Positions 1 to 42,553 of a DNA stretch of 42,553 nucleotides are shown piece after piece. Source of the DNA: a virus. The notes beneath the pieces were generated by a model that did not search any database, was not told the origin of the DNA, and saw only the letters and a program-made list of their open reading frames with translations. The stretch spans positions 1-42,553 of the IMG/VR virus record IMGVR_UViG_3300035034_000230. The stretch is one strand, 5' to 3'. Within the stretch, counting starts at the first letter, position 1, and every line of letters starts with the position of its first letter. A program made the position numbers and the translations under genes.

Positions 1-867
1 GGACTAAGCGGAGTTGCACAAGGTGGACAACCTAGCTTTGCTGAACTTGCTTCAGGTGGTTCTGTTGTATGGAGCACTGGTGCTGCTGCCACAACAGCTA
101 CAGCAACATCAAGAGCTAATATGACGGTACAATTAAATAGTGGATTAAATAGCCGAGTCAATAATTCAAACTATATTTGGGTAAGTGCTAACGATTATAG
201 AGCAACATTTGGAAGCAACGATACAAACTTTGTAATAGGAAGACCCATAACAGGAACTATGTTTGCAGCTAGTACTACTATTACAGGTGGTTATATTAGT
301 CCAAATAGCGGCGATAATTACGGGTTTTTTTACCTAAGTCGTAATACTATACAAAGTGTTGATTCTAATGTAACCGATGCATACACAGTTACTTTTAATA
401 CAGCGTTAACTAATAGAAACTTTGCATATTTTAACGTGGCAAGTTTTGATGAATCTGCTGCAAAACCTGGAACAAGTATAACTGGAGGCAATAATGGCAT
501 AACTGTTTCTGCTAACACGTTAGTTAACAGTGTAACATTGAAAAACTGGGGCGGAAATGATTATTATGAAGTACAGTTTAATAATTCGTTTAATGGAACG
601 CTAGCAGCAGGCACGGGAACAATTACATTTAGTTTTGTGCAACCTCCGTATGCACAACCAGGCGAAACTGTATTCTCGTTTATTGCTGTTCCTGGAGAAA
701 GATCAACTCTGGACTTGTCAGCGTTGAAAGAACTTACTAACACTCCACTAGGCGGCAGAGGAACATATCCTAATGGACCTGATGTACTAGCAATTAATGT
801 TTATAAGGTTAGTGGAATAGATATTACTTCTAATATCATTCTAAGATGGGGCGAAGCACAAGCTTAA
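1..867 (+). CDS. virion structural protein, 3' part (5' end outside window)
   Basis: The frame is open from the first base, so this is the C-terminal 288 residues of a longer protein rather than a gene starting at the ATG at 121. The sequence is rich in Gly, Ser, Thr and Asn, with alternating beta-type segments and few charged residues, as in phage fibre or decoration proteins. There are no enzymatic motifs. It ends in a segment with conserved-looking Trp and Pro (…ILRWGEAQA). Its stop overlaps by 4 nt the stop of the convergent gmhB gene. I infer a tail- or surface-exposed structural protein from composition and phage context; the exact family is not recognised. Confidence 0.6.
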   Translation, partial: GLSGVAQGGQPSFAELASGGSVVWSTGAAATTATATSRANMTVQLNSGLNSRVNNSNYIWVSANDYRATFGSNDTNFVIGRPITGTMFAASTTITGGYISPNSGDNYGFFYLSRNTIQSVDSNVTDAYTVTFNTALTNRNFAYFNVASFDESAAKPGTSITGGNNGITVSANTLVNSVTLKNWGGNDYYEVQFNNSFNGTLAAGTGTITFSFVQPPYAQPGETVFSFIAVPGERSTLDLSALKELTNTPLGGRGTYPNGPDVLAINVYKVSGIDITSNIILRWGEAQA

Positions 868-1484
868 AGAGTTTCGATATAGTCTGCAAAAGAGCTAAGA
901 TCATCAAACACTATGGTTTTAGCTCTTATATTGCGGTAGGTAAATTTCTTTAGTGCTAACTCAGTTTCTAAACCATATCCAGTACGTACTAATACAGGTA
1001 TTGCACCTATTTTATAAGCAGCCTTTAGGTCGCTCATTTTATCACCAACATAATATCCTCGATTGAACTTTATATTTTTATGTTTGTGTTCTTTCTCGCA
1101 ACGCTTAAACATACCAGTATTAGGCTTTGCATACATATCACTCTTATGACTACTAGCACTATAATAGATAGCATCAATGCTGGGACAACCTGCAGATCCC
1201 AGCAATTCTAACATGTACATATGCAATGCATCAACATCTTCCTCAGTAAACATACCCTTTTCAATGCCACCTTGATTTGTAATAATTGTAATCTTATGTC
1301 CAAGCCTGCGCAATCTAGCAACTGCTTCTAAACTACCTTCAATAGGTTCAAAGTCGACGCCTTTCCAAGTATAGGTTCCGCGATCAACATTAATAACACC
1401 GTCTCTATCAAGACCGATTACGCATTTAGGAGCAATATAATCGAGAGAAGATAGCGGGTCTTCTCCCCAGTAAATATCAACCAT
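864..1484 (-). CDS. gmhB: D-glycero-beta-D-manno-heptose-1,7-bisphosphate 7-phosphatase
   Basis: HAD-superfamily phosphatase of the GmhB/HisB-N type, 206 residues, close to the family's usual length. The nucleophile motif is LDRDGVIN with Asp26 and Asp28. ITNQGG supplies the motif II Thr. Motif III/IV residues lie in KPNTGMF and YYVGDKMSDLKAA. GmhB removes the 7-phosphate of heptose 1,7-bisphosphate in ADP-heptose synthesis. It is the last gene of the hldE-hldD-cupin-gmhB operon and overlaps the cupin gene by 8 nt; GAGG lies 6 nt before the ATG. The neighbours support GmhB rather than histidinol phosphatase. Confidence 0.85.
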   Translation of the reverse strand: MVDIYWGEDPLSSLDYIAPKCVIGLDRDGVINVDRGTYTWKGVDFEPIEGSLEAVARLRRLGHKITIITNQGGIEKGMFTEEDVDALHMYMLELLGSAGCPSIDAIYYSASSHKSDMYAKPNTGMFKRCEKEHKHKNIKFNRGYYVGDKMSDLKAAYKIGAIPVLVRTGYGLETELALKKFTYRNIRAKTIVFDDLSSFADYIETL

Positions 1485-1893
1485 CTTGATCCTCAGGATT
1501 TAAATTAGGTTCAATTTTAGGTTTTTGACTATCGCCTGGCGCAACACGATAATTATCCTCTACACTGTCTGCTGTACTAACTTCAGTAATGCTTGAACCT
1601 TCTTGTAGACATATTAGTTGATGCGGCTGCAACGGAGGATTATGCCACACATCGCCTTCCTTTAACTCTTTTTCATAAAGCACCGCAGTTTTTGTATCAA
1701 TCCAGCGTACCTTAAAACGTCCACTATTTACAAACCAAGTTTCATCTTTTTCTCTGTGGAAATGCATACTAAATTTTGCATTTGATTTTTCAAAAAACAT
1801 AATCTTGCCGCAGTATTTGTCATTGGTAGCCCAAATTAATTCATAGCCCCAGCCTTTAGGAACAACGCCACTTAGTCTAGTCGGTTCTTGCAT
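1477..1893 (-). CDS. small cupin protein, sugar-phosphate isomerase-like
   Basis: A single-domain cupin of 138 residues resembling the C-terminal domain of type II mannose-6-phosphate isomerases. Metal-binding residues are visible in the first cupin motif (FSMHFHREKDETWFV: two His and a Glu) and the second (NPPLQPHQLI). KGWGYELIW near the N terminus is typical of this group. It lies between hldD and gmhB and overlaps both (17 and 8 nt), so it is very probably translated with the heptose genes. The operon lacks the first pathway enzyme, the sedoheptulose-7-phosphate isomerase GmhA. A role in sugar-phosphate isomerisation is possible but is inference only. Confidence 0.7.
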   Translation of the reverse strand: MQEPTRLSGVVPKGWGYELIWATNDKYCGKIMFFEKSNAKFSMHFHREKDETWFVNSGRFKVRWIDTKTAVLYEKELKEGDVWHNPPLQPHQLICLQEGSSITEVSTADSVEDNYRVAPGDSQKPKIEPNLNPEDQDG

Positions 1894-2701
1894 TTATATA
1901 ATCCTCAATTGATGTCCATTGCATGTTTACTACTGAATTTAGTTTAGTTAAATCAGCACAGGTGTACTTCTGATACTGTGATTTTAGTTGTTCAGGCATA
2001 GGTGTGTATTCTATGTCAGCATGATACTTTTTAGCAATAGTACGTCCTACTGTTTCAAAACTTGTGGCTGTGCCTGTTCCTACATTGAATATTCCGCTAG
2101 TATCAACGTCAAACATTTTTTCGTGAAGGCGACAGATATCTTCTACACAAACAAAATCACGACAATATTGATCTGAATTTTCAAACAGTTTGATCACGCC
2201 GTTTTCTTGAGCCTGTTGAATGAACTTGATATAGGGACTTGCCTGATCACCTTTGTGCGATTCGCCAGGACCGTAAACATTAAAGTAACGAAACCCTTGT
2301 ATGGTAATCTCAAACTCGTCTAGGTATTGATTGATAAATCTATCAAATAGATATTTGCTCCAAGCATAGGGGCTTTGTGGTAACAGTGCTCCATCTTCAG
2401 TAAAATGTTCTGTAGTGCCATACACACTAGCACTGGAAGCGTACTGTAGATTAGTACCAAAGTTTTCGCACACCTGCGCAAGCCGCACAGTGAATTCAAA
2501 ATTCTGTTCTAGTATCTGATCGACATCTGTGTAGGTAGTTGACGATATTGCTCCAGTGTGTATGCACCAGTCATAGTCTTCTGTACTGGGAATAACGCCC
2601 GGCATGTATTCCCAACCTTCGACATCGTGTCCTTGACTTTGCAAATACAGTGCAATGTTTGATCCGATAAATCCTTTGTGTCCTGTTACTAATATTTTCA
2701 T
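1877..2701 (-). CDS. hldD: ADP-L-glycero-D-manno-heptose 6-epimerase
   Basis: Extended short-chain dehydrogenase/epimerase of 274 residues. The N-terminal Rossmann motif GHKGFIG (residues 7-13) binds NADP. The catalytic Tyr112-Lys116 pair is in PYAWSKYLF, with SSASVYG before it. GFRYFNVYGPGE and GDQASPYIKF match the HldD substrate region. HldD inverts C6 of ADP-D-glycero-manno-heptose, the last step to the LPS core precursor. It is slightly shorter than bacterial HldD (about 310). Its ATG overlaps the hldE stop (ATGA), consistent with translational coupling. Confidence 0.88.
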   Translation of the reverse strand: MKILVTGHKGFIGSNIALYLQSQGHDVEGWEYMPGVIPSTEDYDWCIHTGAISSTTYTDVDQILEQNFEFTVRLAQVCENFGTNLQYASSASVYGTTEHFTEDGALLPQSPYAWSKYLFDRFINQYLDEFEITIQGFRYFNVYGPGESHKGDQASPYIKFIQQAQENGVIKLFENSDQYCRDFVCVEDICRLHEKMFDVDTSGIFNVGTGTATSFETVGRTIAKKYHADIEYTPMPEQLKSQYQKYTCADLTKLNSVVNMQWTSIEDYINARTD

Positions 2702-3837
2702 TTAGTTGCCTCTATTATTTTTGTTGTACTAAATCCATCTACAGTAGATACAATGTGTACAGATGCTAGATCATTGCCCACTACTGTAGATTCTGTATAA
2801 TCCCCACCTTTGACAATTAGGTGTGGCTTCGTTTGTTTAATTAATTCGTAAGGAGTATCTTCGTCAAAGACGATAACTTCACTAACCCACGGCAACATTT
2901 CTAGTTGACTCTTACGTTTCTGTTGATCGTTTATAGGACGACCTTCGCCTTTTAATCTCTTAACACTAGCGTCCGAATTAATACCCACTATTAATTTTGT
3001 GCCCAGTGTGTGCGCTTCTGACAATAATTTTAGATGACCTTGATGAAGAATATCAAACACACCATTTGTAAAGACAACACGTTCTTCTATGTCTTCTACC
3101 TTTAAAATATATGTGCCCAGTTTCTTAACACTGACAGTTGAACCTTTGACTGCTAGATCAAGGCACATTTTATGATCATATCCGCGTGTAAGAGCATACA
3201 CAAATGCTGCTAAGAAACAGTCTCCAGCACCTGTAACATCTGCTACTTCCACACTGTCTACAGGAATGTCATAGACTTGTCTGTCTATATTAGCAATAAC
3301 ATTACTACCAGCATTGGTTATAATAATATTGCCCTTCCAGTCAGTAAATCCAAATTCACCAAACTCTTTGTAGTTGGGTTTTACTAACCAAGCACCATCA
3401 TAGTGAATTGCATAATCTTTTGGATCTACAATAACACGACATCCAAAACGATTAATGTGTTTGATGATCTGTCGACTTTCGTCTAGCACACCTTTGTTGT
3501 AATCACTTAGTACAACGTAGTCGTATTGTGAAAACTGATCATTGACGATCTTGTCTAAAACATCTGTACCATTAGCGTGTTTGTCAAGGTCGATACGTGT
3601 AACATAATGTCCATCACAGATTACTCTGGTCTTAATACTGTGTTCAGCACCGTGATCGTAGAGGTCAACATCTACACCTAAACTGCGTAGATTTTCGTAG
3701 ACAAGACCTGCGCCACCCACAGTTTCAACTTCGCGTTGATAGGTTATAACAGGTACAGGTGCTTCGGGACTCAATCTTGTTGACGTTCCGTAGATGTATT
3801 TGTCGATTATAATATCGCCGATTACTAAGACTTTCAT
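2698..3837 (-). CDS. hldE: bifunctional heptose-7-phosphate kinase / heptose-1-phosphate adenylyltransferase
   Basis: Two-domain protein of 379 residues; bacterial HldE is about 475. Residues 1-250 are a PfkB-type sugar kinase with VGGAG near residue 41 and the GAGD anion-hole motif at 203-206. Residues 254-379 are a nucleotidyltransferase domain with HQGH (265-268) and GINSD. The protein phosphorylates heptose 7-phosphate at C1 and later adds AMP to heptose 1-phosphate. The kinase half is shortened. It is the first gene of the minus-strand heptose operon, and a consensus sigma70-like promoter ends only 5 nt before its ATG. Confidence 0.9.
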   Translation of the reverse strand: MKVLVIGDIIIDKYIYGTSTRLSPEAPVPVITYQREVETVGGAGLVYENLRSLGVDVDLYDHGAEHSIKTRVICDGHYVTRIDLDKHANGTDVLDKIVNDQFSQYDYVVLSDYNKGVLDESRQIIKHINRFGCRVIVDPKDYAIHYDGAWLVKPNYKEFGEFGFTDWKGNIIITNAGSNVIANIDRQVYDIPVDSVEVADVTGAGDCFLAAFVYALTRGYDHKMCLDLAVKGSTVSVKKLGTYILKVEDIEERVVFTNGVFDILHQGHLKLLSEAHTLGTKLIVGINSDASVKRLKGEGRPINDQQKRKSQLEMLPWVSEVIVFDEDTPYELIKQTKPHLIVKGGDYTESTVVGNDLASVHIVSTVDGFSTTKIIEATK

Positions 3838-3842
3838 ACTGT

Positions 3843-3871
3843 ATTATATAACAAATTGTGTTAATTGTCAA
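3843..3871 (-). promoter_or_regulatory. sigma70-type promoter for the heptose operon
   Basis: On the minus strand TTGACA (3871-3866) is separated by exactly 17 nt from TATAAT (3848-3843). The hldE ATG begins 5 nt further on, so the transcript would have almost no leader. The -35 box lies in the last codons of the Nudix gene. Both boxes are perfect matches, which suggests transcription by unmodified host RNA polymerase, i.e. early expression. Confidence 0.8.
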
Positions 3872-4301
3872 GTAAATTTATAGTTAAAAACACAGTTTCA
3901 AGTTTACGCAGATTAACTTTGCTTTGAAGTGTGTTTTTAAGACCGTGGTGTAAGGGCTTGGGCCACTTGTTAAAACTACACCACGCATAACCGTCGTGTT
4001 CGCAGTTTAGAACGGGTATAAATTCATGTTCTATAACACAGAGGTAAGTGTGAAAATAGAACTTTTCGTCTGTGCTCACAAAACTTTCTAGAGGAAGTGT
4101 TTTTTTGATCTTAGGGAGATCGCCGATTTCTTCTCGTATTTCTCTCTGTAGGCCTTCCCACGGAGTTTCGCAGCCTTCGTTAGTGCCACCAACTAGACCC
4201 CAAAGATTAGATCGTTTACCTTGACTGCGATGTAAAAACAAAAACCGATTGGTGTCCAGTGTATAAAAGAGAGCACCACTACAAACTATTCTATCATTCA
4301 T
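3861..4301 (-). CDS. Nudix hydrolase
   Basis: A 146-residue Nudix protein. The Nudix box GX5EX7REUXEEXGU is complete: it begins GTNEGCE and ends REIREEIGD, with all catalytic Glu residues present. Such enzymes hydrolyse nucleoside diphosphates linked to another group, including nucleotide sugars and oxidised dNTPs. The substrate cannot be read from the sequence. It lies between gp15 and the heptose operon, so a nucleotide-sugar substrate is possible. The upstream minus-strand sequence TAATTA-TTTGT-ATG resembles a degenerate late promoter placed 5 nt before the ATG. Confidence 0.85.
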   Translation of the reverse strand: MNDRIVCSGALFYTLDTNRFLFLHRSQGKRSNLWGLVGGTNEGCETPWEGLQREIREEIGDLPKIKKTLPLESFVSTDEKFYFHTYLCVIEHEFIPVLNCEHDGYAWCSFNKWPKPLHHGLKNTLQSKVNLRKLETVFLTINLLDN

Positions 4302-4309
4302 ACAAATAA

Positions 4310-5725
4310 TTAGCCGTCTAGTTCAATACGCCATGTCCCGATTGGGTAGTCACCTTCTATGCTCTTGAACCATTCGCCGTCTTTGTATCTATACTGTGTA
4401 CCAGTGTTTAGATTAGTAGTGTAGGTCAGTTCAGTAGTAGCACTAGCATCAAACACTATGCTCCATTTTGCGCCGTCCCATTCTACAATATCATTAGCAC
4501 TGGCTATGAGACCCGTGCCGTCTGTGTTGCGCCATGCTGCTGATACTTCTACTGCGTCTACACTGCCTACATCCTCCAGCAGCAACAGTCTAAGTCCTGC
4601 GATCTTAACATCAGTTGGGTTAAATCTAGTAGGATCAATAATGTAGTCTATGCTGGTTCTGTTTGAGATTACTGAATCAGTAGGGAATGTGTCAGTATCA
4701 AAGTTGACTTCGATCTTACCTTCGTCGAACGGATTCAGTGTAAATGTGCCTGTGACTGTGTTAGCATTGTCGACACTGGTTAGATAGATACGACTTACGT
4801 CTGCTCGATAGGTATCAGGCAGTGCTTCGAATATTTCTCTCCAGTTGACATTACCAACTATGCCTCTCGCAATCAACTGCGCACTGCCGGCTTCTAAATA
4901 CACACCATAGGTATTGTAGTTCACATTGGCCATCTGACTGGCTGCTTCACTCTGTGCCTTAGATCCAAATTCGTTAACTGTAGATCCTGGTCTTGCAAAG
5001 TCATCATACTGATTTAATTCTGGTGCGCTAACACCACTTTCAATTGTGCCTCTAGTTTCGTCAAACATGCTGGTAATGACATTGGTAATCACGCCCATCT
5101 TTTTAACTTTTGTAGGAGGGCTAATATAGATTGGAATACTAAAGGTAAGCGACGATACGTCGATTTCTGAATCAACACCTACAGGTATGCTGCGATTTGA
5201 CCATGTGACGTTTTCTAAGTTTACTACTGTGATACTGGTCCAGTCTATAAAATTGTCAGTGGTCTGCATTTCTAAACTGGGATTAAACAGCACCAGTATC
5301 TGTTCTAGTATTTGTAATTTTTGGTCAGTGTTGGACGCCCATATGTCAGCGTTTATCCTCATTAAGTAAGGTGTAGGTATAAGACGTTCTACAGTATAAT
5401 TTTTACCTTGGAAATTTAGATATTCACCAGTGCTTTCATCGTAGGCACGTTCTCTTATGTTGGTTGATCTAGTGTAAGTAGCATCAGTTAGTCTATCTTT
5501 GTCAAGTTCTAGCCCAGTGATATAAACTGATATTCTCGGCGCACTGGGCAATTTGTTTTCTGAGTTCTCTCTAATAATGTTTGCTACCTGACGTGTGAGA
5601 TCGCCATACATCACAGGCACTTCTTTGATGTTACCCTTACCATCCTTTACAGGAAAGTTGCTGAGAATTCTCATCATCTGCGTAGTGTAGCGTCTTAGTT
5701 GTCCATCGTAAAAATATTGAGACAT
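4310..5725 (-). CDS. 15: tail sheath terminator / stabiliser, gp15-like
   Basis: The N terminus (SQYFYDGQLRRYTTQMMRIL) matches the start of T4 gp15, which has YFYN followed by RRYATLM. Later LMRINADIWASN and QILEQILVLFNPS match the gp15 core. Gp15 caps the tail tube and sheath and joins tail to head. At 471 residues it is much longer than T4 gp15 (272); the extra C-terminal half is beta-rich and ends in a Trp/Gly-rich segment similar in style to the gp14 and gp18 extensions. I chose the ATG at 5725 because GGAGG lies 6 nt upstream; an upstream in-frame ATG at 5743 lacks such a site. The start overlaps the stop of the GIY-YIG gene. Confidence 0.85.
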   Translation of the reverse strand: MSQYFYDGQLRRYTTQMMRILSNFPVKDGKGNIKEVPVMYGDLTRQVANIIRENSENKLPSAPRISVYITGLELDKDRLTDATYTRSTNIRERAYDESTGEYLNFQGKNYTVERLIPTPYLMRINADIWASNTDQKLQILEQILVLFNPSLEMQTTDNFIDWTSITVVNLENVTWSNRSIPVGVDSEIDVSSLTFSIPIYISPPTKVKKMGVITNVITSMFDETRGTIESGVSAPELNQYDDFARPGSTVNEFGSKAQSEAASQMANVNYNTYGVYLEAGSAQLIARGIVGNVNWREIFEALPDTYRADVSRIYLTSVDNANTVTGTFTLNPFDEGKIEVNFDTDTFPTDSVISNRTSIDYIIDPTRFNPTDVKIAGLRLLLLEDVGSVDAVEVSAAWRNTDGTGLIASANDIVEWDGAKWSIVFDASATTELTYTTNLNTGTQYRYKDGEWFKSIEGDYPIGTWRIELDG

Positions 5726-6246
5726 TACATTACCTCCATCCACACACGTTTACCGTCAACAAGTTTCCAGGTTTTCCCCTTCATTTTTCCTTTATTTGCT
5801 AAACCTACTTTTCTTTTATGGTCTTCGGAGAATGTTTTTCCTTTCATAGGACCGCCATCTCTTCTTTTCCAGCCCCCATCGCCTCCATTATTCCTACGTC
5901 TTGCATGAGCGGCTTTTTGTGCTTTGCTCATACGTTTTTTGCTGTCTTCCGAATGCAGTTTATTATCACCGCCTTGTCGAATGTTATATCCTTTTTCAAT
6001 TGAGTTGTATTCTTTTATGTATTTTTTTTCTAATTCGTTTAAATGCTCTAAGTTATTAGCATAATCTAAAACTTCCCAATCAAATGCTTCAACGCTATAT
6101 TTTTTAATAGCATTATGAAAATGGTATGATTTATCAGTATAACGAGCACTGCTAATATGTTCTAATCTACGACGATTAGGCTCTTGAATAGATTGACCAA
6201 TGTATACTTTGCCAGTTTCTCTATGTGTCCATTTGTATATGTGCAT
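5725..6246 (-). CDS. GIY-YIG homing endonuclease with NUMOD3-type motifs
   Basis: The N-terminal catalytic domain begins HIYKWTHRETGKVYIGQSI, a GIY-YIG variant (YKW…YIG), followed by the conserved Arg region RRRLEH and the Glu in ELEKKYIKEYNS. The C-terminal half has two NUMOD3-like DNA-binding motifs (HSEDSKKRMSKAQKAAH and FSEDHKRKVGLANKGK). The protein has 173 residues. It sits between neck gene 14 and gene 15, with stop/start overlaps (TAATG) at both ends, so it is a free-standing mobile gene that did not interrupt either neighbour. No flanking duplication was seen. Confidence 0.85.
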   Translation of the reverse strand: MHIYKWTHRETGKVYIGQSIQEPNRRRLEHISSARYTDKSYHFHNAIKKYSVEAFDWEVLDYANNLEHLNELEKKYIKEYNSIEKGYNIRQGGDNKLHSEDSKKRMSKAQKAAHARRRNNGGDGGWKRRDGGPMKGKTFSEDHKRKVGLANKGKMKGKTWKLVDGKRVWMEVM

Positions 6247-7406
6247 TAATTATCTGCCCTTGGTCTAAGTGCCTTGCTCAGGCTCTGTCTTTCCTCAACA
6301 GTTTCGCCACCGATTTGGTTAGTTTTAGTATTATTGATAAAGCCGGATTTTTGTGTTTGTCTTTCCAGTACGTTGCTCAGTGTCATACGTATATCATCGT
6401 TTACTTTGACCCAACGCTGTCCATCATAGCGGAACATTCTGTTTGGTAAAAAGTCTGTTCTTAGGAAATAATCACCTTCCATATTGTTTCTAGGAAACTG
6501 TATTCCAAAACCAAAAGGAGCACCGTTGGGCGCAGCGTCGCCTGTGCCTACAAGATAACCTGTATAGCCTTCTCTTTCTGGCCTGTTGACGACTTCGTCT
6601 GTGGTAACTGTGATACCACTAGCATCTAGTTCTTCATTATCTGCGGTTCTTAGGTCAATAGTGCCATCGTCATTTGTTGACACAGTATAATAATGACTAA
6701 TGTCATAACCACTCTTGGGAGAGTCAGCCTCTGCCTGCGCTACTATAGCATTGCTGATCTGCATTTCTCGTTCATAGGTTGACAGTATATCACGCAGTGT
6801 AGTATCAGTATCTTCGCCTGCGGGCAGATCCAATATTTCTGCGTATTCTTGGCTATCGTATATCTGCTTTAATTTTAGTCTGTACAGATGCGGATACCAC
6901 GTTTGGCTAAATCCTTCTGCGGATCTGTTGACGTCTTCTATCACATAAAAACGCTTCAGAGCAAAATCATAATTGTTCAGCGCATATTCGTCTTTGAGAT
7001 GCGGCAATTCAATTACATCGCCCGATAGAGGCTTGCGTCCCAAGGTCTTTACTATGCTGTTGATATGCACTGTCATAAACAGTGTGTCATTGCTTAAAAA
7101 TAGACCAAACTGACTGAGATCAAAATCAATGTCTTGAACATTGTAGATTGCTCTGTGCGAATATACATCCGGATCATATTTTCTATCTCTGTTTTCTAAA
7201 AACAGTAGATCCTGTATGTTTGTTTCTTTTACAGCATCATAGGTAGGCTGATCCGCAGTACCTTCACCTTCAGCAGGATTTTCAGGACCTAGGTATTTGT
7301 GAACATTGATATCAGTACCGCCGACTGTGAACATCTCCTGAATCTGACGATCTAGGAAGTAGTAGTCATTGCCGCGTTCTGGTTTGTATAAGCTGATTCT
7401 TGGCAT
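6246..7406 (-). CDS. 14: neck protein gp14-like
   Basis: Neck/head-tail connector protein related to T4 gp14. The segment LSNDTLFMTVHINS followed by GDVIELPHLKDEYALNNYDF and FYVIEDVNRSAEG matches the gp14 pattern (STFF…EVTLSIN…GDLIYFPMD…FEINWVEP). It is longer than T4 gp14 (256), as expected for marine relatives; the C-terminal part has an extra FRYDGQRWVKV-type module. The longest frame would start at 7466, but ATG at 7406 (or 7412) is preferred. A minus-strand TATAAATA ends at 7412, so the expected transcription start falls on or beside the ATG at 7406, giving a leaderless message. Confidence 0.8.
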   Translation of the reverse strand: MPRISLYKPERGNDYYFLDRQIQEMFTVGGTDINVHKYLGPENPAEGEGTADQPTYDAVKETNIQDLLFLENRDRKYDPDVYSHRAIYNVQDIDFDLSQFGLFLSNDTLFMTVHINSIVKTLGRKPLSGDVIELPHLKDEYALNNYDFALKRFYVIEDVNRSAEGFSQTWYPHLYRLKLKQIYDSQEYAEILDLPAGEDTDTTLRDILSTYEREMQISNAIVAQAEADSPKSGYDISHYYTVSTNDDGTIDLRTADNEELDASGITVTTDEVVNRPEREGYTGYLVGTGDAAPNGAPFGFGIQFPRNNMEGDYFLRTDFLPNRMFRYDGQRWVKVNDDIRMTLSNVLERQTQKSGFINNTKTNQIGGETVEERQSLSKALRPRADN

Positions 7407-7411
7407 ATACA

Positions 7412-7419
7412 TATTTATA
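7412..7419 (-). promoter_or_regulatory. T4-type late promoter for gp14
   Basis: Perfect minus-strand TATAAATA. In T4 the transcript starts about 6 nt after the last A, which here is the A of ATG at 7406. It overlaps the divergent plus-strand promoter of gp13 by one base. Confidence 0.75.
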
Positions 7420-7426
7420 ATAAATA
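7419..7426 (+). promoter_or_regulatory. T4-type late promoter for gp13
   Basis: AATAAATA followed by CTGTA, the same downstream context as at 9369 and 18914. It is followed by GGAGA and the gp13 ATG at 7444. Confidence 0.65.
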
Positions 7427-7443
7427 CTGTACGGAGAACACTG

Positions 7444-8427
7444 ATGACAGATTTAGCAACAAGCAAACAAGAAATTTTCGATTACATTTTCGCAATGTTC
7501 GGCGGCGGCATGGTAGATGTTGAACTTGATCCTATTCACTACGAAACAGCACTGTCAAAGGCGCTGGGCAAGTTTAGACAGAGATCAGATAACAGTGTAC
7601 AAGAATCATATCTGTTTTTGACCACAGTGCCGGATCAAAACGAATATGTGTTGCCAAGAGAAGTTGTGGAAGTAAGACAGATTTTTAGAAGATCGATAGG
7701 ATCAAGACCCAGCACATCATCAGCAGGCGGCCCTATTTACACTCAGAGTTTTACAGCAAGCTCGGGACAAAAAACATTCAACATAAACTACAACCTACTA
7801 AGCGTACAAAATGTTACAGTTAAAGTTAACGGTGAAACCAGCACAGACTATGTTACTGACACTGATCAACGCAGTATTACTTTTAACATAGGGTTAAATG
7901 CAGGTGATACTGTAGGAGTTAGCCTGTTCAGTAGCGGCGCAAGTGGCGGCGGCAGTTTGTTTGATCCGTTTAGCCTTGCCTATACCAATGCTTATCTACT
8001 AAGTTCAAATCAGATGGGCGGCTTGGCTACTTACGATTTCTTTAGTCAATATCAAGAACTGGTAGGACGTATGTTTGGTGCGTTTATTGAATTCAAATGG
8101 AACTCTACTACTAAAAAACTTACACTGCTACAGCGCCCCAGAGCAGAAGAAACTATGATGCTGTATGCCTACAACTATCGTCCAGATATAGATCTTCTCA
8201 ACGACTATCTTGCTAGAGAATGGATCAAAGACTACACACTGGCTATGTGTAAGTATATGCTGGGCGAAGCACGTTCGAAATTCGCCACCATCGCAGGACC
8301 ACAAGGCGGATCAACGCTGAACGGCGATACTCTCAAAGCAGAAGCACAAGCAGAACTAGAAAAACTAGAACTACAAGTATCTACAGCAGTATCCGGCGGG
8401 ACTGGATATTCCTTTGTAATTGGATAA
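7444..8427 (+). CDS. 13: neck protein gp13-like
   Basis: Resembles T4 gp13 at both ends: an N-terminal segment giving MVDVELDPIHYETALSKAL and an end WIKDYTLAMCKYMLGEARSK … YSFVIG comparable to T4's WVKDYATALAKE … FGILVG. Gp13 and gp14 join the filled head to the tail. The protein has 327 residues; an inserted Ser/Thr/Gly-rich beta module lies at about residues 100-160. The frame is open from 7369, but the start at 7444 is chosen because GGAGA lies 6 nt upstream and the late promoter lies between. It is divergent from gp14. Confidence 0.85.
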   Translation: MTDLATSKQEIFDYIFAMFGGGMVDVELDPIHYETALSKALGKFRQRSDNSVQESYLFLTTVPDQNEYVLPREVVEVRQIFRRSIGSRPSTSSAGGPIYTQSFTASSGQKTFNINYNLLSVQNVTVKVNGETSTDYVTDTDQRSITFNIGLNAGDTVGVSLFSSGASGGGSLFDPFSLAYTNAYLLSSNQMGGLATYDFFSQYQELVGRMFGAFIEFKWNSTTKKLTLLQRPRAEETMMLYAYNYRPDIDLLNDYLAREWIKDYTLAMCKYMLGEARSKFATIAGPQGGSTLNGDTLKAEAQAELEKLELQVSTAVSGGTGYSFVIG

Positions 8428-8430
8428 TGG

Positions 8431-8459
8431 TTGACATTGATTACCTTTTGTTGTATAAT
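8431..8459 (+). promoter_or_regulatory. sigma70-type promoter for the dNMP kinase-like gene
   Basis: TTGACA (8431-8436), 17-nt spacer, TATAAT (8454-8459). An AAGGAG ribosome site and the ATG at 8477 follow. Both boxes are perfect matches. Confidence 0.8.
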
Positions 8460-8476
8460 AACAAAAAGGAGTAGCA

Positions 8477-8983
8477 ATGAAGAAAAAGTTATTGATAATA
8501 GGCCATGGTAGGCACGGTAAAGACACAGTGTGTGAAATGCTCAGAGACCGTTACGATTATAGTTTTGAAAGTAGCAGTCAATTTTGTTCAACACTTTTTA
8601 TCTACGATCAACTCAAAGATCAATACGGATACGCTGATGAACAACAATGCTATGCTGATCGACACAATCACAGATCAGAATGGTACGATGCTATCTGTGC
8701 CTACAATGTTCCAGACGCAAGTCGACTGGGCAGAGAGATATTTACCGCACACGATATCTACTGCGGTCTGCGTAACAAGCGTGAATTCTTTGCTATGCAG
8801 AACACTGGCGTTTTTGATTACGCAATTTGGGTAGATAGATCAGATCATTTGCCAACAGAAGATCCTACCAGTATGAGTCTTGAACAGTGGATGGCAGATT
8901 TTACTATTGACAATAACGGCACACTGGATGAATTAGAATTTAATGTTGATCGGCTAATGACTTATTTAGAAGTCAGGGGTTAG
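8477..8983 (+). CDS. deoxynucleoside monophosphate kinase-like P-loop protein
   Basis: P-loop NTPase of 168 residues with GHGRHGKDT at residues 9-17, the glycine-rich loop form seen in phage dNMP kinases related to T4 gp1. A later YAIWVDRSDHLPTED has the LID-type VDR motif. It would phosphorylate dNMPs to dNDPs for phage DNA synthesis. It is expressed from its own consensus host-type promoter, consistent with early expression, although it lies among late structural genes. The 3' end overlaps the convergent HNH gene by 18 nt. The substrate is inferred from family only. Confidence 0.75.
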   Translation: MKKKLLIIGHGRHGKDTVCEMLRDRYDYSFESSSQFCSTLFIYDQLKDQYGYADEQQCYADRHNHRSEWYDAICAYNVPDASRLGREIFTAHDIYCGLRNKREFFAMQNTGVFDYAIWVDRSDHLPTEDPTSMSLEQWMADFTIDNNGTLDELEFNVDRLMTYLEVRG

Positions 8984-9301
8984 ATCTCCCTGCCGCCAGC
9001 GTACTCCTTCCTTTTGAAGAATACGCTGGCAATTGGCACATATGGTTTTTAGATTACTAGGCCGTGTGTTTACCAGATCACCGTCTATGTGATACACATT
9101 GAACTGTTCTGAGTGCTTTGATTTGAATCCGCATTTTTCACAGTGATTCTTTTTATCATATCCTGCTAGTTGCCATTTGGGTATACCATGCCCTACGCCA
9201 TTGCGTAAGCAACGTTCACACTTTTTTCTATAGTGTGTTTTTCCGTCTTTTACATAATTTATAGCTGCTGGACGCTGTCCACAAACACATAACGGCCTCA
9301 T
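8966..9301 (-). CDS. HNH homing endonuclease
   Basis: Small (111 residues) HNH protein. The core is a zinc-binding pair CEKCGF … ICANCQ around VYHIDGDLVNTRPSNLKT, the usual treble-clef HNH arrangement. A further CVCG and CERC pair lies at the N terminus. It is a free-standing gene on the minus strand between plus-strand genes. A CTAAATA late-promoter core lies 4 nt before its ATG, so it probably has its own late, leaderless transcript. Confidence 0.85.
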   Translation of the reverse strand: MRPLCVCGQRPAAINYVKDGKTHYRKKCERCLRNGVGHGIPKWQLAGYDKKNHCEKCGFKSKHSEQFNVYHIDGDLVNTRPSNLKTICANCQRILQKEGVRWRQGDLTPDF

Positions 9302-9305
9302 ATAC

Positions 9306-9312
9306 TATTTAG
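9306..9312 (-). promoter_or_regulatory. late promoter of the HNH gene
   Basis: Minus-strand CTAAATA, then GTAT, then the ATG at 9301. Matches the TAAATA-N4/5-ATG pattern seen elsewhere in the window. Confidence 0.55.
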
Positions 9313-9368
9313 CTCACCTTTACAGCCCCTTTTTCCAGCAGTTATATCAGCTTTTTTAATGATGTTTA

Positions 9369-9376
9369 TATAAATA
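9369..9376 (+). promoter_or_regulatory. late promoter of the tail sheath gene
   Basis: Perfect TATAAATA followed by CTGTA, then a leader with AGGAGA (9401-9406) before the sheath ATG at 9413. Confidence 0.8.
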
Positions 9377-9412
9377 CTGTAAGATAAAGAACTATCCAAC
9401 AGGAGAATTAAT

Positions 9413-12400
9413 ATGGCATTAGTATCACCAGGCGTAGAAGTAAACGTTATTGACGAAAGCTTCTACACTCCGGCAGCAGCTGGTACTGTACCTATGATTT
9501 TTGTTGCTTCAGCAGAGAATAAAACATCGAGCAGCGGCACAGGAATTGCACAGGGTACATTAAAAGCAAACGCTGGTCGACCCTACTTAATCACCAGCCA
9601 GAGAGAGCTAGGTGAAACTTTCGGAGACGCAGTATTCTACACTGACTCAAACAACAATCCAATCCATGGCGGCGAACTAAACGAGTACGGACTTCAAACA
9701 GCATACAGCTTGCTGGGTGTATCAAATCGTGCATATGTTGTTCGTGCTGACCTAGATCTAAGCAAGCTACAGGCTAGTGCTACTGCACCAGGCGGCGAAC
9801 CAGCTGATGGTGCTTATTGGTTTGACACACAGATTACTAGTTTTGGTATTTTAGAATGGAACGCTGCTCCAGTTACCACAACCGGCGGACAAAGCTTCTC
9901 AACTGTACCACGCACAGTAATAATAGAACCAAATGATCTTTCGAACCCTATCAACACTGCAAGTGCTCCAAAAACTTCAATTGGTGCTGTAGGTGATTAT
10001 GCAGTTGTAGCAGCAAGCACATCAAATCACGTATGGTATAAGACAGCAGGGACAAACACACTAGCAGGTACTCCTGGTAGTTGGGTAAGAGTAGGTTCTC
10101 CAGAATGGAAGGCAAGCTGGCCGGCAGTAAGAGGCACTGCTTCTAATCCAGCACTTGACATTGGAGATTCGCTAATCATCAACGATGAGCCTATTGTATT
10201 AACAGGTATAACACTTGCAACTCTGGCAGAAGACATCAACGTTAGAAACATTCCGGGTATAGCAGCAGCAGTAGTTAATAGCTCATTAGAAATTTATTCA
10301 AACGGTCCAGACGTTGTACTAAACGGAGCAACCGGCGCCCTGTTAGGAGATACTGTACCTACGTCAGACAACGGAGCATTGGGAATTTTAGAAGGAACAT
10401 ATAGTGCTCCGAGAGTTGATATTGCTCCTCACACACAAGTTCCAGAATTTAAAGCAATAGATACAAATTCTGCACCTACTGGTAGTATTTGGATCAAAAC
10501 AACATTGCCTAACGGTGGCGCAAACTTCCGCGTTAAGCAGTATAACGGCGATACTCAACTATGGGAAAACATTGGTGCACCAGTATTTGTTACACCAGAA
10601 GCAGCATTAGTCGGTCTAGATAGATCTGGCGGCGGATCAAACCTAGTAATAGGTGATCTTTATGTAAAGGCAAACGTAAATGAAGTAAGCCCTGCTATTG
10701 CTAATTTTACAATTTTCCGTCGCAGAGCAGTTGGCGCAACACAGATTGTTAGTGCTAAAATTACAAATCAAATTACAGCAAATCCTGGCACTTCGCCTGC
10801 AAACGATGTTTCTTTTGACTTAGAAGAAACTGTAGTAGGCTCAGCAGCAAGAGTAGAGAAAAAAGTTACAATTTCCGCAGGAAGCCTAACAGGCGGCTCA
10901 GGAGATGCAGATGTTATTGCCGGAGCAATTAATGCTGCTAACTTTACTAATATTGTCGCACTAGTTGATAGCTCAAATAGAGTAGTAATTCAACATAAGA
11001 TCGGCGGCGAAATCCGCATTGATGATACGGATTTATTATTCAACGAAATGGGTTTTGTAACTAGTGGAAATACTATAACAGCAAATCTCTATGCATCGCC
11101 AAGCGGCGACGCTAACAACCAGTATATTGCAAGTAATTGGGAACCCCTAACTTATACACCTTCTAATGACGAACCATTAAGCCTAACTGAAGATGGCGAA
11201 CTATGGTATAGTTCGATCATTGATGAAGTTGATATTATGGTTCATAACGGACCATCTGATGGATGGAAGGGATATTTAAATGTATATCCTACCACTAATC
11301 CAACAGGGCCAATTGTAAGTGCTAATGAACCTAAAGAACAATCAAACGGCAGCAATTTAGTTGACGGCGATCTTTGGATTAGTACAGCAGATATTGAAAA
11401 CTATCCAATAATTTATCGTTACAATGTTGTGCTTGAAGAATTTGTACTGCTCGATAAGACCGATCAAACTACTGAAAACGGAGTTTTGTTTGCAGATGCT
11501 CGCGAAGCAACAGACGGTGGAAGTCCAACAGTTGCTCCAACGTCTACTATTGCAGAACTACTTGAGAGCGACTTCTTAGACCCAGATGCTCCGGATCCGG
11601 CATTATATCCGAAGGGTATGCTGCTATGGAATCTACGTCGTAGTGGCTTTAATGTTAAGCGTTTTGAGCGCAACTATATTGATCAAGCAGGTGACAATGC
11701 TCGATTCCAGGTAATTGGTAATAGTGGTGATCTAGAAGATCAGTCAATGAGCGATTACTATCTACCCCGTTGGGTAACTGACAGTGGTAATAACCAAGAT
11801 GGTTCAGGCACTTTTGGACGTCATGCACAGCGTAAGAGTGTTGTACAAGCACTACAGGCTATGGTGAATTCAAACCAAGATATCCGCGACGAAGAAAGTC
11901 GTCAGTTTAACTTGATTGCTACACCAGGATATCCTGAACTGATTGGCGAAATGATTACGCTAAACTATGATCGTCGACTGAGTGGTTTTGTTGTAGGCGA
12001 CACACCTGCAAGACTAACACCAGATGCTACATCACTTAACGAGTGGGCAACCAACGTTAGACTAGCAGTTGAAGACAACGACGATGGTGCGGTAAGCAGA
12101 GATGAATATCTAGCAATGTATTATCCATGGGGCTTTACTTCAGATAACCTTGGCAACAACGTAGTTGTTCCACCGAGCTTCATGGCACTGCGCACCATCG
12201 TACTCAACGACCAAGTAGCGTTCCCCTGGTTTGCTCCAGCAGGTACAAGACGCGGTGGAGTTACAAACGCATCTGCAAGTGGATACATCACTTCAGAAGG
12301 CGAATTCCAAAGTGTTGCACTAAACACTGGTCAAAGAGACACCCTATATGTCAACAACATCAACCCAATTACATTTATCGCAGGTGCTGGACTAGTGGTG

Positions 12401-12760
12401 TTTGGACAAAAAACTCGTGCTAGAAATGCAAGCGCACTTGATCGTGTAAACGTAGCACGTTTGATTGTGTATCTAAGAGGACAGCTAGAACTGTTGGCAA
12501 GACCATATCTGTTTGAACCAAATGACAAGATCACCCGTGATCAAGTCAAAGCCGCAGCAGATGCGCTGTTGCTAGAACTGGTGGGTCTAAGAGCACTGTA
12601 TGACTTCCTAGTAGTGTGTGATGAATCAAACAACACCCCTGCTAGAATTGATCGTAACGAGCTTTGGTTAGACATAGCAATTGAACCAGTAAAAGCAATC
12701 GAATTTATCTACATTCCATTGCGTATTAAGAACACAGGAGAAATTGCAGCTCTAGGATAA
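9413..12760 (+). CDS. 18: tail sheath protein gp18
   Basis: The contractile sheath subunit. The N terminus (SPGVEVNVIDES) and the C-terminal part (FNLIATPGYPELIGEMI; VAFPWFAPAGTRRGGV; RDQVKAAADALLLELVGLRAL) are typical of T4-type sheath proteins. At 1115 residues it is far larger than T4 gp18 (659). The extra sequence lies in the middle, about residues 130-700, and is made of Thr/Asn/Gly-rich surface-type segments with repeated ELWYSS/DLWIS-like strands. The late promoter at 9369 and AGGAGA before the ATG fit high late expression. Confidence 0.95.
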   Translation: MALVSPGVEVNVIDESFYTPAAAGTVPMIFVASAENKTSSSGTGIAQGTLKANAGRPYLITSQRELGETFGDAVFYTDSNNNPIHGGELNEYGLQTAYSLLGVSNRAYVVRADLDLSKLQASATAPGGEPADGAYWFDTQITSFGILEWNAAPVTTTGGQSFSTVPRTVIIEPNDLSNPINTASAPKTSIGAVGDYAVVAASTSNHVWYKTAGTNTLAGTPGSWVRVGSPEWKASWPAVRGTASNPALDIGDSLIINDEPIVLTGITLATLAEDINVRNIPGIAAAVVNSSLEIYSNGPDVVLNGATGALLGDTVPTSDNGALGILEGTYSAPRVDIAPHTQVPEFKAIDTNSAPTGSIWIKTTLPNGGANFRVKQYNGDTQLWENIGAPVFVTPEAALVGLDRSGGGSNLVIGDLYVKANVNEVSPAIANFTIFRRRAVGATQIVSAKITNQITANPGTSPANDVSFDLEETVVGSAARVEKKVTISAGSLTGGSGDADVIAGAINAANFTNIVALVDSSNRVVIQHKIGGEIRIDDTDLLFNEMGFVTSGNTITANLYASPSGDANNQYIASNWEPLTYTPSNDEPLSLTEDGELWYSSIIDEVDIMVHNGPSDGWKGYLNVYPTTNPTGPIVSANEPKEQSNGSNLVDGDLWISTADIENYPIIYRYNVVLEEFVLLDKTDQTTENGVLFADAREATDGGSPTVAPTSTIAELLESDFLDPDAPDPALYPKGMLLWNLRRSGFNVKRFERNYIDQAGDNARFQVIGNSGDLEDQSMSDYYLPRWVTDSGNNQDGSGTFGRHAQRKSVVQALQAMVNSNQDIRDEESRQFNLIATPGYPELIGEMITLNYDRRLSGFVVGDTPARLTPDATSLNEWATNVRLAVEDNDDGAVSRDEYLAMYYPWGFTSDNLGNNVVVPPSFMALRTIVLNDQVAFPWFAPAGTRRGGVTNASASGYITSEGEFQSVALNTGQRDTLYVNNINPITFIAGAGLVVFGQKTRARNASALDRVNVARLIVYLRGQLELLARPYLFEPNDKITRDQVKAAADALLLELVGLRALYDFLVVCDESNNTPARIDRNELWLDIAIEPVKAIEFIYIPLRIKNTGEIAALG

Positions 12761-12773
12761 TGTACGCACATAA

Positions 12774-12797
12774 TGGACGGGGATTTTACCCCGTCCA
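12774..12797 (+). terminator. perfect hairpin between gp18 and gp19
   Basis: A 9-bp perfect stem (TGGACGGGG / CCCCGTCCA) with a 6-nt loop. There is no U-tract after it, so it may be a weak terminator or an mRNA 3'-end/processing structure. The gp19 late promoter follows 7 nt later. Confidence 0.5.
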
Positions 12798-12803
12798 GAA
12801 GCG

Positions 12804-12811
12804 TATAAATA
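12804..12811 (+). promoter_or_regulatory. late promoter of the tail tube gene
   Basis: Perfect TATAAATA, followed by AGGAGA and the gp19 ATG at 12833. Confidence 0.8.
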
Positions 12812-12832
12812 CTACTGTAATAGGAGAATAGA

Positions 12833-13477
12833 ATGCCAATCACAACACTTACAAACATATCGGTACCAACAGAAGCAGGCGGATCAAATAGTTCACTATT
12901 GATGCCTAAGCTACAGTATCGCTTCCGTGTTTTCCTAGACAATTTTGGAACCACAGGCGGCCCTGACGGTATTAGAGAAATAACTAGACAGGTTATTGAC
13001 GTAACTCGTCCTAACTTAACTTTTGAACAGATGACTATTGACGCTTACAACTCGAGAACTTATCTTGCTGGTAAGCACACATGGGAACCAGTTACACTTA
13101 ATCTACGTGAAGATGCTAACAACAACGTACAAAAAATCGTTGGTCAGCAGCTACAACGTCAGTTTGACTTCTTTGAACAGTCAAGCGCAGTATCAAGCGG
13201 TAGCTACAAGTTCCAAACTAGAATTGAAATTCTAGACGGCGGCAACGGCGCAGCAGGCGCTAATGTTATCGACCGCTTCCACTTAGTAGGCTGCTACATT
13301 GAATCAGCAAACTATAACACACTTGCATATGCAACCAACGAACCAGTAACTGTTGCTCTAACTATTCGTTATGACAACGCTATACAGTTCGGTGCAGACG
13401 AAGACTTTGTTGGAGTTGGCGAACCTGTTGTTCGTGCTACAAATGCTTCAGTTGGCGGCACAGGCGTTACTGGCTAA
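12833..13477 (+). CDS. 19: tail tube protein gp19
   Basis: Tail tube subunit of 214 residues. Typical features are the N-terminal MPKLQYRFRVFLDNFG, the VIDVTRPNLTFEQMTID segment, and YNSRTYLAGKHTWEPVTLNL, all conserved in T4-type tubes. Its own late promoter and an AGGAGA site lie upstream, and a strong terminator follows, so it can be transcribed as a single-gene unit, in line with the high copy number of tube protein. Confidence 0.95.
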   Translation: MPITTLTNISVPTEAGGSNSSLLMPKLQYRFRVFLDNFGTTGGPDGIREITRQVIDVTRPNLTFEQMTIDAYNSRTYLAGKHTWEPVTLNLREDANNNVQKIVGQQLQRQFDFFEQSSAVSSGSYKFQTRIEILDGGNGAAGANVIDRFHLVGCYIESANYNTLAYATNEPVTVALTIRYDNAIQFGADEDFVGVGEPVVRATNASVGGTGVTG

Positions 13478-13503
13478 TATTATTGGTTGGTATCTATTCG
13501 AAA

Positions 13504-13532
13504 AGGCGAGGACTTCGGTTCTCGCTTTTTTA
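13504..13532 (+). terminator. rho-independent terminator after gp19
   Basis: Stem GCGAGGAC / GTTCTCGC with a TTCG tetraloop (one G-U pair), followed by a T6 tract. Confidence 0.85.
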
Positions 13533-13556
13533 TTATCTACCCGGTTAATAACAACA

Positions 13557-13564
13557 GATAAATA
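13557..13564 (+). promoter_or_regulatory. late promoter of the tube-like protein gene
   Basis: GATAAATA, then TTTGT, then the ATG at 13570. No Shine-Dalgarno sequence lies between, so the message would be leaderless or nearly so. Confidence 0.65.
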
Positions 13565-13569
13565 TTTGT

Positions 13570-14778
13570 ATGAGCATACGAGATCCATATCTAATTAATG
13601 TTGACCTAGATGTACATCTTAGAGATGCACGTCATGCTCACAGATTGTATACAGAGCACAGCTTTGCGCTAGCCCCCAAAACTAAATTTTTATATCACGT
13701 AGTATTCCAGCCTATCGCAGCCATAGGCGACGCAACAACAAGTAACAGTTTTAAGTTTCGAAAAGAAATAGGCGTTCTTGCTAAAACTGTTGATCTTCCG
13801 CAATACCGTGCCACAGTGGACAACAAGCAACAGTATAACCGTAAAAAGAATATACAAACACGTATTGATTATCAAGATGTAACAGTAAGATTTCATGATG
13901 ACAACAACGGTCTTACAAGAGCTATGTTAGAAGAATATTATAGATATTATTTTAGAGACGGTAATAATAATCCGTCAACTGGTTCATATAGACCTAGAGA
14001 CAAATACAGTACTGTTGTACCAAAATACGGTCTAGACAATGGCGCACAGGTTCCTTTCTTTGAATATATAAAAATATATCAACTAGCAAGACGCAACTGG
14101 TTCAGTTATACACTGATTAATCCGCTGATCTCACAATGGGGACACGATACTCTAGACAGCAGCGATGGCGCAGGCATGATGGAAAATTCAATAGTACTAG
14201 CCTATGAAGGTGTACTATACGATCACGGAAAAATCGACGGTAGTGAACCTGCAGGATTTACCAGTGAAGAAACACGTTACGATAATGTACCCAGCCCGCT
14301 GGGTTACTGGAACGAAAGCCTAAGCAGTTTTTATACTGCCGAACCTACACTGCTAACACCCACTGCAAATACTCCCAGAGGATTGTTGTCTAGGATGAGC
14401 AACAGTGGCAGCAAAGGCCCAGGATCAAACATTCAAAACACTGGACCTAGATTACCAGGTGCATTACCGCAGTATCTAATACCTACACAGGATACACAAG
14501 CAGATCGCTCAGTCAGCACTGTGTCTACTTTTGGCGGCAGAATATCAAACAGTGACGCACTGATCAGCGGCTTATCTACTAATCCCAGTGCTAACAAAAG
14601 TTTCTTAGCCAGATCTCTAAACAGCGGCACCGTTAACGGCGTTAATTACAGTACATTTACTGGTCTTAACGCAGGCGCTAGATCTGCTATAGAAACAGAT
14701 TTAAGAAATTCAATAAGAAGTGGCGACAAAAAATTGTCAAGCTTTGCACAACAAGCAATTAACAGTACAAAAGGTTAA
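13570..14778 (+). CDS. tail-tube-fold structural protein
   Basis: A 402-residue late protein directly after gp19. It appears to have the tail-tube pattern: TKFLYHVVFQPIA near the N terminus, AKTVDLPQYRATVDNKQQYN, VTVRFHDDNNGLTRAMLEEY, and IVLAYEGVLYDHGKI. That pattern is shared by gp19 and the tube initiators gp48/gp54. The C-terminal 130 residues are Ser/Asn/Gly-rich. It may be a tube initiator or a second tube/baseplate component; the exact counterpart is not assigned. It is the first gene of a string running to gp16. Confidence 0.6.
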   Translation: MSIRDPYLINVDLDVHLRDARHAHRLYTEHSFALAPKTKFLYHVVFQPIAAIGDATTSNSFKFRKEIGVLAKTVDLPQYRATVDNKQQYNRKKNIQTRIDYQDVTVRFHDDNNGLTRAMLEEYYRYYFRDGNNNPSTGSYRPRDKYSTVVPKYGLDNGAQVPFFEYIKIYQLARRNWFSYTLINPLISQWGHDTLDSSDGAGMMENSIVLAYEGVLYDHGKIDGSEPAGFTSEETRYDNVPSPLGYWNESLSSFYTAEPTLLTPTANTPRGLLSRMSNSGSKGPGSNIQNTGPRLPGALPQYLIPTQDTQADRSVSTVSTFGGRISNSDALISGLSTNPSANKSFLARSLNSGTVNGVNYSTFTGLNAGARSAIETDLRNSIRSGDKKLSSFAQQAINSTKG

Positions 14779-14780
14779 TC

Positions 14781-15143
14781 ATGGCAAGATCAGACAGCAC
14801 AACTGAAACTACAAAAGAGTTAACAAAAGAATTTTTCAACAACTACTTTAATCAACAGATACCTTACAAAGCCAGTGAAGTTGATGCTGTGATAGGTTAT
14901 TTTTTAAAAAGAGGCTTTGAAAGAATAGCGGCTGTGAACACAGCAAGTATTCTACTACAACAGGCCAGCGTTGATCAGATCACAGTGTTTCAATTGATAG
15001 ACACACTCAAAGGTATAAATGACGTACAGCTATCAAACATTGTAGCACAGATCCTCAATCTTAATAGATCAAAAACCAGTACCATAGGCTATAGAGTGCC
15101 ACTGGCTACACAACTGTTTGACCAAAGACAAATAATAGTATAA
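14781..15143 (+). CDS. conserved small structural protein, function unknown
   Basis: A 120-residue, mainly helical protein starting 2 nt after the previous stop and overlapping the gp4 start by one base. It contains AVIGYFLKRGFERIAAVNTA and QITVFQLIDTLKGIND. No enzymatic motif or membrane segment is visible. Position between tail and head-completion genes suggests a late virion or assembly protein; I do not recognise a specific family. Confidence 0.6.
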   Translation: MARSDSTTETTKELTKEFFNNYFNQQIPYKASEVDAVIGYFLKRGFERIAAVNTASILLQQASVDQITVFQLIDTLKGINDVQLSNIVAQILNLNRSKTSTIGYRVPLATQLFDQRQIIV

Positions 15144-15580
15144 TGTCGAGATTCGCACAGGGAAAGTTCAACCTTAAAAATCCTGAAAAGTATGTGGGTA
15201 ACAAAACACCCACATATAGATCAGGTTGGGAATTTCACTTTATGAAATTCTGTGATGAACATACCAGTGTAACACAATGGGCTAGTGAAGCTATACGCAT
15301 CCCATATCGTAATCCTTTTACAGGCAAACAGACTATCTATGTGCCTGACTTTTTTATTGCCTATGCTGACAAAAGCGGCAAATCTCATGTAGAATTAATC
15401 GAAGTTAAACCGTCAAATCAAGCGGTCAAAGAACGTACTGGACGCAGCAAGCACAATCAAGCACATTGGGTACTGAATCAAGCCAAGTGGGAAGCTGCTA
15501 GAGCATGGTGTAAACAGAAAAATATATTCTTTAGAATAGTTACTGAACAGGACCTCTACCATCAGGGACGAAAAAGATAA
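15143..15580 (+). CDS. 4: head completion protein gp4-like
   Basis: Matches T4 gp4 (gp50/65-type head completion), starting SRFAQGKFNLKNPEKYVGN. It has a TnsA/PD-(D/E)XK-like core: YRSGWEFHFMKFCDEH, then IYVPDFFIAY and the Asp…Glu-X-Lys pair in HVELIEVKPSNQ. In T4 gp4 acts late in head maturation before tail joining. The protein has 145 residues, a normal length. A GATAAATA late promoter overlaps its last codon and stop. Confidence 0.85.
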   Translation: MSRFAQGKFNLKNPEKYVGNKTPTYRSGWEFHFMKFCDEHTSVTQWASEAIRIPYRNPFTGKQTIYVPDFFIAYADKSGKSHVELIEVKPSNQAVKERTGRSKHNQAHWVLNQAKWEAARAWCKQKNIFFRIVTEQDLYHQGRKR

Positions 15581-15583
15581 ATA
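15576..15583 (+). promoter_or_regulatory. late promoter before gp16
   Basis: GATAAATA overlapping the gp4 stop codon; the gp16 start follows 26 nt later. Confidence 0.6.
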
Positions 15584-15608
15584 ATAGTAGCATATAATGG
15601 AAGTTAAT

Positions 15609-16112
15609 ATGACAAAAAAACTAGAAGATCTTTTAGGACTACCTGAATCTAAAGATATAATCAAACAGGCAGAAAAGCAAGAACGTGATCAAAAAAAGTA
15701 CAAAGATAAACAAGTAGAACGTACCTTCAGAGACATAGCTGAATTTGACAAAATATCGTCAGCACTGCCAGCAGTACAGGGCCTGGGAGAAATGGCCGAT
15801 ACTGAATTAAACGATATAGCTCAACGTGCTCTTACTGCTTATGAAGATCTAATGGATCTAGGTATGAATGTAGAAAGTCGCTATTCAGGCAGAGTATTTG
15901 AAGTAGCAGGCAATATGCTTAAAACCAGCCTAGATGCTAAGGTTGCTAAATTAGACAAAAAACTCAAAATGGTAGAACTACAACTCAAAAAAGAAAAGCT
16001 AGACAAAGAAGACAACAACGGCGAAGGCGGCATTATCAACGGCGAAGGCTATGTAGTAACAGACCGCAACAGTCTTCTACAACGTCTTAAAGGACTAGAC
16101 AAAGATAAATAA
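15609..16112 (+). CDS. 16: terminase small subunit gp16-like
   Basis: A 167-residue, highly charged, helical protein. The central ALTAYEDLMDLGMNVESRYS and RVFEVAGNMLKTSLDAK, followed by a Lys-rich coiled segment (KKLKMVELQLKKEKLDKED), match the small terminase of marine T4-like phages. It would bind the genome and regulate the gp17 ATPase. I prefer ATG 15609, with GGAAG 5 nt upstream, over the in-frame ATG at 15597 that overlaps that ribosome site. It ends in Asp-Lys-stop overlapping another GATAAATA. Confidence 0.7.
   Translation: MTKKLEDLLGLPESKDIIKQAEKQERDQKKYKDKQVERTFRDIAEFDKISSALPAVQGLGEMADTELNDIAQRALTAYEDLMDLGMNVESRYSGRVFEVAGNMLKTSLDAKVAKLDKKLKMVELQLKKEKLDKEDNNGEGGIINGEGYVVTDRNSLLQRLKGLDKDK
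16104..16111 (+). promoter_or_regulatory. late promoter overlapping the gp16 stop
   Basis: GATAAATA encodes the final Asp-Lys and part of the stop of gp16. The next ATG is at 16135. Confidence 0.6.
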
Positions 16113-16134
16113 TACATAATAGGATTAATGCGCA

Positions 16135-16692
16135 ATGAGATCTTTTAAAGACATACTAACAGAATCTAAAAAAACCTATCCATTTAAGATAGGTGTAGCA
16201 GGCGAACTTCCAGAAGGTTTCCAAGATCGTATGGAAACTGCTCTAAAGAGATTTGGATTAATTAATGTAAGTTCTGGTAAAAAGACACCAATACAGGAAC
16301 GTCCGTTGGATTTCCCACAGCTACAGAACATGGAAGTTACTTACTTTGAAACAGAAGTAGAGTATCCGACTACTACGCAGGTACTACAGGAATACCTAGG
16401 GAAATCCTGTACAGTACCGCAGAGTCATATTATTGTGCGCAATCCAAATGAACCACAAGAGCGTTATCAAGAAACACAAGAAAACAATCCATATGAAACA
16501 ATACTAACCAAAGAAGACATGGGCGGCGAAAGCGCACAATCTTCAGTGGGTGCTAGTCGTGTAATGGATCTGCTCAAAGAACTTGAAAAGGCACAGAAAG
16601 AAAACAAACATAGCGGCGCAGAAGGTGCCCCTGTCGGTGAATCCAGTAACATCGACACAAAGATAAACACTAAAAGTCCGATAGGGAGCTGA
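16135..16692 (+). CDS. conserved protein, possible internal head protein
   Basis: A 185-residue protein lying between the terminase subunits. The N-terminal MRSFKDILTES resembles the short capsid-targeting peptides of T4 internal/core proteins (Met-Lys-Thr-Phe/Tyr…Phe…Glu). The next part, YPFKIGVAGELPEGFQDRM, is a compact alpha/beta segment, and the C terminus is low-complexity and polar. No catalytic motif was recognised. An internal or prohead-core role is inference from the N terminus and the Lys/Glu-rich neighbours. Confidence 0.5.
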   Translation: MRSFKDILTESKKTYPFKIGVAGELPEGFQDRMETALKRFGLINVSSGKKTPIQERPLDFPQLQNMEVTYFETEVEYPTTTQVLQEYLGKSCTVPQSHIIVRNPNEPQERYQETQENNPYETILTKEDMGGESAQSSVGASRVMDLLKELEKAQKENKHSGAEGAPVGESSNIDTKINTKSPIGS

Positions 16693-16693
16693 C

Positions 16694-17932
16694 ATGTCAG
16701 ATATGAAAAAACTAATAGAATCAATTGATAGATTAACAGAATGCCCACCAATGGAAGGTGGAACAATGCCACCAGCACCAACAAACCCAGGCAATCCAGT
16801 TACAGTAAGCGTAAGTCTTAATGCCAGCGGTATGGATCATGTTGCTGATCTTATGAGATTACTACAACAGGCAGGACTTGAGCAGGCTGGCCCAGTATCA
16901 GCACCAACTATGCCAATGCGTCAAGACATGGACAGACTACGTGCTATCGTAAGCGAACCAGAGATGGAAGCAGACGCTGCTTATGGCGACGTTATTACAG
17001 ACGATGAAAGCCTAGATGAAGCCGATGATGCTCAGTCACTTATGGGTCAAATTCGAAAAATGGCCAAGGGTGTAGAAACAAACCCAGACGAACAAGCTCA
17101 TCGCATTTTTGCTCAGCAAGTCGAGTCTAATCTAATTGATTTGTTTCAGATGACAAACAGCGAAGAAGTTAGAAATCTAATTAGACAAAACAAATCTGCA
17201 CAACGAGAAGTTGATCGTAGAAATGCTAATAATATTGCAACTACATTGTGGGATATTATGAATTCAAACGAAGGTCTGGAAGAGTACGACAACGAGCCAA
17301 ACCCAGAATACCAAGATCACAAGTACATGACCAAAGATCTAAGTGGTGGTCTTAACAGAGAAAAAGGTGCATATGCTGCGGCACAGCCAGGCGACAATGC
17401 TATGGCTGTAGAAGGTGTACCTGATCTAAGTCCTAAGTTTATTAAGCATCTACAAGTAACATTTGGCGACAAAGCAATATTATCTAGTAGTGAAACTCGC
17501 AAAATTGAAGATATGATAGATAAGCTGAGTATTGAAAATCTTAAAACTCTAGTTAGTGCGGATATTCCAAATGTAAGTGATATGGCAAAAGATTACTTGC
17601 GAAATAATACACCAGGCGGCATGAAAAATTACAGCGAAAATGACGATGATACAACATACATTATCAGAAGCAAGAATTCGCAAGCACAGAGCGAATTAGC
17701 AAGACGTGCTGGCACTGCGGGTGATGAAGATATGGTTGAAGCAATCAAGAAAACTCTAATGGCAGCACTTAGTGAAAAGAAAGCCAAGCCAGACTTCCTA
17801 GATGTTGACAAGGACGGCGACAAAAAAGAGCCAATGAAAAAGGCCCTTAAAGACGCAGGCAAAGGCGGAAGCAAGCCTAAAAAAGGTGAAGTACCGCCAC
17901 AGTTTAAAAAGAAAACTAACGAAGCAGTATAA
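16694..17932 (+). CDS. acidic protein of unknown function, possible internal virion protein
   Basis: A 412-residue hydrophilic protein starting 1 nt after the previous stop. The N-terminal third is Pro/Gly/Ala-rich, the middle is helical, and the C-terminal 60 residues are strongly charged, with KPDFLDVDKDGDKKEPMKKA. The last contains an Asp-rich DVDKDGD stretch that looks like an EF-hand loop. YDNEPNPEYQDHKYMTKDLS is probably the most conserved segment. No enzyme motif is visible. Location between terminase genes and composition suggest a head-internal protein, but this is not proven. Confidence 0.5.
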   Translation: MSDMKKLIESIDRLTECPPMEGGTMPPAPTNPGNPVTVSVSLNASGMDHVADLMRLLQQAGLEQAGPVSAPTMPMRQDMDRLRAIVSEPEMEADAAYGDVITDDESLDEADDAQSLMGQIRKMAKGVETNPDEQAHRIFAQQVESNLIDLFQMTNSEEVRNLIRQNKSAQREVDRRNANNIATTLWDIMNSNEGLEEYDNEPNPEYQDHKYMTKDLSGGLNREKGAYAAAQPGDNAMAVEGVPDLSPKFIKHLQVTFGDKAILSSSETRKIEDMIDKLSIENLKTLVSADIPNVSDMAKDYLRNNTPGGMKNYSENDDDTTYIIRSKNSQAQSELARRAGTAGDEDMVEAIKKTLMAALSEKKAKPDFLDVDKDGDKKEPMKKALKDAGKGGSKPKKGEVPPQFKKKTNEAV

Positions 17933-17936
17933 CACA

Positions 17937-18200
17937 ATGGCAGCACTCGCAAGACTACAAATGCAACACGATGCTGAAAAGAAATATAAAGACAGTATGT
18001 CGAAGAAAAAAGAATCAGCAGTCAGTGAAATATCAAGCGATCTAGCAAAGCGTTATACCAAAAATGCTAAGATGGATCGTGACTTCAACGACGATGATAT
18101 TAAGAGACAAGCAAAGTCGGGTCAAAGCACACAGGATATGCAGAGACGAAATTCTAAGAGAACCAAAGGTATTAATCAAGCTAAAAAGCGTATGGATTAA
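17937..18200 (+). CDS. small basic protein, function unknown
   Basis: An 87-residue Lys/Arg-rich protein starting 4 nt after the previous stop. An upstream in-frame TTG-type extension into the previous gene is ignored because ATG 17937 (AALARLQMQHDAEKKYK) is well placed. It is predicted to be helical and soluble, and its charge would allow nucleic-acid binding. It is followed by a strong terminator. Confidence 0.6.
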   Translation: MAALARLQMQHDAEKKYKDSMSKKKESAVSEISSDLAKRYTKNAKMDRDFNDDDIKRQAKSGQSTQDMQRRNSKRTKGINQAKKRMD

Positions 18201-18218
18201 TCTACAATGGATAATATC

Positions 18219-18247
18219 AAATAGGCTCTTCGGAGCCTATTTTTTTG
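18219..18247 (+). terminator. rho-independent terminator before the gp17 region
   Basis: Perfect stem ATAGGCTC / GAGCCTAT with a TTCG loop, followed by T7. Confidence 0.9.
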
Positions 18248-18255
18248 AGTAAATA
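18248..18255 (+). promoter_or_regulatory. late promoter of the terminase N-fragment
   Basis: AGTAAATA, then TATAC, then the ATG at 18261. There is no Shine-Dalgarno sequence, so the message is predicted to be leaderless. Confidence 0.55.
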
Positions 18256-18260
18256 TATAC

Positions 18261-18899
18261 ATGTCAAAATCACTAGACGGCGTACTAATTAAAAAAGCCA
18301 ACAAACAAGAAACGTATACAGAACAGCAGATTGCAGACCTACTGGCCTGTATGGATCCTGATGAAGGTTATTTACATTTTGCAAGACAGTTTGCATACAT
18401 CCAACACCCTGTAAAGGGGAAACTGTTGTTTGATCCTTATGAGTATCAACTACGCTTGATGCACAGTTATCACAATTATAGATTCAACATCAACATGATG
18501 CCTAGACAAACAGGTAAGACCACCTGTGCTGCTATCTATCTTGTATGGTATGCTATGTTCCATCCTGATCAGACCATACTAATTGCTGCACACAAATACA
18601 CAGGTGCTCAGGAAATTATGGCTCGTATACGCTATGTGTATGAAACTTGTCCAGATCATATACGTGCTGGTGTTACCAGTTACAATAAAGGCTCAATGGA
18701 ATTTGAAAACGGAAGCCGTATTGTAAGCCAAACAACAACAGGCAACACTGGTCGTGGTATGAGTATTTCACTACTGTATTGTTTAGACGGTGATACTACA
18801 ACTGTTAAGGTTAGAAATAAACAAACTCTTATAGAAGAAGAATTAACATTAGCAGAATTGTACGGTAAACTTACTGGTGCTGCTAGAATAATCACATGA
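18261..18899 (+). CDS. 17: terminase large subunit, fragment 1 (N-extein) + short N-intein
   Basis: Residues 1-173 are the N-terminal ATPase part of gp17. The Walker A-like motif RQTGKTT is at 82-88 and the segment ends SISLLY, the hydrophobic strand of Walker B. At Cys174 the sequence switches to a 39-residue N-intein beginning CLDGDTTTVKV and stops at 18897. The missing Walker B acids (DE) begin the extein of the next fragment at 20136. The product must be joined in trans to the proteins from 19800 and 21565. Joined exteins give 526 residues, compared with 610 in T4 gp17. The stop overlaps the endonuclease start (ATGA). Confidence 0.9.
   Translation: MSKSLDGVLIKKANKQETYTEQQIADLLACMDPDEGYLHFARQFAYIQHPVKGKLLFDPYEYQLRLMHSYHNYRFNINMMPRQTGKTTCAAIYLVWYAMFHPDQTILIAAHKYTGAQEIMARIRYVYETCPDHIRAGVTSYNKGSMEFENGSRIVSQTTTGNTGRGMSISLLYCLDGDTTTVKVRNKQTLIEEELTLAELYGKLTGAARIIT
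18780..18896 (+). other. split intein 1 (TerL-a), N-half
   Basis: 39 codons. Contains only intein block A (CLDGDT) and a short LAELYGKL helix. The block B His lies in the C-half, so the split is atypical, like AceL-TerL. Confidence 0.85.
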
Positions 18900-19825
18900 C
18901 AAGTTTGCATTTGTATAAATACTGTATGAACAAAAAAATAGAACAGTTTAAAAAACGTAATCGCAAACGTAATGCACATCTCTATCAGGTCAATAAATCG
19001 GAGGGAATTGACTACATAGTATGTCCGGTTTCGCAAGAACGAGTTTCGATGATTAAATCGTCGTACATTGAACGGGTATTAAGTATGACTGTAGACGTAT
19101 ATGATGCGTTGTATCCGGGTGTTAGAGGTGTCAGTGAAACAAGAAAGAAGAATATTAAAAAAGGTTTACAGCAAGTAGACCCTGTAACAGGAAAAACTAA
19201 GTACGAGATAAGTCAAGAAAAATCTAGAAAAGTATTATTGGAAACTGACGAAAACGGCGTTTCCGGATATAAAAGAAAAGGCGAAAAGACTCGTGCAACA
19301 CATATGAAAAATATCGATGAGTTTGGCCGAAATGGTTATTCACAGCTTGCCTCGAAAGCCATTGTAAAAGGTAACACAACAAAGGCAAAAAAGGGACTAA
19401 TATTAGAGCCTAGTTTCCGCAACGAATATTACAGATATAAATCTGTTGTTTTATATGTTACAGAACAGTTTAGAGCCGAAATAACAACAGGCTATAAAAC
19501 TGGATTAGCTGGAACATTAGGTGCATATCATATTGATCATATGTTTTCGATAATAAACGGATACAAGAATCAAGTTAGTCCGCTACTTATAGGAAGTAAA
19601 TATAACTTAAAAATGATTCCTTGGAAGGATAATTTGTCAAAACATAGCTCTAGCAGTATTTCTTTTAATGAGCTACTGACTATCTCAAAATATAATGAGA
19701 AGCGATCTAGACAAGAATACTTTTATTTTTTAAATCTAATTGAGTTAGATTTAAAAAATAAAACACCTGTTTCCGGCGCCCATTTAATGGAAAGATTTTA
19801 TGAATCAAAACTATATACCAAATAA
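18896..19825 (+). CDS. HNH-type homing endonuclease of intein 1
   Basis: A free-standing gene between the two halves of intein 1. The C-terminal part has HNH-like residues in AYHIDHMFSIINGYKN and KYNLKMIPWKDNLSKH (His-Ile-Asp-His, Asn, Asn, Lys-His). The middle is Lys-rich with DEFGRNGYSQLASKA, probably DNA-binding. ATG 18896 overlaps the N-intein stop; a second ATG at 18926 lies 4 nt after a TATAAATA late promoter and would give 299 residues from a separate late message. The 3' end overlaps the C-intein gene by 26 nt. Confidence 0.75.
   Translation: MTSLHLYKYCMNKKIEQFKKRNRKRNAHLYQVNKSEGIDYIVCPVSQERVSMIKSSYIERVLSMTVDVYDALYPGVRGVSETRKKNIKKGLQQVDPVTGKTKYEISQEKSRKVLLETDENGVSGYKRKGEKTRATHMKNIDEFGRNGYSQLASKAIVKGNTTKAKKGLILEPSFRNEYYRYKSVVLYVTEQFRAEITTGYKTGLAGTLGAYHIDHMFSIINGYKNQVSPLLIGSKYNLKMIPWKDNLSKHSSSSISFNELLTISKYNEKRSRQEYFYFLNLIELDLKNKTPVSGAHLMERFYESKLYTK
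18914..18921 (+). promoter_or_regulatory. late promoter inside the intein-1 endonuclease start region
   Basis: Perfect TATAAATA followed by CTGT and ATG 18926. If used, the message starts at or beside that ATG. Confidence 0.65.
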
Positions 19826-20135
19826 TGAATACGAAATACTAACACCTAACGGGTGGGAAGATTTTGAAGGAGTAATATTTAACGAAAATGCAAATAAGCA
19901 TTCACGTAAAATTTATTTTGATGACAACAGCTTTGTAACAGCAACTAACGATCATAGATTTTTTTCTAATAAAAAAGAGATAAAAGTAGTTGACTTAAAT
20001 GTAGGAGATGTATTAGATTCCTATAATACTGTTAAAAAAATAATCAAACTTGAAGATTTAGTATTAGAGCATACATATGAAATTTTTAATGCCGAGAATC
20101 ATGTAATAATAGCAAACCAAATTAACTCACATCAA
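19800..20135 (+). other. split intein 1 (TerL-a), C-half
   Basis: 112 codons, containing block B (TATNDH) and blocks F/G. The last residue is Gln (SHQ|C) instead of the usual Asn. The +1 extein residue is Cys. Confidence 0.85.
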
Positions 20136-20537
20136 TGTGACGAATTTGCGTTCGTACAACCAAACATTGCTGAAGAATTCTGGACATCAATATCACCTAC
20201 ACTAGCAACAGGTGGTAGAGCTATTATTACTTCAACGCCCAACAGTGACGAAGATACTTTTGCTACTATTTGGAAGCAGGCTGAAAATAAGTTTGATGAA
20301 TACGGAAACGAATCAGAACTAGGTGTAAACGGGTTCCATGCGTTTAGAGCCAGTTGGGATGAGCACCCTGACAGAGATGAAAAATGGAAATCAGATGAAG
20401 TTGGACGTATCGGCGAAGAAAAATTCCGCAGAGAATACGGGTGTGTGACACGCAATACTATGATAACTTTGCAAGACGAATTTGGAAAAGAATTTGAAAT
20501 CACAATCGGTGAGTTATTTAATATGCTAGATAAATAA
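19800..20537 (+). CDS. 17: terminase large subunit, fragment 2: C-intein 1 + middle extein + N-intein 2
   Basis: Three parts are visible. Residues 1-112 are the C-half of intein 1, with YEILTPNGWEDFEGV, the block B motif TATNDH and the ending VIIANQINSHQ before Cys113. Residues 113-214 are the middle gp17 extein: CDEFAFVQPNIAEEF completes Walker B, and AIITSTPNS is the following coupling-type motif. Residues 215-245 are a second N-intein (CVTRNTMITLQD … LFNMLDK) ending in a stop. Both ends must splice in trans. The start has GGAAAG 5 nt upstream and lies inside the end of the endonuclease gene. Confidence 0.9.
   Translation: MNQNYIPNNEYEILTPNGWEDFEGVIFNENANKHSRKIYFDDNSFVTATNDHRFFSNKKEIKVVDLNVGDVLDSYNTVKKIIKLEDLVLEHTYEIFNAENHVIIANQINSHQCDEFAFVQPNIAEEFWTSISPTLATGGRAIITSTPNSDEDTFATIWKQAENKFDEYGNESELGVNGFHAFRASWDEHPDRDEKWKSDEVGRIGEEKFRREYGCVTRNTMITLQDEFGKEFEITIGELFNMLDK
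20442..20534 (+). other. split intein 2 (TerL-b), N-half
   Basis: 31 codons, starting at Cys after the extein sequence RREYG; block A reads CVTRNT. Another atypically short N-half. Confidence 0.85.
20529..20536 (+). promoter_or_regulatory. late promoter overlapping the intein-2 N-half stop
   Basis: GATAAATA encodes the final Asp-Lys and the start of the stop codon. It lies 31 nt before a GTG (20568) preceded by GGAGA. Confidence 0.6.
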
Positions 20538-20642
20538 TTGCACAACATTAATTTAGCGGAGAATACTGTGAGTGCAACATACATATTGTCAAAAATCGAC
20601 AACAATTAATATTGCAAAACAAATGGACAATTTACACGTCAT

Positions 20643-21581
20643 TTGAGAAAGTATGAGTTAACTTATCAAGATTATTATGAAACATATGTAACAAACACTA
20701 GCCCCAGATGTGCTTGCGGCCAAAGATTGGCATTTTATCAAAAAACTGAATCTTATGCAAACAGTTGCGGCTCGCCCGAATGCAGAGGCAAAAACATATC
20801 TAATACAAAACAAAACTGGACGACAACACAGCGTCAACAAGATCGACTAAACAAACAACGTGCAGCAGCCAATCGCACAGACGAGCAAAAAACACAGCAG
20901 GTTAAAAAAGCAAGACAAACCTTTAATGAAAAATACGGAGTTGACTGGGGGTCTACCCTTGATAGTCAAAAAACGAAATCAAAAAAAACTAAACTTGAAA
21001 AGTACGACAACGAAAAGTATAACAACAGTCGGCAGGCTAGTCTAAGTAGAATCAGTCGGTCTGTTGACCAAAAGAATAAAAGTAACGCACAACGAAGAAA
21101 AACTAACTTGGAAAGATACGGAGTTGAAAACGTATTGTTGACAAAATCAACTCCTAATAAGGTTAACAAAGGCAACAGATCTATTAAGGAATATACATTG
21201 CCAAGCGGAACAACTATTGGAGTTAGAGGACACGAACCATTTGCATTGGATATACTATTTGGAGAAATGAATTATCAAGAACACGAAGTTGTAGTACACG
21301 ACGACTATTCAACCTATGCTATAGAAATATTTGAATACATGAACACAAACATGCATAATACAAAATATTATCCAGACATATACATCTCTAAAGAACACAG
21401 AATTATCGAAGTAAAAAGCCAATGGTGGTGGGATGGATACGGGGCAGAAAAGTATAGTTCAAGATTGTTGAATAATCTCAAAAAACGACAAGTAGTGATA
21501 GATAAAGGATATAACTATGAAGTATGGATATTTGAAAATAAATACACTTATAAGGTATTAAAAGATGACGCAGATTTTTAA
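20643..21581 (+). CDS. PD-(D/E)XK homing endonuclease of intein 2, N terminus probably damaged
   Basis: From TTG 20643 the frame encodes 312 residues. KYELTYQDYYETY and CACGQR…CGSPEC look like a zinc-binding N-terminal module. The middle is Lys/Gln-rich, and the C-terminal domain has YYPDIYISKEHRIIEVKSQ, a PD-(D/E)XK signature. The frame continues upstream through CKTNGQFTRHLR to a TAA at 20607; before that, still in frame, lies GTG 20568 with GGAGA 5 nt upstream. The original start was therefore probably 20568, with a stop now separating it from the rest. The 3' end overlaps the next C-intein gene by 17 nt. Confidence 0.65.
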   Translation: MRKYELTYQDYYETYVTNTSPRCACGQRLAFYQKTESYANSCGSPECRGKNISNTKQNWTTTQRQQDRLNKQRAAANRTDEQKTQQVKKARQTFNEKYGVDWGSTLDSQKTKSKKTKLEKYDNEKYNNSRQASLSRISRSVDQKNKSNAQRRKTNLERYGVENVLLTKSTPNKVNKGNRSIKEYTLPSGTTIGVRGHEPFALDILFGEMNYQEHEVVVHDDYSTYAIEIFEYMNTNMHNTKYYPDIYISKEHRIIEVKSQWWWDGYGAEKYSSRLLNNLKKRQVVIDKGYNYEVWIFENKYTYKVLKDDADF

Positions 21582-21906
21582 AGAAAACGTATCAAACTAT
21601 AAAGTGTTAACACCAAGTGGATTTCAAGATTTTGCCGGTGTAGCAATGATGGGAATACAACCGTTGTTAAGAATGGAGTTTGAAAGAGGCGCGGTTGTTG
21701 AATGCACATATGATCACAAATTTTATACAACACTAGAACACCACAAAGAAGCATGTGAAATAGAGATAGGCGATACAGTAATTACTACCGAAGGCAATAT
21801 AGCACTAATTAATAAAGTTGAACTAGGATATAGCGAACCTGTTTACGATCTAATAGAAGTAGCAAATGGACACAAATATTTTACAAATCGTATATTAAGT
21901 TCGAAC
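21565..21906 (+). other. split intein 2 (TerL-b), C-half
   Basis: 114 codons, ending ILSSN|C: terminal Asn, penultimate Ser, +1 Cys. Block B His is in TYDH. Confidence 0.85.
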
Positions 21907-22662
21907 TGCGAATTCCTGGTATTTGACGAAACGCTGATCAGCAGTCTTAAATTAGCTGTAATGGAAGGTGCTATTCCACAGATCAACATGGGGCAAACTC
22001 GTTGGTATAAAAAGCCAACCAGCCAGTATACCTATTGTGTAGCACTGGACCCTAGTATGGGCACCGGCGGCGACCATGCTGCTATACAGGTATTTGAATT
22101 GCCCTCATATGAACAGGTGGCTGAATGGCAACACAACACCACAGCTATCCCTGGCCAGATCAGAGTTATGGCAGATATCTGTAAATATATCGCAGACGAA
22201 ACCGGCAACCCTAACGGAATTTATTGGAGCGTGGAGAACAATGGTATAGGCGAGGCCGCCCTGATTGTTATAAACGACTTTAGCGAAGAAAACATTCCAG
22301 GATTGTTTATCAGTGAGCCCATACGCAAAGGACATGTTCGTAAATTCCGTAAAGGATTTAATACTACACACAGTTCGAAAATCACTGCCTGTAGTCGACT
22401 AAAGACCATGATAGAAAATGATAAGATGTTGATACGTTCAAAGCCTCTTATATCAGAACTCAAAGGATATGTAGCAACAGGCAGCAGCTTCCAAGCCAAA
22501 ACGGGCATGGGCGATGACTTAGTAAGTGCTACACTATTGATCTTAAGAATGATGACAGTATTAAAAGATTGGGACCCAAGAGTCTACAACACGTTTACAC
22601 AGGCTGATCATGATGACAATTATGAGCCGCCCATGCCAATCTTTATAAGCACAGGATATTAA
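21565..22662 (+). CDS. 17: terminase large subunit, fragment 3: C-intein 2 + C-terminal extein
   Basis: Residues 1-114 are the C-half of intein 2 (YKVLTPSGFQDFAGV, then ECTYDH as block B, ending FTNRILSSN). Cys115 starts the C-terminal 251 residues of gp17. CEFLVFDETLISS resumes the extein interrupted after RREYG, and the RNase H-fold nuclease motifs follow: CVALDPSMGTGGDHAA, YWSVENNGIGEA and GMGDDLVSATLL. This domain cuts packaged DNA. The stop overlaps the late promoter of the next gene. Confidence 0.9.
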   Translation: MTQIFKENVSNYKVLTPSGFQDFAGVAMMGIQPLLRMEFERGAVVECTYDHKFYTTLEHHKEACEIEIGDTVITTEGNIALINKVELGYSEPVYDLIEVANGHKYFTNRILSSNCEFLVFDETLISSLKLAVMEGAIPQINMGQTRWYKKPTSQYTYCVALDPSMGTGGDHAAIQVFELPSYEQVAEWQHNTTAIPGQIRVMADICKYIADETGNPNGIYWSVENNGIGEAALIVINDFSEENIPGLFISEPIRKGHVRKFRKGFNTTHSSKITACSRLKTMIENDKMLIRSKPLISELKGYVATGSSFQAKTGMGDDLVSATLLILRMMTVLKDWDPRVYNTFTQADHDDNYEPPMPIFISTGY

Positions 22663-22668
22663 TAAATA
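22661..22668 (+). promoter_or_regulatory. late promoter overlapping the terminase stop
   Basis: AATAAATA, CAAT, then ATG 22673; predicted leaderless message. Confidence 0.6.
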
Positions 22669-22672
22669 CAAT

Positions 22673-24721
22673 ATGGCAGAGTTTGATAAAATAGGTGAAG
22701 ACCTCTTCAACAAGATACGTGGACGCTTTCCCAGTGTTACTATAGGTGATGCTGAAGGTAATGTTACCAACGAGCCAAACACAGCTCGATTTTTCGATTT
22801 TGATTACAAAACTGGTGAGAGAACACTGGGCAAGGTCAGTGTTAGTGTATCAGAGGATGACGGGTTAACTGTTATCTACTCAAAAGATTTTATTCAAAAC
22901 GAAGACGAATCAACACAGGGCGAATGGTACAATTTTTTAAAAGAACTCAGAGTCTTTAGTAAAAAGCGTATGATGGATTTCAGTGTTAGAGACATCAACA
23001 AATCAAATCTCAACAAAAGAGATTATCAATTTTTAGCAAATCGTTCCGAGGACGGCAAAATGACAGAATCAAGATTATATGGCTCATCACGTATAAGCTA
23101 TCAAAAGTTTGACAATTCGAGATTAGTTATCAAACATACAGAAAGCATCAATGCTGAAAACGCTGGCGGACGCACACAAAAGATAGGCACTATCTATATT
23201 GAAAGCGGCGACGGCGAAAGGTTTCGTTATCCGTATAAACATCTAAGTGGTGCTAGAGCAATGGCACGTCACGTAAGTGAAGGCGGCAAACCATACGATG
23301 ATTTCGGCGGACACATCACTGGTCTATCAGAAGAAATGGCGAAACTGCGCAAGTTCAAGACATACATGGGACGCAGTGCTGTGATGGCAGAAAGCCTATC
23401 TGGGTATATGGACATCGTCAAAGAGCGTATTAGCACAGTAAAGAAAACAATTGAAAATCTTCAAAAGCCAGCATACTACGCTGAGGCGTTTGGCAGTTTC
23501 GAAAAGCCTGTAATGGAAGACGTGCCCAGCGATGTGTCAGAAAATTGGATTGACGAATTAACCATCAAACAGTTCAACGAAGAACTAGCAGATGTATTTC
23601 CTTATATCTACAATCTAGTAAAAGAAGGCACCAAGGCCAAGTCACTGGGTCCAGATGATCTAGACGAGTCGGGTCTACAGTATTACACAGGTGTAAAAAA
23701 GCACGGCGAAGAATATATGATAAAGGCCGCTGCCGCAGGACGTGACGGCGCATCGCAAGAAGAGTTAGGCCGTTTGAAAGACAAGTACAGCAAAGCAGCA
23801 AAGAACAAAAAGACACAAGAAGAAATTGAACTAGAGCAGGCTTTTGAAAACACTATGGGACAGTTTTCAGATTCAGTATGTGAAGACTGTGGCAACCCAA
23901 GTTGGCACACACTAGGTATGACTGGAGAAGAAATCGAAGAAGGCGAACGTCACGGCAACGACGAGATATATGACAAGTGCTGGAAGGGATTCGAAAGAGT
24001 ACCTGGCACAACAAGAGGTGAAAAAGGCTCCTGCCGTAAGAAACCAAAAAAAGAAAGTGAAGGTGACGTAGAAGAAACTCCAACTACTAAATTAAATGCT
24101 GTAATTAAAAAATTAAATAGAGAAATATCCGCGCAAAAGCCGGCGCATGAAATAATTGATGCAATCGTTAGACTGATTAAACACCAAGATACTCAACCAA
24201 TTAAAGATCTTAGTGCAACTGATAAAAGCATACTTTTATCTATATTTAAAGATGCTGGAATTGATATAATGGATTATTGGGTTGGCGGTACAGGTAGCAA
24301 TTCTAATCCCAATAGCTCATATCCTATTGACTTAATGATGGGTCAGTTCGGCGAAGACGACACAGATGAAGGCAATGCATTTGCAAACGCTGTTCGTCAA
24401 GCTAAGATGAACGGCAAGAAAAAAGGCGACAAAGTCCAAGGTCCAGACGGCGATGAGATCACACTAGAAAAAGAACAGAAGACACCATTAAGCGAGTTCA
24501 TTCTAAGTTATTTTGACAGACAGTCAGGTCAGTTCCCCAAAGGCGAAACCGCAGTATTAACTATGATTGAAAAGGACTACGGCGAAGAGTTCATAGAACC
24601 CGCAAAGGCGTTTATAGAACAGATAAACAATCTCGTAGCAGAACGTTTTGGTTATAGAGAGCCAGACATTCAAGAAGACAATTACGAACTAGGTCACATC
24701 TCAAGGTTAGCGGGTCTTTGA
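22673..24721 (+). CDS. large protein of unknown function with a Cys-rich module
   Basis: A 682-residue protein with its own late promoter. The first 200 residues are alpha/beta with KELRVFSKKRMMDFSVRDIN and IGTIYIESGDGERFRYPYKH. The middle is helical and charged. At about residues 400-460 a Cys/His module (CEDCGNPSWHT … CWKGFERVPG … GSCRKK) could bind zinc. The C-terminal part has LSEFILSYFDRQSGQFPKGE. No enzyme family is recognised. Late expression and size suggest a virion or DNA-associated protein. Confidence 0.6.
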   Translation: MAEFDKIGEDLFNKIRGRFPSVTIGDAEGNVTNEPNTARFFDFDYKTGERTLGKVSVSVSEDDGLTVIYSKDFIQNEDESTQGEWYNFLKELRVFSKKRMMDFSVRDINKSNLNKRDYQFLANRSEDGKMTESRLYGSSRISYQKFDNSRLVIKHTESINAENAGGRTQKIGTIYIESGDGERFRYPYKHLSGARAMARHVSEGGKPYDDFGGHITGLSEEMAKLRKFKTYMGRSAVMAESLSGYMDIVKERISTVKKTIENLQKPAYYAEAFGSFEKPVMEDVPSDVSENWIDELTIKQFNEELADVFPYIYNLVKEGTKAKSLGPDDLDESGLQYYTGVKKHGEEYMIKAAAAGRDGASQEELGRLKDKYSKAAKNKKTQEEIELEQAFENTMGQFSDSVCEDCGNPSWHTLGMTGEEIEEGERHGNDEIYDKCWKGFERVPGTTRGEKGSCRKKPKKESEGDVEETPTTKLNAVIKKLNREISAQKPAHEIIDAIVRLIKHQDTQPIKDLSATDKSILLSIFKDAGIDIMDYWVGGTGSNSNPNSSYPIDLMMGQFGEDDTDEGNAFANAVRQAKMNGKKKGDKVQGPDGDEITLEKEQKTPLSEFILSYFDRQSGQFPKGETAVLTMIEKDYGEEFIEPAKAFIEQINNLVAERFGYREPDIQEDNYELGHISRLAGL

Positions 24722-24730
24722 TCCGCTAAC
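24706..24730 (+). terminator. hairpin at the end of the large unknown gene
   Basis: Perfect 8-bp stem GTTAGCGG / CCGCTAAC with a 9-nt loop containing the stop codon. Only a weak T-rich tail follows, so termination may be partial. Confidence 0.5.
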
Positions 24731-24755
24731 TGTTTGAAAAAATTTATCTTTTCGC

Positions 24756-24784
24756 TTGACAGGATAAATAACTTCGTGTAGTAT
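24756..24784 (+). promoter_or_regulatory. sigma70-type promoter of gp32 with embedded late promoter
   Basis: TTGACA (24756-24761), 17-nt spacer, TAGTAT (24779-24784). The spacer contains GATAAATA (24763-24770), a late promoter, so gp32 could be transcribed both early and late. A leader of about 55 nt follows, with AGGAGG at 24834-24839. Confidence 0.7.
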
Positions 24785-24846
24785 GTAATAGTGCTACACA
24801 CAATTAGGCACAAAAGCACATAGGCATTATAATAGGAGGCAACACT

Positions 24847-25863
24847 ATGGCAAGTTTAGCAGAAATCCGAGCAAAGCTCAAGGAACAAGAAACACGCACA
24901 TCAGGTGGTTCTACAGGCGGCGGCGACAACGCAATCTACGCATTTTGGAATATGAAAGAAGGCGAGCAAGCAACGCTGCGATTCCTTCCTGATGGCAACC
25001 CTGACAACACATTCTTCTGGTCAGAAAGAGCAATGATCAAACTGCCTTTCGCAGGCGTCAAAGGCGAGACTGATAGTCGTCCAGTACAGGTACAGGTTCC
25101 ATGTATGGAAATGTACGGAGAATCATGTGCGATTCTAGCAGAAGTACGTGGTTGGTTCAAAGACGCAAGTCTTGAGGAAATGGGTCGTAAATATTGGAAA
25201 AAGCGTAGTTATATTTTCCAAGGATTTGTTCCAGAAAATCCACTCAAGGAAGAAACACAGCCAGAAAATCCTATTCGTAGATTTATCATTGGCCCACAAA
25301 TCTTCCAGCTTATCAAAGCAGCACTTATGGATCCAGACATGGAAGAACTGCCTACTGATTATACAGCAGGTGTTGACTTCCGTCTGTCAAAAGGATCAAA
25401 AGGTGGATACGCAGACTATGGCGCATCAAACTGGGCACGTCGTGAGCGTCCACTAAGTGATGCGGAAATGAAGGCTGTTAATGAGCATGGCCTGTTTAAC
25501 CTCAGTGACTTTCTTCCTAAGAAGCCCACTGACGTTGAAATTAAGGTTCTGACAGAAATGTTTGAAGCATCAGTAGATGGTGAAGCATATGACGCAGATC
25601 GTTGGGGACAATACTTCCGTCCAGCAGGCATGGCAGCTCGCACAGGCGATCCGACTAAAACAGCAAGCCCACAGGCTACTGCTACTAGTCAGAGCGCTCC
25701 AGCAAAGCGTATCGAGGATGACGATATCCCTTTTAAGTCAAATGAGGAGGTAGAACAGTCGGCTGCTCCTGCTCCTCAGGCAGCACCAAAGGCAGAAGCC
25801 CCAGCAGCAACTGGCGGTGCGCAAGATATTCTTGCTATGATTCGCGCACGTCAGAATTCATAA
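24847..25863 (+). CDS. 32: single-stranded DNA-binding protein gp32
   Basis: A 338-residue homologue of T4 gp32. The N-terminal Lys/Arg-containing segment is followed by AIYAFWNMKEGEQATLRFLPDG, a core OB-fold start typical of gp32. VPCMEMYGESCAILAE retains Cys residues in the zinc-module region. KKRSYIFQGFVPENP continues the core. The C terminus is Ala/Pro-rich with acidic patches (RIEDDDIPF), as expected for the partner-binding tail. It starts the operon with uvsX and uvsY and is followed by a terminator. Confidence 0.93.
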   Translation: MASLAEIRAKLKEQETRTSGGSTGGGDNAIYAFWNMKEGEQATLRFLPDGNPDNTFFWSERAMIKLPFAGVKGETDSRPVQVQVPCMEMYGESCAILAEVRGWFKDASLEEMGRKYWKKRSYIFQGFVPENPLKEETQPENPIRRFIIGPQIFQLIKAALMDPDMEELPTDYTAGVDFRLSKGSKGGYADYGASNWARRERPLSDAEMKAVNEHGLFNLSDFLPKKPTDVEIKVLTEMFEASVDGEAYDADRWGQYFRPAGMAARTGDPTKTASPQATATSQSAPAKRIEDDDIPFKSNEEVEQSAAPAPQAAPKAEAPAATGGAQDILAMIRARQNS

Positions 25864-25865
25864 TA

Positions 25866-25889
25866 GAAAGGGCTTCGGCCCTTTCTTTT
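25866..25889 (+). terminator. rho-independent terminator after gp32
   Basis: Stem GAAAGGGC / GCCCTTTC with a TTCG loop, followed by TTTT. It probably limits read-through from gp32 into uvsX. Confidence 0.85.
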
Positions 25890-25917
25890 ACTTTGGCTTT
25901 TAATCTAGGAGATATAC

Positions 25918-27015
25918 ATGGCTACTAAAGTATTCGATCCTTCAAAATTTCGAAACAGTTTAACTAAATCTATCAAAGGCATGAGTGCTGGCTTTCACGA
26001 TCCCACAGACTGGATCTCAACTGGCAACTATGCTCTAAACTATCTACTCAGCGGTGACTTCCGTAAAGGTATTCCGCTTGGTAAAGTATCAGTGTTCGCA
26101 GGCGAATCAGGCGCAGGCAAATCATACATCGTCAGTGGTAACATTGTAAAACACGCACAAGAACAAGACATCTTTGTAGTGCTGATCGACAGTGAAAATG
26201 CACTTGACGAAAGTTGGTTGCAGGCACTGAAAGTAGATACTTCACCTGAAAAACTACTAAAACTAAACATGGCAATGATCGACGACGTTGCTAAAACTAT
26301 CTCAACGTTCATGGACGACTATCGTTCAATGGCAGAAGCAGACCGTCCCAAAGTGCTGTTTGTGGTTGACAGCCTGGGCATGTTGATGAGTCCTACTGAA
26401 GTAAATCAGTTTGAATCAGGTGACATGAAAGGTGACTTTGGACGCAAAGCCAAAGCACTCAAAGCACTGGTTACCAACTGTGTTAACATGTTTGGTTCAT
26501 ACAACGTGGGCATGTGTGTAACTAACCATACCTACGCAAGCCAAGATATGTTTGATCCAGATGACAAAATCTCAGGTGGTTCAGGCTTTGTGTATGCGTC
26601 CAGTATGGTTGTGGCTATGAAGAAGCTAAAACTTAAAACAGATGCTGACGGTAACAAGACTAGCCAAGTACACGGCATTAGAGCAGCATGTAAAGTAATG
26701 AAGACACGCTATGCTAAACCGTTTGAAGGTGTACAGGTGGAGATTCCTTATTCTACAGGCATGGATCCCTATAGCGGATTATTTGATCTGTTTGAAGGCA
26801 AAGGCCTGTTTGAAAAGGTAGGAAATCGTTACAAGTATGTTTCCAGTGCTGGAGAAGAAACTATCGAATTCCGCAAGCGTTGGACAGGTGATCTACTCGA
26901 AATGGCCATGGCTGATTTACCACTAAAAGAAAAACAACTGGTAAATATCCAAGAAGCAGCAAAGAATGATGCTGTGGATGATGATCATAACGAGGAGTTT
27001 ACTGCTGATGAATGA
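25918..27015 (+). CDS. uvsX: RecA-like recombinase UvsX
   Basis: A 365-residue strand-exchange protein. Walker A is GESGAGKS at residues 62-69, and Walker B is VLFVVDSLGML. NHTYASQDMFDPDDKISGGSG is the DNA-binding loop region typical of T4-like UvsX (quoted here in part: KISGGSGFVYASS). It forms filaments on ssDNA with help from gp32 and UvsY. AGGAGA lies before the ATG. The stop overlaps the next start. Confidence 0.97.
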   Translation: MATKVFDPSKFRNSLTKSIKGMSAGFHDPTDWISTGNYALNYLLSGDFRKGIPLGKVSVFAGESGAGKSYIVSGNIVKHAQEQDIFVVLIDSENALDESWLQALKVDTSPEKLLKLNMAMIDDVAKTISTFMDDYRSMAEADRPKVLFVVDSLGMLMSPTEVNQFESGDMKGDFGRKAKALKALVTNCVNMFGSYNVGMCVTNHTYASQDMFDPDDKISGGSGFVYASSMVVAMKKLKLKTDADGNKTSQVHGIRAACKVMKTRYAKPFEGVQVEIPYSTGMDPYSGLFDLFEGKGLFEKVGNRYKYVSSAGEETIEFRKRWTGDLLEMAMADLPLKEKQLVNIQEAAKNDAVDDDHNEEFTADE

Positions 27016-27235
27016 ACAGCAAATTGGTGATGTGTGGACACTGTTTAAAGAGTATGTCGACAAGAAACAGGTTGAGATAGTAGCAGAAAAGTTTGTAGAC
27101 ATGCTGGCTGACTACGGAGTAGACGATCAAGTGTTTAAGGAAGTGCTTGGCGTCGACGCTGATCTTGACTCAGCAATCGGTTATTATCTAGACATAGATA
27201 CTGACAGTGATGATGACGAGGATTGGGACGAGTAA
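27008..27235 (+). CDS. small acidic protein between uvsX and uvsY
   Basis: A 75-residue protein starting NEQQIGDVWTLFKEYVD. Its start overlaps the end of uvsX, and its stop overlaps the uvsY ATG (TAATG), so the three are co-translated. It has a helical body and a strongly acidic tail (DTDSDDDEDWDE). No family is recognised. Position and acidic tail suggest an accessory to the recombination machinery, possibly a DNA mimic or partner-binding tail as in gp32; this is inference. An upstream in-frame ATG at 26966 lies deep in uvsX and is not chosen; GAGGAG lies 9 nt before 27008. Confidence 0.65.
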   Translation: MNEQQIGDVWTLFKEYVDKKQVEIVAEKFVDMLADYGVDDQVFKEVLGVDADLDSAIGYYLDIDTDSDDDEDWDE

Positions 27236-27690
27236 TGGGATGGTATTCAGAAGTATCGAGAGATATTTCACGTATTCCCGAAGCAATACAATACTTCGAA
27301 GACGAGCTGGCAACAGCTCGTCTAGAAGTTAAAATAAAAGGTAGTATTGAACGAGCCGCAGCAGAAATGCCAGGCCTAGTTGAACAAAGATTTAATCAAC
27401 TACAAGAAATTGAAGCAATACTAGAATACCTCAACATAGAACTGCGCAGACTACGCAGTTCGTTCTTTAAAAAATATCTTGAGAATTATCAACGAGCACT
27501 GAGCAGTCGTGACGTTGAAAAATATGTAGACGGTGAAGCAGATGTAGTTGACTACGAAAAGATCATCAACGAGTTTGCGCTGATGCGTAACAAATGGTTA
27601 GGTGTTCTCAAAGCACTTGACTCAAAGGGTTTCTCTATCAATAATGTAATTAAACTGCGGTGTGCAGGAATGGAAGATGCCTCGGTTTGA
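27235..27690 (+). CDS. uvsY: recombination mediator UvsY
   Basis: A 151-residue helical protein whose position after uvsX and C-terminal pattern WLGVLKALDSKGFSINNVIKLR fit T4 UvsY (WGILLDFCSGALDAIKSRGFAIKHI). UvsY loads UvsX onto gp32-coated ssDNA. The N-terminal part has a long charged helix with QLQEIEAILEYLNIELRRLR. The last 13 codons (ending CAGMEDASV) have a second, diverged copy after the downstream endonuclease at 28528-28566, so the present 3' end may have been brought in with the mobile gene. Confidence 0.78.
   Translation: MGWYSEVSRDISRIPEAIQYFEDELATARLEVKIKGSIERAAAEMPGLVEQRFNQLQEIEAILEYLNIELRRLRSSFFKKYLENYQRALSSRDVEKYVDGEADVVDYEKIINEFALMRNKWLGVLKALDSKGFSINNVIKLRCAGMEDASV
27652..27690 (+). 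repeat. uvsY 3' end, copy 1 of a direct repeat
   Basis: 39 nt coding KLRCAGMEDASV-stop. It matches 28528-28566 at 26 of 39 positions, including a 14-nt identical core (GCAGGAATGGAAGA). Confidence 0.85.
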
Positions 27691-27719
27691 TAAATACACT
27701 AGACAAAAGGTATTTATCA
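27688..27719 (+). promoter_or_regulatory. late promoter embedded in an RNA hairpin at the endonuclease start
   Basis: TGATAAATAC (27688-27697) and GTATTTATCA (27710-27719) are perfect 10-bp complements around a 12-nt loop. The 5' arm contains the GATAAATA late promoter (27689-27696) and the uvsY stop; the 3' arm ends with the A of the endonuclease ATG, and the AAAAGG ribosome site lies at the loop edge. Read-through RNA could fold and hide the start, while RNA begun at the late promoter would lack the 5' arm. Confidence 0.75.
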
Positions 27720-28528
27720 TGAATAATTATTATGTTTATAAACTCGTAGATCCTAGAACTAATATGCCATTCTACGTGGGTAAAGGTAAAGATGCTCGTG
27801 CGTTTAAACACTTAAAAAATAGTTCTAAAACTTGTAATCCTCGCAAGGATAAAATAATAAATGAAATTTTTTCTTGCGAGTTATCTCCTATCGTAGATAT
27901 TTTTTTAAAAAATTTAGACGAAGAAACAGCCTACAAATTAGAAGAAGAACTTATTTTAGAGTTAGGTCGTATCGGAAAAGAACCAAATGGAATATTAACA
28001 AATATAACGATACACTCCCAGCCTCCGTCTCAAAAAGGCAAAACTAGAGTGTTTACTGAAGATCACAAACAAAAGATTTCTAATTCTTTAAAAGGAAAAT
28101 CCAAAACATATCAATCTTGGCAAACAGGGTTAACTAAAGAGACCGATGAAAGAATTGCTAAGATGGCAGAAAAAAGAAGCCAAACAGGAAATTCTCATCA
28201 AATAGGAATGAAATACTCTCAAGAAAGAATTAATAAAATTAGAAATAAATTAAAAGGCAGAACTGTTTCTTCTGAACAGAGAGAAAAAATGAGTCTTGCT
28301 AAAAAAGGCAGAACCTGGGAGGAAATATTCGGTAAAGACGGTGCAGAACAAAGACGAAAAAATTCTTTAAAAGGCGGAAATCACCCCAATGCTAAACAAA
28401 TAAATACACCAGAAGGTATATTTGAAACAGTGACAACAGCATCTAATTATTTTAATGTTTCTGATTATACTATTAGACAAAGATGCAAAAGCGACAAAGA
28501 ACGTTGGAAAGAATGGCAATACATTTAA
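27719..28528 (+). CDS. GIY-YIG homing endonuclease with NUMOD3 and NUMOD1-type motifs
   Basis: A 269-residue free-standing endonuclease. The N-terminal catalytic domain has NNYYVYKLVDPRTNMPFYVG (a YVY…YVG form of GIY-YIG), then Arg in KGKDARAF and Glu in KLEEELILELGR. The middle has repeated NUMOD3-like segments (FTEDHKQKISNSLKGKS; SQERINKIRNKLKGR; SSEQREKMSLAKKGR). The end has a NUMOD1-like helix-turn-helix (TVTTASNYFNVSDYTIRQRC). The ATG at 27719 is preferred to 27662 because of AAAAGG upstream. It sits exactly between two copies of the uvsY 3' end. Confidence 0.88.
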   Translation: MNNYYVYKLVDPRTNMPFYVGKGKDARAFKHLKNSSKTCNPRKDKIINEIFSCELSPIVDIFLKNLDEETAYKLEEELILELGRIGKEPNGILTNITIHSQPPSQKGKTRVFTEDHKQKISNSLKGKSKTYQSWQTGLTKETDERIAKMAEKRSQTGNSHQIGMKYSQERINKIRNKLKGRTVSSEQREKMSLAKKGRTWEEIFGKDGAEQRRKNSLKGGNHPNAKQINTPEGIFETVTTASNYFNVSDYTIRQRCKSDKERWKEWQYI

Positions 28529-28566
28529 ATCTGAGAGTAGCAGGAATGGAAGACGCTACGTTATAG
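28528..28566 (+). pseudogene. displaced original 3' end of uvsY (direct repeat copy 2)
   Basis: Reads NLRVAGMEDATL-stop, homologous to the uvsY C terminus but with no start codon of its own, and begins on the last base of the endonuclease stop. It looks like the ancestral uvsY end left behind when the endonuclease arrived with a recoded 3' end. TAGGAGG at its end serves as ribosome site for the next gene. Confidence 0.8.
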
Positions 28567-28578
28567 GAGGTTGCAATA

Positions 28579-29553
28579 ATGATAAAGTTTTGGTTTGATA
28601 TTTATAGAGATAGTAGAGCTAGTCATCGTATTAGAGCAAAACTTATCGTTGACTATGCAAAACAAGTAAATCAAGATTTTGATATTGTAGGCCCAAACAC
28701 AGCAGATAAAATAAACTTTGAAAAAGATATTGTAATTTTTTCTAAAGATAGCGATATTATAAGTTTAAAAAAATTAAAAAAATGTGGCTGTACAGTAGGT
28801 TTTGATCTTTGTGATAACAAATTTGAAACTGAACAAGTTTACAAAGATTACTGCGAAAGTGCAGATTTTATTACTGCTAATACTCCTGCTATGCAAAAAA
28901 TTATCAAAGATTTTACTTCTAAAGATAGTTACCATTATGCAGATTGTGTAGAAAGATCAATCAAACCACCAAAAACATCTTTTTCAAGCAAACCGTTGAA
29001 ATTATTATGGTATGGAGGAAAAAGCAGTATTGGATATATGCCTTGGCAAAAAACTATCAATGATTTGCAAAAAAATAAAATTAATTATCAGTTTAAAATA
29101 GTTACAAATAGTTCTCAAAAGTTTTACGGAAAAGCTCTAAAAAGATGGCGTACAAAAACTGATGTATATTTTGATTTACAAAATATAGATTTTGTTGAAT
29201 GGACATATGATGTTCAAGAAGAGGCCATGGACTGGTGTGATATTATAGTCATACCAGTTGATAGAGTAATTAATAAAAAAGGCGATAGAACATTTACCAA
29301 AAGTCATAACAGGCTTGTAGATGGCATAGCGTCAGGATGTTGGGTTATATCAAGCGAATTGCCTAGTTACAAACCTCTTGCTGATTTTTGCTGGCTAGGT
29401 AATGTTGTAGATGGTATTAATTTTTACAAAAATAATCAATCCTTAGTAGAAGAAAAAATCTCTTTAGGTCAACAATGGATAAAAAATAATGCATCTCCTG
29501 AAGTGGTAATGCAACAATTAATAGAAATATATAAGGATATAAAAAATGAGTAA
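28579..29553 (+). CDS. GT-B-type glycosyltransferase
   Basis: A 324-residue protein resembling single-domain views of GT-B (group 1/GT4-like) transferases. The N-terminal half binds acceptor (IKFWFDIYRDSRASHRIRAK). PLKLLWYGGKSSIGYMPW is the strand-loop starting the C-terminal Rossmann domain. CDIIVIPVDR and SHNRLVDGIASGCWVISSEL match the donor-binding region, although the usual Glu-X7-Glu motif is not obvious. TAGGAGG lies 8 nt before the ATG. It begins the surface-sugar cluster and overlaps the next gene by 8 nt. Confidence 0.7.
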   Translation: MIKFWFDIYRDSRASHRIRAKLIVDYAKQVNQDFDIVGPNTADKINFEKDIVIFSKDSDIISLKKLKKCGCTVGFDLCDNKFETEQVYKDYCESADFITANTPAMQKIIKDFTSKDSYHYADCVERSIKPPKTSFSSKPLKLLWYGGKSSIGYMPWQKTINDLQKNKINYQFKIVTNSSQKFYGKALKRWRTKTDVYFDLQNIDFVEWTYDVQEEAMDWCDIIVIPVDRVINKKGDRTFTKSHNRLVDGIASGCWVISSELPSYKPLADFCWLGNVVDGINFYKNNQSLVEEKISLGQQWIKNNASPEVVMQQLIEIYKDIKNE

Positions 29554-30160
29554 AACAGTTCTTGACACAGGTGGTACTGGATTTATTGCACATCATCTAA
29601 TCGATATAGTAAATGAAAAAATAAAAACTAACTTACCTGTAAAATTGCATTTAGGTTGCGGCCCTAATATTTGGGAAGATTGGATAAATGTCGAAGGCGA
29701 TTATATAGGCGAACAACCTGGAATTATCCATTTTAATATAACTGACCCATATCCTCTTCCTGATAACTGTGTTGATGAAATTTTTACCAGTCATGTTATA
29801 GAACATATCATTCCTACTGATGTTGAGCCTATGATGAAAGAATGGTTGCGTATTTTAAAACCAGGTGGTTTTGTTGCAACCGAATGGCCTGACCTTTTAA
29901 AGTGTGCTACATTCTTAGTAAAAAATCCCGAAATGATGTATACCAAAGATCGTAACAGATTAAAGCATGGAGTAGCAGGAATATTTGGAAATATTTCAAA
30001 ATACCAAGACCTTGCTATGTTGCATAAATGGGGATACAGTGAAGAAAGTATGAAAGTTTTAAAACTTGAGGTAGGATTTTCACGTGCAGAAATACAAGAA
30101 CCTATTCATCCTAAAACTAGAAAACCAATGATCGATAGTAGAGTAGTAGGGTATAAATGA
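29546..30160 (+). CDS. SAM-dependent methyltransferase
   Basis: A 204-residue class I methyltransferase. Motif I is KLHLGCGPNIWEDWINVEG. DPYPLPDNCVDEIFTSHVIEH (in part: NCVDEIFTSHVIEHI) and EWLRILKPGGFVATEWPDLL are typical of methyltransferase type-11 proteins found with glycan genes. The likely substrate is a sugar or glycan intermediate. The start overlaps the preceding gene, and the stop overlaps the next ATG. Confidence 0.82.
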   Translation: MSKTVLDTGGTGFIAHHLIDIVNEKIKTNLPVKLHLGCGPNIWEDWINVEGDYIGEQPGIIHFNITDPYPLPDNCVDEIFTSHVIEHIIPTDVEPMMKEWLRILKPGGFVATEWPDLLKCATFLVKNPEMMYTKDRNRLKHGVAGIFGNISKYQDLAMLHKWGYSEESMKVLKLEVGFSRAEIQEPIHPKTRKPMIDSRVVGYK

Positions 30161-30777
30161 AACAGGTTTACGACTTTTGGATGCCAGAATCTGACAATCA
30201 TTTTGAGCGATTAATTGCCAAGCGTATTAAAAATGGCGGACCTGCCGAATATCAAGACGACACCAGAGACGAAGCATACAAGTATGTAAAAGATTTTTAT
30301 ATTGCGGTTGATGTAGGAGCCAATGTAGGACTTTGGGCCAGGCCATTAACAAAAAAGTTTAATCATGTTATTGCGTTTGAACCACTAGCACCAGTATATC
30401 AGTGTTTAGAAAAGAATGTAAATGGTCTTAACATAGAAATACACAAACACGCATTAGGCAGTGTAAATGACAAGATCGAAATGGTTTACAATGCTGAAAA
30501 TACTGGTAGTAGTTATGTCAGTGAAATAGGCACAGGGTCTATAGATATCAAACGCATGGACGATCTTGATTTACCAAAATTTGGATTATTAAAAATTGAT
30601 TGCGAAGGACATGAGCTCGAAGTGATCAAAGGCGGCGAGCAAACTATATTAAAATACAAACCTATCATAGTTGTCGAACAGCATCCCGAATCAGAGTATT
30701 GTGCTGCTACCTATTTAAAACAGCTTGGGGCTAAACAACTGAGTAACGTCAGAAAAGATTATATCTTTGGATGGTGA
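30157..30777 (+). CDS. FkbM-family methyltransferase
   Basis: A 206-residue class I methyltransferase of the FkbM type. AVDVGANVGLWARPL is motif I, VIAFEPLAPVYQCLEKNV is the family's FEP motif, and GLLKIDCEGHELEVIKGGE is the signature Lys-Ile-Asp-Cys-Glu-Gly segment. FkbM proteins O-methylate sugars and glycans, which fits the surrounding transferases. It overlaps the previous gene by 4 nt (ATGA). Confidence 0.9.
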   Translation: MKQVYDFWMPESDNHFERLIAKRIKNGGPAEYQDDTRDEAYKYVKDFYIAVDVGANVGLWARPLTKKFNHVIAFEPLAPVYQCLEKNVNGLNIEIHKHALGSVNDKIEMVYNAENTGSSYVSEIGTGSIDIKRMDDLDLPKFGLLKIDCEGHELEVIKGGEQTILKYKPIIVVEQHPESEYCAATYLKQLGAKQLSNVRKDYIFGW

Positions 30778-30779
30778 TA

Positions 30780-30787
30780 GTTAAATA
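30780..30787 (+). promoter_or_regulatory. late promoter before the truncated nucleotidyltransferase start
   Basis: GTTAAATA, TCTAT, then ATG 30793. Same 5-nt spacing as other leaderless late genes. It was probably the original promoter of the nucleotidyltransferase gene. Confidence 0.5.
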
Positions 30788-30792
30788 TCTAT

Positions 30793-30846
30793 ATGAACAA
30801 AGTAGTATTAGTTACAGGCGGATTTGATCCTAAATTAGATAAATAA
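30793..30846 (+). pseudogene. 5' remnant of the nucleotidyltransferase gene
   Basis: A 17-codon reading frame MNKVVLVTGGFDPKLDK-stop. Its first 13 residues match the start of the intact gene at 31543 (MKVVLCTGGYDP), after which it diverges and stops. It retains a late promoter 5 nt upstream. It looks like the old 5' end left behind when the HNH gene inserted together with a replacement 5' end. Confidence 0.78.
30838..30845 (+). promoter_or_regulatory. late promoter of the HNH gene at 30851
   Basis: GATAAATA encodes the end of the remnant frame, then ATTGT and ATG 30851; predicted leaderless. Confidence 0.65.
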
Positions 30847-30850
30847 TTGT

Positions 30851-31546
30851 ATGTTTAAAAATAACAAATATACAACATGGTATAATCGTATTATATCTAA
30901 TAGAAAAAATAATCCTTTAGACAAATCAGTCTATAAGGAGAATCATCATATAATTCCTAAAAGTTTAGGTGGCCCGAATAAAAAAGAAAATATAGTAGCA
31001 CTTACAGCAAAGGAACATTTTGTTTGCCATAGACTGTTAGTTAAAATGACAGAAGGTAAGGACAAAGTAAAAATGTCATACGCTATTAGAACTATGATGA
31101 TTAGAGAAAATTCTTATCAGCAACGATATAAAATATCATCTAAAATTTATGAATCTATAATTAAAGAAACCAAAGCAGTAATCGGTAAATCACAAACAGG
31201 CGAAAACAATCCGTATTACGGAAGAACTCACTCCGATGAAGTAAGAACCTTAATGAAGGAAAAAAGAAAAATTCAAGATCCTCCTATGCTTGGAAAAACT
31301 CACAGCGAAAAAACAAAATCTAAACTTCAAATAGCAAATCAAAAACAATTTGAAGATCCTCAACAGATTGAGTTGCGTAAAAAAATAACAAAAGAGCAAA
31401 TGAAAGATCCGGAAAGGCGTTATAAAGCCGGTAACGGAAAAAGAGGAAAGTCTTGGTATCATAATCCTGAAACAAAAGAGTGTTCGACTTTCTTTCCTGA
31501 TAATGTACCAGCTGGATATATAAAAGGAAGGATTATTAAAAAATGA
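30851..31546 (+). CDS. HNH homing endonuclease with NUMOD3-type motifs
   Basis: A 231-residue protein. The N-terminal HNH domain reads ENHHIIPKSLGGPNKKENIV followed by ALTAKEHFVCHRLLVKM, with all expected His and Asn residues. Two or more NUMOD3-like segments follow (YYGRTHSDEVRTLMKEKRK; MLGKTHSEKTKSKLQIANQ). The C terminus (SWYHNPETKECSTFF) is typical of these phage endonucleases. It lies between the remnant and the intact 5' end of the nucleotidyltransferase gene, and its stop overlaps that ATG (ATGA). Confidence 0.9.
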   Translation: MFKNNKYTTWYNRIISNRKNNPLDKSVYKENHHIIPKSLGGPNKKENIVALTAKEHFVCHRLLVKMTEGKDKVKMSYAIRTMMIRENSYQQRYKISSKIYESIIKETKAVIGKSQTGENNPYYGRTHSDEVRTLMKEKRKIQDPPMLGKTHSEKTKSKLQIANQKQFEDPQQIELRKKITKEQMKDPERRYKAGNGKRGKSWYHNPETKECSTFFPDNVPAGYIKGRIIKK

Positions 31547-32307
31547 AAGTTGTACTTTGCACTGGAGGATACGACCCACTACACTCAGGACATATTGCAT
31601 ATTTTAAAGCAGCAAGAGAATTGGGCGATCACTTAGTTGTCGGCTTAAATTCAGACGCATGGCTTACTCGTAAAAAGGGTAGACCATTTATGCCGTTTGA
31701 AGAGCGTGCAGCTATCATTAAAGAACTAAAATATGTTGACGAAGTTATTGGATTTAATGACGATGACAACACAGCATGTGCTGCAATCATGCAGGTACTG
31801 AGTACTAAAGGTACTACGTGGCAGTTGATCTTTGCCAATGGCGGAGATCGAGGCAGCAGCAATACCCCAGAGTTTTTAACCTACGGCCAGTCAGGTGTAG
31901 AGTTTGTATACGGTGTAGGCGGTACAGACAAAAAGAATAGTAGCAGTTGGATACTCAAAGAATGGAGTCAGCCTACTACTGAACGTATTTGGGGTAGATA
32001 TACTGTGTTGGATCAAGGTGAAGGCTGGGCAACTAAAAGACTCGAATTTGATGCTGACAAAGCACTAAGTGATCAACGTCATTTTAAACGCAGTGAACAT
32101 TGGCATATTGTCGAGGGCAATATACAGATGTCATTAGAGTATCCGAACGGTGATACTGAGACTAAATTATATACAGCAGGCACAAGTATTGACATTCCCG
32201 TACTTACTTGGCACAAGGCTGTAAATACAGGAAATACCACTGCAAAAGTTATTGAAGTTTGGATAGGCAGCGAACTGTCGGAACAAGACATTGAAAGGCG
32301 AGATTAA
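31543..32307 (+). CDS. nucleotidyltransferase-cupin fusion
   Basis: Residues 1-140 are a cytidylyltransferase-like domain with the HSGH motif at 14-17, VGLNSDAWLTRKKGRPFMP and a late FANGGDRGSSNTPE segment; it is related to the HldE C-terminal domain. Residues 155-254 are a cupin resembling mannose-6-phosphate isomerase (RHFKRSEHWHIVEGN, then DIPVLTWHKAVN). It probably activates a sugar or polyol phosphate, with the cupin acting on the same or a linked sugar. The first codons are duplicated upstream of the HNH gene. Confidence 0.82.
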   Translation: MKVVLCTGGYDPLHSGHIAYFKAARELGDHLVVGLNSDAWLTRKKGRPFMPFEERAAIIKELKYVDEVIGFNDDDNTACAAIMQVLSTKGTTWQLIFANGGDRGSSNTPEFLTYGQSGVEFVYGVGGTDKKNSSSWILKEWSQPTTERIWGRYTVLDQGEGWATKRLEFDADKALSDQRHFKRSEHWHIVEGNIQMSLEYPNGDTETKLYTAGTSIDIPVLTWHKAVNTGNTTAKVIEVWIGSELSEQDIERRD

Positions 32308-32981
32308 TGAAAGTATTTGTAGGATGGGACAGTAGAGAAGATATTGCTTACCAAGTGTGTAAGCACAGCATCGTTGCTAGACAACCTAAGGCAGATGTGC
32401 GTCCACTCAAGCAATATGAATTGAGAGACAAGGGCTGGTATACTCGTCCAGTTGATAAACTAGCAAGCACAGAATTTACGTTTACTAGATTCTTAATACC
32501 TGAACTTGCTAATTTTGAAGGCTGGGCACTGTTTATAGACTGTGATATGATTCTTACCACAGACATAAAAGAACTGTTTGATCAAGCAGATGATCGTTAT
32601 GCTGTGATATGTGTACAACATGACTATACTCCCAAAGAAGGCATTAAGATGGATGGGCAGAAACAAACTGTGTATCCACGTAAAAATTGGTCAAGTGTTA
32701 TGCTGATCAACTGCGGTCATCCTAGCAATAAAAAACTTACACAGGATCTAGTAAACGATCCCGAAATCAACGGCGCTTACCTACACAGATTCAGTTGGCT
32801 CAAAGATGAAGAGATTGGTGAACTTGATCACACATGGAATTATCTAGTAGGAGTGTACGACGATATCAAAACTCCCAAACTGATACACTATACCGAAGGC
32901 GGCCCATGGTTTGAGAATTACAGAGATTGTGATTTTAATCAACTATGGAAGCAAGAACTACAGGCGATGATGAATGGGTAA
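32307..32981 (+). CDS. GT-A-type glycosyltransferase
   Basis: A 224-residue protein of the GT8-like type. It starts KVFVGWDSREDIAYQVCKHS, has the metal-binding DXD motif in WALFIDCDMIL, and ends with LIHYTEGGPWFENYR, a conserved-looking His region. It would use a nucleotide sugar. The start overlaps the preceding stop (TAATG). The substrate is not predictable. Confidence 0.78.
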   Translation: MKVFVGWDSREDIAYQVCKHSIVARQPKADVRPLKQYELRDKGWYTRPVDKLASTEFTFTRFLIPELANFEGWALFIDCDMILTTDIKELFDQADDRYAVICVQHDYTPKEGIKMDGQKQTVYPRKNWSSVMLINCGHPSNKKLTQDLVNDPEINGAYLHRFSWLKDEEIGELDHTWNYLVGVYDDIKTPKLIHYTEGGPWFENYRDCDFNQLWKQELQAMMNG

Positions 32982-33801
32982 AGTAGCAGCAATATCTAGC
33001 AAAGACGCATTTAATTATGAGAGTAAAGGGCATAACTACGATCCCTACCTACGTAGTTTTATACAAGGCGTCAATGGCATAGAGTCTACATGGGAACAAG
33101 AAAAAGATACCGACAATGTGCTTATTATTAGAGGGCTAGGCAGCGGAAGTCAAAAAGCTATAAAACGCTGCTGGGAAACTGGCAGACCCTTTTATGCTAT
33201 TGACACTGGTTATTTTGGAAACGGTAAACATAAGGTTTTGCATCGAATAACTCATAATGCTTTACAAAATATGCAAGAAATAATCTCTAGAGATAACAGA
33301 CGACTTATCTCTCAATTAGGACCTTGGGAGGAAATTTATAAGCCTTTTACGTCCGGCGGAAAAATTTTAATTTGTCCTCCTAGTGATAAAGTTATGAAGA
33401 TGTTCAATCAACTAGATGCAGCAAATTGGACAGACAATCTAGTTGCACAATTAAAAACTCTTACTGACAGACCAATAGAAATTAGAATGAAACCTATTAG
33501 AAGAGAACGGGTTAGTACAAAAACAATACAACAAGCATTAGCTGACGATGTACACTGTTTAATTACCTATAACAGCATAGCAGCAATAGAAGCACTTATG
33601 GAAGGAAAACCAGCAATAACACTGGGACCCAATGCAGCGCAATTAATATGTGAAACTAATATAGAACATATAGAAGACCCCAAATTACCTAGTGAAGATG
33701 AAATGTATTGTTTTCTAAAACATCTTTCTTATGCACATTTTACACAAGAAGAAATGGAAAACGGAGATGCTTGGAAAATATTAAGGAGCGATATTAAATG
33801 A
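32974..33801 (+). CDS. capsule-type glycosyltransferase paralogue 1
   Basis: A 275-residue protein with a GT-B-like C-terminal half. GGKILICPPSDKV, IRMKPIRRERVSTKTIQ and, most tellingly, CLITYNSIAAIEALMEGKPAI resemble the Kdo/capsule transferase (KpsC/KpsS-like) donor region. Two further genes (33798 and 35550) share the same order of motifs and the C-terminal WxxxLxxxxxT/FxxxEmxxGxaW pattern. The start overlaps the previous gene by 8 nt. Confidence 0.6.
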   Translation: MGKVAAISSKDAFNYESKGHNYDPYLRSFIQGVNGIESTWEQEKDTDNVLIIRGLGSGSQKAIKRCWETGRPFYAIDTGYFGNGKHKVLHRITHNALQNMQEIISRDNRRLISQLGPWEEIYKPFTSGGKILICPPSDKVMKMFNQLDAANWTDNLVAQLKTLTDRPIEIRMKPIRRERVSTKTIQQALADDVHCLITYNSIAAIEALMEGKPAITLGPNAAQLICETNIEHIEDPKLPSEDEMYCFLKHLSYAHFTQEEMENGDAWKILRSDIK

Positions 33802-34730
33802 GTTTAACTGTTGCATCTTATTTAATGGGTATTCCGCCAGGAAATACAAACCCCGAAAAACCAGCTACAATTGTTGGATTTATCGAAGGCGTTTGGGCCT
33901 GTGGCGACAAAGGATCAATCGTTTGCGATTATCATACTGTTGATGCAGATGTTGCTGTTGTTCAAGGATTCGTACATCCTGGTAGTAAAAATCAACCTCA
34001 TCTTAGTTTAAGAAAAAATGTATTTGAAAAACAACAACGAGAAAATAAACGATCAATAATTATCGATTCGAATTTATTTTTATATACAGATACAGGCAAC
34101 ACTAAAGGATATCTAAGATACAGCTATGATGGTATTTTTCCAAACACAGGTGAATATTGTAATCATACGCCAAATCCTGAAAGATGGAATACCATAAGCA
34201 AGAATCTTGGATTAAGTCTCAAACCGTTACAGCGTACAGGAAAGGATATACTAATCTGCTGTCAGCGTGACGGCGGCTGGAGCATGGGCGACAATAAACT
34301 GCTACCGTGGTTAGTCAAGACCATAACACAAATAAAAAAATACAGCGATAGAAGAATCATAATACGTTTTCACCCCGGCGATAAGAATGTACTGATTCAC
34401 AAAAGAGCACTGGCAAGATACAGATTGCCAAACGTAATTATCAGCCATAACGAAAATATATTACAAGATTTTAAATCAGCACATGCTGTAATAAACTATA
34501 ATTCAAGCCCAGCAGTTGCCGCAGCAATAGAAGGTGTACCTACTTTTGTACTTGATCCAAAACACAGTCAAGCGGCAGAAGTAGCTCATCATGATTTATC
34601 TGAACTAGAAAACATTCGAGAATTTGATAGAGAACTATGGGTTCAAAAAATGGCGCAGATGCATTGGAGTTTAACTGAACTCAAAGACGGCACTGCTTGG
34701 AAACATCTAAGGAATTGGGCAAAAAAATGA
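33798..34730 (+). CDS. capsule-type glycosyltransferase paralogue 2
   Basis: A 310-residue paralogue of the preceding gene. Shared landmarks are TGKDILICCQRDGGWSMG, RRIIIRFHPGDKNV, AHAVINYNSSPAVAAAIEGV and the C-terminal WSLTELKDGTAWKHLRNW. The Asn-Ser-Ser-Pro and Glu-Gly in the donor region correspond to those of capsule synthesis transferases. Its start overlaps the previous stop (ATGA), as do the other joins in this cluster. Confidence 0.65.
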   Translation: MSLTVASYLMGIPPGNTNPEKPATIVGFIEGVWACGDKGSIVCDYHTVDADVAVVQGFVHPGSKNQPHLSLRKNVFEKQQRENKRSIIIDSNLFLYTDTGNTKGYLRYSYDGIFPNTGEYCNHTPNPERWNTISKNLGLSLKPLQRTGKDILICCQRDGGWSMGDNKLLPWLVKTITQIKKYSDRRIIIRFHPGDKNVLIHKRALARYRLPNVIISHNENILQDFKSAHAVINYNSSPAVAAAIEGVPTFVLDPKHSQAAEVAHHDLSELENIREFDRELWVQKMAQMHWSLTELKDGTAWKHLRNWAKK

Positions 34731-35575
34731 CCAAACATATCACAGTAGTAACTACATTTCACAATAAACATTACGGCGTTTATGGAAAAAACTTTTTAGA
34801 CAGCTTTGCTAAACATGTAGACAAACGAATTAAACTTTTGGTCTATGCTGAAGACTGTGTCCCTGACAATCCTGACCCTATGCGTATAGAAATATTAGAT
34901 GCTAAAAAAGCATTGCCTAAGCTTAATCAATTTAAGGAGCAGTGGAAGGATGTACCCAAAGCAAATGGTAAATGTCCGTTCCCAGAACGCAGACCAAGAG
35001 ACTGGAACAAAGAATTTAAATGGGATGCTGTGAGGTTTGCCAACAAGGTATATGCTGTGTTTAATGCTGCGGAAAGATCAAAAGATTGGTGTGTATGGAT
35101 GGACGCAGACAGCTTTATTCATTCAGATTGGGAATATCAAGATTTTGCTGACCTACTGCCCAATACCAGTTGGATTACCTATGTGGGCAGAGGCCGAGGT
35201 TCACAGACTTGGCCAGAGTGTGGATTCTACGGTATGAATCTAAAAGATCCTGTGTGTCAAGAATTTTTACAAAAATTTGAACAGATGTACGAGAACGCAG
35301 AACAGGGAATCTTCACTCTGGAAGAATGGCACGACAGCTTTGTGTTTGGTACTATACTTGAGCAGATGAAACGTACAGCACCTAATGTGTTGGATTATTC
35401 ATCAGAAATATATCTAACCAACACTGCTAAAACCGGCGGCGGCGGCCATCCACTGATTAATTCAAAGCTGGGGCAATGGATGGATCATATGAAGGGTGAT
35501 CGCAAGTTCGAAGGCGCAAGCAAACGTAAAGATCTAATGGGGCATAGAAATGAACCTTACTGGCAAAAGATTTAA
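34727..35575 (+). CDS. GT-A-type glycosyltransferase
   Basis: A 282-residue protein starting KHITVVTTFHNKHYGVYGK, a nucleotide-sugar binding strand, with DXD in DWCVWMDADSFIHSDW. GCGFYGMNL-like acceptor sequence (ECGFYGMNLKDPVCQEF) and EEWHDSFVFGTILEQM follow. The start at 34727, overlapping the previous stop, is preferred over 34697, which would extend into the upstream gene. It probably adds a sugar to the glycan made by this cluster. Confidence 0.72.
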   Translation: MTKHITVVTTFHNKHYGVYGKNFLDSFAKHVDKRIKLLVYAEDCVPDNPDPMRIEILDAKKALPKLNQFKEQWKDVPKANGKCPFPERRPRDWNKEFKWDAVRFANKVYAVFNAAERSKDWCVWMDADSFIHSDWEYQDFADLLPNTSWITYVGRGRGSQTWPECGFYGMNLKDPVCQEFLQKFEQMYENAEQGIFTLEEWHDSFVFGTILEQMKRTAPNVLDYSSEIYLTNTAKTGGGGHPLINSKLGQWMDHMKGDRKFEGASKRKDLMGHRNEPYWQKI

Positions 35576-36425
35576 ATTATGGAGAGAATACGGTGCGCTT
35601 AATTCACGTCCTATTTTTGATGCCCTTAGTCGCAGTATTGTTAGCAGTGGTGGTGTTATTTCTGATTCTACTAATCATGTCGATTCCGACGTTGATGTTA
35701 TTTGGAGCGTTCTATTTCATGGTCGAATGGCTGGCAACCGCAGTGTGTGGGATTATTGCCGTAGTAGAGCGAAACCAATCATCGTACTCGAAGTTGGAGG
35801 AATCAAAAGAGGCACAACGTGGAAAGTGGGGCTCAATGGCATCAACCGAGATGCCTACTTCAATGATGGTGGTAATGATGGAACGAGAGCGCAGGCGCTA
35901 GGTGTTGAACTAAAACCTTGGCGCAGTACCGGCGAATATATTCTCATATGCGGTCAGCACGATAAAAGTTTACAATGGCAAGGTCAACCCAGTATGAGCA
36001 ACTGGTTCTTAAAAACATATGACGAAATACGTGCTCACACTGATCGTCCTATAATATTTCGACCGCACCCTAGATGCCGATTGCCTGAAATAGAAAGAGG
36101 ACTGAAGCATGTTTATAGACAAGACCCTCAACATCTATCAGGAACCTATGATGATTTTGATATGAACTTTGACAATATTAGGGCCACTGTGAGCTACAGC
36201 AGTAACCCGGGCATACACAGCGTACTAGAAGGCGTAGCAGCGTTTGTAGGCACCAGCTCGTTGGCGTACGACGCGGCTAATGACATAGACTTTATACACG
36301 ACATAGAATCCCCTCTACAGCCAGATAGAACACAGTGGCTCAACGACTATGCTCACACAGAGTGGACAGTGGAAGAAATTTCTCAAGGCATACCACTTAA
36401 CCAGTTGACATCACGTCTTTTTTAA
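35550..36425 (+). CDS. capsule-type glycosyltransferase paralogue 3
   Basis: A 291-residue protein related to the genes at 32974 and 33798: TGEYILICGQHDKSLQW, DRPIIFRPHPRCRLPE, RATVSYSSNPGIHSVLEGV and the end HTEWTVEEISQGIPLNQL are in the same order. The N-terminal part (FKLWREYGALNSRPIFDAL; VIWSVLFHGRMAGN) is better preserved here. It overlaps the previous gene by 26 nt. Third codon positions between about 35600 and 35780 are unusually T-rich, because a hydrophobic frame overlaps here (35593-35901). Confidence 0.68.
   Translation: MNLTGKRFKLWREYGALNSRPIFDALSRSIVSSGGVISDSTNHVDSDVDVIWSVLFHGRMAGNRSVWDYCRSRAKPIIVLEVGGIKRGTTWKVGLNGINRDAYFNDGGNDGTRAQALGVELKPWRSTGEYILICGQHDKSLQWQGQPSMSNWFLKTYDEIRAHTDRPIIFRPHPRCRLPEIERGLKHVYRQDPQHLSGTYDDFDMNFDNIRATVSYSSNPGIHSVLEGVAAFVGTSSLAYDAANDIDFIHDIESPLQPDRTQWLNDYAHTEWTVEEISQGIPLNQLTSRLF
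35593..35901 (+). CDS. possible overprinted membrane protein, holin-like in layout
   Basis: A +1-frame reading frame of 102 codons inside the capsule-type transferase gene. It starts at GTG with GGAGAGA 5 nt upstream. It encodes two strongly hydrophobic segments (about residues 4-30, VLFLMPLVAVLLAVVVLFL, and 33-58) followed by a charged, soluble tail ending ERERRR. This layout is like a class II holin, but no family is recognised. It could be a by-product of T-ending codons in the main frame; equally, those codons may be kept for this frame. Low confidence. Confidence 0.25.
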   Translation: MRLIHVLFLMPLVAVLLAVVVLFLILLIMSIPTLMLFGAFYFMVEWLATAVCGIIAVVERNQSSYSKLEESKEAQRGKWGSMASTEMPTSMMVVMMERERRR

Positions 36426-36433
36426 GTTATATT
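36405..36433 (+). promoter_or_regulatory. sigma70-type promoter before the uvsW operon
   Basis: TTGACA (36405-36410), 17-nt spacer, TATATT (36428-36433). The predicted +1, 7 nt after the -10 box, is the A of ATG 36440, so the message would be leaderless. It overlaps the end of the transferase gene. Confidence 0.7.
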
Positions 36434-36439
36434 AAGTGT

Positions 36440-37657
36440 ATGCAGAAAATAGGCGTACACACAGTAGAAGATTGTTTAGAGATCCTTACAGGGCTCCAGA
36501 AGCATGATCTTGAATTTACAATAGAAACCAGCGATCGCAGCTTGATCCAAAGCATTGCTAGGCAAGTATTTCGAGGCACTGCGCTGACAGATCGTCAGTA
36601 CAGTCTTATGAAAGAAAAACTAGACAAATATAAAATTCAGTTTGAGAGTCAAGACATCATTGGTGTTGAACGTGCAGTTAGCAAACTGCGCAATCCTCTG
36701 AGAGAAATTGATCGCAGCAAATATATCACTGTTGTAGAACATCTAGAAGGTATTCCTTATCCTGCAGATGAACGCTGTAGATACATTAAAATTAGATTTC
36801 CTTTTAAAAAATCTGATATAGCACTGATTGATCAAATCAACAGCACCAAAGATTATCATCACAAAAAAGGTAGTCACGAACACTATTTTGTTTACAACGA
36901 ACATAATGTTTACAATCTGCTTTCTCGATTCAAAGACAAAAGCTATAAAATCGATCAAGAATTGGTTGACTTATTTGAAAAGATTCTAGACATTCGCAGT
37001 CGAGAACAGGACTACGTTCCGGGCATCTATAACAACGAACTGAAAAATATTCACCCTAGCGCAAAGGCAATTGCTGAAAGTGAAGTTGGCGCATTCGATG
37101 CTGACACTGTGTTGTTTTATGTGGACAGAAAATTTAGATACGGCATAGTAAACGTTGACCACAATGATGCTTCGTCTGTAATTGAAAAGATTGCCTATAG
37201 AAATGATGTAACCTATCAAAGTAAACCCAGTGAAGAATCACTGTCAGATATCTTATTGGCACTTCAAAATCTAAAAAGATTTCCTCTATTGGTTGTGCTG
37301 GAAAAGTCTCATGCTGAAAATCAGCTGTATGAGATGGCGAACTTTTATCGAGACATTTTACCCAATGAAGAACAGAGTGTGCTGTTTAGACAAGATGGCG
37401 ACAGCGGATTTAATCAGTTGGTTAAAGACCGCAGGCTAAACAATTGGGTTGACAGCAATACTAAAATAGTATACATTAGTAGTGACAAGTTACCTAAGCT
37501 GTTGATCAGTGGCGAATGGCAACCCTGTGTAACTTTTGGTTACACCAGCAGATTAGATCGAACCGTTGACTCTTACATACACAATAGATGTGATCTCATA
37601 GTGTATCGAGAGGATATGATAAGCCCCATGCGGAGATACTCACAATACTATGGCTAG
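36440..37657 (+). CDS. conserved protein of unknown function upstream of uvsW
   Basis: A 405-residue protein transcribed with uvsW; its end overlaps the uvsW start by 8 nt. Residues 1-75 are helical. Residues 100-170 (RCRYIKIRFPFKKSDIALID … HEHYFVYNEHNVYNLLSRF) resemble in pattern the short HARP-type domains found next to SNF2 helicases, but this is a weak resemblance. The C-terminal half is alpha/beta (FPLLVVLEKSH; TKIVYISSDKLPKLLISGEW) without Walker motifs and might be a degenerate helicase-like fold. Function is not assigned; an accessory role to UvsW is possible from the context. Confidence 0.5.
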   Translation: MQKIGVHTVEDCLEILTGLQKHDLEFTIETSDRSLIQSIARQVFRGTALTDRQYSLMKEKLDKYKIQFESQDIIGVERAVSKLRNPLREIDRSKYITVVEHLEGIPYPADERCRYIKIRFPFKKSDIALIDQINSTKDYHHKKGSHEHYFVYNEHNVYNLLSRFKDKSYKIDQELVDLFEKILDIRSREQDYVPGIYNNELKNIHPSAKAIAESEVGAFDADTVLFYVDRKFRYGIVNVDHNDASSVIEKIAYRNDVTYQSKPSEESLSDILLALQNLKRFPLLVVLEKSHAENQLYEMANFYRDILPNEEQSVLFRQDGDSGFNQLVKDRRLNNWVDSNTKIVYISSDKLPKLLISGEWQPCVTFGYTSRLDRTVDSYIHNRCDLIVYREDMISPMRRYSQYYG

Positions 37658-39311
37658 TTGTAAATTAATTATTGAAGATGAAGTTAACATTAAATTCGAA
37701 GGACTAGACGTAGACATCAGACGCAAACTGACCAACGCTCTCAAGTTTGAAGTACCTTATGCTAAACACATGCCTCAGTATAAGCTGGGACGCTGGGACG
37801 GCAAGGTTGCGTTCTTTGGTATCGGCGGTTCGGGCTATGTGAATCATCTTGATGTTATTGTTGACATCCTAACAAAAAACAAAGTAAACATTGTTGACAT
37901 AGATGATCGTAGACACCCTATACAGATCAACTTCGCTCCAGTTACTGAACGCTATTGGGCTGATCAAGATATACGCTGGCCCAAAGGACACCCAGATGCG
38001 GGCGAACTTATTATGCTTCGTGATTATCAAGTTGAAGCAATCAACAACTTCCTAGCCCATCCACAAAGCCTACAACAGATTGCTACTGGCGCAGGCAAAT
38101 GTCGAACTTATGATTCTACAATGGATATAGATGTAGGTAATTCTGATTTTGCTGAATATTTGCTAAATAAAGTAAGAAATAGCAACTGGAGCAATTCTAT
38201 GAACGTAGCAACTTTTTGTAAAACATATCAGCGAAAAATGTGGAAGTCGATGATTACTAGGAAAAAATTAGATTTCACCTTATTGGATGTAATAACGTTC
38301 AACAATGAGCAACTTTATTACATACCGTATAATGGATATCATAAATTTACAGTAAGTACTTCACAATGCTTAAAGTGTAATGCAGCGCTAGTTATCGGAT
38401 TTAGAAAAGATGAGTTTATAGTATCAACATGCAAATGTTCAGCAGATAACAAGAATTATGCTACTTTAGAAAAGTTATCAACTGTATTTCCTGTAAGTGA
38501 AGCAAATGACGTATTATCATCATTTGCAGAGCGAAAAACACGGAATTTACAAAATGTACTAACTCATTGGACATCGCGTGGACATACTCACGAGGACGCA
38601 GTACAATTAGTGTCAGACGTACAAGCGAGTCGATCGTCACTGTCACCTGCTGCACAGAAAGGTGCACGGGGGTATTCGATGAGAACCCCCGAATACTGGA
38701 TTAAGCAAGGGTATTCTAAATCAGACGCTGTGCAGAAAGTAAGTAATCTTCAAGTTACAAACGGCTTAGAGTTTTATGTTAACAGATATGGCACTGATGA
38801 AGGCAAAGTACAGTACGATAAGCGAATGACAGAATGGTTAACATCATACACTCGTGCTATGGAACTAGATCCTACAATTAATGAAAGAAAAATGGTCGGG
38901 TTTTGCAAAGCATCAAAAGAGTCGTTAAACGTGTTAATGCCAGTCTATGAAAAGTATAACGATAAAATTCGTATATACTTAGGCATTGACGGAAATACTG
39001 AATATTTTTTGCGCGACGACGATAGTATACGATTTTATGATTTTACGATACCCGAGCTTAAAATAATTGTTGAGTTTCATGGATCTAAGTTCCATGCTAA
39101 TGCAGAGTTATTATCTGAGCAACAACTGTTAGAATGGAAGAGCTTATTTTCAAATGAATCAGCAGACTTGGTTATTGCAAAGGATACTGTAAAGCGAAAA
39201 ATAGCAGAATGTCACGGATACACATTGTTAACAATTTGGGATACTGACGACGTTGACCAAGCAATTACTAAAATTACAAATTTAATAGAAGAAAAACTTA
39301 ATGAAATTTAA
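37650..39311 (+). CDS. uvsW: UvsW fragment 1 (N-extein) + N-intein 3 fused to a Vsr-like homing endonuclease
   Basis: Residues 1-150 are the N-terminal part of UvsW helicase (DNA-binding domain, Q-motif-like LRDYQVEAINNFLAH) ending in the Walker A sequence QQIATGAGK. Cys151 begins an intein N-half (CRTYDSTMDIDVG), and the frame continues without a stop into an endonuclease. That part has a zinc-ribbon-like CLKC…CKC, two repeats of the form GYSKSDAVQKVSNLQ, and a C-terminal Vsr/EDxHD-like core at about 460-545 (FYDFTIPELKIIVEFHGSKF; HGYTLLTIWDTDD). The protein has 553 residues. Trans-splicing would release the extein from a large intein-endonuclease polypeptide. Confidence 0.88.
   Translation: MASCKLIIEDEVNIKFEGLDVDIRRKLTNALKFEVPYAKHMPQYKLGRWDGKVAFFGIGGSGYVNHLDVIVDILTKNKVNIVDIDDRRHPIQINFAPVTERYWADQDIRWPKGHPDAGELIMLRDYQVEAINNFLAHPQSLQQIATGAGKCRTYDSTMDIDVGNSDFAEYLLNKVRNSNWSNSMNVATFCKTYQRKMWKSMITRKKLDFTLLDVITFNNEQLYYIPYNGYHKFTVSTSQCLKCNAALVIGFRKDEFIVSTCKCSADNKNYATLEKLSTVFPVSEANDVLSSFAERKTRNLQNVLTHWTSRGHTHEDAVQLVSDVQASRSSLSPAAQKGARGYSMRTPEYWIKQGYSKSDAVQKVSNLQVTNGLEFYVNRYGTDEGKVQYDKRMTEWLTSYTRAMELDPTINERKMVGFCKASKESLNVLMPVYEKYNDKIRIYLGIDGNTEYFLRDDDSIRFYDFTIPELKIIVEFHGSKFHANAELLSEQQLLEWKSLFSNESADLVIAKDTVKRKIAECHGYTLLTIWDTDDVDQAITKITNLIEEKLNEI
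38100..38180 (+). other. split intein 3 (UvsW-a), N-half
   Basis: Starts at Cys151, directly after the Walker A Lys. Block A reads CRTYDSTMDI. The downstream boundary with the fused endonuclease is uncertain; about 25-30 residues are intein-like. Confidence 0.75.
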
Positions 39312-39705
39312 CATACCAATAGGGGAACTAGCAGAGTCGATTGCGGAGTACAAAGGAGTACTATTAAACGATAACTGCGAAATTAATATTAAAGATCTTG
39401 ATTGTAAAGTTAATACACCATCAGGAACTGCTACTATTAATATTATAATTAAAAAAGAAAAGTTAGAAGGCATAAAACTATTACTTGCAAATGGTGTAGA
39501 AATAAAGTGTGCTAATAAGCATATATTAAGATATAATAATGCAGACGTATTTGCAGATTCATTAGCAATTGGCGACTCGGTAGAAACTATTAACGGGAAT
39601 GTTAAGGTTAGTAGTATTAACAATATTGACGATACTACATTTTACGATATCGGAATAGATGCACCGTACTTATATTATGATGCAGACGGAGTATTACATC
39701 ATAAT
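39301..39705 (+). other. split intein 3 (UvsW-a), C-half
   Basis: 135 codons; ends LHHN|T, the canonical His-Asn with Thr as +1 residue. Contains the block B-like ANKH. Confidence 0.85.
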
Positions 39706-40287
39706 ACAATTACCACAGCAACACTTTCACACATAAGCGAGCCTCATGGTCGTAGTCTAGTTATTGTTCCAAACAAATCACTTGTTGAACAGACTGAAGA
39801 AGACTACATCAACTGTGGGCTCGACGTAGGGGTGTATTTCGGAGACAGAAAGCAACTGGGTAAGACTCACACTATCTGTACTTGGCAAAGTCTAAACATT
39901 CTAGACAAAAGGCACAAGGACGGAGCAGCCGTACTATCACTGGCTGAATTTTTAGATGAGGTACGTACAATTATTGTCGACGAATGTTTTGCAGGCGACA
40001 CTCTTATCACAACACCAAGTGGTCAAGTGCCTATTAAAGATTTAAAGGCAGGCGACAAAGTAATTAATCTATGTGAAAAAACAAAACAATACAAAGAAGA
40101 TACCGTAGTTAAAGTTCATAAAAACTTAACACATAGTCAAAGTGAAAAAATGCTAGAGATAGAGTTTGACAACGGTATAAAAACTAAAGTTACTGCTAAC
40201 CATAAATTTTTAACAGACAATGGCTGGGTTAGGGCAGATCAGTTAACTGAAGATTTAGAAATTATTAACATAAATACATATAGCTAA
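39301..40287 (+). CDS. uvsW: UvsW fragment 2: C-intein 3 + middle extein + N-intein 4
   Basis: Residues 1-135 are the C-half of intein 3 (FNIPIGELAESIAEYKGV, block B region CANKHILRY, end DADGVLHHN). Thr136 completes the Walker A Lys-Thr, and residues 136-228 are helicase motifs Ia-II (SLVIVPNKSLVEQTEEDY; TICTWQSL; TIIVDE). Cys229 starts a second intein N-half of 100 residues (CFAGDTLITTPSGQ … TANHKFLTDNGW), ending at the stop. The start overlaps the previous gene by 11 nt. Confidence 0.9.
   Translation: MKFNIPIGELAESIAEYKGVLLNDNCEINIKDLDCKVNTPSGTATINIIIKKEKLEGIKLLLANGVEIKCANKHILRYNNADVFADSLAIGDSVETINGNVKVSSINNIDDTTFYDIGIDAPYLYYDADGVLHHNTITTATLSHISEPHGRSLVIVPNKSLVEQTEEDYINCGLDVGVYFGDRKQLGKTHTICTWQSLNILDKRHKDGAAVLSLAEFLDEVRTIIVDECFAGDTLITTPSGQVPIKDLKAGDKVINLCEKTKQYKEDTVVKVHKNLTHSQSEKMLEIEFDNGIKTKVTANHKFLTDNGWVRADQLTEDLEIININTYS
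39985..40284 (+). other. split intein 4 (UvsW-b), N-half
   Basis: 100 codons with block A (CFAGDT) and block B (TANH). This is the conventional split position, unlike inteins 1-3. It begins inside the helicase DECH motif (VDE|C). Confidence 0.88.
40269..40276 (+). promoter_or_regulatory. late promoter before the intein-4 endonuclease
   Basis: CATAAATA at the end of the N-intein gene, followed by AAGGAGA and ATG 40301. Confidence 0.55.
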
Positions 40288-40300
40288 AGGAGAAGTATTT

Positions 40301-41212
40301 ATGGCAAAACAATTTGATATAGAAAAGTTTAATAAAATTTTAAAAATAAATCATCAAAAACTGCAAGCAGAAAAAATAACTGGTAAAAAAGTTATCCTAT
40401 CAAATGGATTAATCCTTGAGACTGAGAAGGACGTTCGTCTTTGTAAGAACAGAGTGATGTCAGGAGATAATGTTTGGAAAGAAAATTTCGACATACTTTA
40501 CAGTATTAATAGTGATGAAAGAGAATTGGCCGAAAAAAAGTGTAGATCCTTGACTTCTGTGCAAGGCGGAATTAAATGCCAAGAAAAGCATGGAAAAAAA
40601 ATTAAATCTAACCTAAACACAGGAACGCCATGGAATAAAGATATGAAGGGAAATTATCCTTATTCTTATTCGCATTCTCCTGAAACAAAAGAAAAGATAA
40701 GTGTTGCTAATACTGGTGCAAAAAACGGCATGTACGGAACAATGATGACCGCAGAACAAAAAGAATACAGAAGTAACTTAATGAAAGAAAAAATTCTTTC
40801 AGGAGAGTTTACGCCAAATTCTAATAATAGAAATACTCATTGGAATTCTTATTATAGAAATAAAAAATACAGAAGCAGTTGGGAATCACTTTATCAATAT
40901 TTCGATCCTGATGCCGAGTATGAAACTTTAAGAATACCTTATGTGTTTGAATGCAAAGAACATATTTACATAGTAGATTTTGTTAATCATAAAACTAAAA
41001 CTGCAATTGAAGTAAAACCTAGAGAACTCTTTAATGACCAAAAAACACAAACTAAAATATCTACAGCCGAAGAGTGGTGCAATGCTAATGGATATAATTT
41101 AGTATTAGCAGATAAAGAATATTTTATAACTCGGCCAATGCCTGATGATTTGACCGAATTTGATACTAAAACACAAAATAAAATTAGGAAACTTTATGAA
41201 GTTAATCAGTAA
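40301..41212 (+). CDS. homing endonuclease of intein 4 with NUMOD3 and TnsA-like PD-(D/E)XK domains
   Basis: A 303-residue protein between the halves of intein 4, with AAGGAGA before its ATG. The middle has NUMOD3-like DNA-binding segments (HSPETKEKISVANTGAKNG; MTAEQKEYRSNLMKEKI). The C-terminal domain reads YRSSWESLYQYFDPDAEYE, RIPYVFE, IYIVDFVNHKTKTAIEVKP and EEWCNANGYNLVL. That order (Glu, Asp, Glu-X-Lys) is a PD-(D/E)XK nuclease core of the TnsA type and closely parallels the phage's own gp4 (15143). The 3' end overlaps the C-intein start by 17 nt. Confidence 0.82.
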   Translation: MAKQFDIEKFNKILKINHQKLQAEKITGKKVILSNGLILETEKDVRLCKNRVMSGDNVWKENFDILYSINSDERELAEKKCRSLTSVQGGIKCQEKHGKKIKSNLNTGTPWNKDMKGNYPYSYSHSPETKEKISVANTGAKNGMYGTMMTAEQKEYRSNLMKEKILSGEFTPNSNNRNTHWNSYYRNKKYRSSWESLYQYFDPDAEYETLRIPYVFECKEHIYIVDFVNHKTKTAIEVKPRELFNDQKTQTKISTAEEWCNANGYNLVLADKEYFITRPMPDDLTEFDTKTQNKIRKLYEVNQ

Positions 41213-41300
41213 AAAAGAAATCGAAAAGCCACATGAAACTTATAACCTTCATGTAGAAACAGACCATAACTATATTGCAAATGATGTTGTAGTTTCAAAC
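41196..41300 (+). other. split intein 4 (UvsW-b), C-half
   Basis: 35 codons; block F DHNYIAND and end VVSN|C. The usual penultimate His is Ser. Size matches conventional C-inteins such as those of DnaE. Confidence 0.88.
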
Positions 41301-42038
41301 TGCCACATGGCAAAAGCAGAGGTGCTTAAGAACCTACTGACTCGCAACCTACGCAATGCTCCTATTCGCTGGGGACTGACTGGCACAGTGCCCAAAGAGC
41401 CGTTTGAGTTTGAATCAATTCATGCTAGCCTTGGCCCTGTGATTGGACAGATCAGTGCTAAGGAACTACAGGACAAAGGTGTGTTGGCACAGTGTCACGT
41501 TAATGTGGTACAGTTGATTGACACAGTAGCACACAGAGGCTATCAAGAAGAATTAAAGTATCTTGTTACAAATCAAGATAGAATAGAATACCTAGGCAAA
41601 TTATTAAACACAATCAAAGAATCAGGCAACACACTAATACTGGTAGACAGAATTACAGCAGGCGAAGAACTACAAAAACTTATACCCAACAGCACATTTA
41701 TCAGCGGTTCGGTTAAGGTAAAGGATAGAAAAGAAACATACGACACGATTAGAGAAGGTACTAACGAAGTTATCATTGCGACCTATGGAGTTGCCGCTGT
41801 GGGTCTTAACATTCCTCGTATCTTTAATCTTGTTCTTCTCGAGCCTGGAAAAAGTTTTGTTAGAGTTATTCAGAGTATTGGTAGAGGCGTAAGAAAGGCA
41901 AAGGACAAAGACTTCGTACAAATATGGGACTTGACATCAACATGCAAGTATGCGAAGCGGCACCTTACCGAAAGAAAGAAATTTTATTCTGAGGCGCAGT
42001 ACCCATTCACAATTGAAAAAGTGGATTGGAAAAAATAA
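41196..42038 (+). CDS. uvsW: UvsW fragment 3: C-intein 4 + C-terminal helicase extein
   Basis: Residues 1-35 are the C-half of intein 4 (HETYNLHVETDHNYIANDVV, ending VSN). Cys36 restores the DECH motif (VDE+CHMAKA), followed by 245 residues of UvsW: WGLTGTVPKEPFE (motif III), a second RecA-like domain with NTLILVDRITAGEEL, IIATYGVAAVGLNIP (motif V) and QSIGRGVRKAKDKD (motif VI). UvsW unwinds recombination intermediates and R-loops in T4. Joined exteins give 488 residues (T4: about 500). ATG 41196 with AGGAAA 5 nt upstream is preferred to ATG 41160. Confidence 0.9.
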   Translation: MKLISKKEIEKPHETYNLHVETDHNYIANDVVVSNCHMAKAEVLKNLLTRNLRNAPIRWGLTGTVPKEPFEFESIHASLGPVIGQISAKELQDKGVLAQCHVNVVQLIDTVAHRGYQEELKYLVTNQDRIEYLGKLLNTIKESGNTLILVDRITAGEELQKLIPNSTFISGSVKVKDRKETYDTIREGTNEVIIATYGVAAVGLNIPRIFNLVLLEPGKSFVRVIQSIGRGVRKAKDKDFVQIWDLTSTCKYAKRHLTERKKFYSEAQYPFTIEKVDWKK

Positions 42039-42041
42039 TAA

Positions 42042-42548
42042 ATGAGAATATTAACATTGGAAAACCAGTGCTTTGATTTGGACGACTTACCAGATCAAAT
42101 AGACGAAGACATAAGATTCAGCGTACTAGACAATTCAGATCCAAAGAACCCTGATTTCTTTTTTGTACCCTTGATCTTTTTAGAAAGTTTTAATGCTCCT
42201 GCAATGGTGTTAGAAATTGCCGGACAAGAAGTTACTATGCCTGTGGATTGGAGTTTGGCTGTGGGCTGTAGTGAATCAGCAAACGATCTTGAGATACTAC
42301 CACTGACCAGTTTGAATGACAGAGGATTTGAAGCATTTCTTTTTAATCCCCTAAGCAGTTTTAAAACAGAATTTGGTGATATTAAAATTACTAATTTTTA
42401 CACAGACGTAAAATGGTATTTTCCTAAAATGAAAAACGGACAACTGTTAACTGTTCCGATTACCAAAGGCAAAAAACCACTGTGTGCTTATTTTGTAAAA
42501 GACATCAGCAGGCAATGTGAATTAATAGATTATTCATTGTTATTATAA
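42042..42548 (+). CDS. conserved protein of unknown function after uvsW
   Basis: A 168-residue soluble protein starting 3 nt after uvsW, so probably in the same operon. The sequence is alpha/beta without recognisable catalytic motifs; VTMPVDWSLAVGCSES, TNFYTDVKWYFPKMKNGQLL and TKGKKPLCAYFVKDISRQCE look like the conserved parts. No membrane segment or signal peptide is present. Family not assigned. An AAGGAGA ribosome site at 42547-42553 begins another gene outside the window. Confidence 0.6.
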   Translation: MRILTLENQCFDLDDLPDQIDEDIRFSVLDNSDPKNPDFFFVPLIFLESFNAPAMVLEIAGQEVTMPVDWSLAVGCSESANDLEILPLTSLNDRGFEAFLFNPLSSFKTEFGDIKITNFYTDVKWYFPKMKNGQLLTVPITKGKKPLCAYFVKDISRQCELIDYSLLL

Positions 42549-42553
42549 GGAGA

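What the first reader, a model, noticed from the sequence alone, without database searches (positions are those of the whole stretch)
18261..22662. Large terminase encoded as three separate polypeptides joined by two split inteins
Seen: three reading frames carry consecutive parts of gp17 (173, 102 and 251 residues), with intein N- and C-halves exactly at each break and a homing endonuclease gene in each gap. Known: split inteins with free-standing endonuclease genes ('fractured genes') were described from marine metagenomes, and AceL-TerL is an atypically split terminase intein. Two such breaks in one terminase gene, requiring ordered joining of three proteins for an essential packaging motor, appear unusual.
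Basis: partly seen in the sequence, partly recalled or inferred. Interest (0 to 1): 0.9.

Follow-up and report, generated by a model that had tools for sequence, protein, structure and literature searches.

The report
Phage packaging motor built from three pieces
An uncultured phage encodes its essential DNA-packaging enzyme, and also a DNA helicase, each as three separate proteins that must be stitched together by split inteins, a rare double interruption that turns out to have recurred in at least nine phage lineages.

Summary
In 18261-22662 a gp17-like terminase (TerL) is encoded as exteins of 173, 102 and 251 aa, interrupted by two atypically split inteins (39/112 and 31/114 aa), each with an endonuclease gene in the gap. 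Intact relatives read through both breaks base for base. A second assembly reproduces 10.3 kb of the locus with one mismatch, so it is no artefact. It is not unique: nine lineages have both sites split; some add a third intein at Walker A. A 327-kb contig holds no other TerL. The intein-1 cassette is 99-100% identical to that of phages whose flanking exteins are 63-92% identical: recent homing. Loci that lost the endonuclease stay split or are fused in frame, so splicing alone keeps the gene alive. HEN2 carries an in-frame stop. Trans-splicing is inferred, not shown. A new variant of the known 'fractured gene' kind.

The parts
18261..18779 (+). terL piece 1: N-extein (173 aa), Walker A PRQTGKTT, ends ...ISLLY
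   Evidence: Terminase_6N, PHROG 5989; aligned with intact relatives
18780..18896 (+). Intein 1 N-part (39 aa, starts CLDGDT); stop 18897-18899
   Evidence: insertion absent in intact relatives; N-terminal Cys kept in the homologues listed
18896..18921 (+). Echo of the homing target (copy of extein start DEFAFV) fused to TATAAATA (18914-18921)
   Evidence: PWM of 60 intein-less targets: 22.1 bits vs shuffle maximum 8.1, z 6.3; exact composite motif in 41 IMG/VR stretches, all at this site
18926..19825 (+). HEN1, HNH-like endonuclease (motif YHIDH..N..N..KH), real start probably ATG 18926
   Evidence: alignment of 21 homologues; PHROG 5104 9e-16; no PDB fold match
19800..20135 (+). Intein 1 C-part (112 aa), block B TATNDH, ends NSHQ|C; start codon overlaps HEN1 end, GGAAAG upstream
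   Evidence: CatC/gp41-1 matches; alignment of 6 homologues
20136..20441 (+). terL piece 2: middle extein (102 aa): Walker B CDEFAF, catalytic Glu, STPN motif
   Evidence: PHROG 36964; gp17 alignment through intact relative L005
20442..20534 (+). Intein 2 N-part (31 aa, starts CVTRNT); stop 20535-20537
   Evidence: insertion absent in intact relatives
20551..20567 (+). Possible echo of the site-C target (AATTTAGCGGAGAATAC) just before the HEN2 GTG start; overlaps a Shine-Dalgarno-like GGAG
   Evidence: local score p 0.01; PWM z 2.8-4.4 in 6 loci of the HEN2 family in about the same register
20568..21581 (+). HEN2 (DUF7487, PF24308); in-frame TAA at 20607-20609, so the open frame starts at TTG 20643
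   Evidence: PF24308 1.6e-27; stop absent in L051, L058, L091; dN/dS 0.09
21565..21906 (+). Intein 2 C-part (114 aa), block B ECTYDH, ends LSSN|C
   Evidence: CatC 1.4e-10, VidaL 0.0089; alignment of 5
21907..22662 (+). terL piece 3: C-extein (251 aa), nuclease domain
   Evidence: Terminase_6C 5.7e-10
37650..38099 (+). uvsW piece 1: N-extein (150 aa) up to Walker A ATGAGK
   Evidence: PHROG 16259 helicase; intact in 67 of 80 relatives
38100..39308 (+). uvsW intein alpha N-part (starts CRTYDST) fused in frame to an endonuclease-like stretch
   Evidence: insertion absent in intact relatives; present in L281
39301..39705 (+). uvsW intein alpha C-part (135 aa, ends LHHN|T)
   Evidence: VidaL 1e-4, gp41-1 0.0043; 100% DNA identity with L281
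39706..39984 (+). uvsW piece 2: middle extein (93 aa), ends IIVDE
   Evidence: PHROG 16 and ResIII
39985..40284 (+). uvsW intein beta N-part (100 aa, starts CFAGDT; canonical split position)
   Evidence: Intein_splicing 2.9e-10
40301..41212 (+). Endonuclease in the second uvsW gap (NUMOD3, TnsA-like)
41160..41300 (+). uvsW intein beta C-part (up to 47 aa, ends VVSN|C)
   Evidence: Intein_splicing positions 120-155, 0.0051; homologues in L259, L260, L281, L313
41301..42038 (+). uvsW piece 3: C-extein (245 aa), starts CHMAKAEV
   Evidence: T4 UvsW 2oca 4.1e-18

Best explanation
Two independent mobile elements, each a split intein plus its own endonuclease gene, sit in one terL gene: one immediately before the Walker B Asp-Glu, one just before the ATPase-nuclease linker. 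The gene is read as three proteins (Walker A half; Walker B and coupling motif; nuclease). Intein 1 joins pieces 1 and 2, intein 2 joins pieces 2 and 3, in either order, giving a 526-aa gp17-like motor; no piece alone holds both Walker motifs. HEN1 cuts intein-less terL so that the cassette is copied in by repair. A copy of that target site over a late-type promoter in front of HEN1 most likely lets HEN1 repress itself, as I-TevI does. HEN2 is probably defective in this population. Shown: arrangement, recurrence, transfer, conservation. Inferred: splicing, order, cutting, repression.
For: Base-exact junctions versus intact relatives. Second assembly identical. Nine doubly split lineages; at least 9 changes of that state on the extein tree. 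Splice residues kept: Cys1, TxxH, HQ|C or SN|C. Halves under purifying selection, dN/dS 0.14-0.36. A cis relative of intein 1 is predicted at pLDDT 89.6 and matches solved inteins including VidaL, gp41-1, NrdJ-1 and Cat. No other TerL in the 327-kb contig. Homing: intein-1 cassette 99-100% DNA identity to L085/L092, with 63-92% in flanking extein windows. HEN-less loci still split (L097, L127, L133, L150) or fused (L104, L118) with intact splice residues. Echo plus TATAAATA. AceL-TerL and GOS-TerL, of the same split type, splice in vitro (PMC11766414).
Against: No splicing, cleavage or repression was measured. Intein 1 ends in Gln, which can slow the last step (general knowledge). IntC1 and IntC2 are 28% identical and GOS-TerL/AceL-TerL parts can be exchanged, so wrong pairing that skips the middle piece is possible. 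The window is a 42.5-kb fragment, so an intact second terL elsewhere in this very phage is not excluded. HEN2 has a nonsense codon.
Confidence: 0.85

Rival explanations
1. Assembly or sequencing artefact: two intein-bearing variants or stray reads wrongly joined.
For: One of the supporting samples (3300028402) is broken into two contigs inside the intein 1 C-part (L083, L090), as mixed alleles would give.
Against: Contig 3300028413_000015 carries both breaks contiguously with 1 mismatch in 10,284 bp; eight other lineages have both breaks.
Confidence: 0.02
2. The three fragments work as a non-covalent complex, or the gene is dead, without splicing (like the genes-in-pieces NrdA of phage Aeh1, where an endonuclease split a gene and the parts assemble).
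For: Phage genes split by an endonuclease insertion that keep function without splicing are known (title of the Aeh1 ribonucleotide reductase paper in the reference list shown).
Against: Intein catalytic residues are kept even where the endonuclease is gone; breaks fall at the Walker B strand; in-frame fused cis inteins exist in sister loci; extein pieces are highly conserved.
Confidence: 0.08
3. The breaks are bridged by RNA splicing or frameshifting instead of protein splicing.
For: Phage terL genes with introns are known (ICP1, PMC10448857).
Against: No Rfam family, including group I introns, in 17500-23500; the inserts encode intein halves ending at the extein junctions.
Confidence: 0.02
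4. The echo before HEN1 is a fossil of how the endonuclease gene was inserted, not a working operator.
For: It is a copy of the downstream extein; no binding data; the start codon lies only 4-6 bases after TATAAATA, and TATAAATA is not enriched in the window (5 found, 4.9 expected).
Against: Conserved as DNA, mostly out of frame, across about 20 lineages, tied to HEN1 in all 41 exact matches, lost where HEN1 is lost; in L131 the echo follows its own target's variant TTGGC.
Confidence: 0.3

Closest known systems
Fractured genes of marine phage metagenomes (Dassa et al. 2009, doi 10.1093/nar/gkp095; text not held, known from citations and memory)
   Same: Enzyme gene broken by a split intein with a free-standing endonuclease gene in the gap, phage setting
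   Different: Here one gene is broken twice, giving three polypeptides; two such genes in one window
AceL-TerL, GOS-TerL and consensus Cat-TerL atypical split inteins (PMC11766414)
   Same: Terminase host; short N-part (25-37 aa) and long C-part (104-115 aa); here 39/112 and 31/114
   Different: Those were studied as single inteins; here two at different sites act on one protein; intein 1 ends in Gln
[quoted passage not shown]
   Same: Copy of the homing site upstream of the endonuclease gene, overlapping or abutting a late promoter
   Different: Those lie in group I introns; here in the gap of a split intein, with an HNH-like enzyme; binding untested
Neighbouring inteins in one gene: haloarchaeal MCM (PMC10643990) and mycobacterial DnaB (PMC6195587)
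   Same: Two inteins in one essential gene
   Different: Those are contiguous inteins in one polypeptide
Campylobacter phage CP21 terminase (NC_019507)
   Same: Cultured phage; terminase with several inteins, one split by an endonuclease gene
   Different: Two polypeptides, one split and two cis inteins; not three pieces

Membership tests
Split intein (atypical, TerL type) | N-part and C-part on separate reading frames at a precise extein junction | tested here: met
Split intein (atypical, TerL type) | Cys/Ser at position 1, block B TxxH, terminal Asn/Gln, Cys/Ser/Thr at +1 | tested here: met
   intein 1: C1, TATNDH, Q|C; intein 2: C1, CTYDH, N|C; conserved in homologues
Split intein (atypical, TerL type) | HINT fold | tested here: met
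   model of cis relative L104 of intein 1 matches solved inteins, best E 1.1e-07, VidaL 1e-06; intein 2 by sequence only
Split intein (atypical, TerL type) | trans-splicing activity | not testable with these tools
   needs protein expression
Fractured gene (Dassa 2009) | free-standing endonuclease gene between the two intein halves | tested here: met
   HEN1 and HEN2; HEN2 has an early stop
Fractured gene (Dassa 2009) | gene broken once into two polypeptides | tested here: not met
   terL and uvsW are each in three, hence filed as a variant
I-TevI-type autorepressed endonuclease | homing-site copy overlapping a late promoter upstream of the endonuclease gene | tested here: met
   HEN1: (promoter by motif only)
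I-TevI-type autorepressed endonuclease | protein binds operator and represses | not testable with these tools
   gel-shift or reporter needed
HNH endonuclease (HEN1) | HNH fold and motif | tested here: inconclusive
   motif conserved, but no significant fold or Pfam match
T4 gp17-type large terminase | Walker A, Walker B/catalytic Glu, coupling motif, RNase H-like nuclease | tested here: met

The most novel reading that the evidence does not exclude
One phage assembles at least two proteins (packaging motor and UvsW helicase) from three polypeptides each, using four mutually non-interfering split inteins, and the endonucleases that spread these inteins control themselves through copies of their own target site placed at their promoters.
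Probability: 0.5. Interest if true: 0.8.

Novelty: new variant of a known kind. Interest (0 to 1): 0.7.

Why it matters
It shows that essential phage genes tolerate double fracture and supplies a natural series (empty, cis, split with endonuclease, split without, fused) that bears on how split inteins arise and revert. The four inteins are ready-made candidates for natural orthogonal three-part protein assembly. The target-site echo extends the I-TevI self-control idea to split inteins.

Tried and rejected
Assembly artefact: rejected by an independent contig. RNA intron: no Rfam match. Intact backup terL: none in the 327-kb and other contigs searched. HEN1 fold by structure search: no match at E <= 0.001. 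Upstream ATPase-only TerL paralogue as a rescue: absent from this window. A first idea that HEN2 was frameshifted was replaced by a plain nonsense codon once relatives were aligned. The site-C echo was first thought as strong as site B; tests give only moderate support and it overlaps a ribosome-binding-like GGAG. Literature: the original fractured-genes paper is not held, and searches found no natural gene with two split inteins, which does not prove there is none.

Full report
1. What is there. The window is a 42,553-base virus record. Between 18261 and 22662, all on the plus strand, lie five overlapping or adjacent reading frames: terL piece 1 with the intein-1 N-part; HEN1; intein-1 C-part with the middle extein and intein-2 N-part; HEN2; intein-2 C-part with the nuclease extein. 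Extein lengths are 173, 102 and 251 aa, intein parts 39/112 and 31/114 aa. Extein parts match terminase families; an intact relative, L005, matches T4 gp17 (3ezk, 2.9e-50). Reading that alignment by residue, site B falls between the equivalents of gp17 Y253 and I254, just before the Walker B Asp and catalytic Glu, and site C between T353 and A354, a few residues before the linker to the nuclease (numbering inferred from the chain index).

2. It is real. In most of the nearest 80 terL loci the gene runs through both sites with no extra base. The near-identical contig 3300028413_000015 repeats the whole arrangement (1 mismatch in 10,284 bp); a third sample, 3300028402, has the same parts on two contigs.

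3. It recurs. Searches with the two intein C-parts and a mechanical classification show three insertion sites in this terL clade: A inside Walker A (PRQTGK|TT, contiguous intein), B (Walker B, intein 1) and C (intein 2). Nine extein lineages have B and C both split: the window, L091, L097, L099/L100, L106/L108/L111, L112, L126, L145/L149 and L175/L176; at least three of these (the L091 contig, L099, L175) also carry site A. Parsimony needs at least 8 changes at B, 11 at C, 7 at A and 9 for the doubly split state (quick tree, several long branches). In the 327-kb contig of L091, TerL is found only as these parts.

4. The inserts move. Against L085 and L092 the 1,356-base cassette at site B is 99-100% identical overall, while extein windows next to it drop to 73-88% on the left and 63-92% on the right; upstream of 18360 a second high-identity tract is seen. 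L084/L085 have no intein at site C, so the two elements travel separately. L106 and L110, nearly identical as TerL proteins, differ by the presence of the site-C cassette, cleanly inserted at the same position.

5. Splicing alone is kept. Loci that lost HEN1 remain split (L097, L127, L133/L141, L150; L099/L100 keep a remnant) or are fused into one contiguous intein (L104/L105, L118/L120). L104's C-part is identical in protein to that of split L033, and L118's nearly so to L114, so fusion by loss of the endonuclease gene is the simplest reading, though the direction is inferred. Splice-site residues are kept throughout, and dN/dS is 0.14-0.36 for the halves.

6. A target-site echo in front of HEN1. 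At the intein-1 N-part stop and before HEN1 lies TGACAAGTTTGCATTTGTATAAATA (window 18897-18921): a degenerate copy of the first bases of the middle extein joined to TATAAATA. A matrix of 60 intein-less targets scores it 22.1 bits against a shuffle maximum of 8.1; 17 of 20 HEN1-bearing loci tested score z 5-9 in the same register; loci without HEN1 do not. All 41 IMG/VR stretches with the composite pattern lie at terL site B after the N-part. The copy is in frame in L101, L112 and L113 and out of frame elsewhere, so it is conserved as DNA. T4's I-TevI has the same layout: an operator 15/20 identical to its homing site over its late promoter, which it represses (PMC2988022). I infer self-repression by HEN1. 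For HEN2 the matching signal is weaker, but two other site-C loci with different endonucleases, L126 and L154, show clear echoes (p 0.003 and 0.001).

7. HEN2 is damaged. An in-frame TAA lies at 20607 where L058 has Arg and L051 Lys; the near-identical contigs share it. The rest is under purifying selection (dN/dS 0.09), so the lesion is young or translation restarts at TTG 20643.

8. A second three-piece gene. 20 kb downstream, uvsW is broken at Walker A (ATGAGK|) and at DE|CH: frames 37650-39311, 39301-40287 and 41160-42038, with endonuclease-like sequence in both gaps. Of 80 relatives 67 are intact at both sites; L281 has both inserts, with 96-100% DNA identity in the inserts and 75-79% in the exteins. 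PHROG families 16259 and 9690 appear to contain intein-bearing helicase parts, so single-split uvsW is probably already in known phages. The window phage thus appears to need four split inteins at once; IntC1 and IntC2 are only 28% identical and the others are still less alike.

9. Known or new. Each intein is of a known type: AceL-TerL and GOS-TerL have 25-37 aa N-parts and 104-115 aa C-parts and splice in vitro (PMC11766414). Among cultured phages, CP21 has three terminase inteins in two polypeptides, and VP-1 and TB34 one split intein; none found has three pieces, at the sensitivity. I found no paper describing a natural gene with two split inteins, but the founding paper is not in the library. 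I therefore file it as a new variant of fractured genes.

Noticed in passing
window 37650-42038: uvsW helicase gene also encoded as three polypeptides with two split inteins, with horizontally shared cassettes (L281).
   Followed up: yes
L051 1941-2720; also L100, L115, L116, L124: An intein-free ATPase-only TerL paralogue (about 40% identity, no nuclease domain) lies directly upstream of the intein-bearing terL.
   Followed up: partly
L104 790-880 and L118 5940-6020: The scars where the endonuclease gene was lost and the intein fused contain near-perfect inverted repeats.
   Followed up: no
L203, L214, L224, L227, L236, L240: The same intein-1 N-part, echo and first 171 aa of HEN1 are combined with a different nuclease end and a different intein C-part, suggesting module exchange.
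   Followed up: no
L091 283-3280: About 3 kb of unrelated minus-strand genes lie between the intein-1 N-part and HEN1 in the 327-kb phage contig.
   Followed up: no
window 18003-18360 versus L085: A second tract of 93-100% identity upstream of and into terL, separated from the intein tract by a 73-88% stretch: mosaic recombination.
   Followed up: partly
L196 1038-5324 (Campylobacter phage CP21): Cultured phage terminase with three inteins; the region holding a split C-part and another whole intein is partly unannotated in the public record.
   Followed up: partly
window 27662-28528: GIY-YIG/NUMOD3 free-standing endonuclease with an I-TevI-like DNA-binding domain.
   Followed up: no

What the first reader, a model, noticed from the sequence alone, without database searches (positions are those of the whole stretch)
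40301..41212. Intein-4 endonuclease carries a nuclease domain like the phage's head-completion protein gp4
Order and spacing of motifs (YRSSWE / YRSGWE; RIPY; IYIVDF / IYVPDF; AIEVKP / LIEVKP) are shared with gp4 at 15143-15580. The endonuclease may have been assembled from a NUMOD3 DNA-binding region and a gp4/TnsA-type nuclease, possibly captured from a structural gene, or both derive from the same ancestral fold.
Basis: partly seen in the sequence, partly recalled or inferred. Interest (0 to 1): 0.55.

Follow-up and report, generated by a model that had tools for sequence, protein, structure and literature searches.

The report
Intein endonuclease with swappable cutting domain
A phage selfish gene sitting inside a split self-splicing insert carries a DNA-cutting domain that is a true cousin of the phage's own head-completion protein gp4, and relatives in other phages sit at the same spot of different ATPase genes and appear to have swapped this cutting domain with one another.

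Summary
ORF 40301-41212 (303 aa) carries NUMOD3 and, C-terminally, the same Pfam domain (PF08722) as gp4 at 15143-15580; these are the only two PF08722 matches in the window. Both predicted structures match TnsA best. Capture from this phage's gp4 is rejected (AU p 1e-73); a shared older ancestor fits.

The gene lies between the halves of a split intein at uvsW's Walker B motif, DE|C. All 51 related IMG/VR loci (E<=1e-9) show at least one intein half; the N junction is DE|C in 45 of 47 visible, in UvsW-like helicase, clamp loader and terminase; a phage isolate adds PhoH. Intein-less marine uvsW alleles have Val where intein alleles have Cys (73 against 6).

The endonuclease's N-terminal module follows the host gene, while the nuclease has been exchanged between genes at a conserved linker. 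Cleavage, homing and trans-splicing are inferred. Verdict: new variant of a known kind; interest 0.6.

The parts
37650..38099 (+). uvsW N-extein 1 (ends ..ATGAGK at Walker A)
   Evidence: junction computed
39706..39984 (+). uvsW middle extein (between the two split inteins), ends ..IIVDE at Walker B
39985..40284 (+). N-terminal half (100 aa) of the second uvsW split intein, begins CFAGDTLITTP; Pfam Intein_splicing/Hint
40285..40292 (+). TAAAGGAG: stop codon of the upstream ORF overlapping a Shine-Dalgarno-like sequence for the endonuclease ORF
   Evidence: read; function inferred
40301..41212 (+). endonuclease ORF, 303 aa, between the two intein halves
40667..40744 (+). NUMOD3 motif (residues 123-148)
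   Evidence: 26.4 bits
40790..40840 (+). conserved linker KILSGEFTPNSNNRNTH (residues 164-180), where module exchange is seen in relatives; partly alignable with the gp4 N-terminus
40868..41170 (+). gp4/TnsA-type PD-(D/E)XK nuclease domain (residues 190-290); conserved E195, E208, D226, E237, K239
   Evidence: catalytic role by analogy
41186..41189 (+). AGGA upstream of the C-half start codon
   Evidence: read; function inferred
41196..41300 (+). C-terminal half (35 aa) of the split intein, MKLISKKEIEK..VVVSN
   Evidence: (Intein_splicing E 0.005)
41301..42038 (+). uvsW C-extein, begins CHMAKAEV (+1 Cys), helicase C domain, with stop codon
15143..15580 (+). gp4 head-completion protein, 145 aa, the homologous nuclease domain compared

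Best explanation
The ORF is a homing endonuclease gene that splits an intein at the Walker B motif (DE|C) of the phage helicase gene uvsW. Its C-terminal domain is a PD-(D/E)XK nuclease of the gp4/TnsA/T7-endonuclease-I kind, closest among those compared to the phage gp4 family and sharing an ancestor with it, but not taken from this phage's gp4. Proposed working: the protein is made from its own ribosome-binding site; the N-terminal module (NUMOD3 here, cysteine-rich CxxC modules in clamp-loader versions) binds extein DNA around the Walker B codons of an intein-less uvsW in a mixed infection; the nuclease cuts there; repair from the intein-bearing copy inserts intein plus endonuclease gene and converts the +1 codon from Val to Cys; the two intein halves then trans-splice to restore UvsW. 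Across phages the N-terminal module stays with the host gene while the nuclease is exchanged between endonucleases of different ATPase genes at a conserved linker. Shown here: gene order, split-intein anatomy, domain homology, predicted fold, empty and filled alleles, +1 residue difference, a contiguous endonuclease-free form of the intein, tree and module discordance. Inferred: DNA cutting, its site, homing, trans-splicing, the sense of exchange.
For: Homology. Fold: AF2 models pLDDT 81 and 87; TnsA is top PDB match of both (Foldseek; VIA Z 8.4 over 135 residues, rmsd 5.2, and Z 9.2 over 124, rmsd 4.6). Split intein. Consistent setting: of 51 IMG/VR relatives with E<=1e-9, N junction visible in 47 (45 DE|C; 2 terminases VDEAxxIE|C or VDEIxxIE|C), C junction N|C visible in 49, at least one half in 51 of 51. 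Mobility: of the 80 best uvsW relatives, 73 uninterrupted with DE-V-H, 6 with intein and C-H, 1 cut off; L295 carries the same intein contiguous without the endonuclease. Module exchange: four clamp-loader endonucleases (L309, L020, L327, L346) have N-intein halves 56% identical to six other clamp-loader ones and 25% to uvsW ones, but nuclease 36% and 55% (nuclease means without L346); among the 14 best hits listed for each of their N-terminal modules all are clamp-loader ones (L327 to L351 E 4e-43) except one helicase row, L345, for L020; identity flips at the linker (pooled 0.43 same gene/0.17 other gene just upstream, 0.54/0.84 at it, 0.27/0.55 downstream); one clade of clamp-loader nucleases rejected, AU p 4e-5.
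Against: No cutting, homing or splicing was measured. The clades tested were chosen after seeing the tree. The nuclease domain is about 120 columns; several rows are long branches, and leaving out five rows lowers the host changes from 10 to 7 (minimum 3). VIA Z near 8 is within the range that the tool says models without a clear match can reach, though TnsA stands about 3 above the next rows. The two models were not superposed on each other. Residues 110-150 of the endonuclease model, with NUMOD3, are low confidence. In Salmonella phage S16 and Proteus phage PM2 the presumed catalytic Lys is Arg, so some members may be inactive.
Confidence: 0.8

Rival explanations
1. Capture: an ancestral endonuclease took its nuclease from a phage gp4 gene, which later evolved in the mobile gene.
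For: gp4 is the closest of the named families compared (gp4 E 1.5e-17, T7 endonuclease I 3e-8, Tn7 TnsA 0.016); the linker also partly aligns with the gp4 N-terminus; endonucleases plus gp4 as one clade is not rejected (p 0.24).
Against: Endonucleases do not fall inside the sampled gp4s; joining them to either gp4 half weakly rejected (p 0.018, 0.033) and to the window gp4 strongly. Free-standing relatives (SP-15, Moonbeam, IME341, CkP1) show that the domain also lives outside gp4. The root is not known.
Confidence: 0.2
2. Only fold convergence or very remote kinship within the PD-(D/E)XK superfamily: the resemblance to gp4 is no closer than to any other nuclease.
For: The four motifs occur in the same order in T7 endonuclease I; PF08722 is a broad family.
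Against: Score 117.7 against a shuffle maximum of 22.7, and 53.1 with the four motifs masked; gp4 matches far better than T7 endonuclease I or TnsA; similarity runs on through the C-terminal K..AA..WC..NG....TE segment.
Confidence: 0.04
3. The ORF is a domesticated or dead relic that no longer homes and only happens to sit in the split intein.
For: No activity data; the presumed catalytic Lys is Arg in S16 and PM2 relatives; the Campylobacter phage CP21 copy is broken into two frames.
Against: Window ORF is intact with E195, D226, E237, K239 kept; patchy presence at the uvsW site; 51 of 51 relatives keep the intein setting.
Confidence: 0.15
4. Whole intein cassettes (both halves plus endonuclease) jump between ATPase genes, rather than nuclease modules being exchanged.
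For: All sit at the same DE|C codons (GAY GAR TGY) in different genes.
Against: N-intein halves sort by host gene (4 changes, minimum 3, 47 rows) while nucleases do not (10 changes, 56 rows), and N-terminal endonuclease modules follow the gene.
Confidence: 0.12

Closest known systems
Fractured genes: split inteins with a free-standing homing endonuclease between the halves (Dassa et al. 2009; not held, known from recall and as a citation; phage MIJ3 PolB with an HNH endonuclease, passages read)
   Same: Host gene broken into ORFs, an intein half on each side, endonuclease ORF in the gap.
   Different: Nuclease is of the gp4/TnsA kind, not HNH (MIJ3) nor, as recalled, the Vsr-like family of Dassa; insertion nearly always at Walker B DE|C.
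T4 gp4 head-completion protein (phrog_218); predicted PD-(D/E)XK nuclease by Kosinski et al. 2005, PMC1189080 (passages read)
   Same: Homologous nuclease domain, same element order, same best PDB match.
   Different: Endonuclease has an extra N-terminal module and a C-terminal tail, lies in an intein, and forms a separate clade.
TnsA endonuclease subunit of Tn7 (PDB 1t0f, 1f1z)
   Same: Pfam PF08722 above cut-off and best structural match.
   Different: No TnsA C-terminal domain among Pfam hits; sequence profile of Tn7 TnsA itself is barely similar (E 0.016).
T7 endonuclease I (PF05367)
   Same: Same motif order; weaker profile match E 3e-8.
   Different: PF05367 below cut-off (17.4 of 29.1 bits); diverges after the EVK motif.
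Campylobacter phage IBB_35 inteins and Hef-like genes (PMC3322345, passages read)
   Same: Reports phoH interrupted by inteins and two adjacent Hef-like endonuclease genes; CP21 and CP20 relatives found here lie in a phoH-like gene at DE|C.
   Different: The passages read do not name the gp4/TnsA nuclease or the site; LIMEstone F-LimIII, called Hef there, is Vsr/DUF7487-type and not this family.

Membership tests
PF08722 TnsA-like endonuclease N-terminal domain | Score above Pfam's curated cut-off (26.5 bits) | tested here: met
   31.5 bits on the protein, 35.3 bits on the genome
Tn7 TnsA transposase subunit | C-terminal TnsA domain | tested here: not met
   no TnsA C-terminal family at E<=1
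Tn7 TnsA transposase subunit | TnsB/TnsC partner genes | not tested
   not searched for in the window
gp4 head-completion family (phrog_218) | falls within the gp4 clade and best matches phrog_218 | tested here: not met
   phrog_218 E 7.9e-7 but phrog_22417 E 1.4e-44 and phrog_15427 E 7.4e-28; separate clade, AU tests
T7 endonuclease I (PF05367) | score above cut-off 29.1 bits | tested here: not met
   17.4 bits
Split-intein homing endonuclease (fractured gene) | intein N half in the upstream ORF, C half in the downstream ORF, endonuclease ORF between | tested here: met
Split-intein homing endonuclease (fractured gene) | empty alleles of the same gene at the exact site | tested here: met
   73 of 80 uvsW relatives uninterrupted, 6 with intein, 1 cut off
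Split-intein homing endonuclease (fractured gene) | the halves trans-splice and the enzyme cuts the empty site | not testable with these tools
   needs bench work
NUMOD3-bearing endonuclease | NUMOD3 above cut-off 20.4 bits | tested here: met
   26.4 bits, residues 123-148; of eight relatives scanned, above it in L319 and L332, below it in L328, no hit in L012, L309, L351, L343, L345
Vsr / EDxHD-type homing endonuclease | Vsr-like fold and sequence | tested here: inconclusive
   no Vsr Pfam hit; VIA Z 5.4 to Vsr 1cw0 and 5.3 to I-Bth0305I 3r3p, against 8.4 to TnsA

The most novel reading that the evidence does not exclude
A guild of split inteins at the Walker B codons of different phage ATPases (UvsW helicase, clamp loader, terminase, PhoH) shares one swappable gp4-type cutting cartridge. 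Each endonuclease keeps a gene-specific N-terminal module for finding its gene, while the nuclease, exchanged between endonucleases at the FTPNSNNR linker, cuts at or near the only DNA these genes have in common, GAY-GAR-TGY (Asp-Glu-Cys), and homing installs the +1 Cys that splicing needs in alleles that had Val. This would explain why one nuclease lineage keeps meeting the same motif in unrelated genes.
Probability: 0.35. Interest if true: 0.78.

Novelty: new variant of a known kind. Interest (0 to 1): 0.6.

Why it matters
Homing endonucleases are usually grouped by nuclease type and thought to retarget by slow drift of binding residues (general knowledge, recalled). Here natural sequences appear to record a different route: the target-finding part stays with its gene and the cutting part is replaced, at a fixed joint. 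It also links a virion protein whose nuclease activity is only predicted (gp4) to a family whose DNA cutting can be assayed, and gives a ready set of natural split inteins at one conserved ATPase motif. The homology also misleads annotation: in Campylobacter phage CP21 a piece of such an endonuclease is labelled head closure.

Tried and rejected
Capture from the window's own gp4: rejected. Hef: F-LimIII of LIMEstone1, called Hef in PMC3296691, was fetched and is DUF7487/Vsr-like, not this family; the original Hef of phage U5 was not obtained. PDB by sequence gave nothing useful for either protein. NCBIfam has no family for the endonuclease. phiXF1 (L035), the weakest of the 49 phage hits, shows no intein and was left out of the profiles and trees. 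The 16 weakest loci (L355-L370) look mostly like gp4 itself by length and neighbours and were not counted as endonucleases; L357, L361 and L365 among them are longer and were not followed up. VIA absence of other folds was not used as evidence.

Rows dropped before counts: L066 (truncated gp4) from gp4 profiles; some T7-type rows without the search pattern or by choice from the tree; L330 (phage TG1 by its length, near-copy of L026) from the host tree, then 67 rows reduced to 56 below 90% identity; seven short terminase N-halves from the intein tree; five long or gappy rows; three endonucleases fused to their N half. Several IMG/VR contigs recur, so these sets overlap.

Literature: searches in an open-licence library; no paper on a gp4/TnsA-type homing endonuclease was seen in those listings, which is not proof of absence. 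Papers were seen as passages only: PMC3322345, PMC10448857, PMC3296691, PMC2988022, PMC1189080, PMC5050341, PMC6892783; PMC3229294 only a reference-list passage. Dassa 2009 and Sandegren 2005 are not held; what is said of them is recall or citation.

Full report
What was checked. The window is a 42,553-base virus record. Pfam assigns NUMOD3 (26.4 bits) and PF08722 TnsA-like N (31.5 bits) to the endonuclease and PF08722 (80.2 bits) to gp4; a whole-record search finds PF08722 in exactly these two places. PHROGs places the endonuclease in phrog_22417 (E 1.4e-44) and phrog_15427 'endonuclease' (7.4e-28), with gp4's phrog_218 'head closure' at 7.9e-7; gp4 in turn matches phrog_15427 at 4.3e-9. Direct BLASTP: E 1e-5.

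Strength of the resemblance. A profile of 18 endonucleases against a profile of 20 gp4s gives probability 98.9, E 1.5e-17 over 110 columns; against T7 endonuclease I 3e-8, against Tn7 TnsA 0.016; gp4 against T7 endonuclease I 9e-6 and against TnsA 1e-4. With 100 column shuffles of the gp4 profile the best score was 22.7 against 117.7; with the four motifs masked the real score was still 53.1 against a shuffle maximum of 19.7. The match includes a linker upstream of YRSSWE (GEFTPNSNNR in the endonucleases, GKF..KNP.KY.G in gp4) and the segment K..AA..WC..NG....TED after EVKP. The motif order by itself is shared with T7 endonuclease I, so the motifs alone would not have singled out gp4.

Fold. 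AlphaFold2 gave mean pLDDT 81.2 (pTM 0.51) for the endonuclease and 86.6 (pTM 0.76) for gp4, from shallow alignments of 8 and 10 sequences. Element order in the nuclease part agrees: helix, strands, EVKP strand, long helix, strand, short helix. Both have Tn7 TnsA as best PDB match: Foldseek E 0.027 and 3.3e-5, VIA Z 8.4 (135 residues, 5.2 A) and 9.2 (124 residues, 4.6 A). The Z values are modest, but TnsA stands about 3 above the next rows. The best BFVD matches of the endonuclease are phage proteins named NUMOD3 or TnsA N-terminal domain, among them those of CP20 and PspYZU05, and an unnamed protein of PM2. That gp4 is a PD-(D/E)XK protein of TnsA/T7-endonuclease-I type was predicted in 2005 (PMC1189080, passages).

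Ancestry. On 121 columns the 18 endonuclease domains form one clade (97/95); the 20 gp4s form another, weakly (62/86). Window endonuclease (with its near relative L011) plus window gp4 is rejected (p 1.4e-73); endonucleases with the marine gp4s p 0.018; with the named gp4s p 0.033; endonucleases with all gp4s not rejected, p 0.24. So the two share an ancestor, the endonuclease was not copied from this phage's gp4, and the direction of an older exchange is open.

Setting. The ORF before it ends with 100 aa of intein N half starting at DE|C (39985); the ORF after it starts with a 35-aa C half ending VVVSN|C (41301). The endonuclease has TAAAGGAG just upstream of its ATG, and the C half has AGGA inside the endonuclease's 3' end. 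So uvsW is interrupted at its Walker B motif by a split intein with a free-standing endonuclease gene, the fractured-gene arrangement.

Relatives in isolates. tblastn finds 49 phage records. Of 14 fetched, 13 show the intein N half at the host-gene junction: uvsW in S16 and PM2; terminase in phiR1-RT, PspYZU05, SG1, Thanatos-2, JK32 and kaaroe (in the last three the endonuclease is fused to the N half); a PhoH-like gene in Campylobacter CP20, WX1 and CP21 (endonuclease frameshifted in CP21); a clamp-loader-like gene in LR756500; a helicase-like gene in Lak-B2. phiXF1 does not.

Relatives in IMG/VR. A nuclease-domain alignment found 67 loci. The 51 with E<=1e-9 all lie beside intein halves: N junction visible in 47 (45 DE|C, 2 terminases with VDE four residues further upstream and IE|C at the junction), lost at a contig end in 4; C junction N|C visible in 49, lost in 2; at least one in 51 of 51 (nine N junctions missed by the script's pattern were settled: five read there, four cut off). 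Host genes were called from the first C-extein residues and spot-checked by Pfam in ten stretches from eight loci: AAA in three clamp-loader N pieces, UvsW_N and helicase families in two helicase pieces, Terminase_6C in one terminase, PhoH in one; the other three stretches gave no informative host family. The 16 weaker loci are mostly gp4 genes.

Mobility marks. Among the 80 best relatives of the uvsW C-extein, 73 are uninterrupted and read DE-V-H, 6 carry the intein and read C-H, 1 is cut off: the residue needed for splicing is present only with the intein. Of the 6, four have the endonuclease, one (L295) has the same intein in one piece without endonuclease, one is cut off. The split form therefore differs from the whole form by the endonuclease gene in the gap.

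Module exchange. Among 56 nucleases below 90% identity (35 helicase, 12 clamp loader, 8 terminase, 1 PhoH) the host gene changes at least 10 times on the tree, minimum 3, shuffled mean 19.4; without five long or gappy rows 7 times. Intein N halves (47 rows) need 4 changes. Four clamp-loader loci (L309, L020, L327, L346) make the point: their N-intein halves are 56% identical to other clamp-loader ones and 25% to uvsW ones, their nucleases 36% and 55%; their N-terminal modules match clamp-loader modules; identity changes sides at the linker. Clamp-loader nucleases as one clade: p 4e-5; the group was picked after seeing the tree. Joined sites from different genes share GAY GAR TGY and little else by eye.

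Mechanism and limits. Conserved E195, E208, D226, E237, K239 fit a PD-(D/E)XK active site by analogy. In S16 and PM2 the Lys is Arg. Cutting, cut site, homing and splicing were not and could not be tested here.

Noticed in passing
window 37650-39311 and 39301-40287: uvsW carries another split intein at Walker A (GAGK|C at 38100, HHN|T at 39706) whose N half is fused to a different, phrog_22677 endonuclease-like region; uvsW is thus in three ORFs.
   Followed up: partly
window 18261-22662: The terminase large subunit is also in three extein pieces with intein halves and two further endonuclease-like ORFs: 18896-19825 (phrog_5104) and 20643-21581 (DUF7487, phrog_3339 homing endonuclease). So the window seems to hold four split inteins with four different endonuclease types.
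   Followed up: partly
L295:1370-2560: Contiguous, endonuclease-free form of the same Walker B intein in uvsW.
   Followed up: partly
L024 and L025 (Proteus phage PM2, Salmonella phage S16): EIRP instead of EVKP/EIKP: presumed catalytic Lys replaced by Arg in both.
   Followed up: no
L028, Campylobacter phage CP21 phoH region: Endonuclease broken into two frames; the RefSeq record labels one piece head closure, apparently an annotation error that follows from the gp4 homology.
   Followed up: no
L309:3542-4000: The clamp-loader C-extein appears to contain another intein splicing domain.
   Followed up: no
L127 Bacillus phage Moonbeam, L126 IME341, L129 CkP1, L128 SP-15: Free-standing relatives of the nuclease domain outside inteins, near phoH, tRNA genes or terminase; possible bridges between gp4, T7 endonuclease I and the intein endonucleases.
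   Followed up: partly
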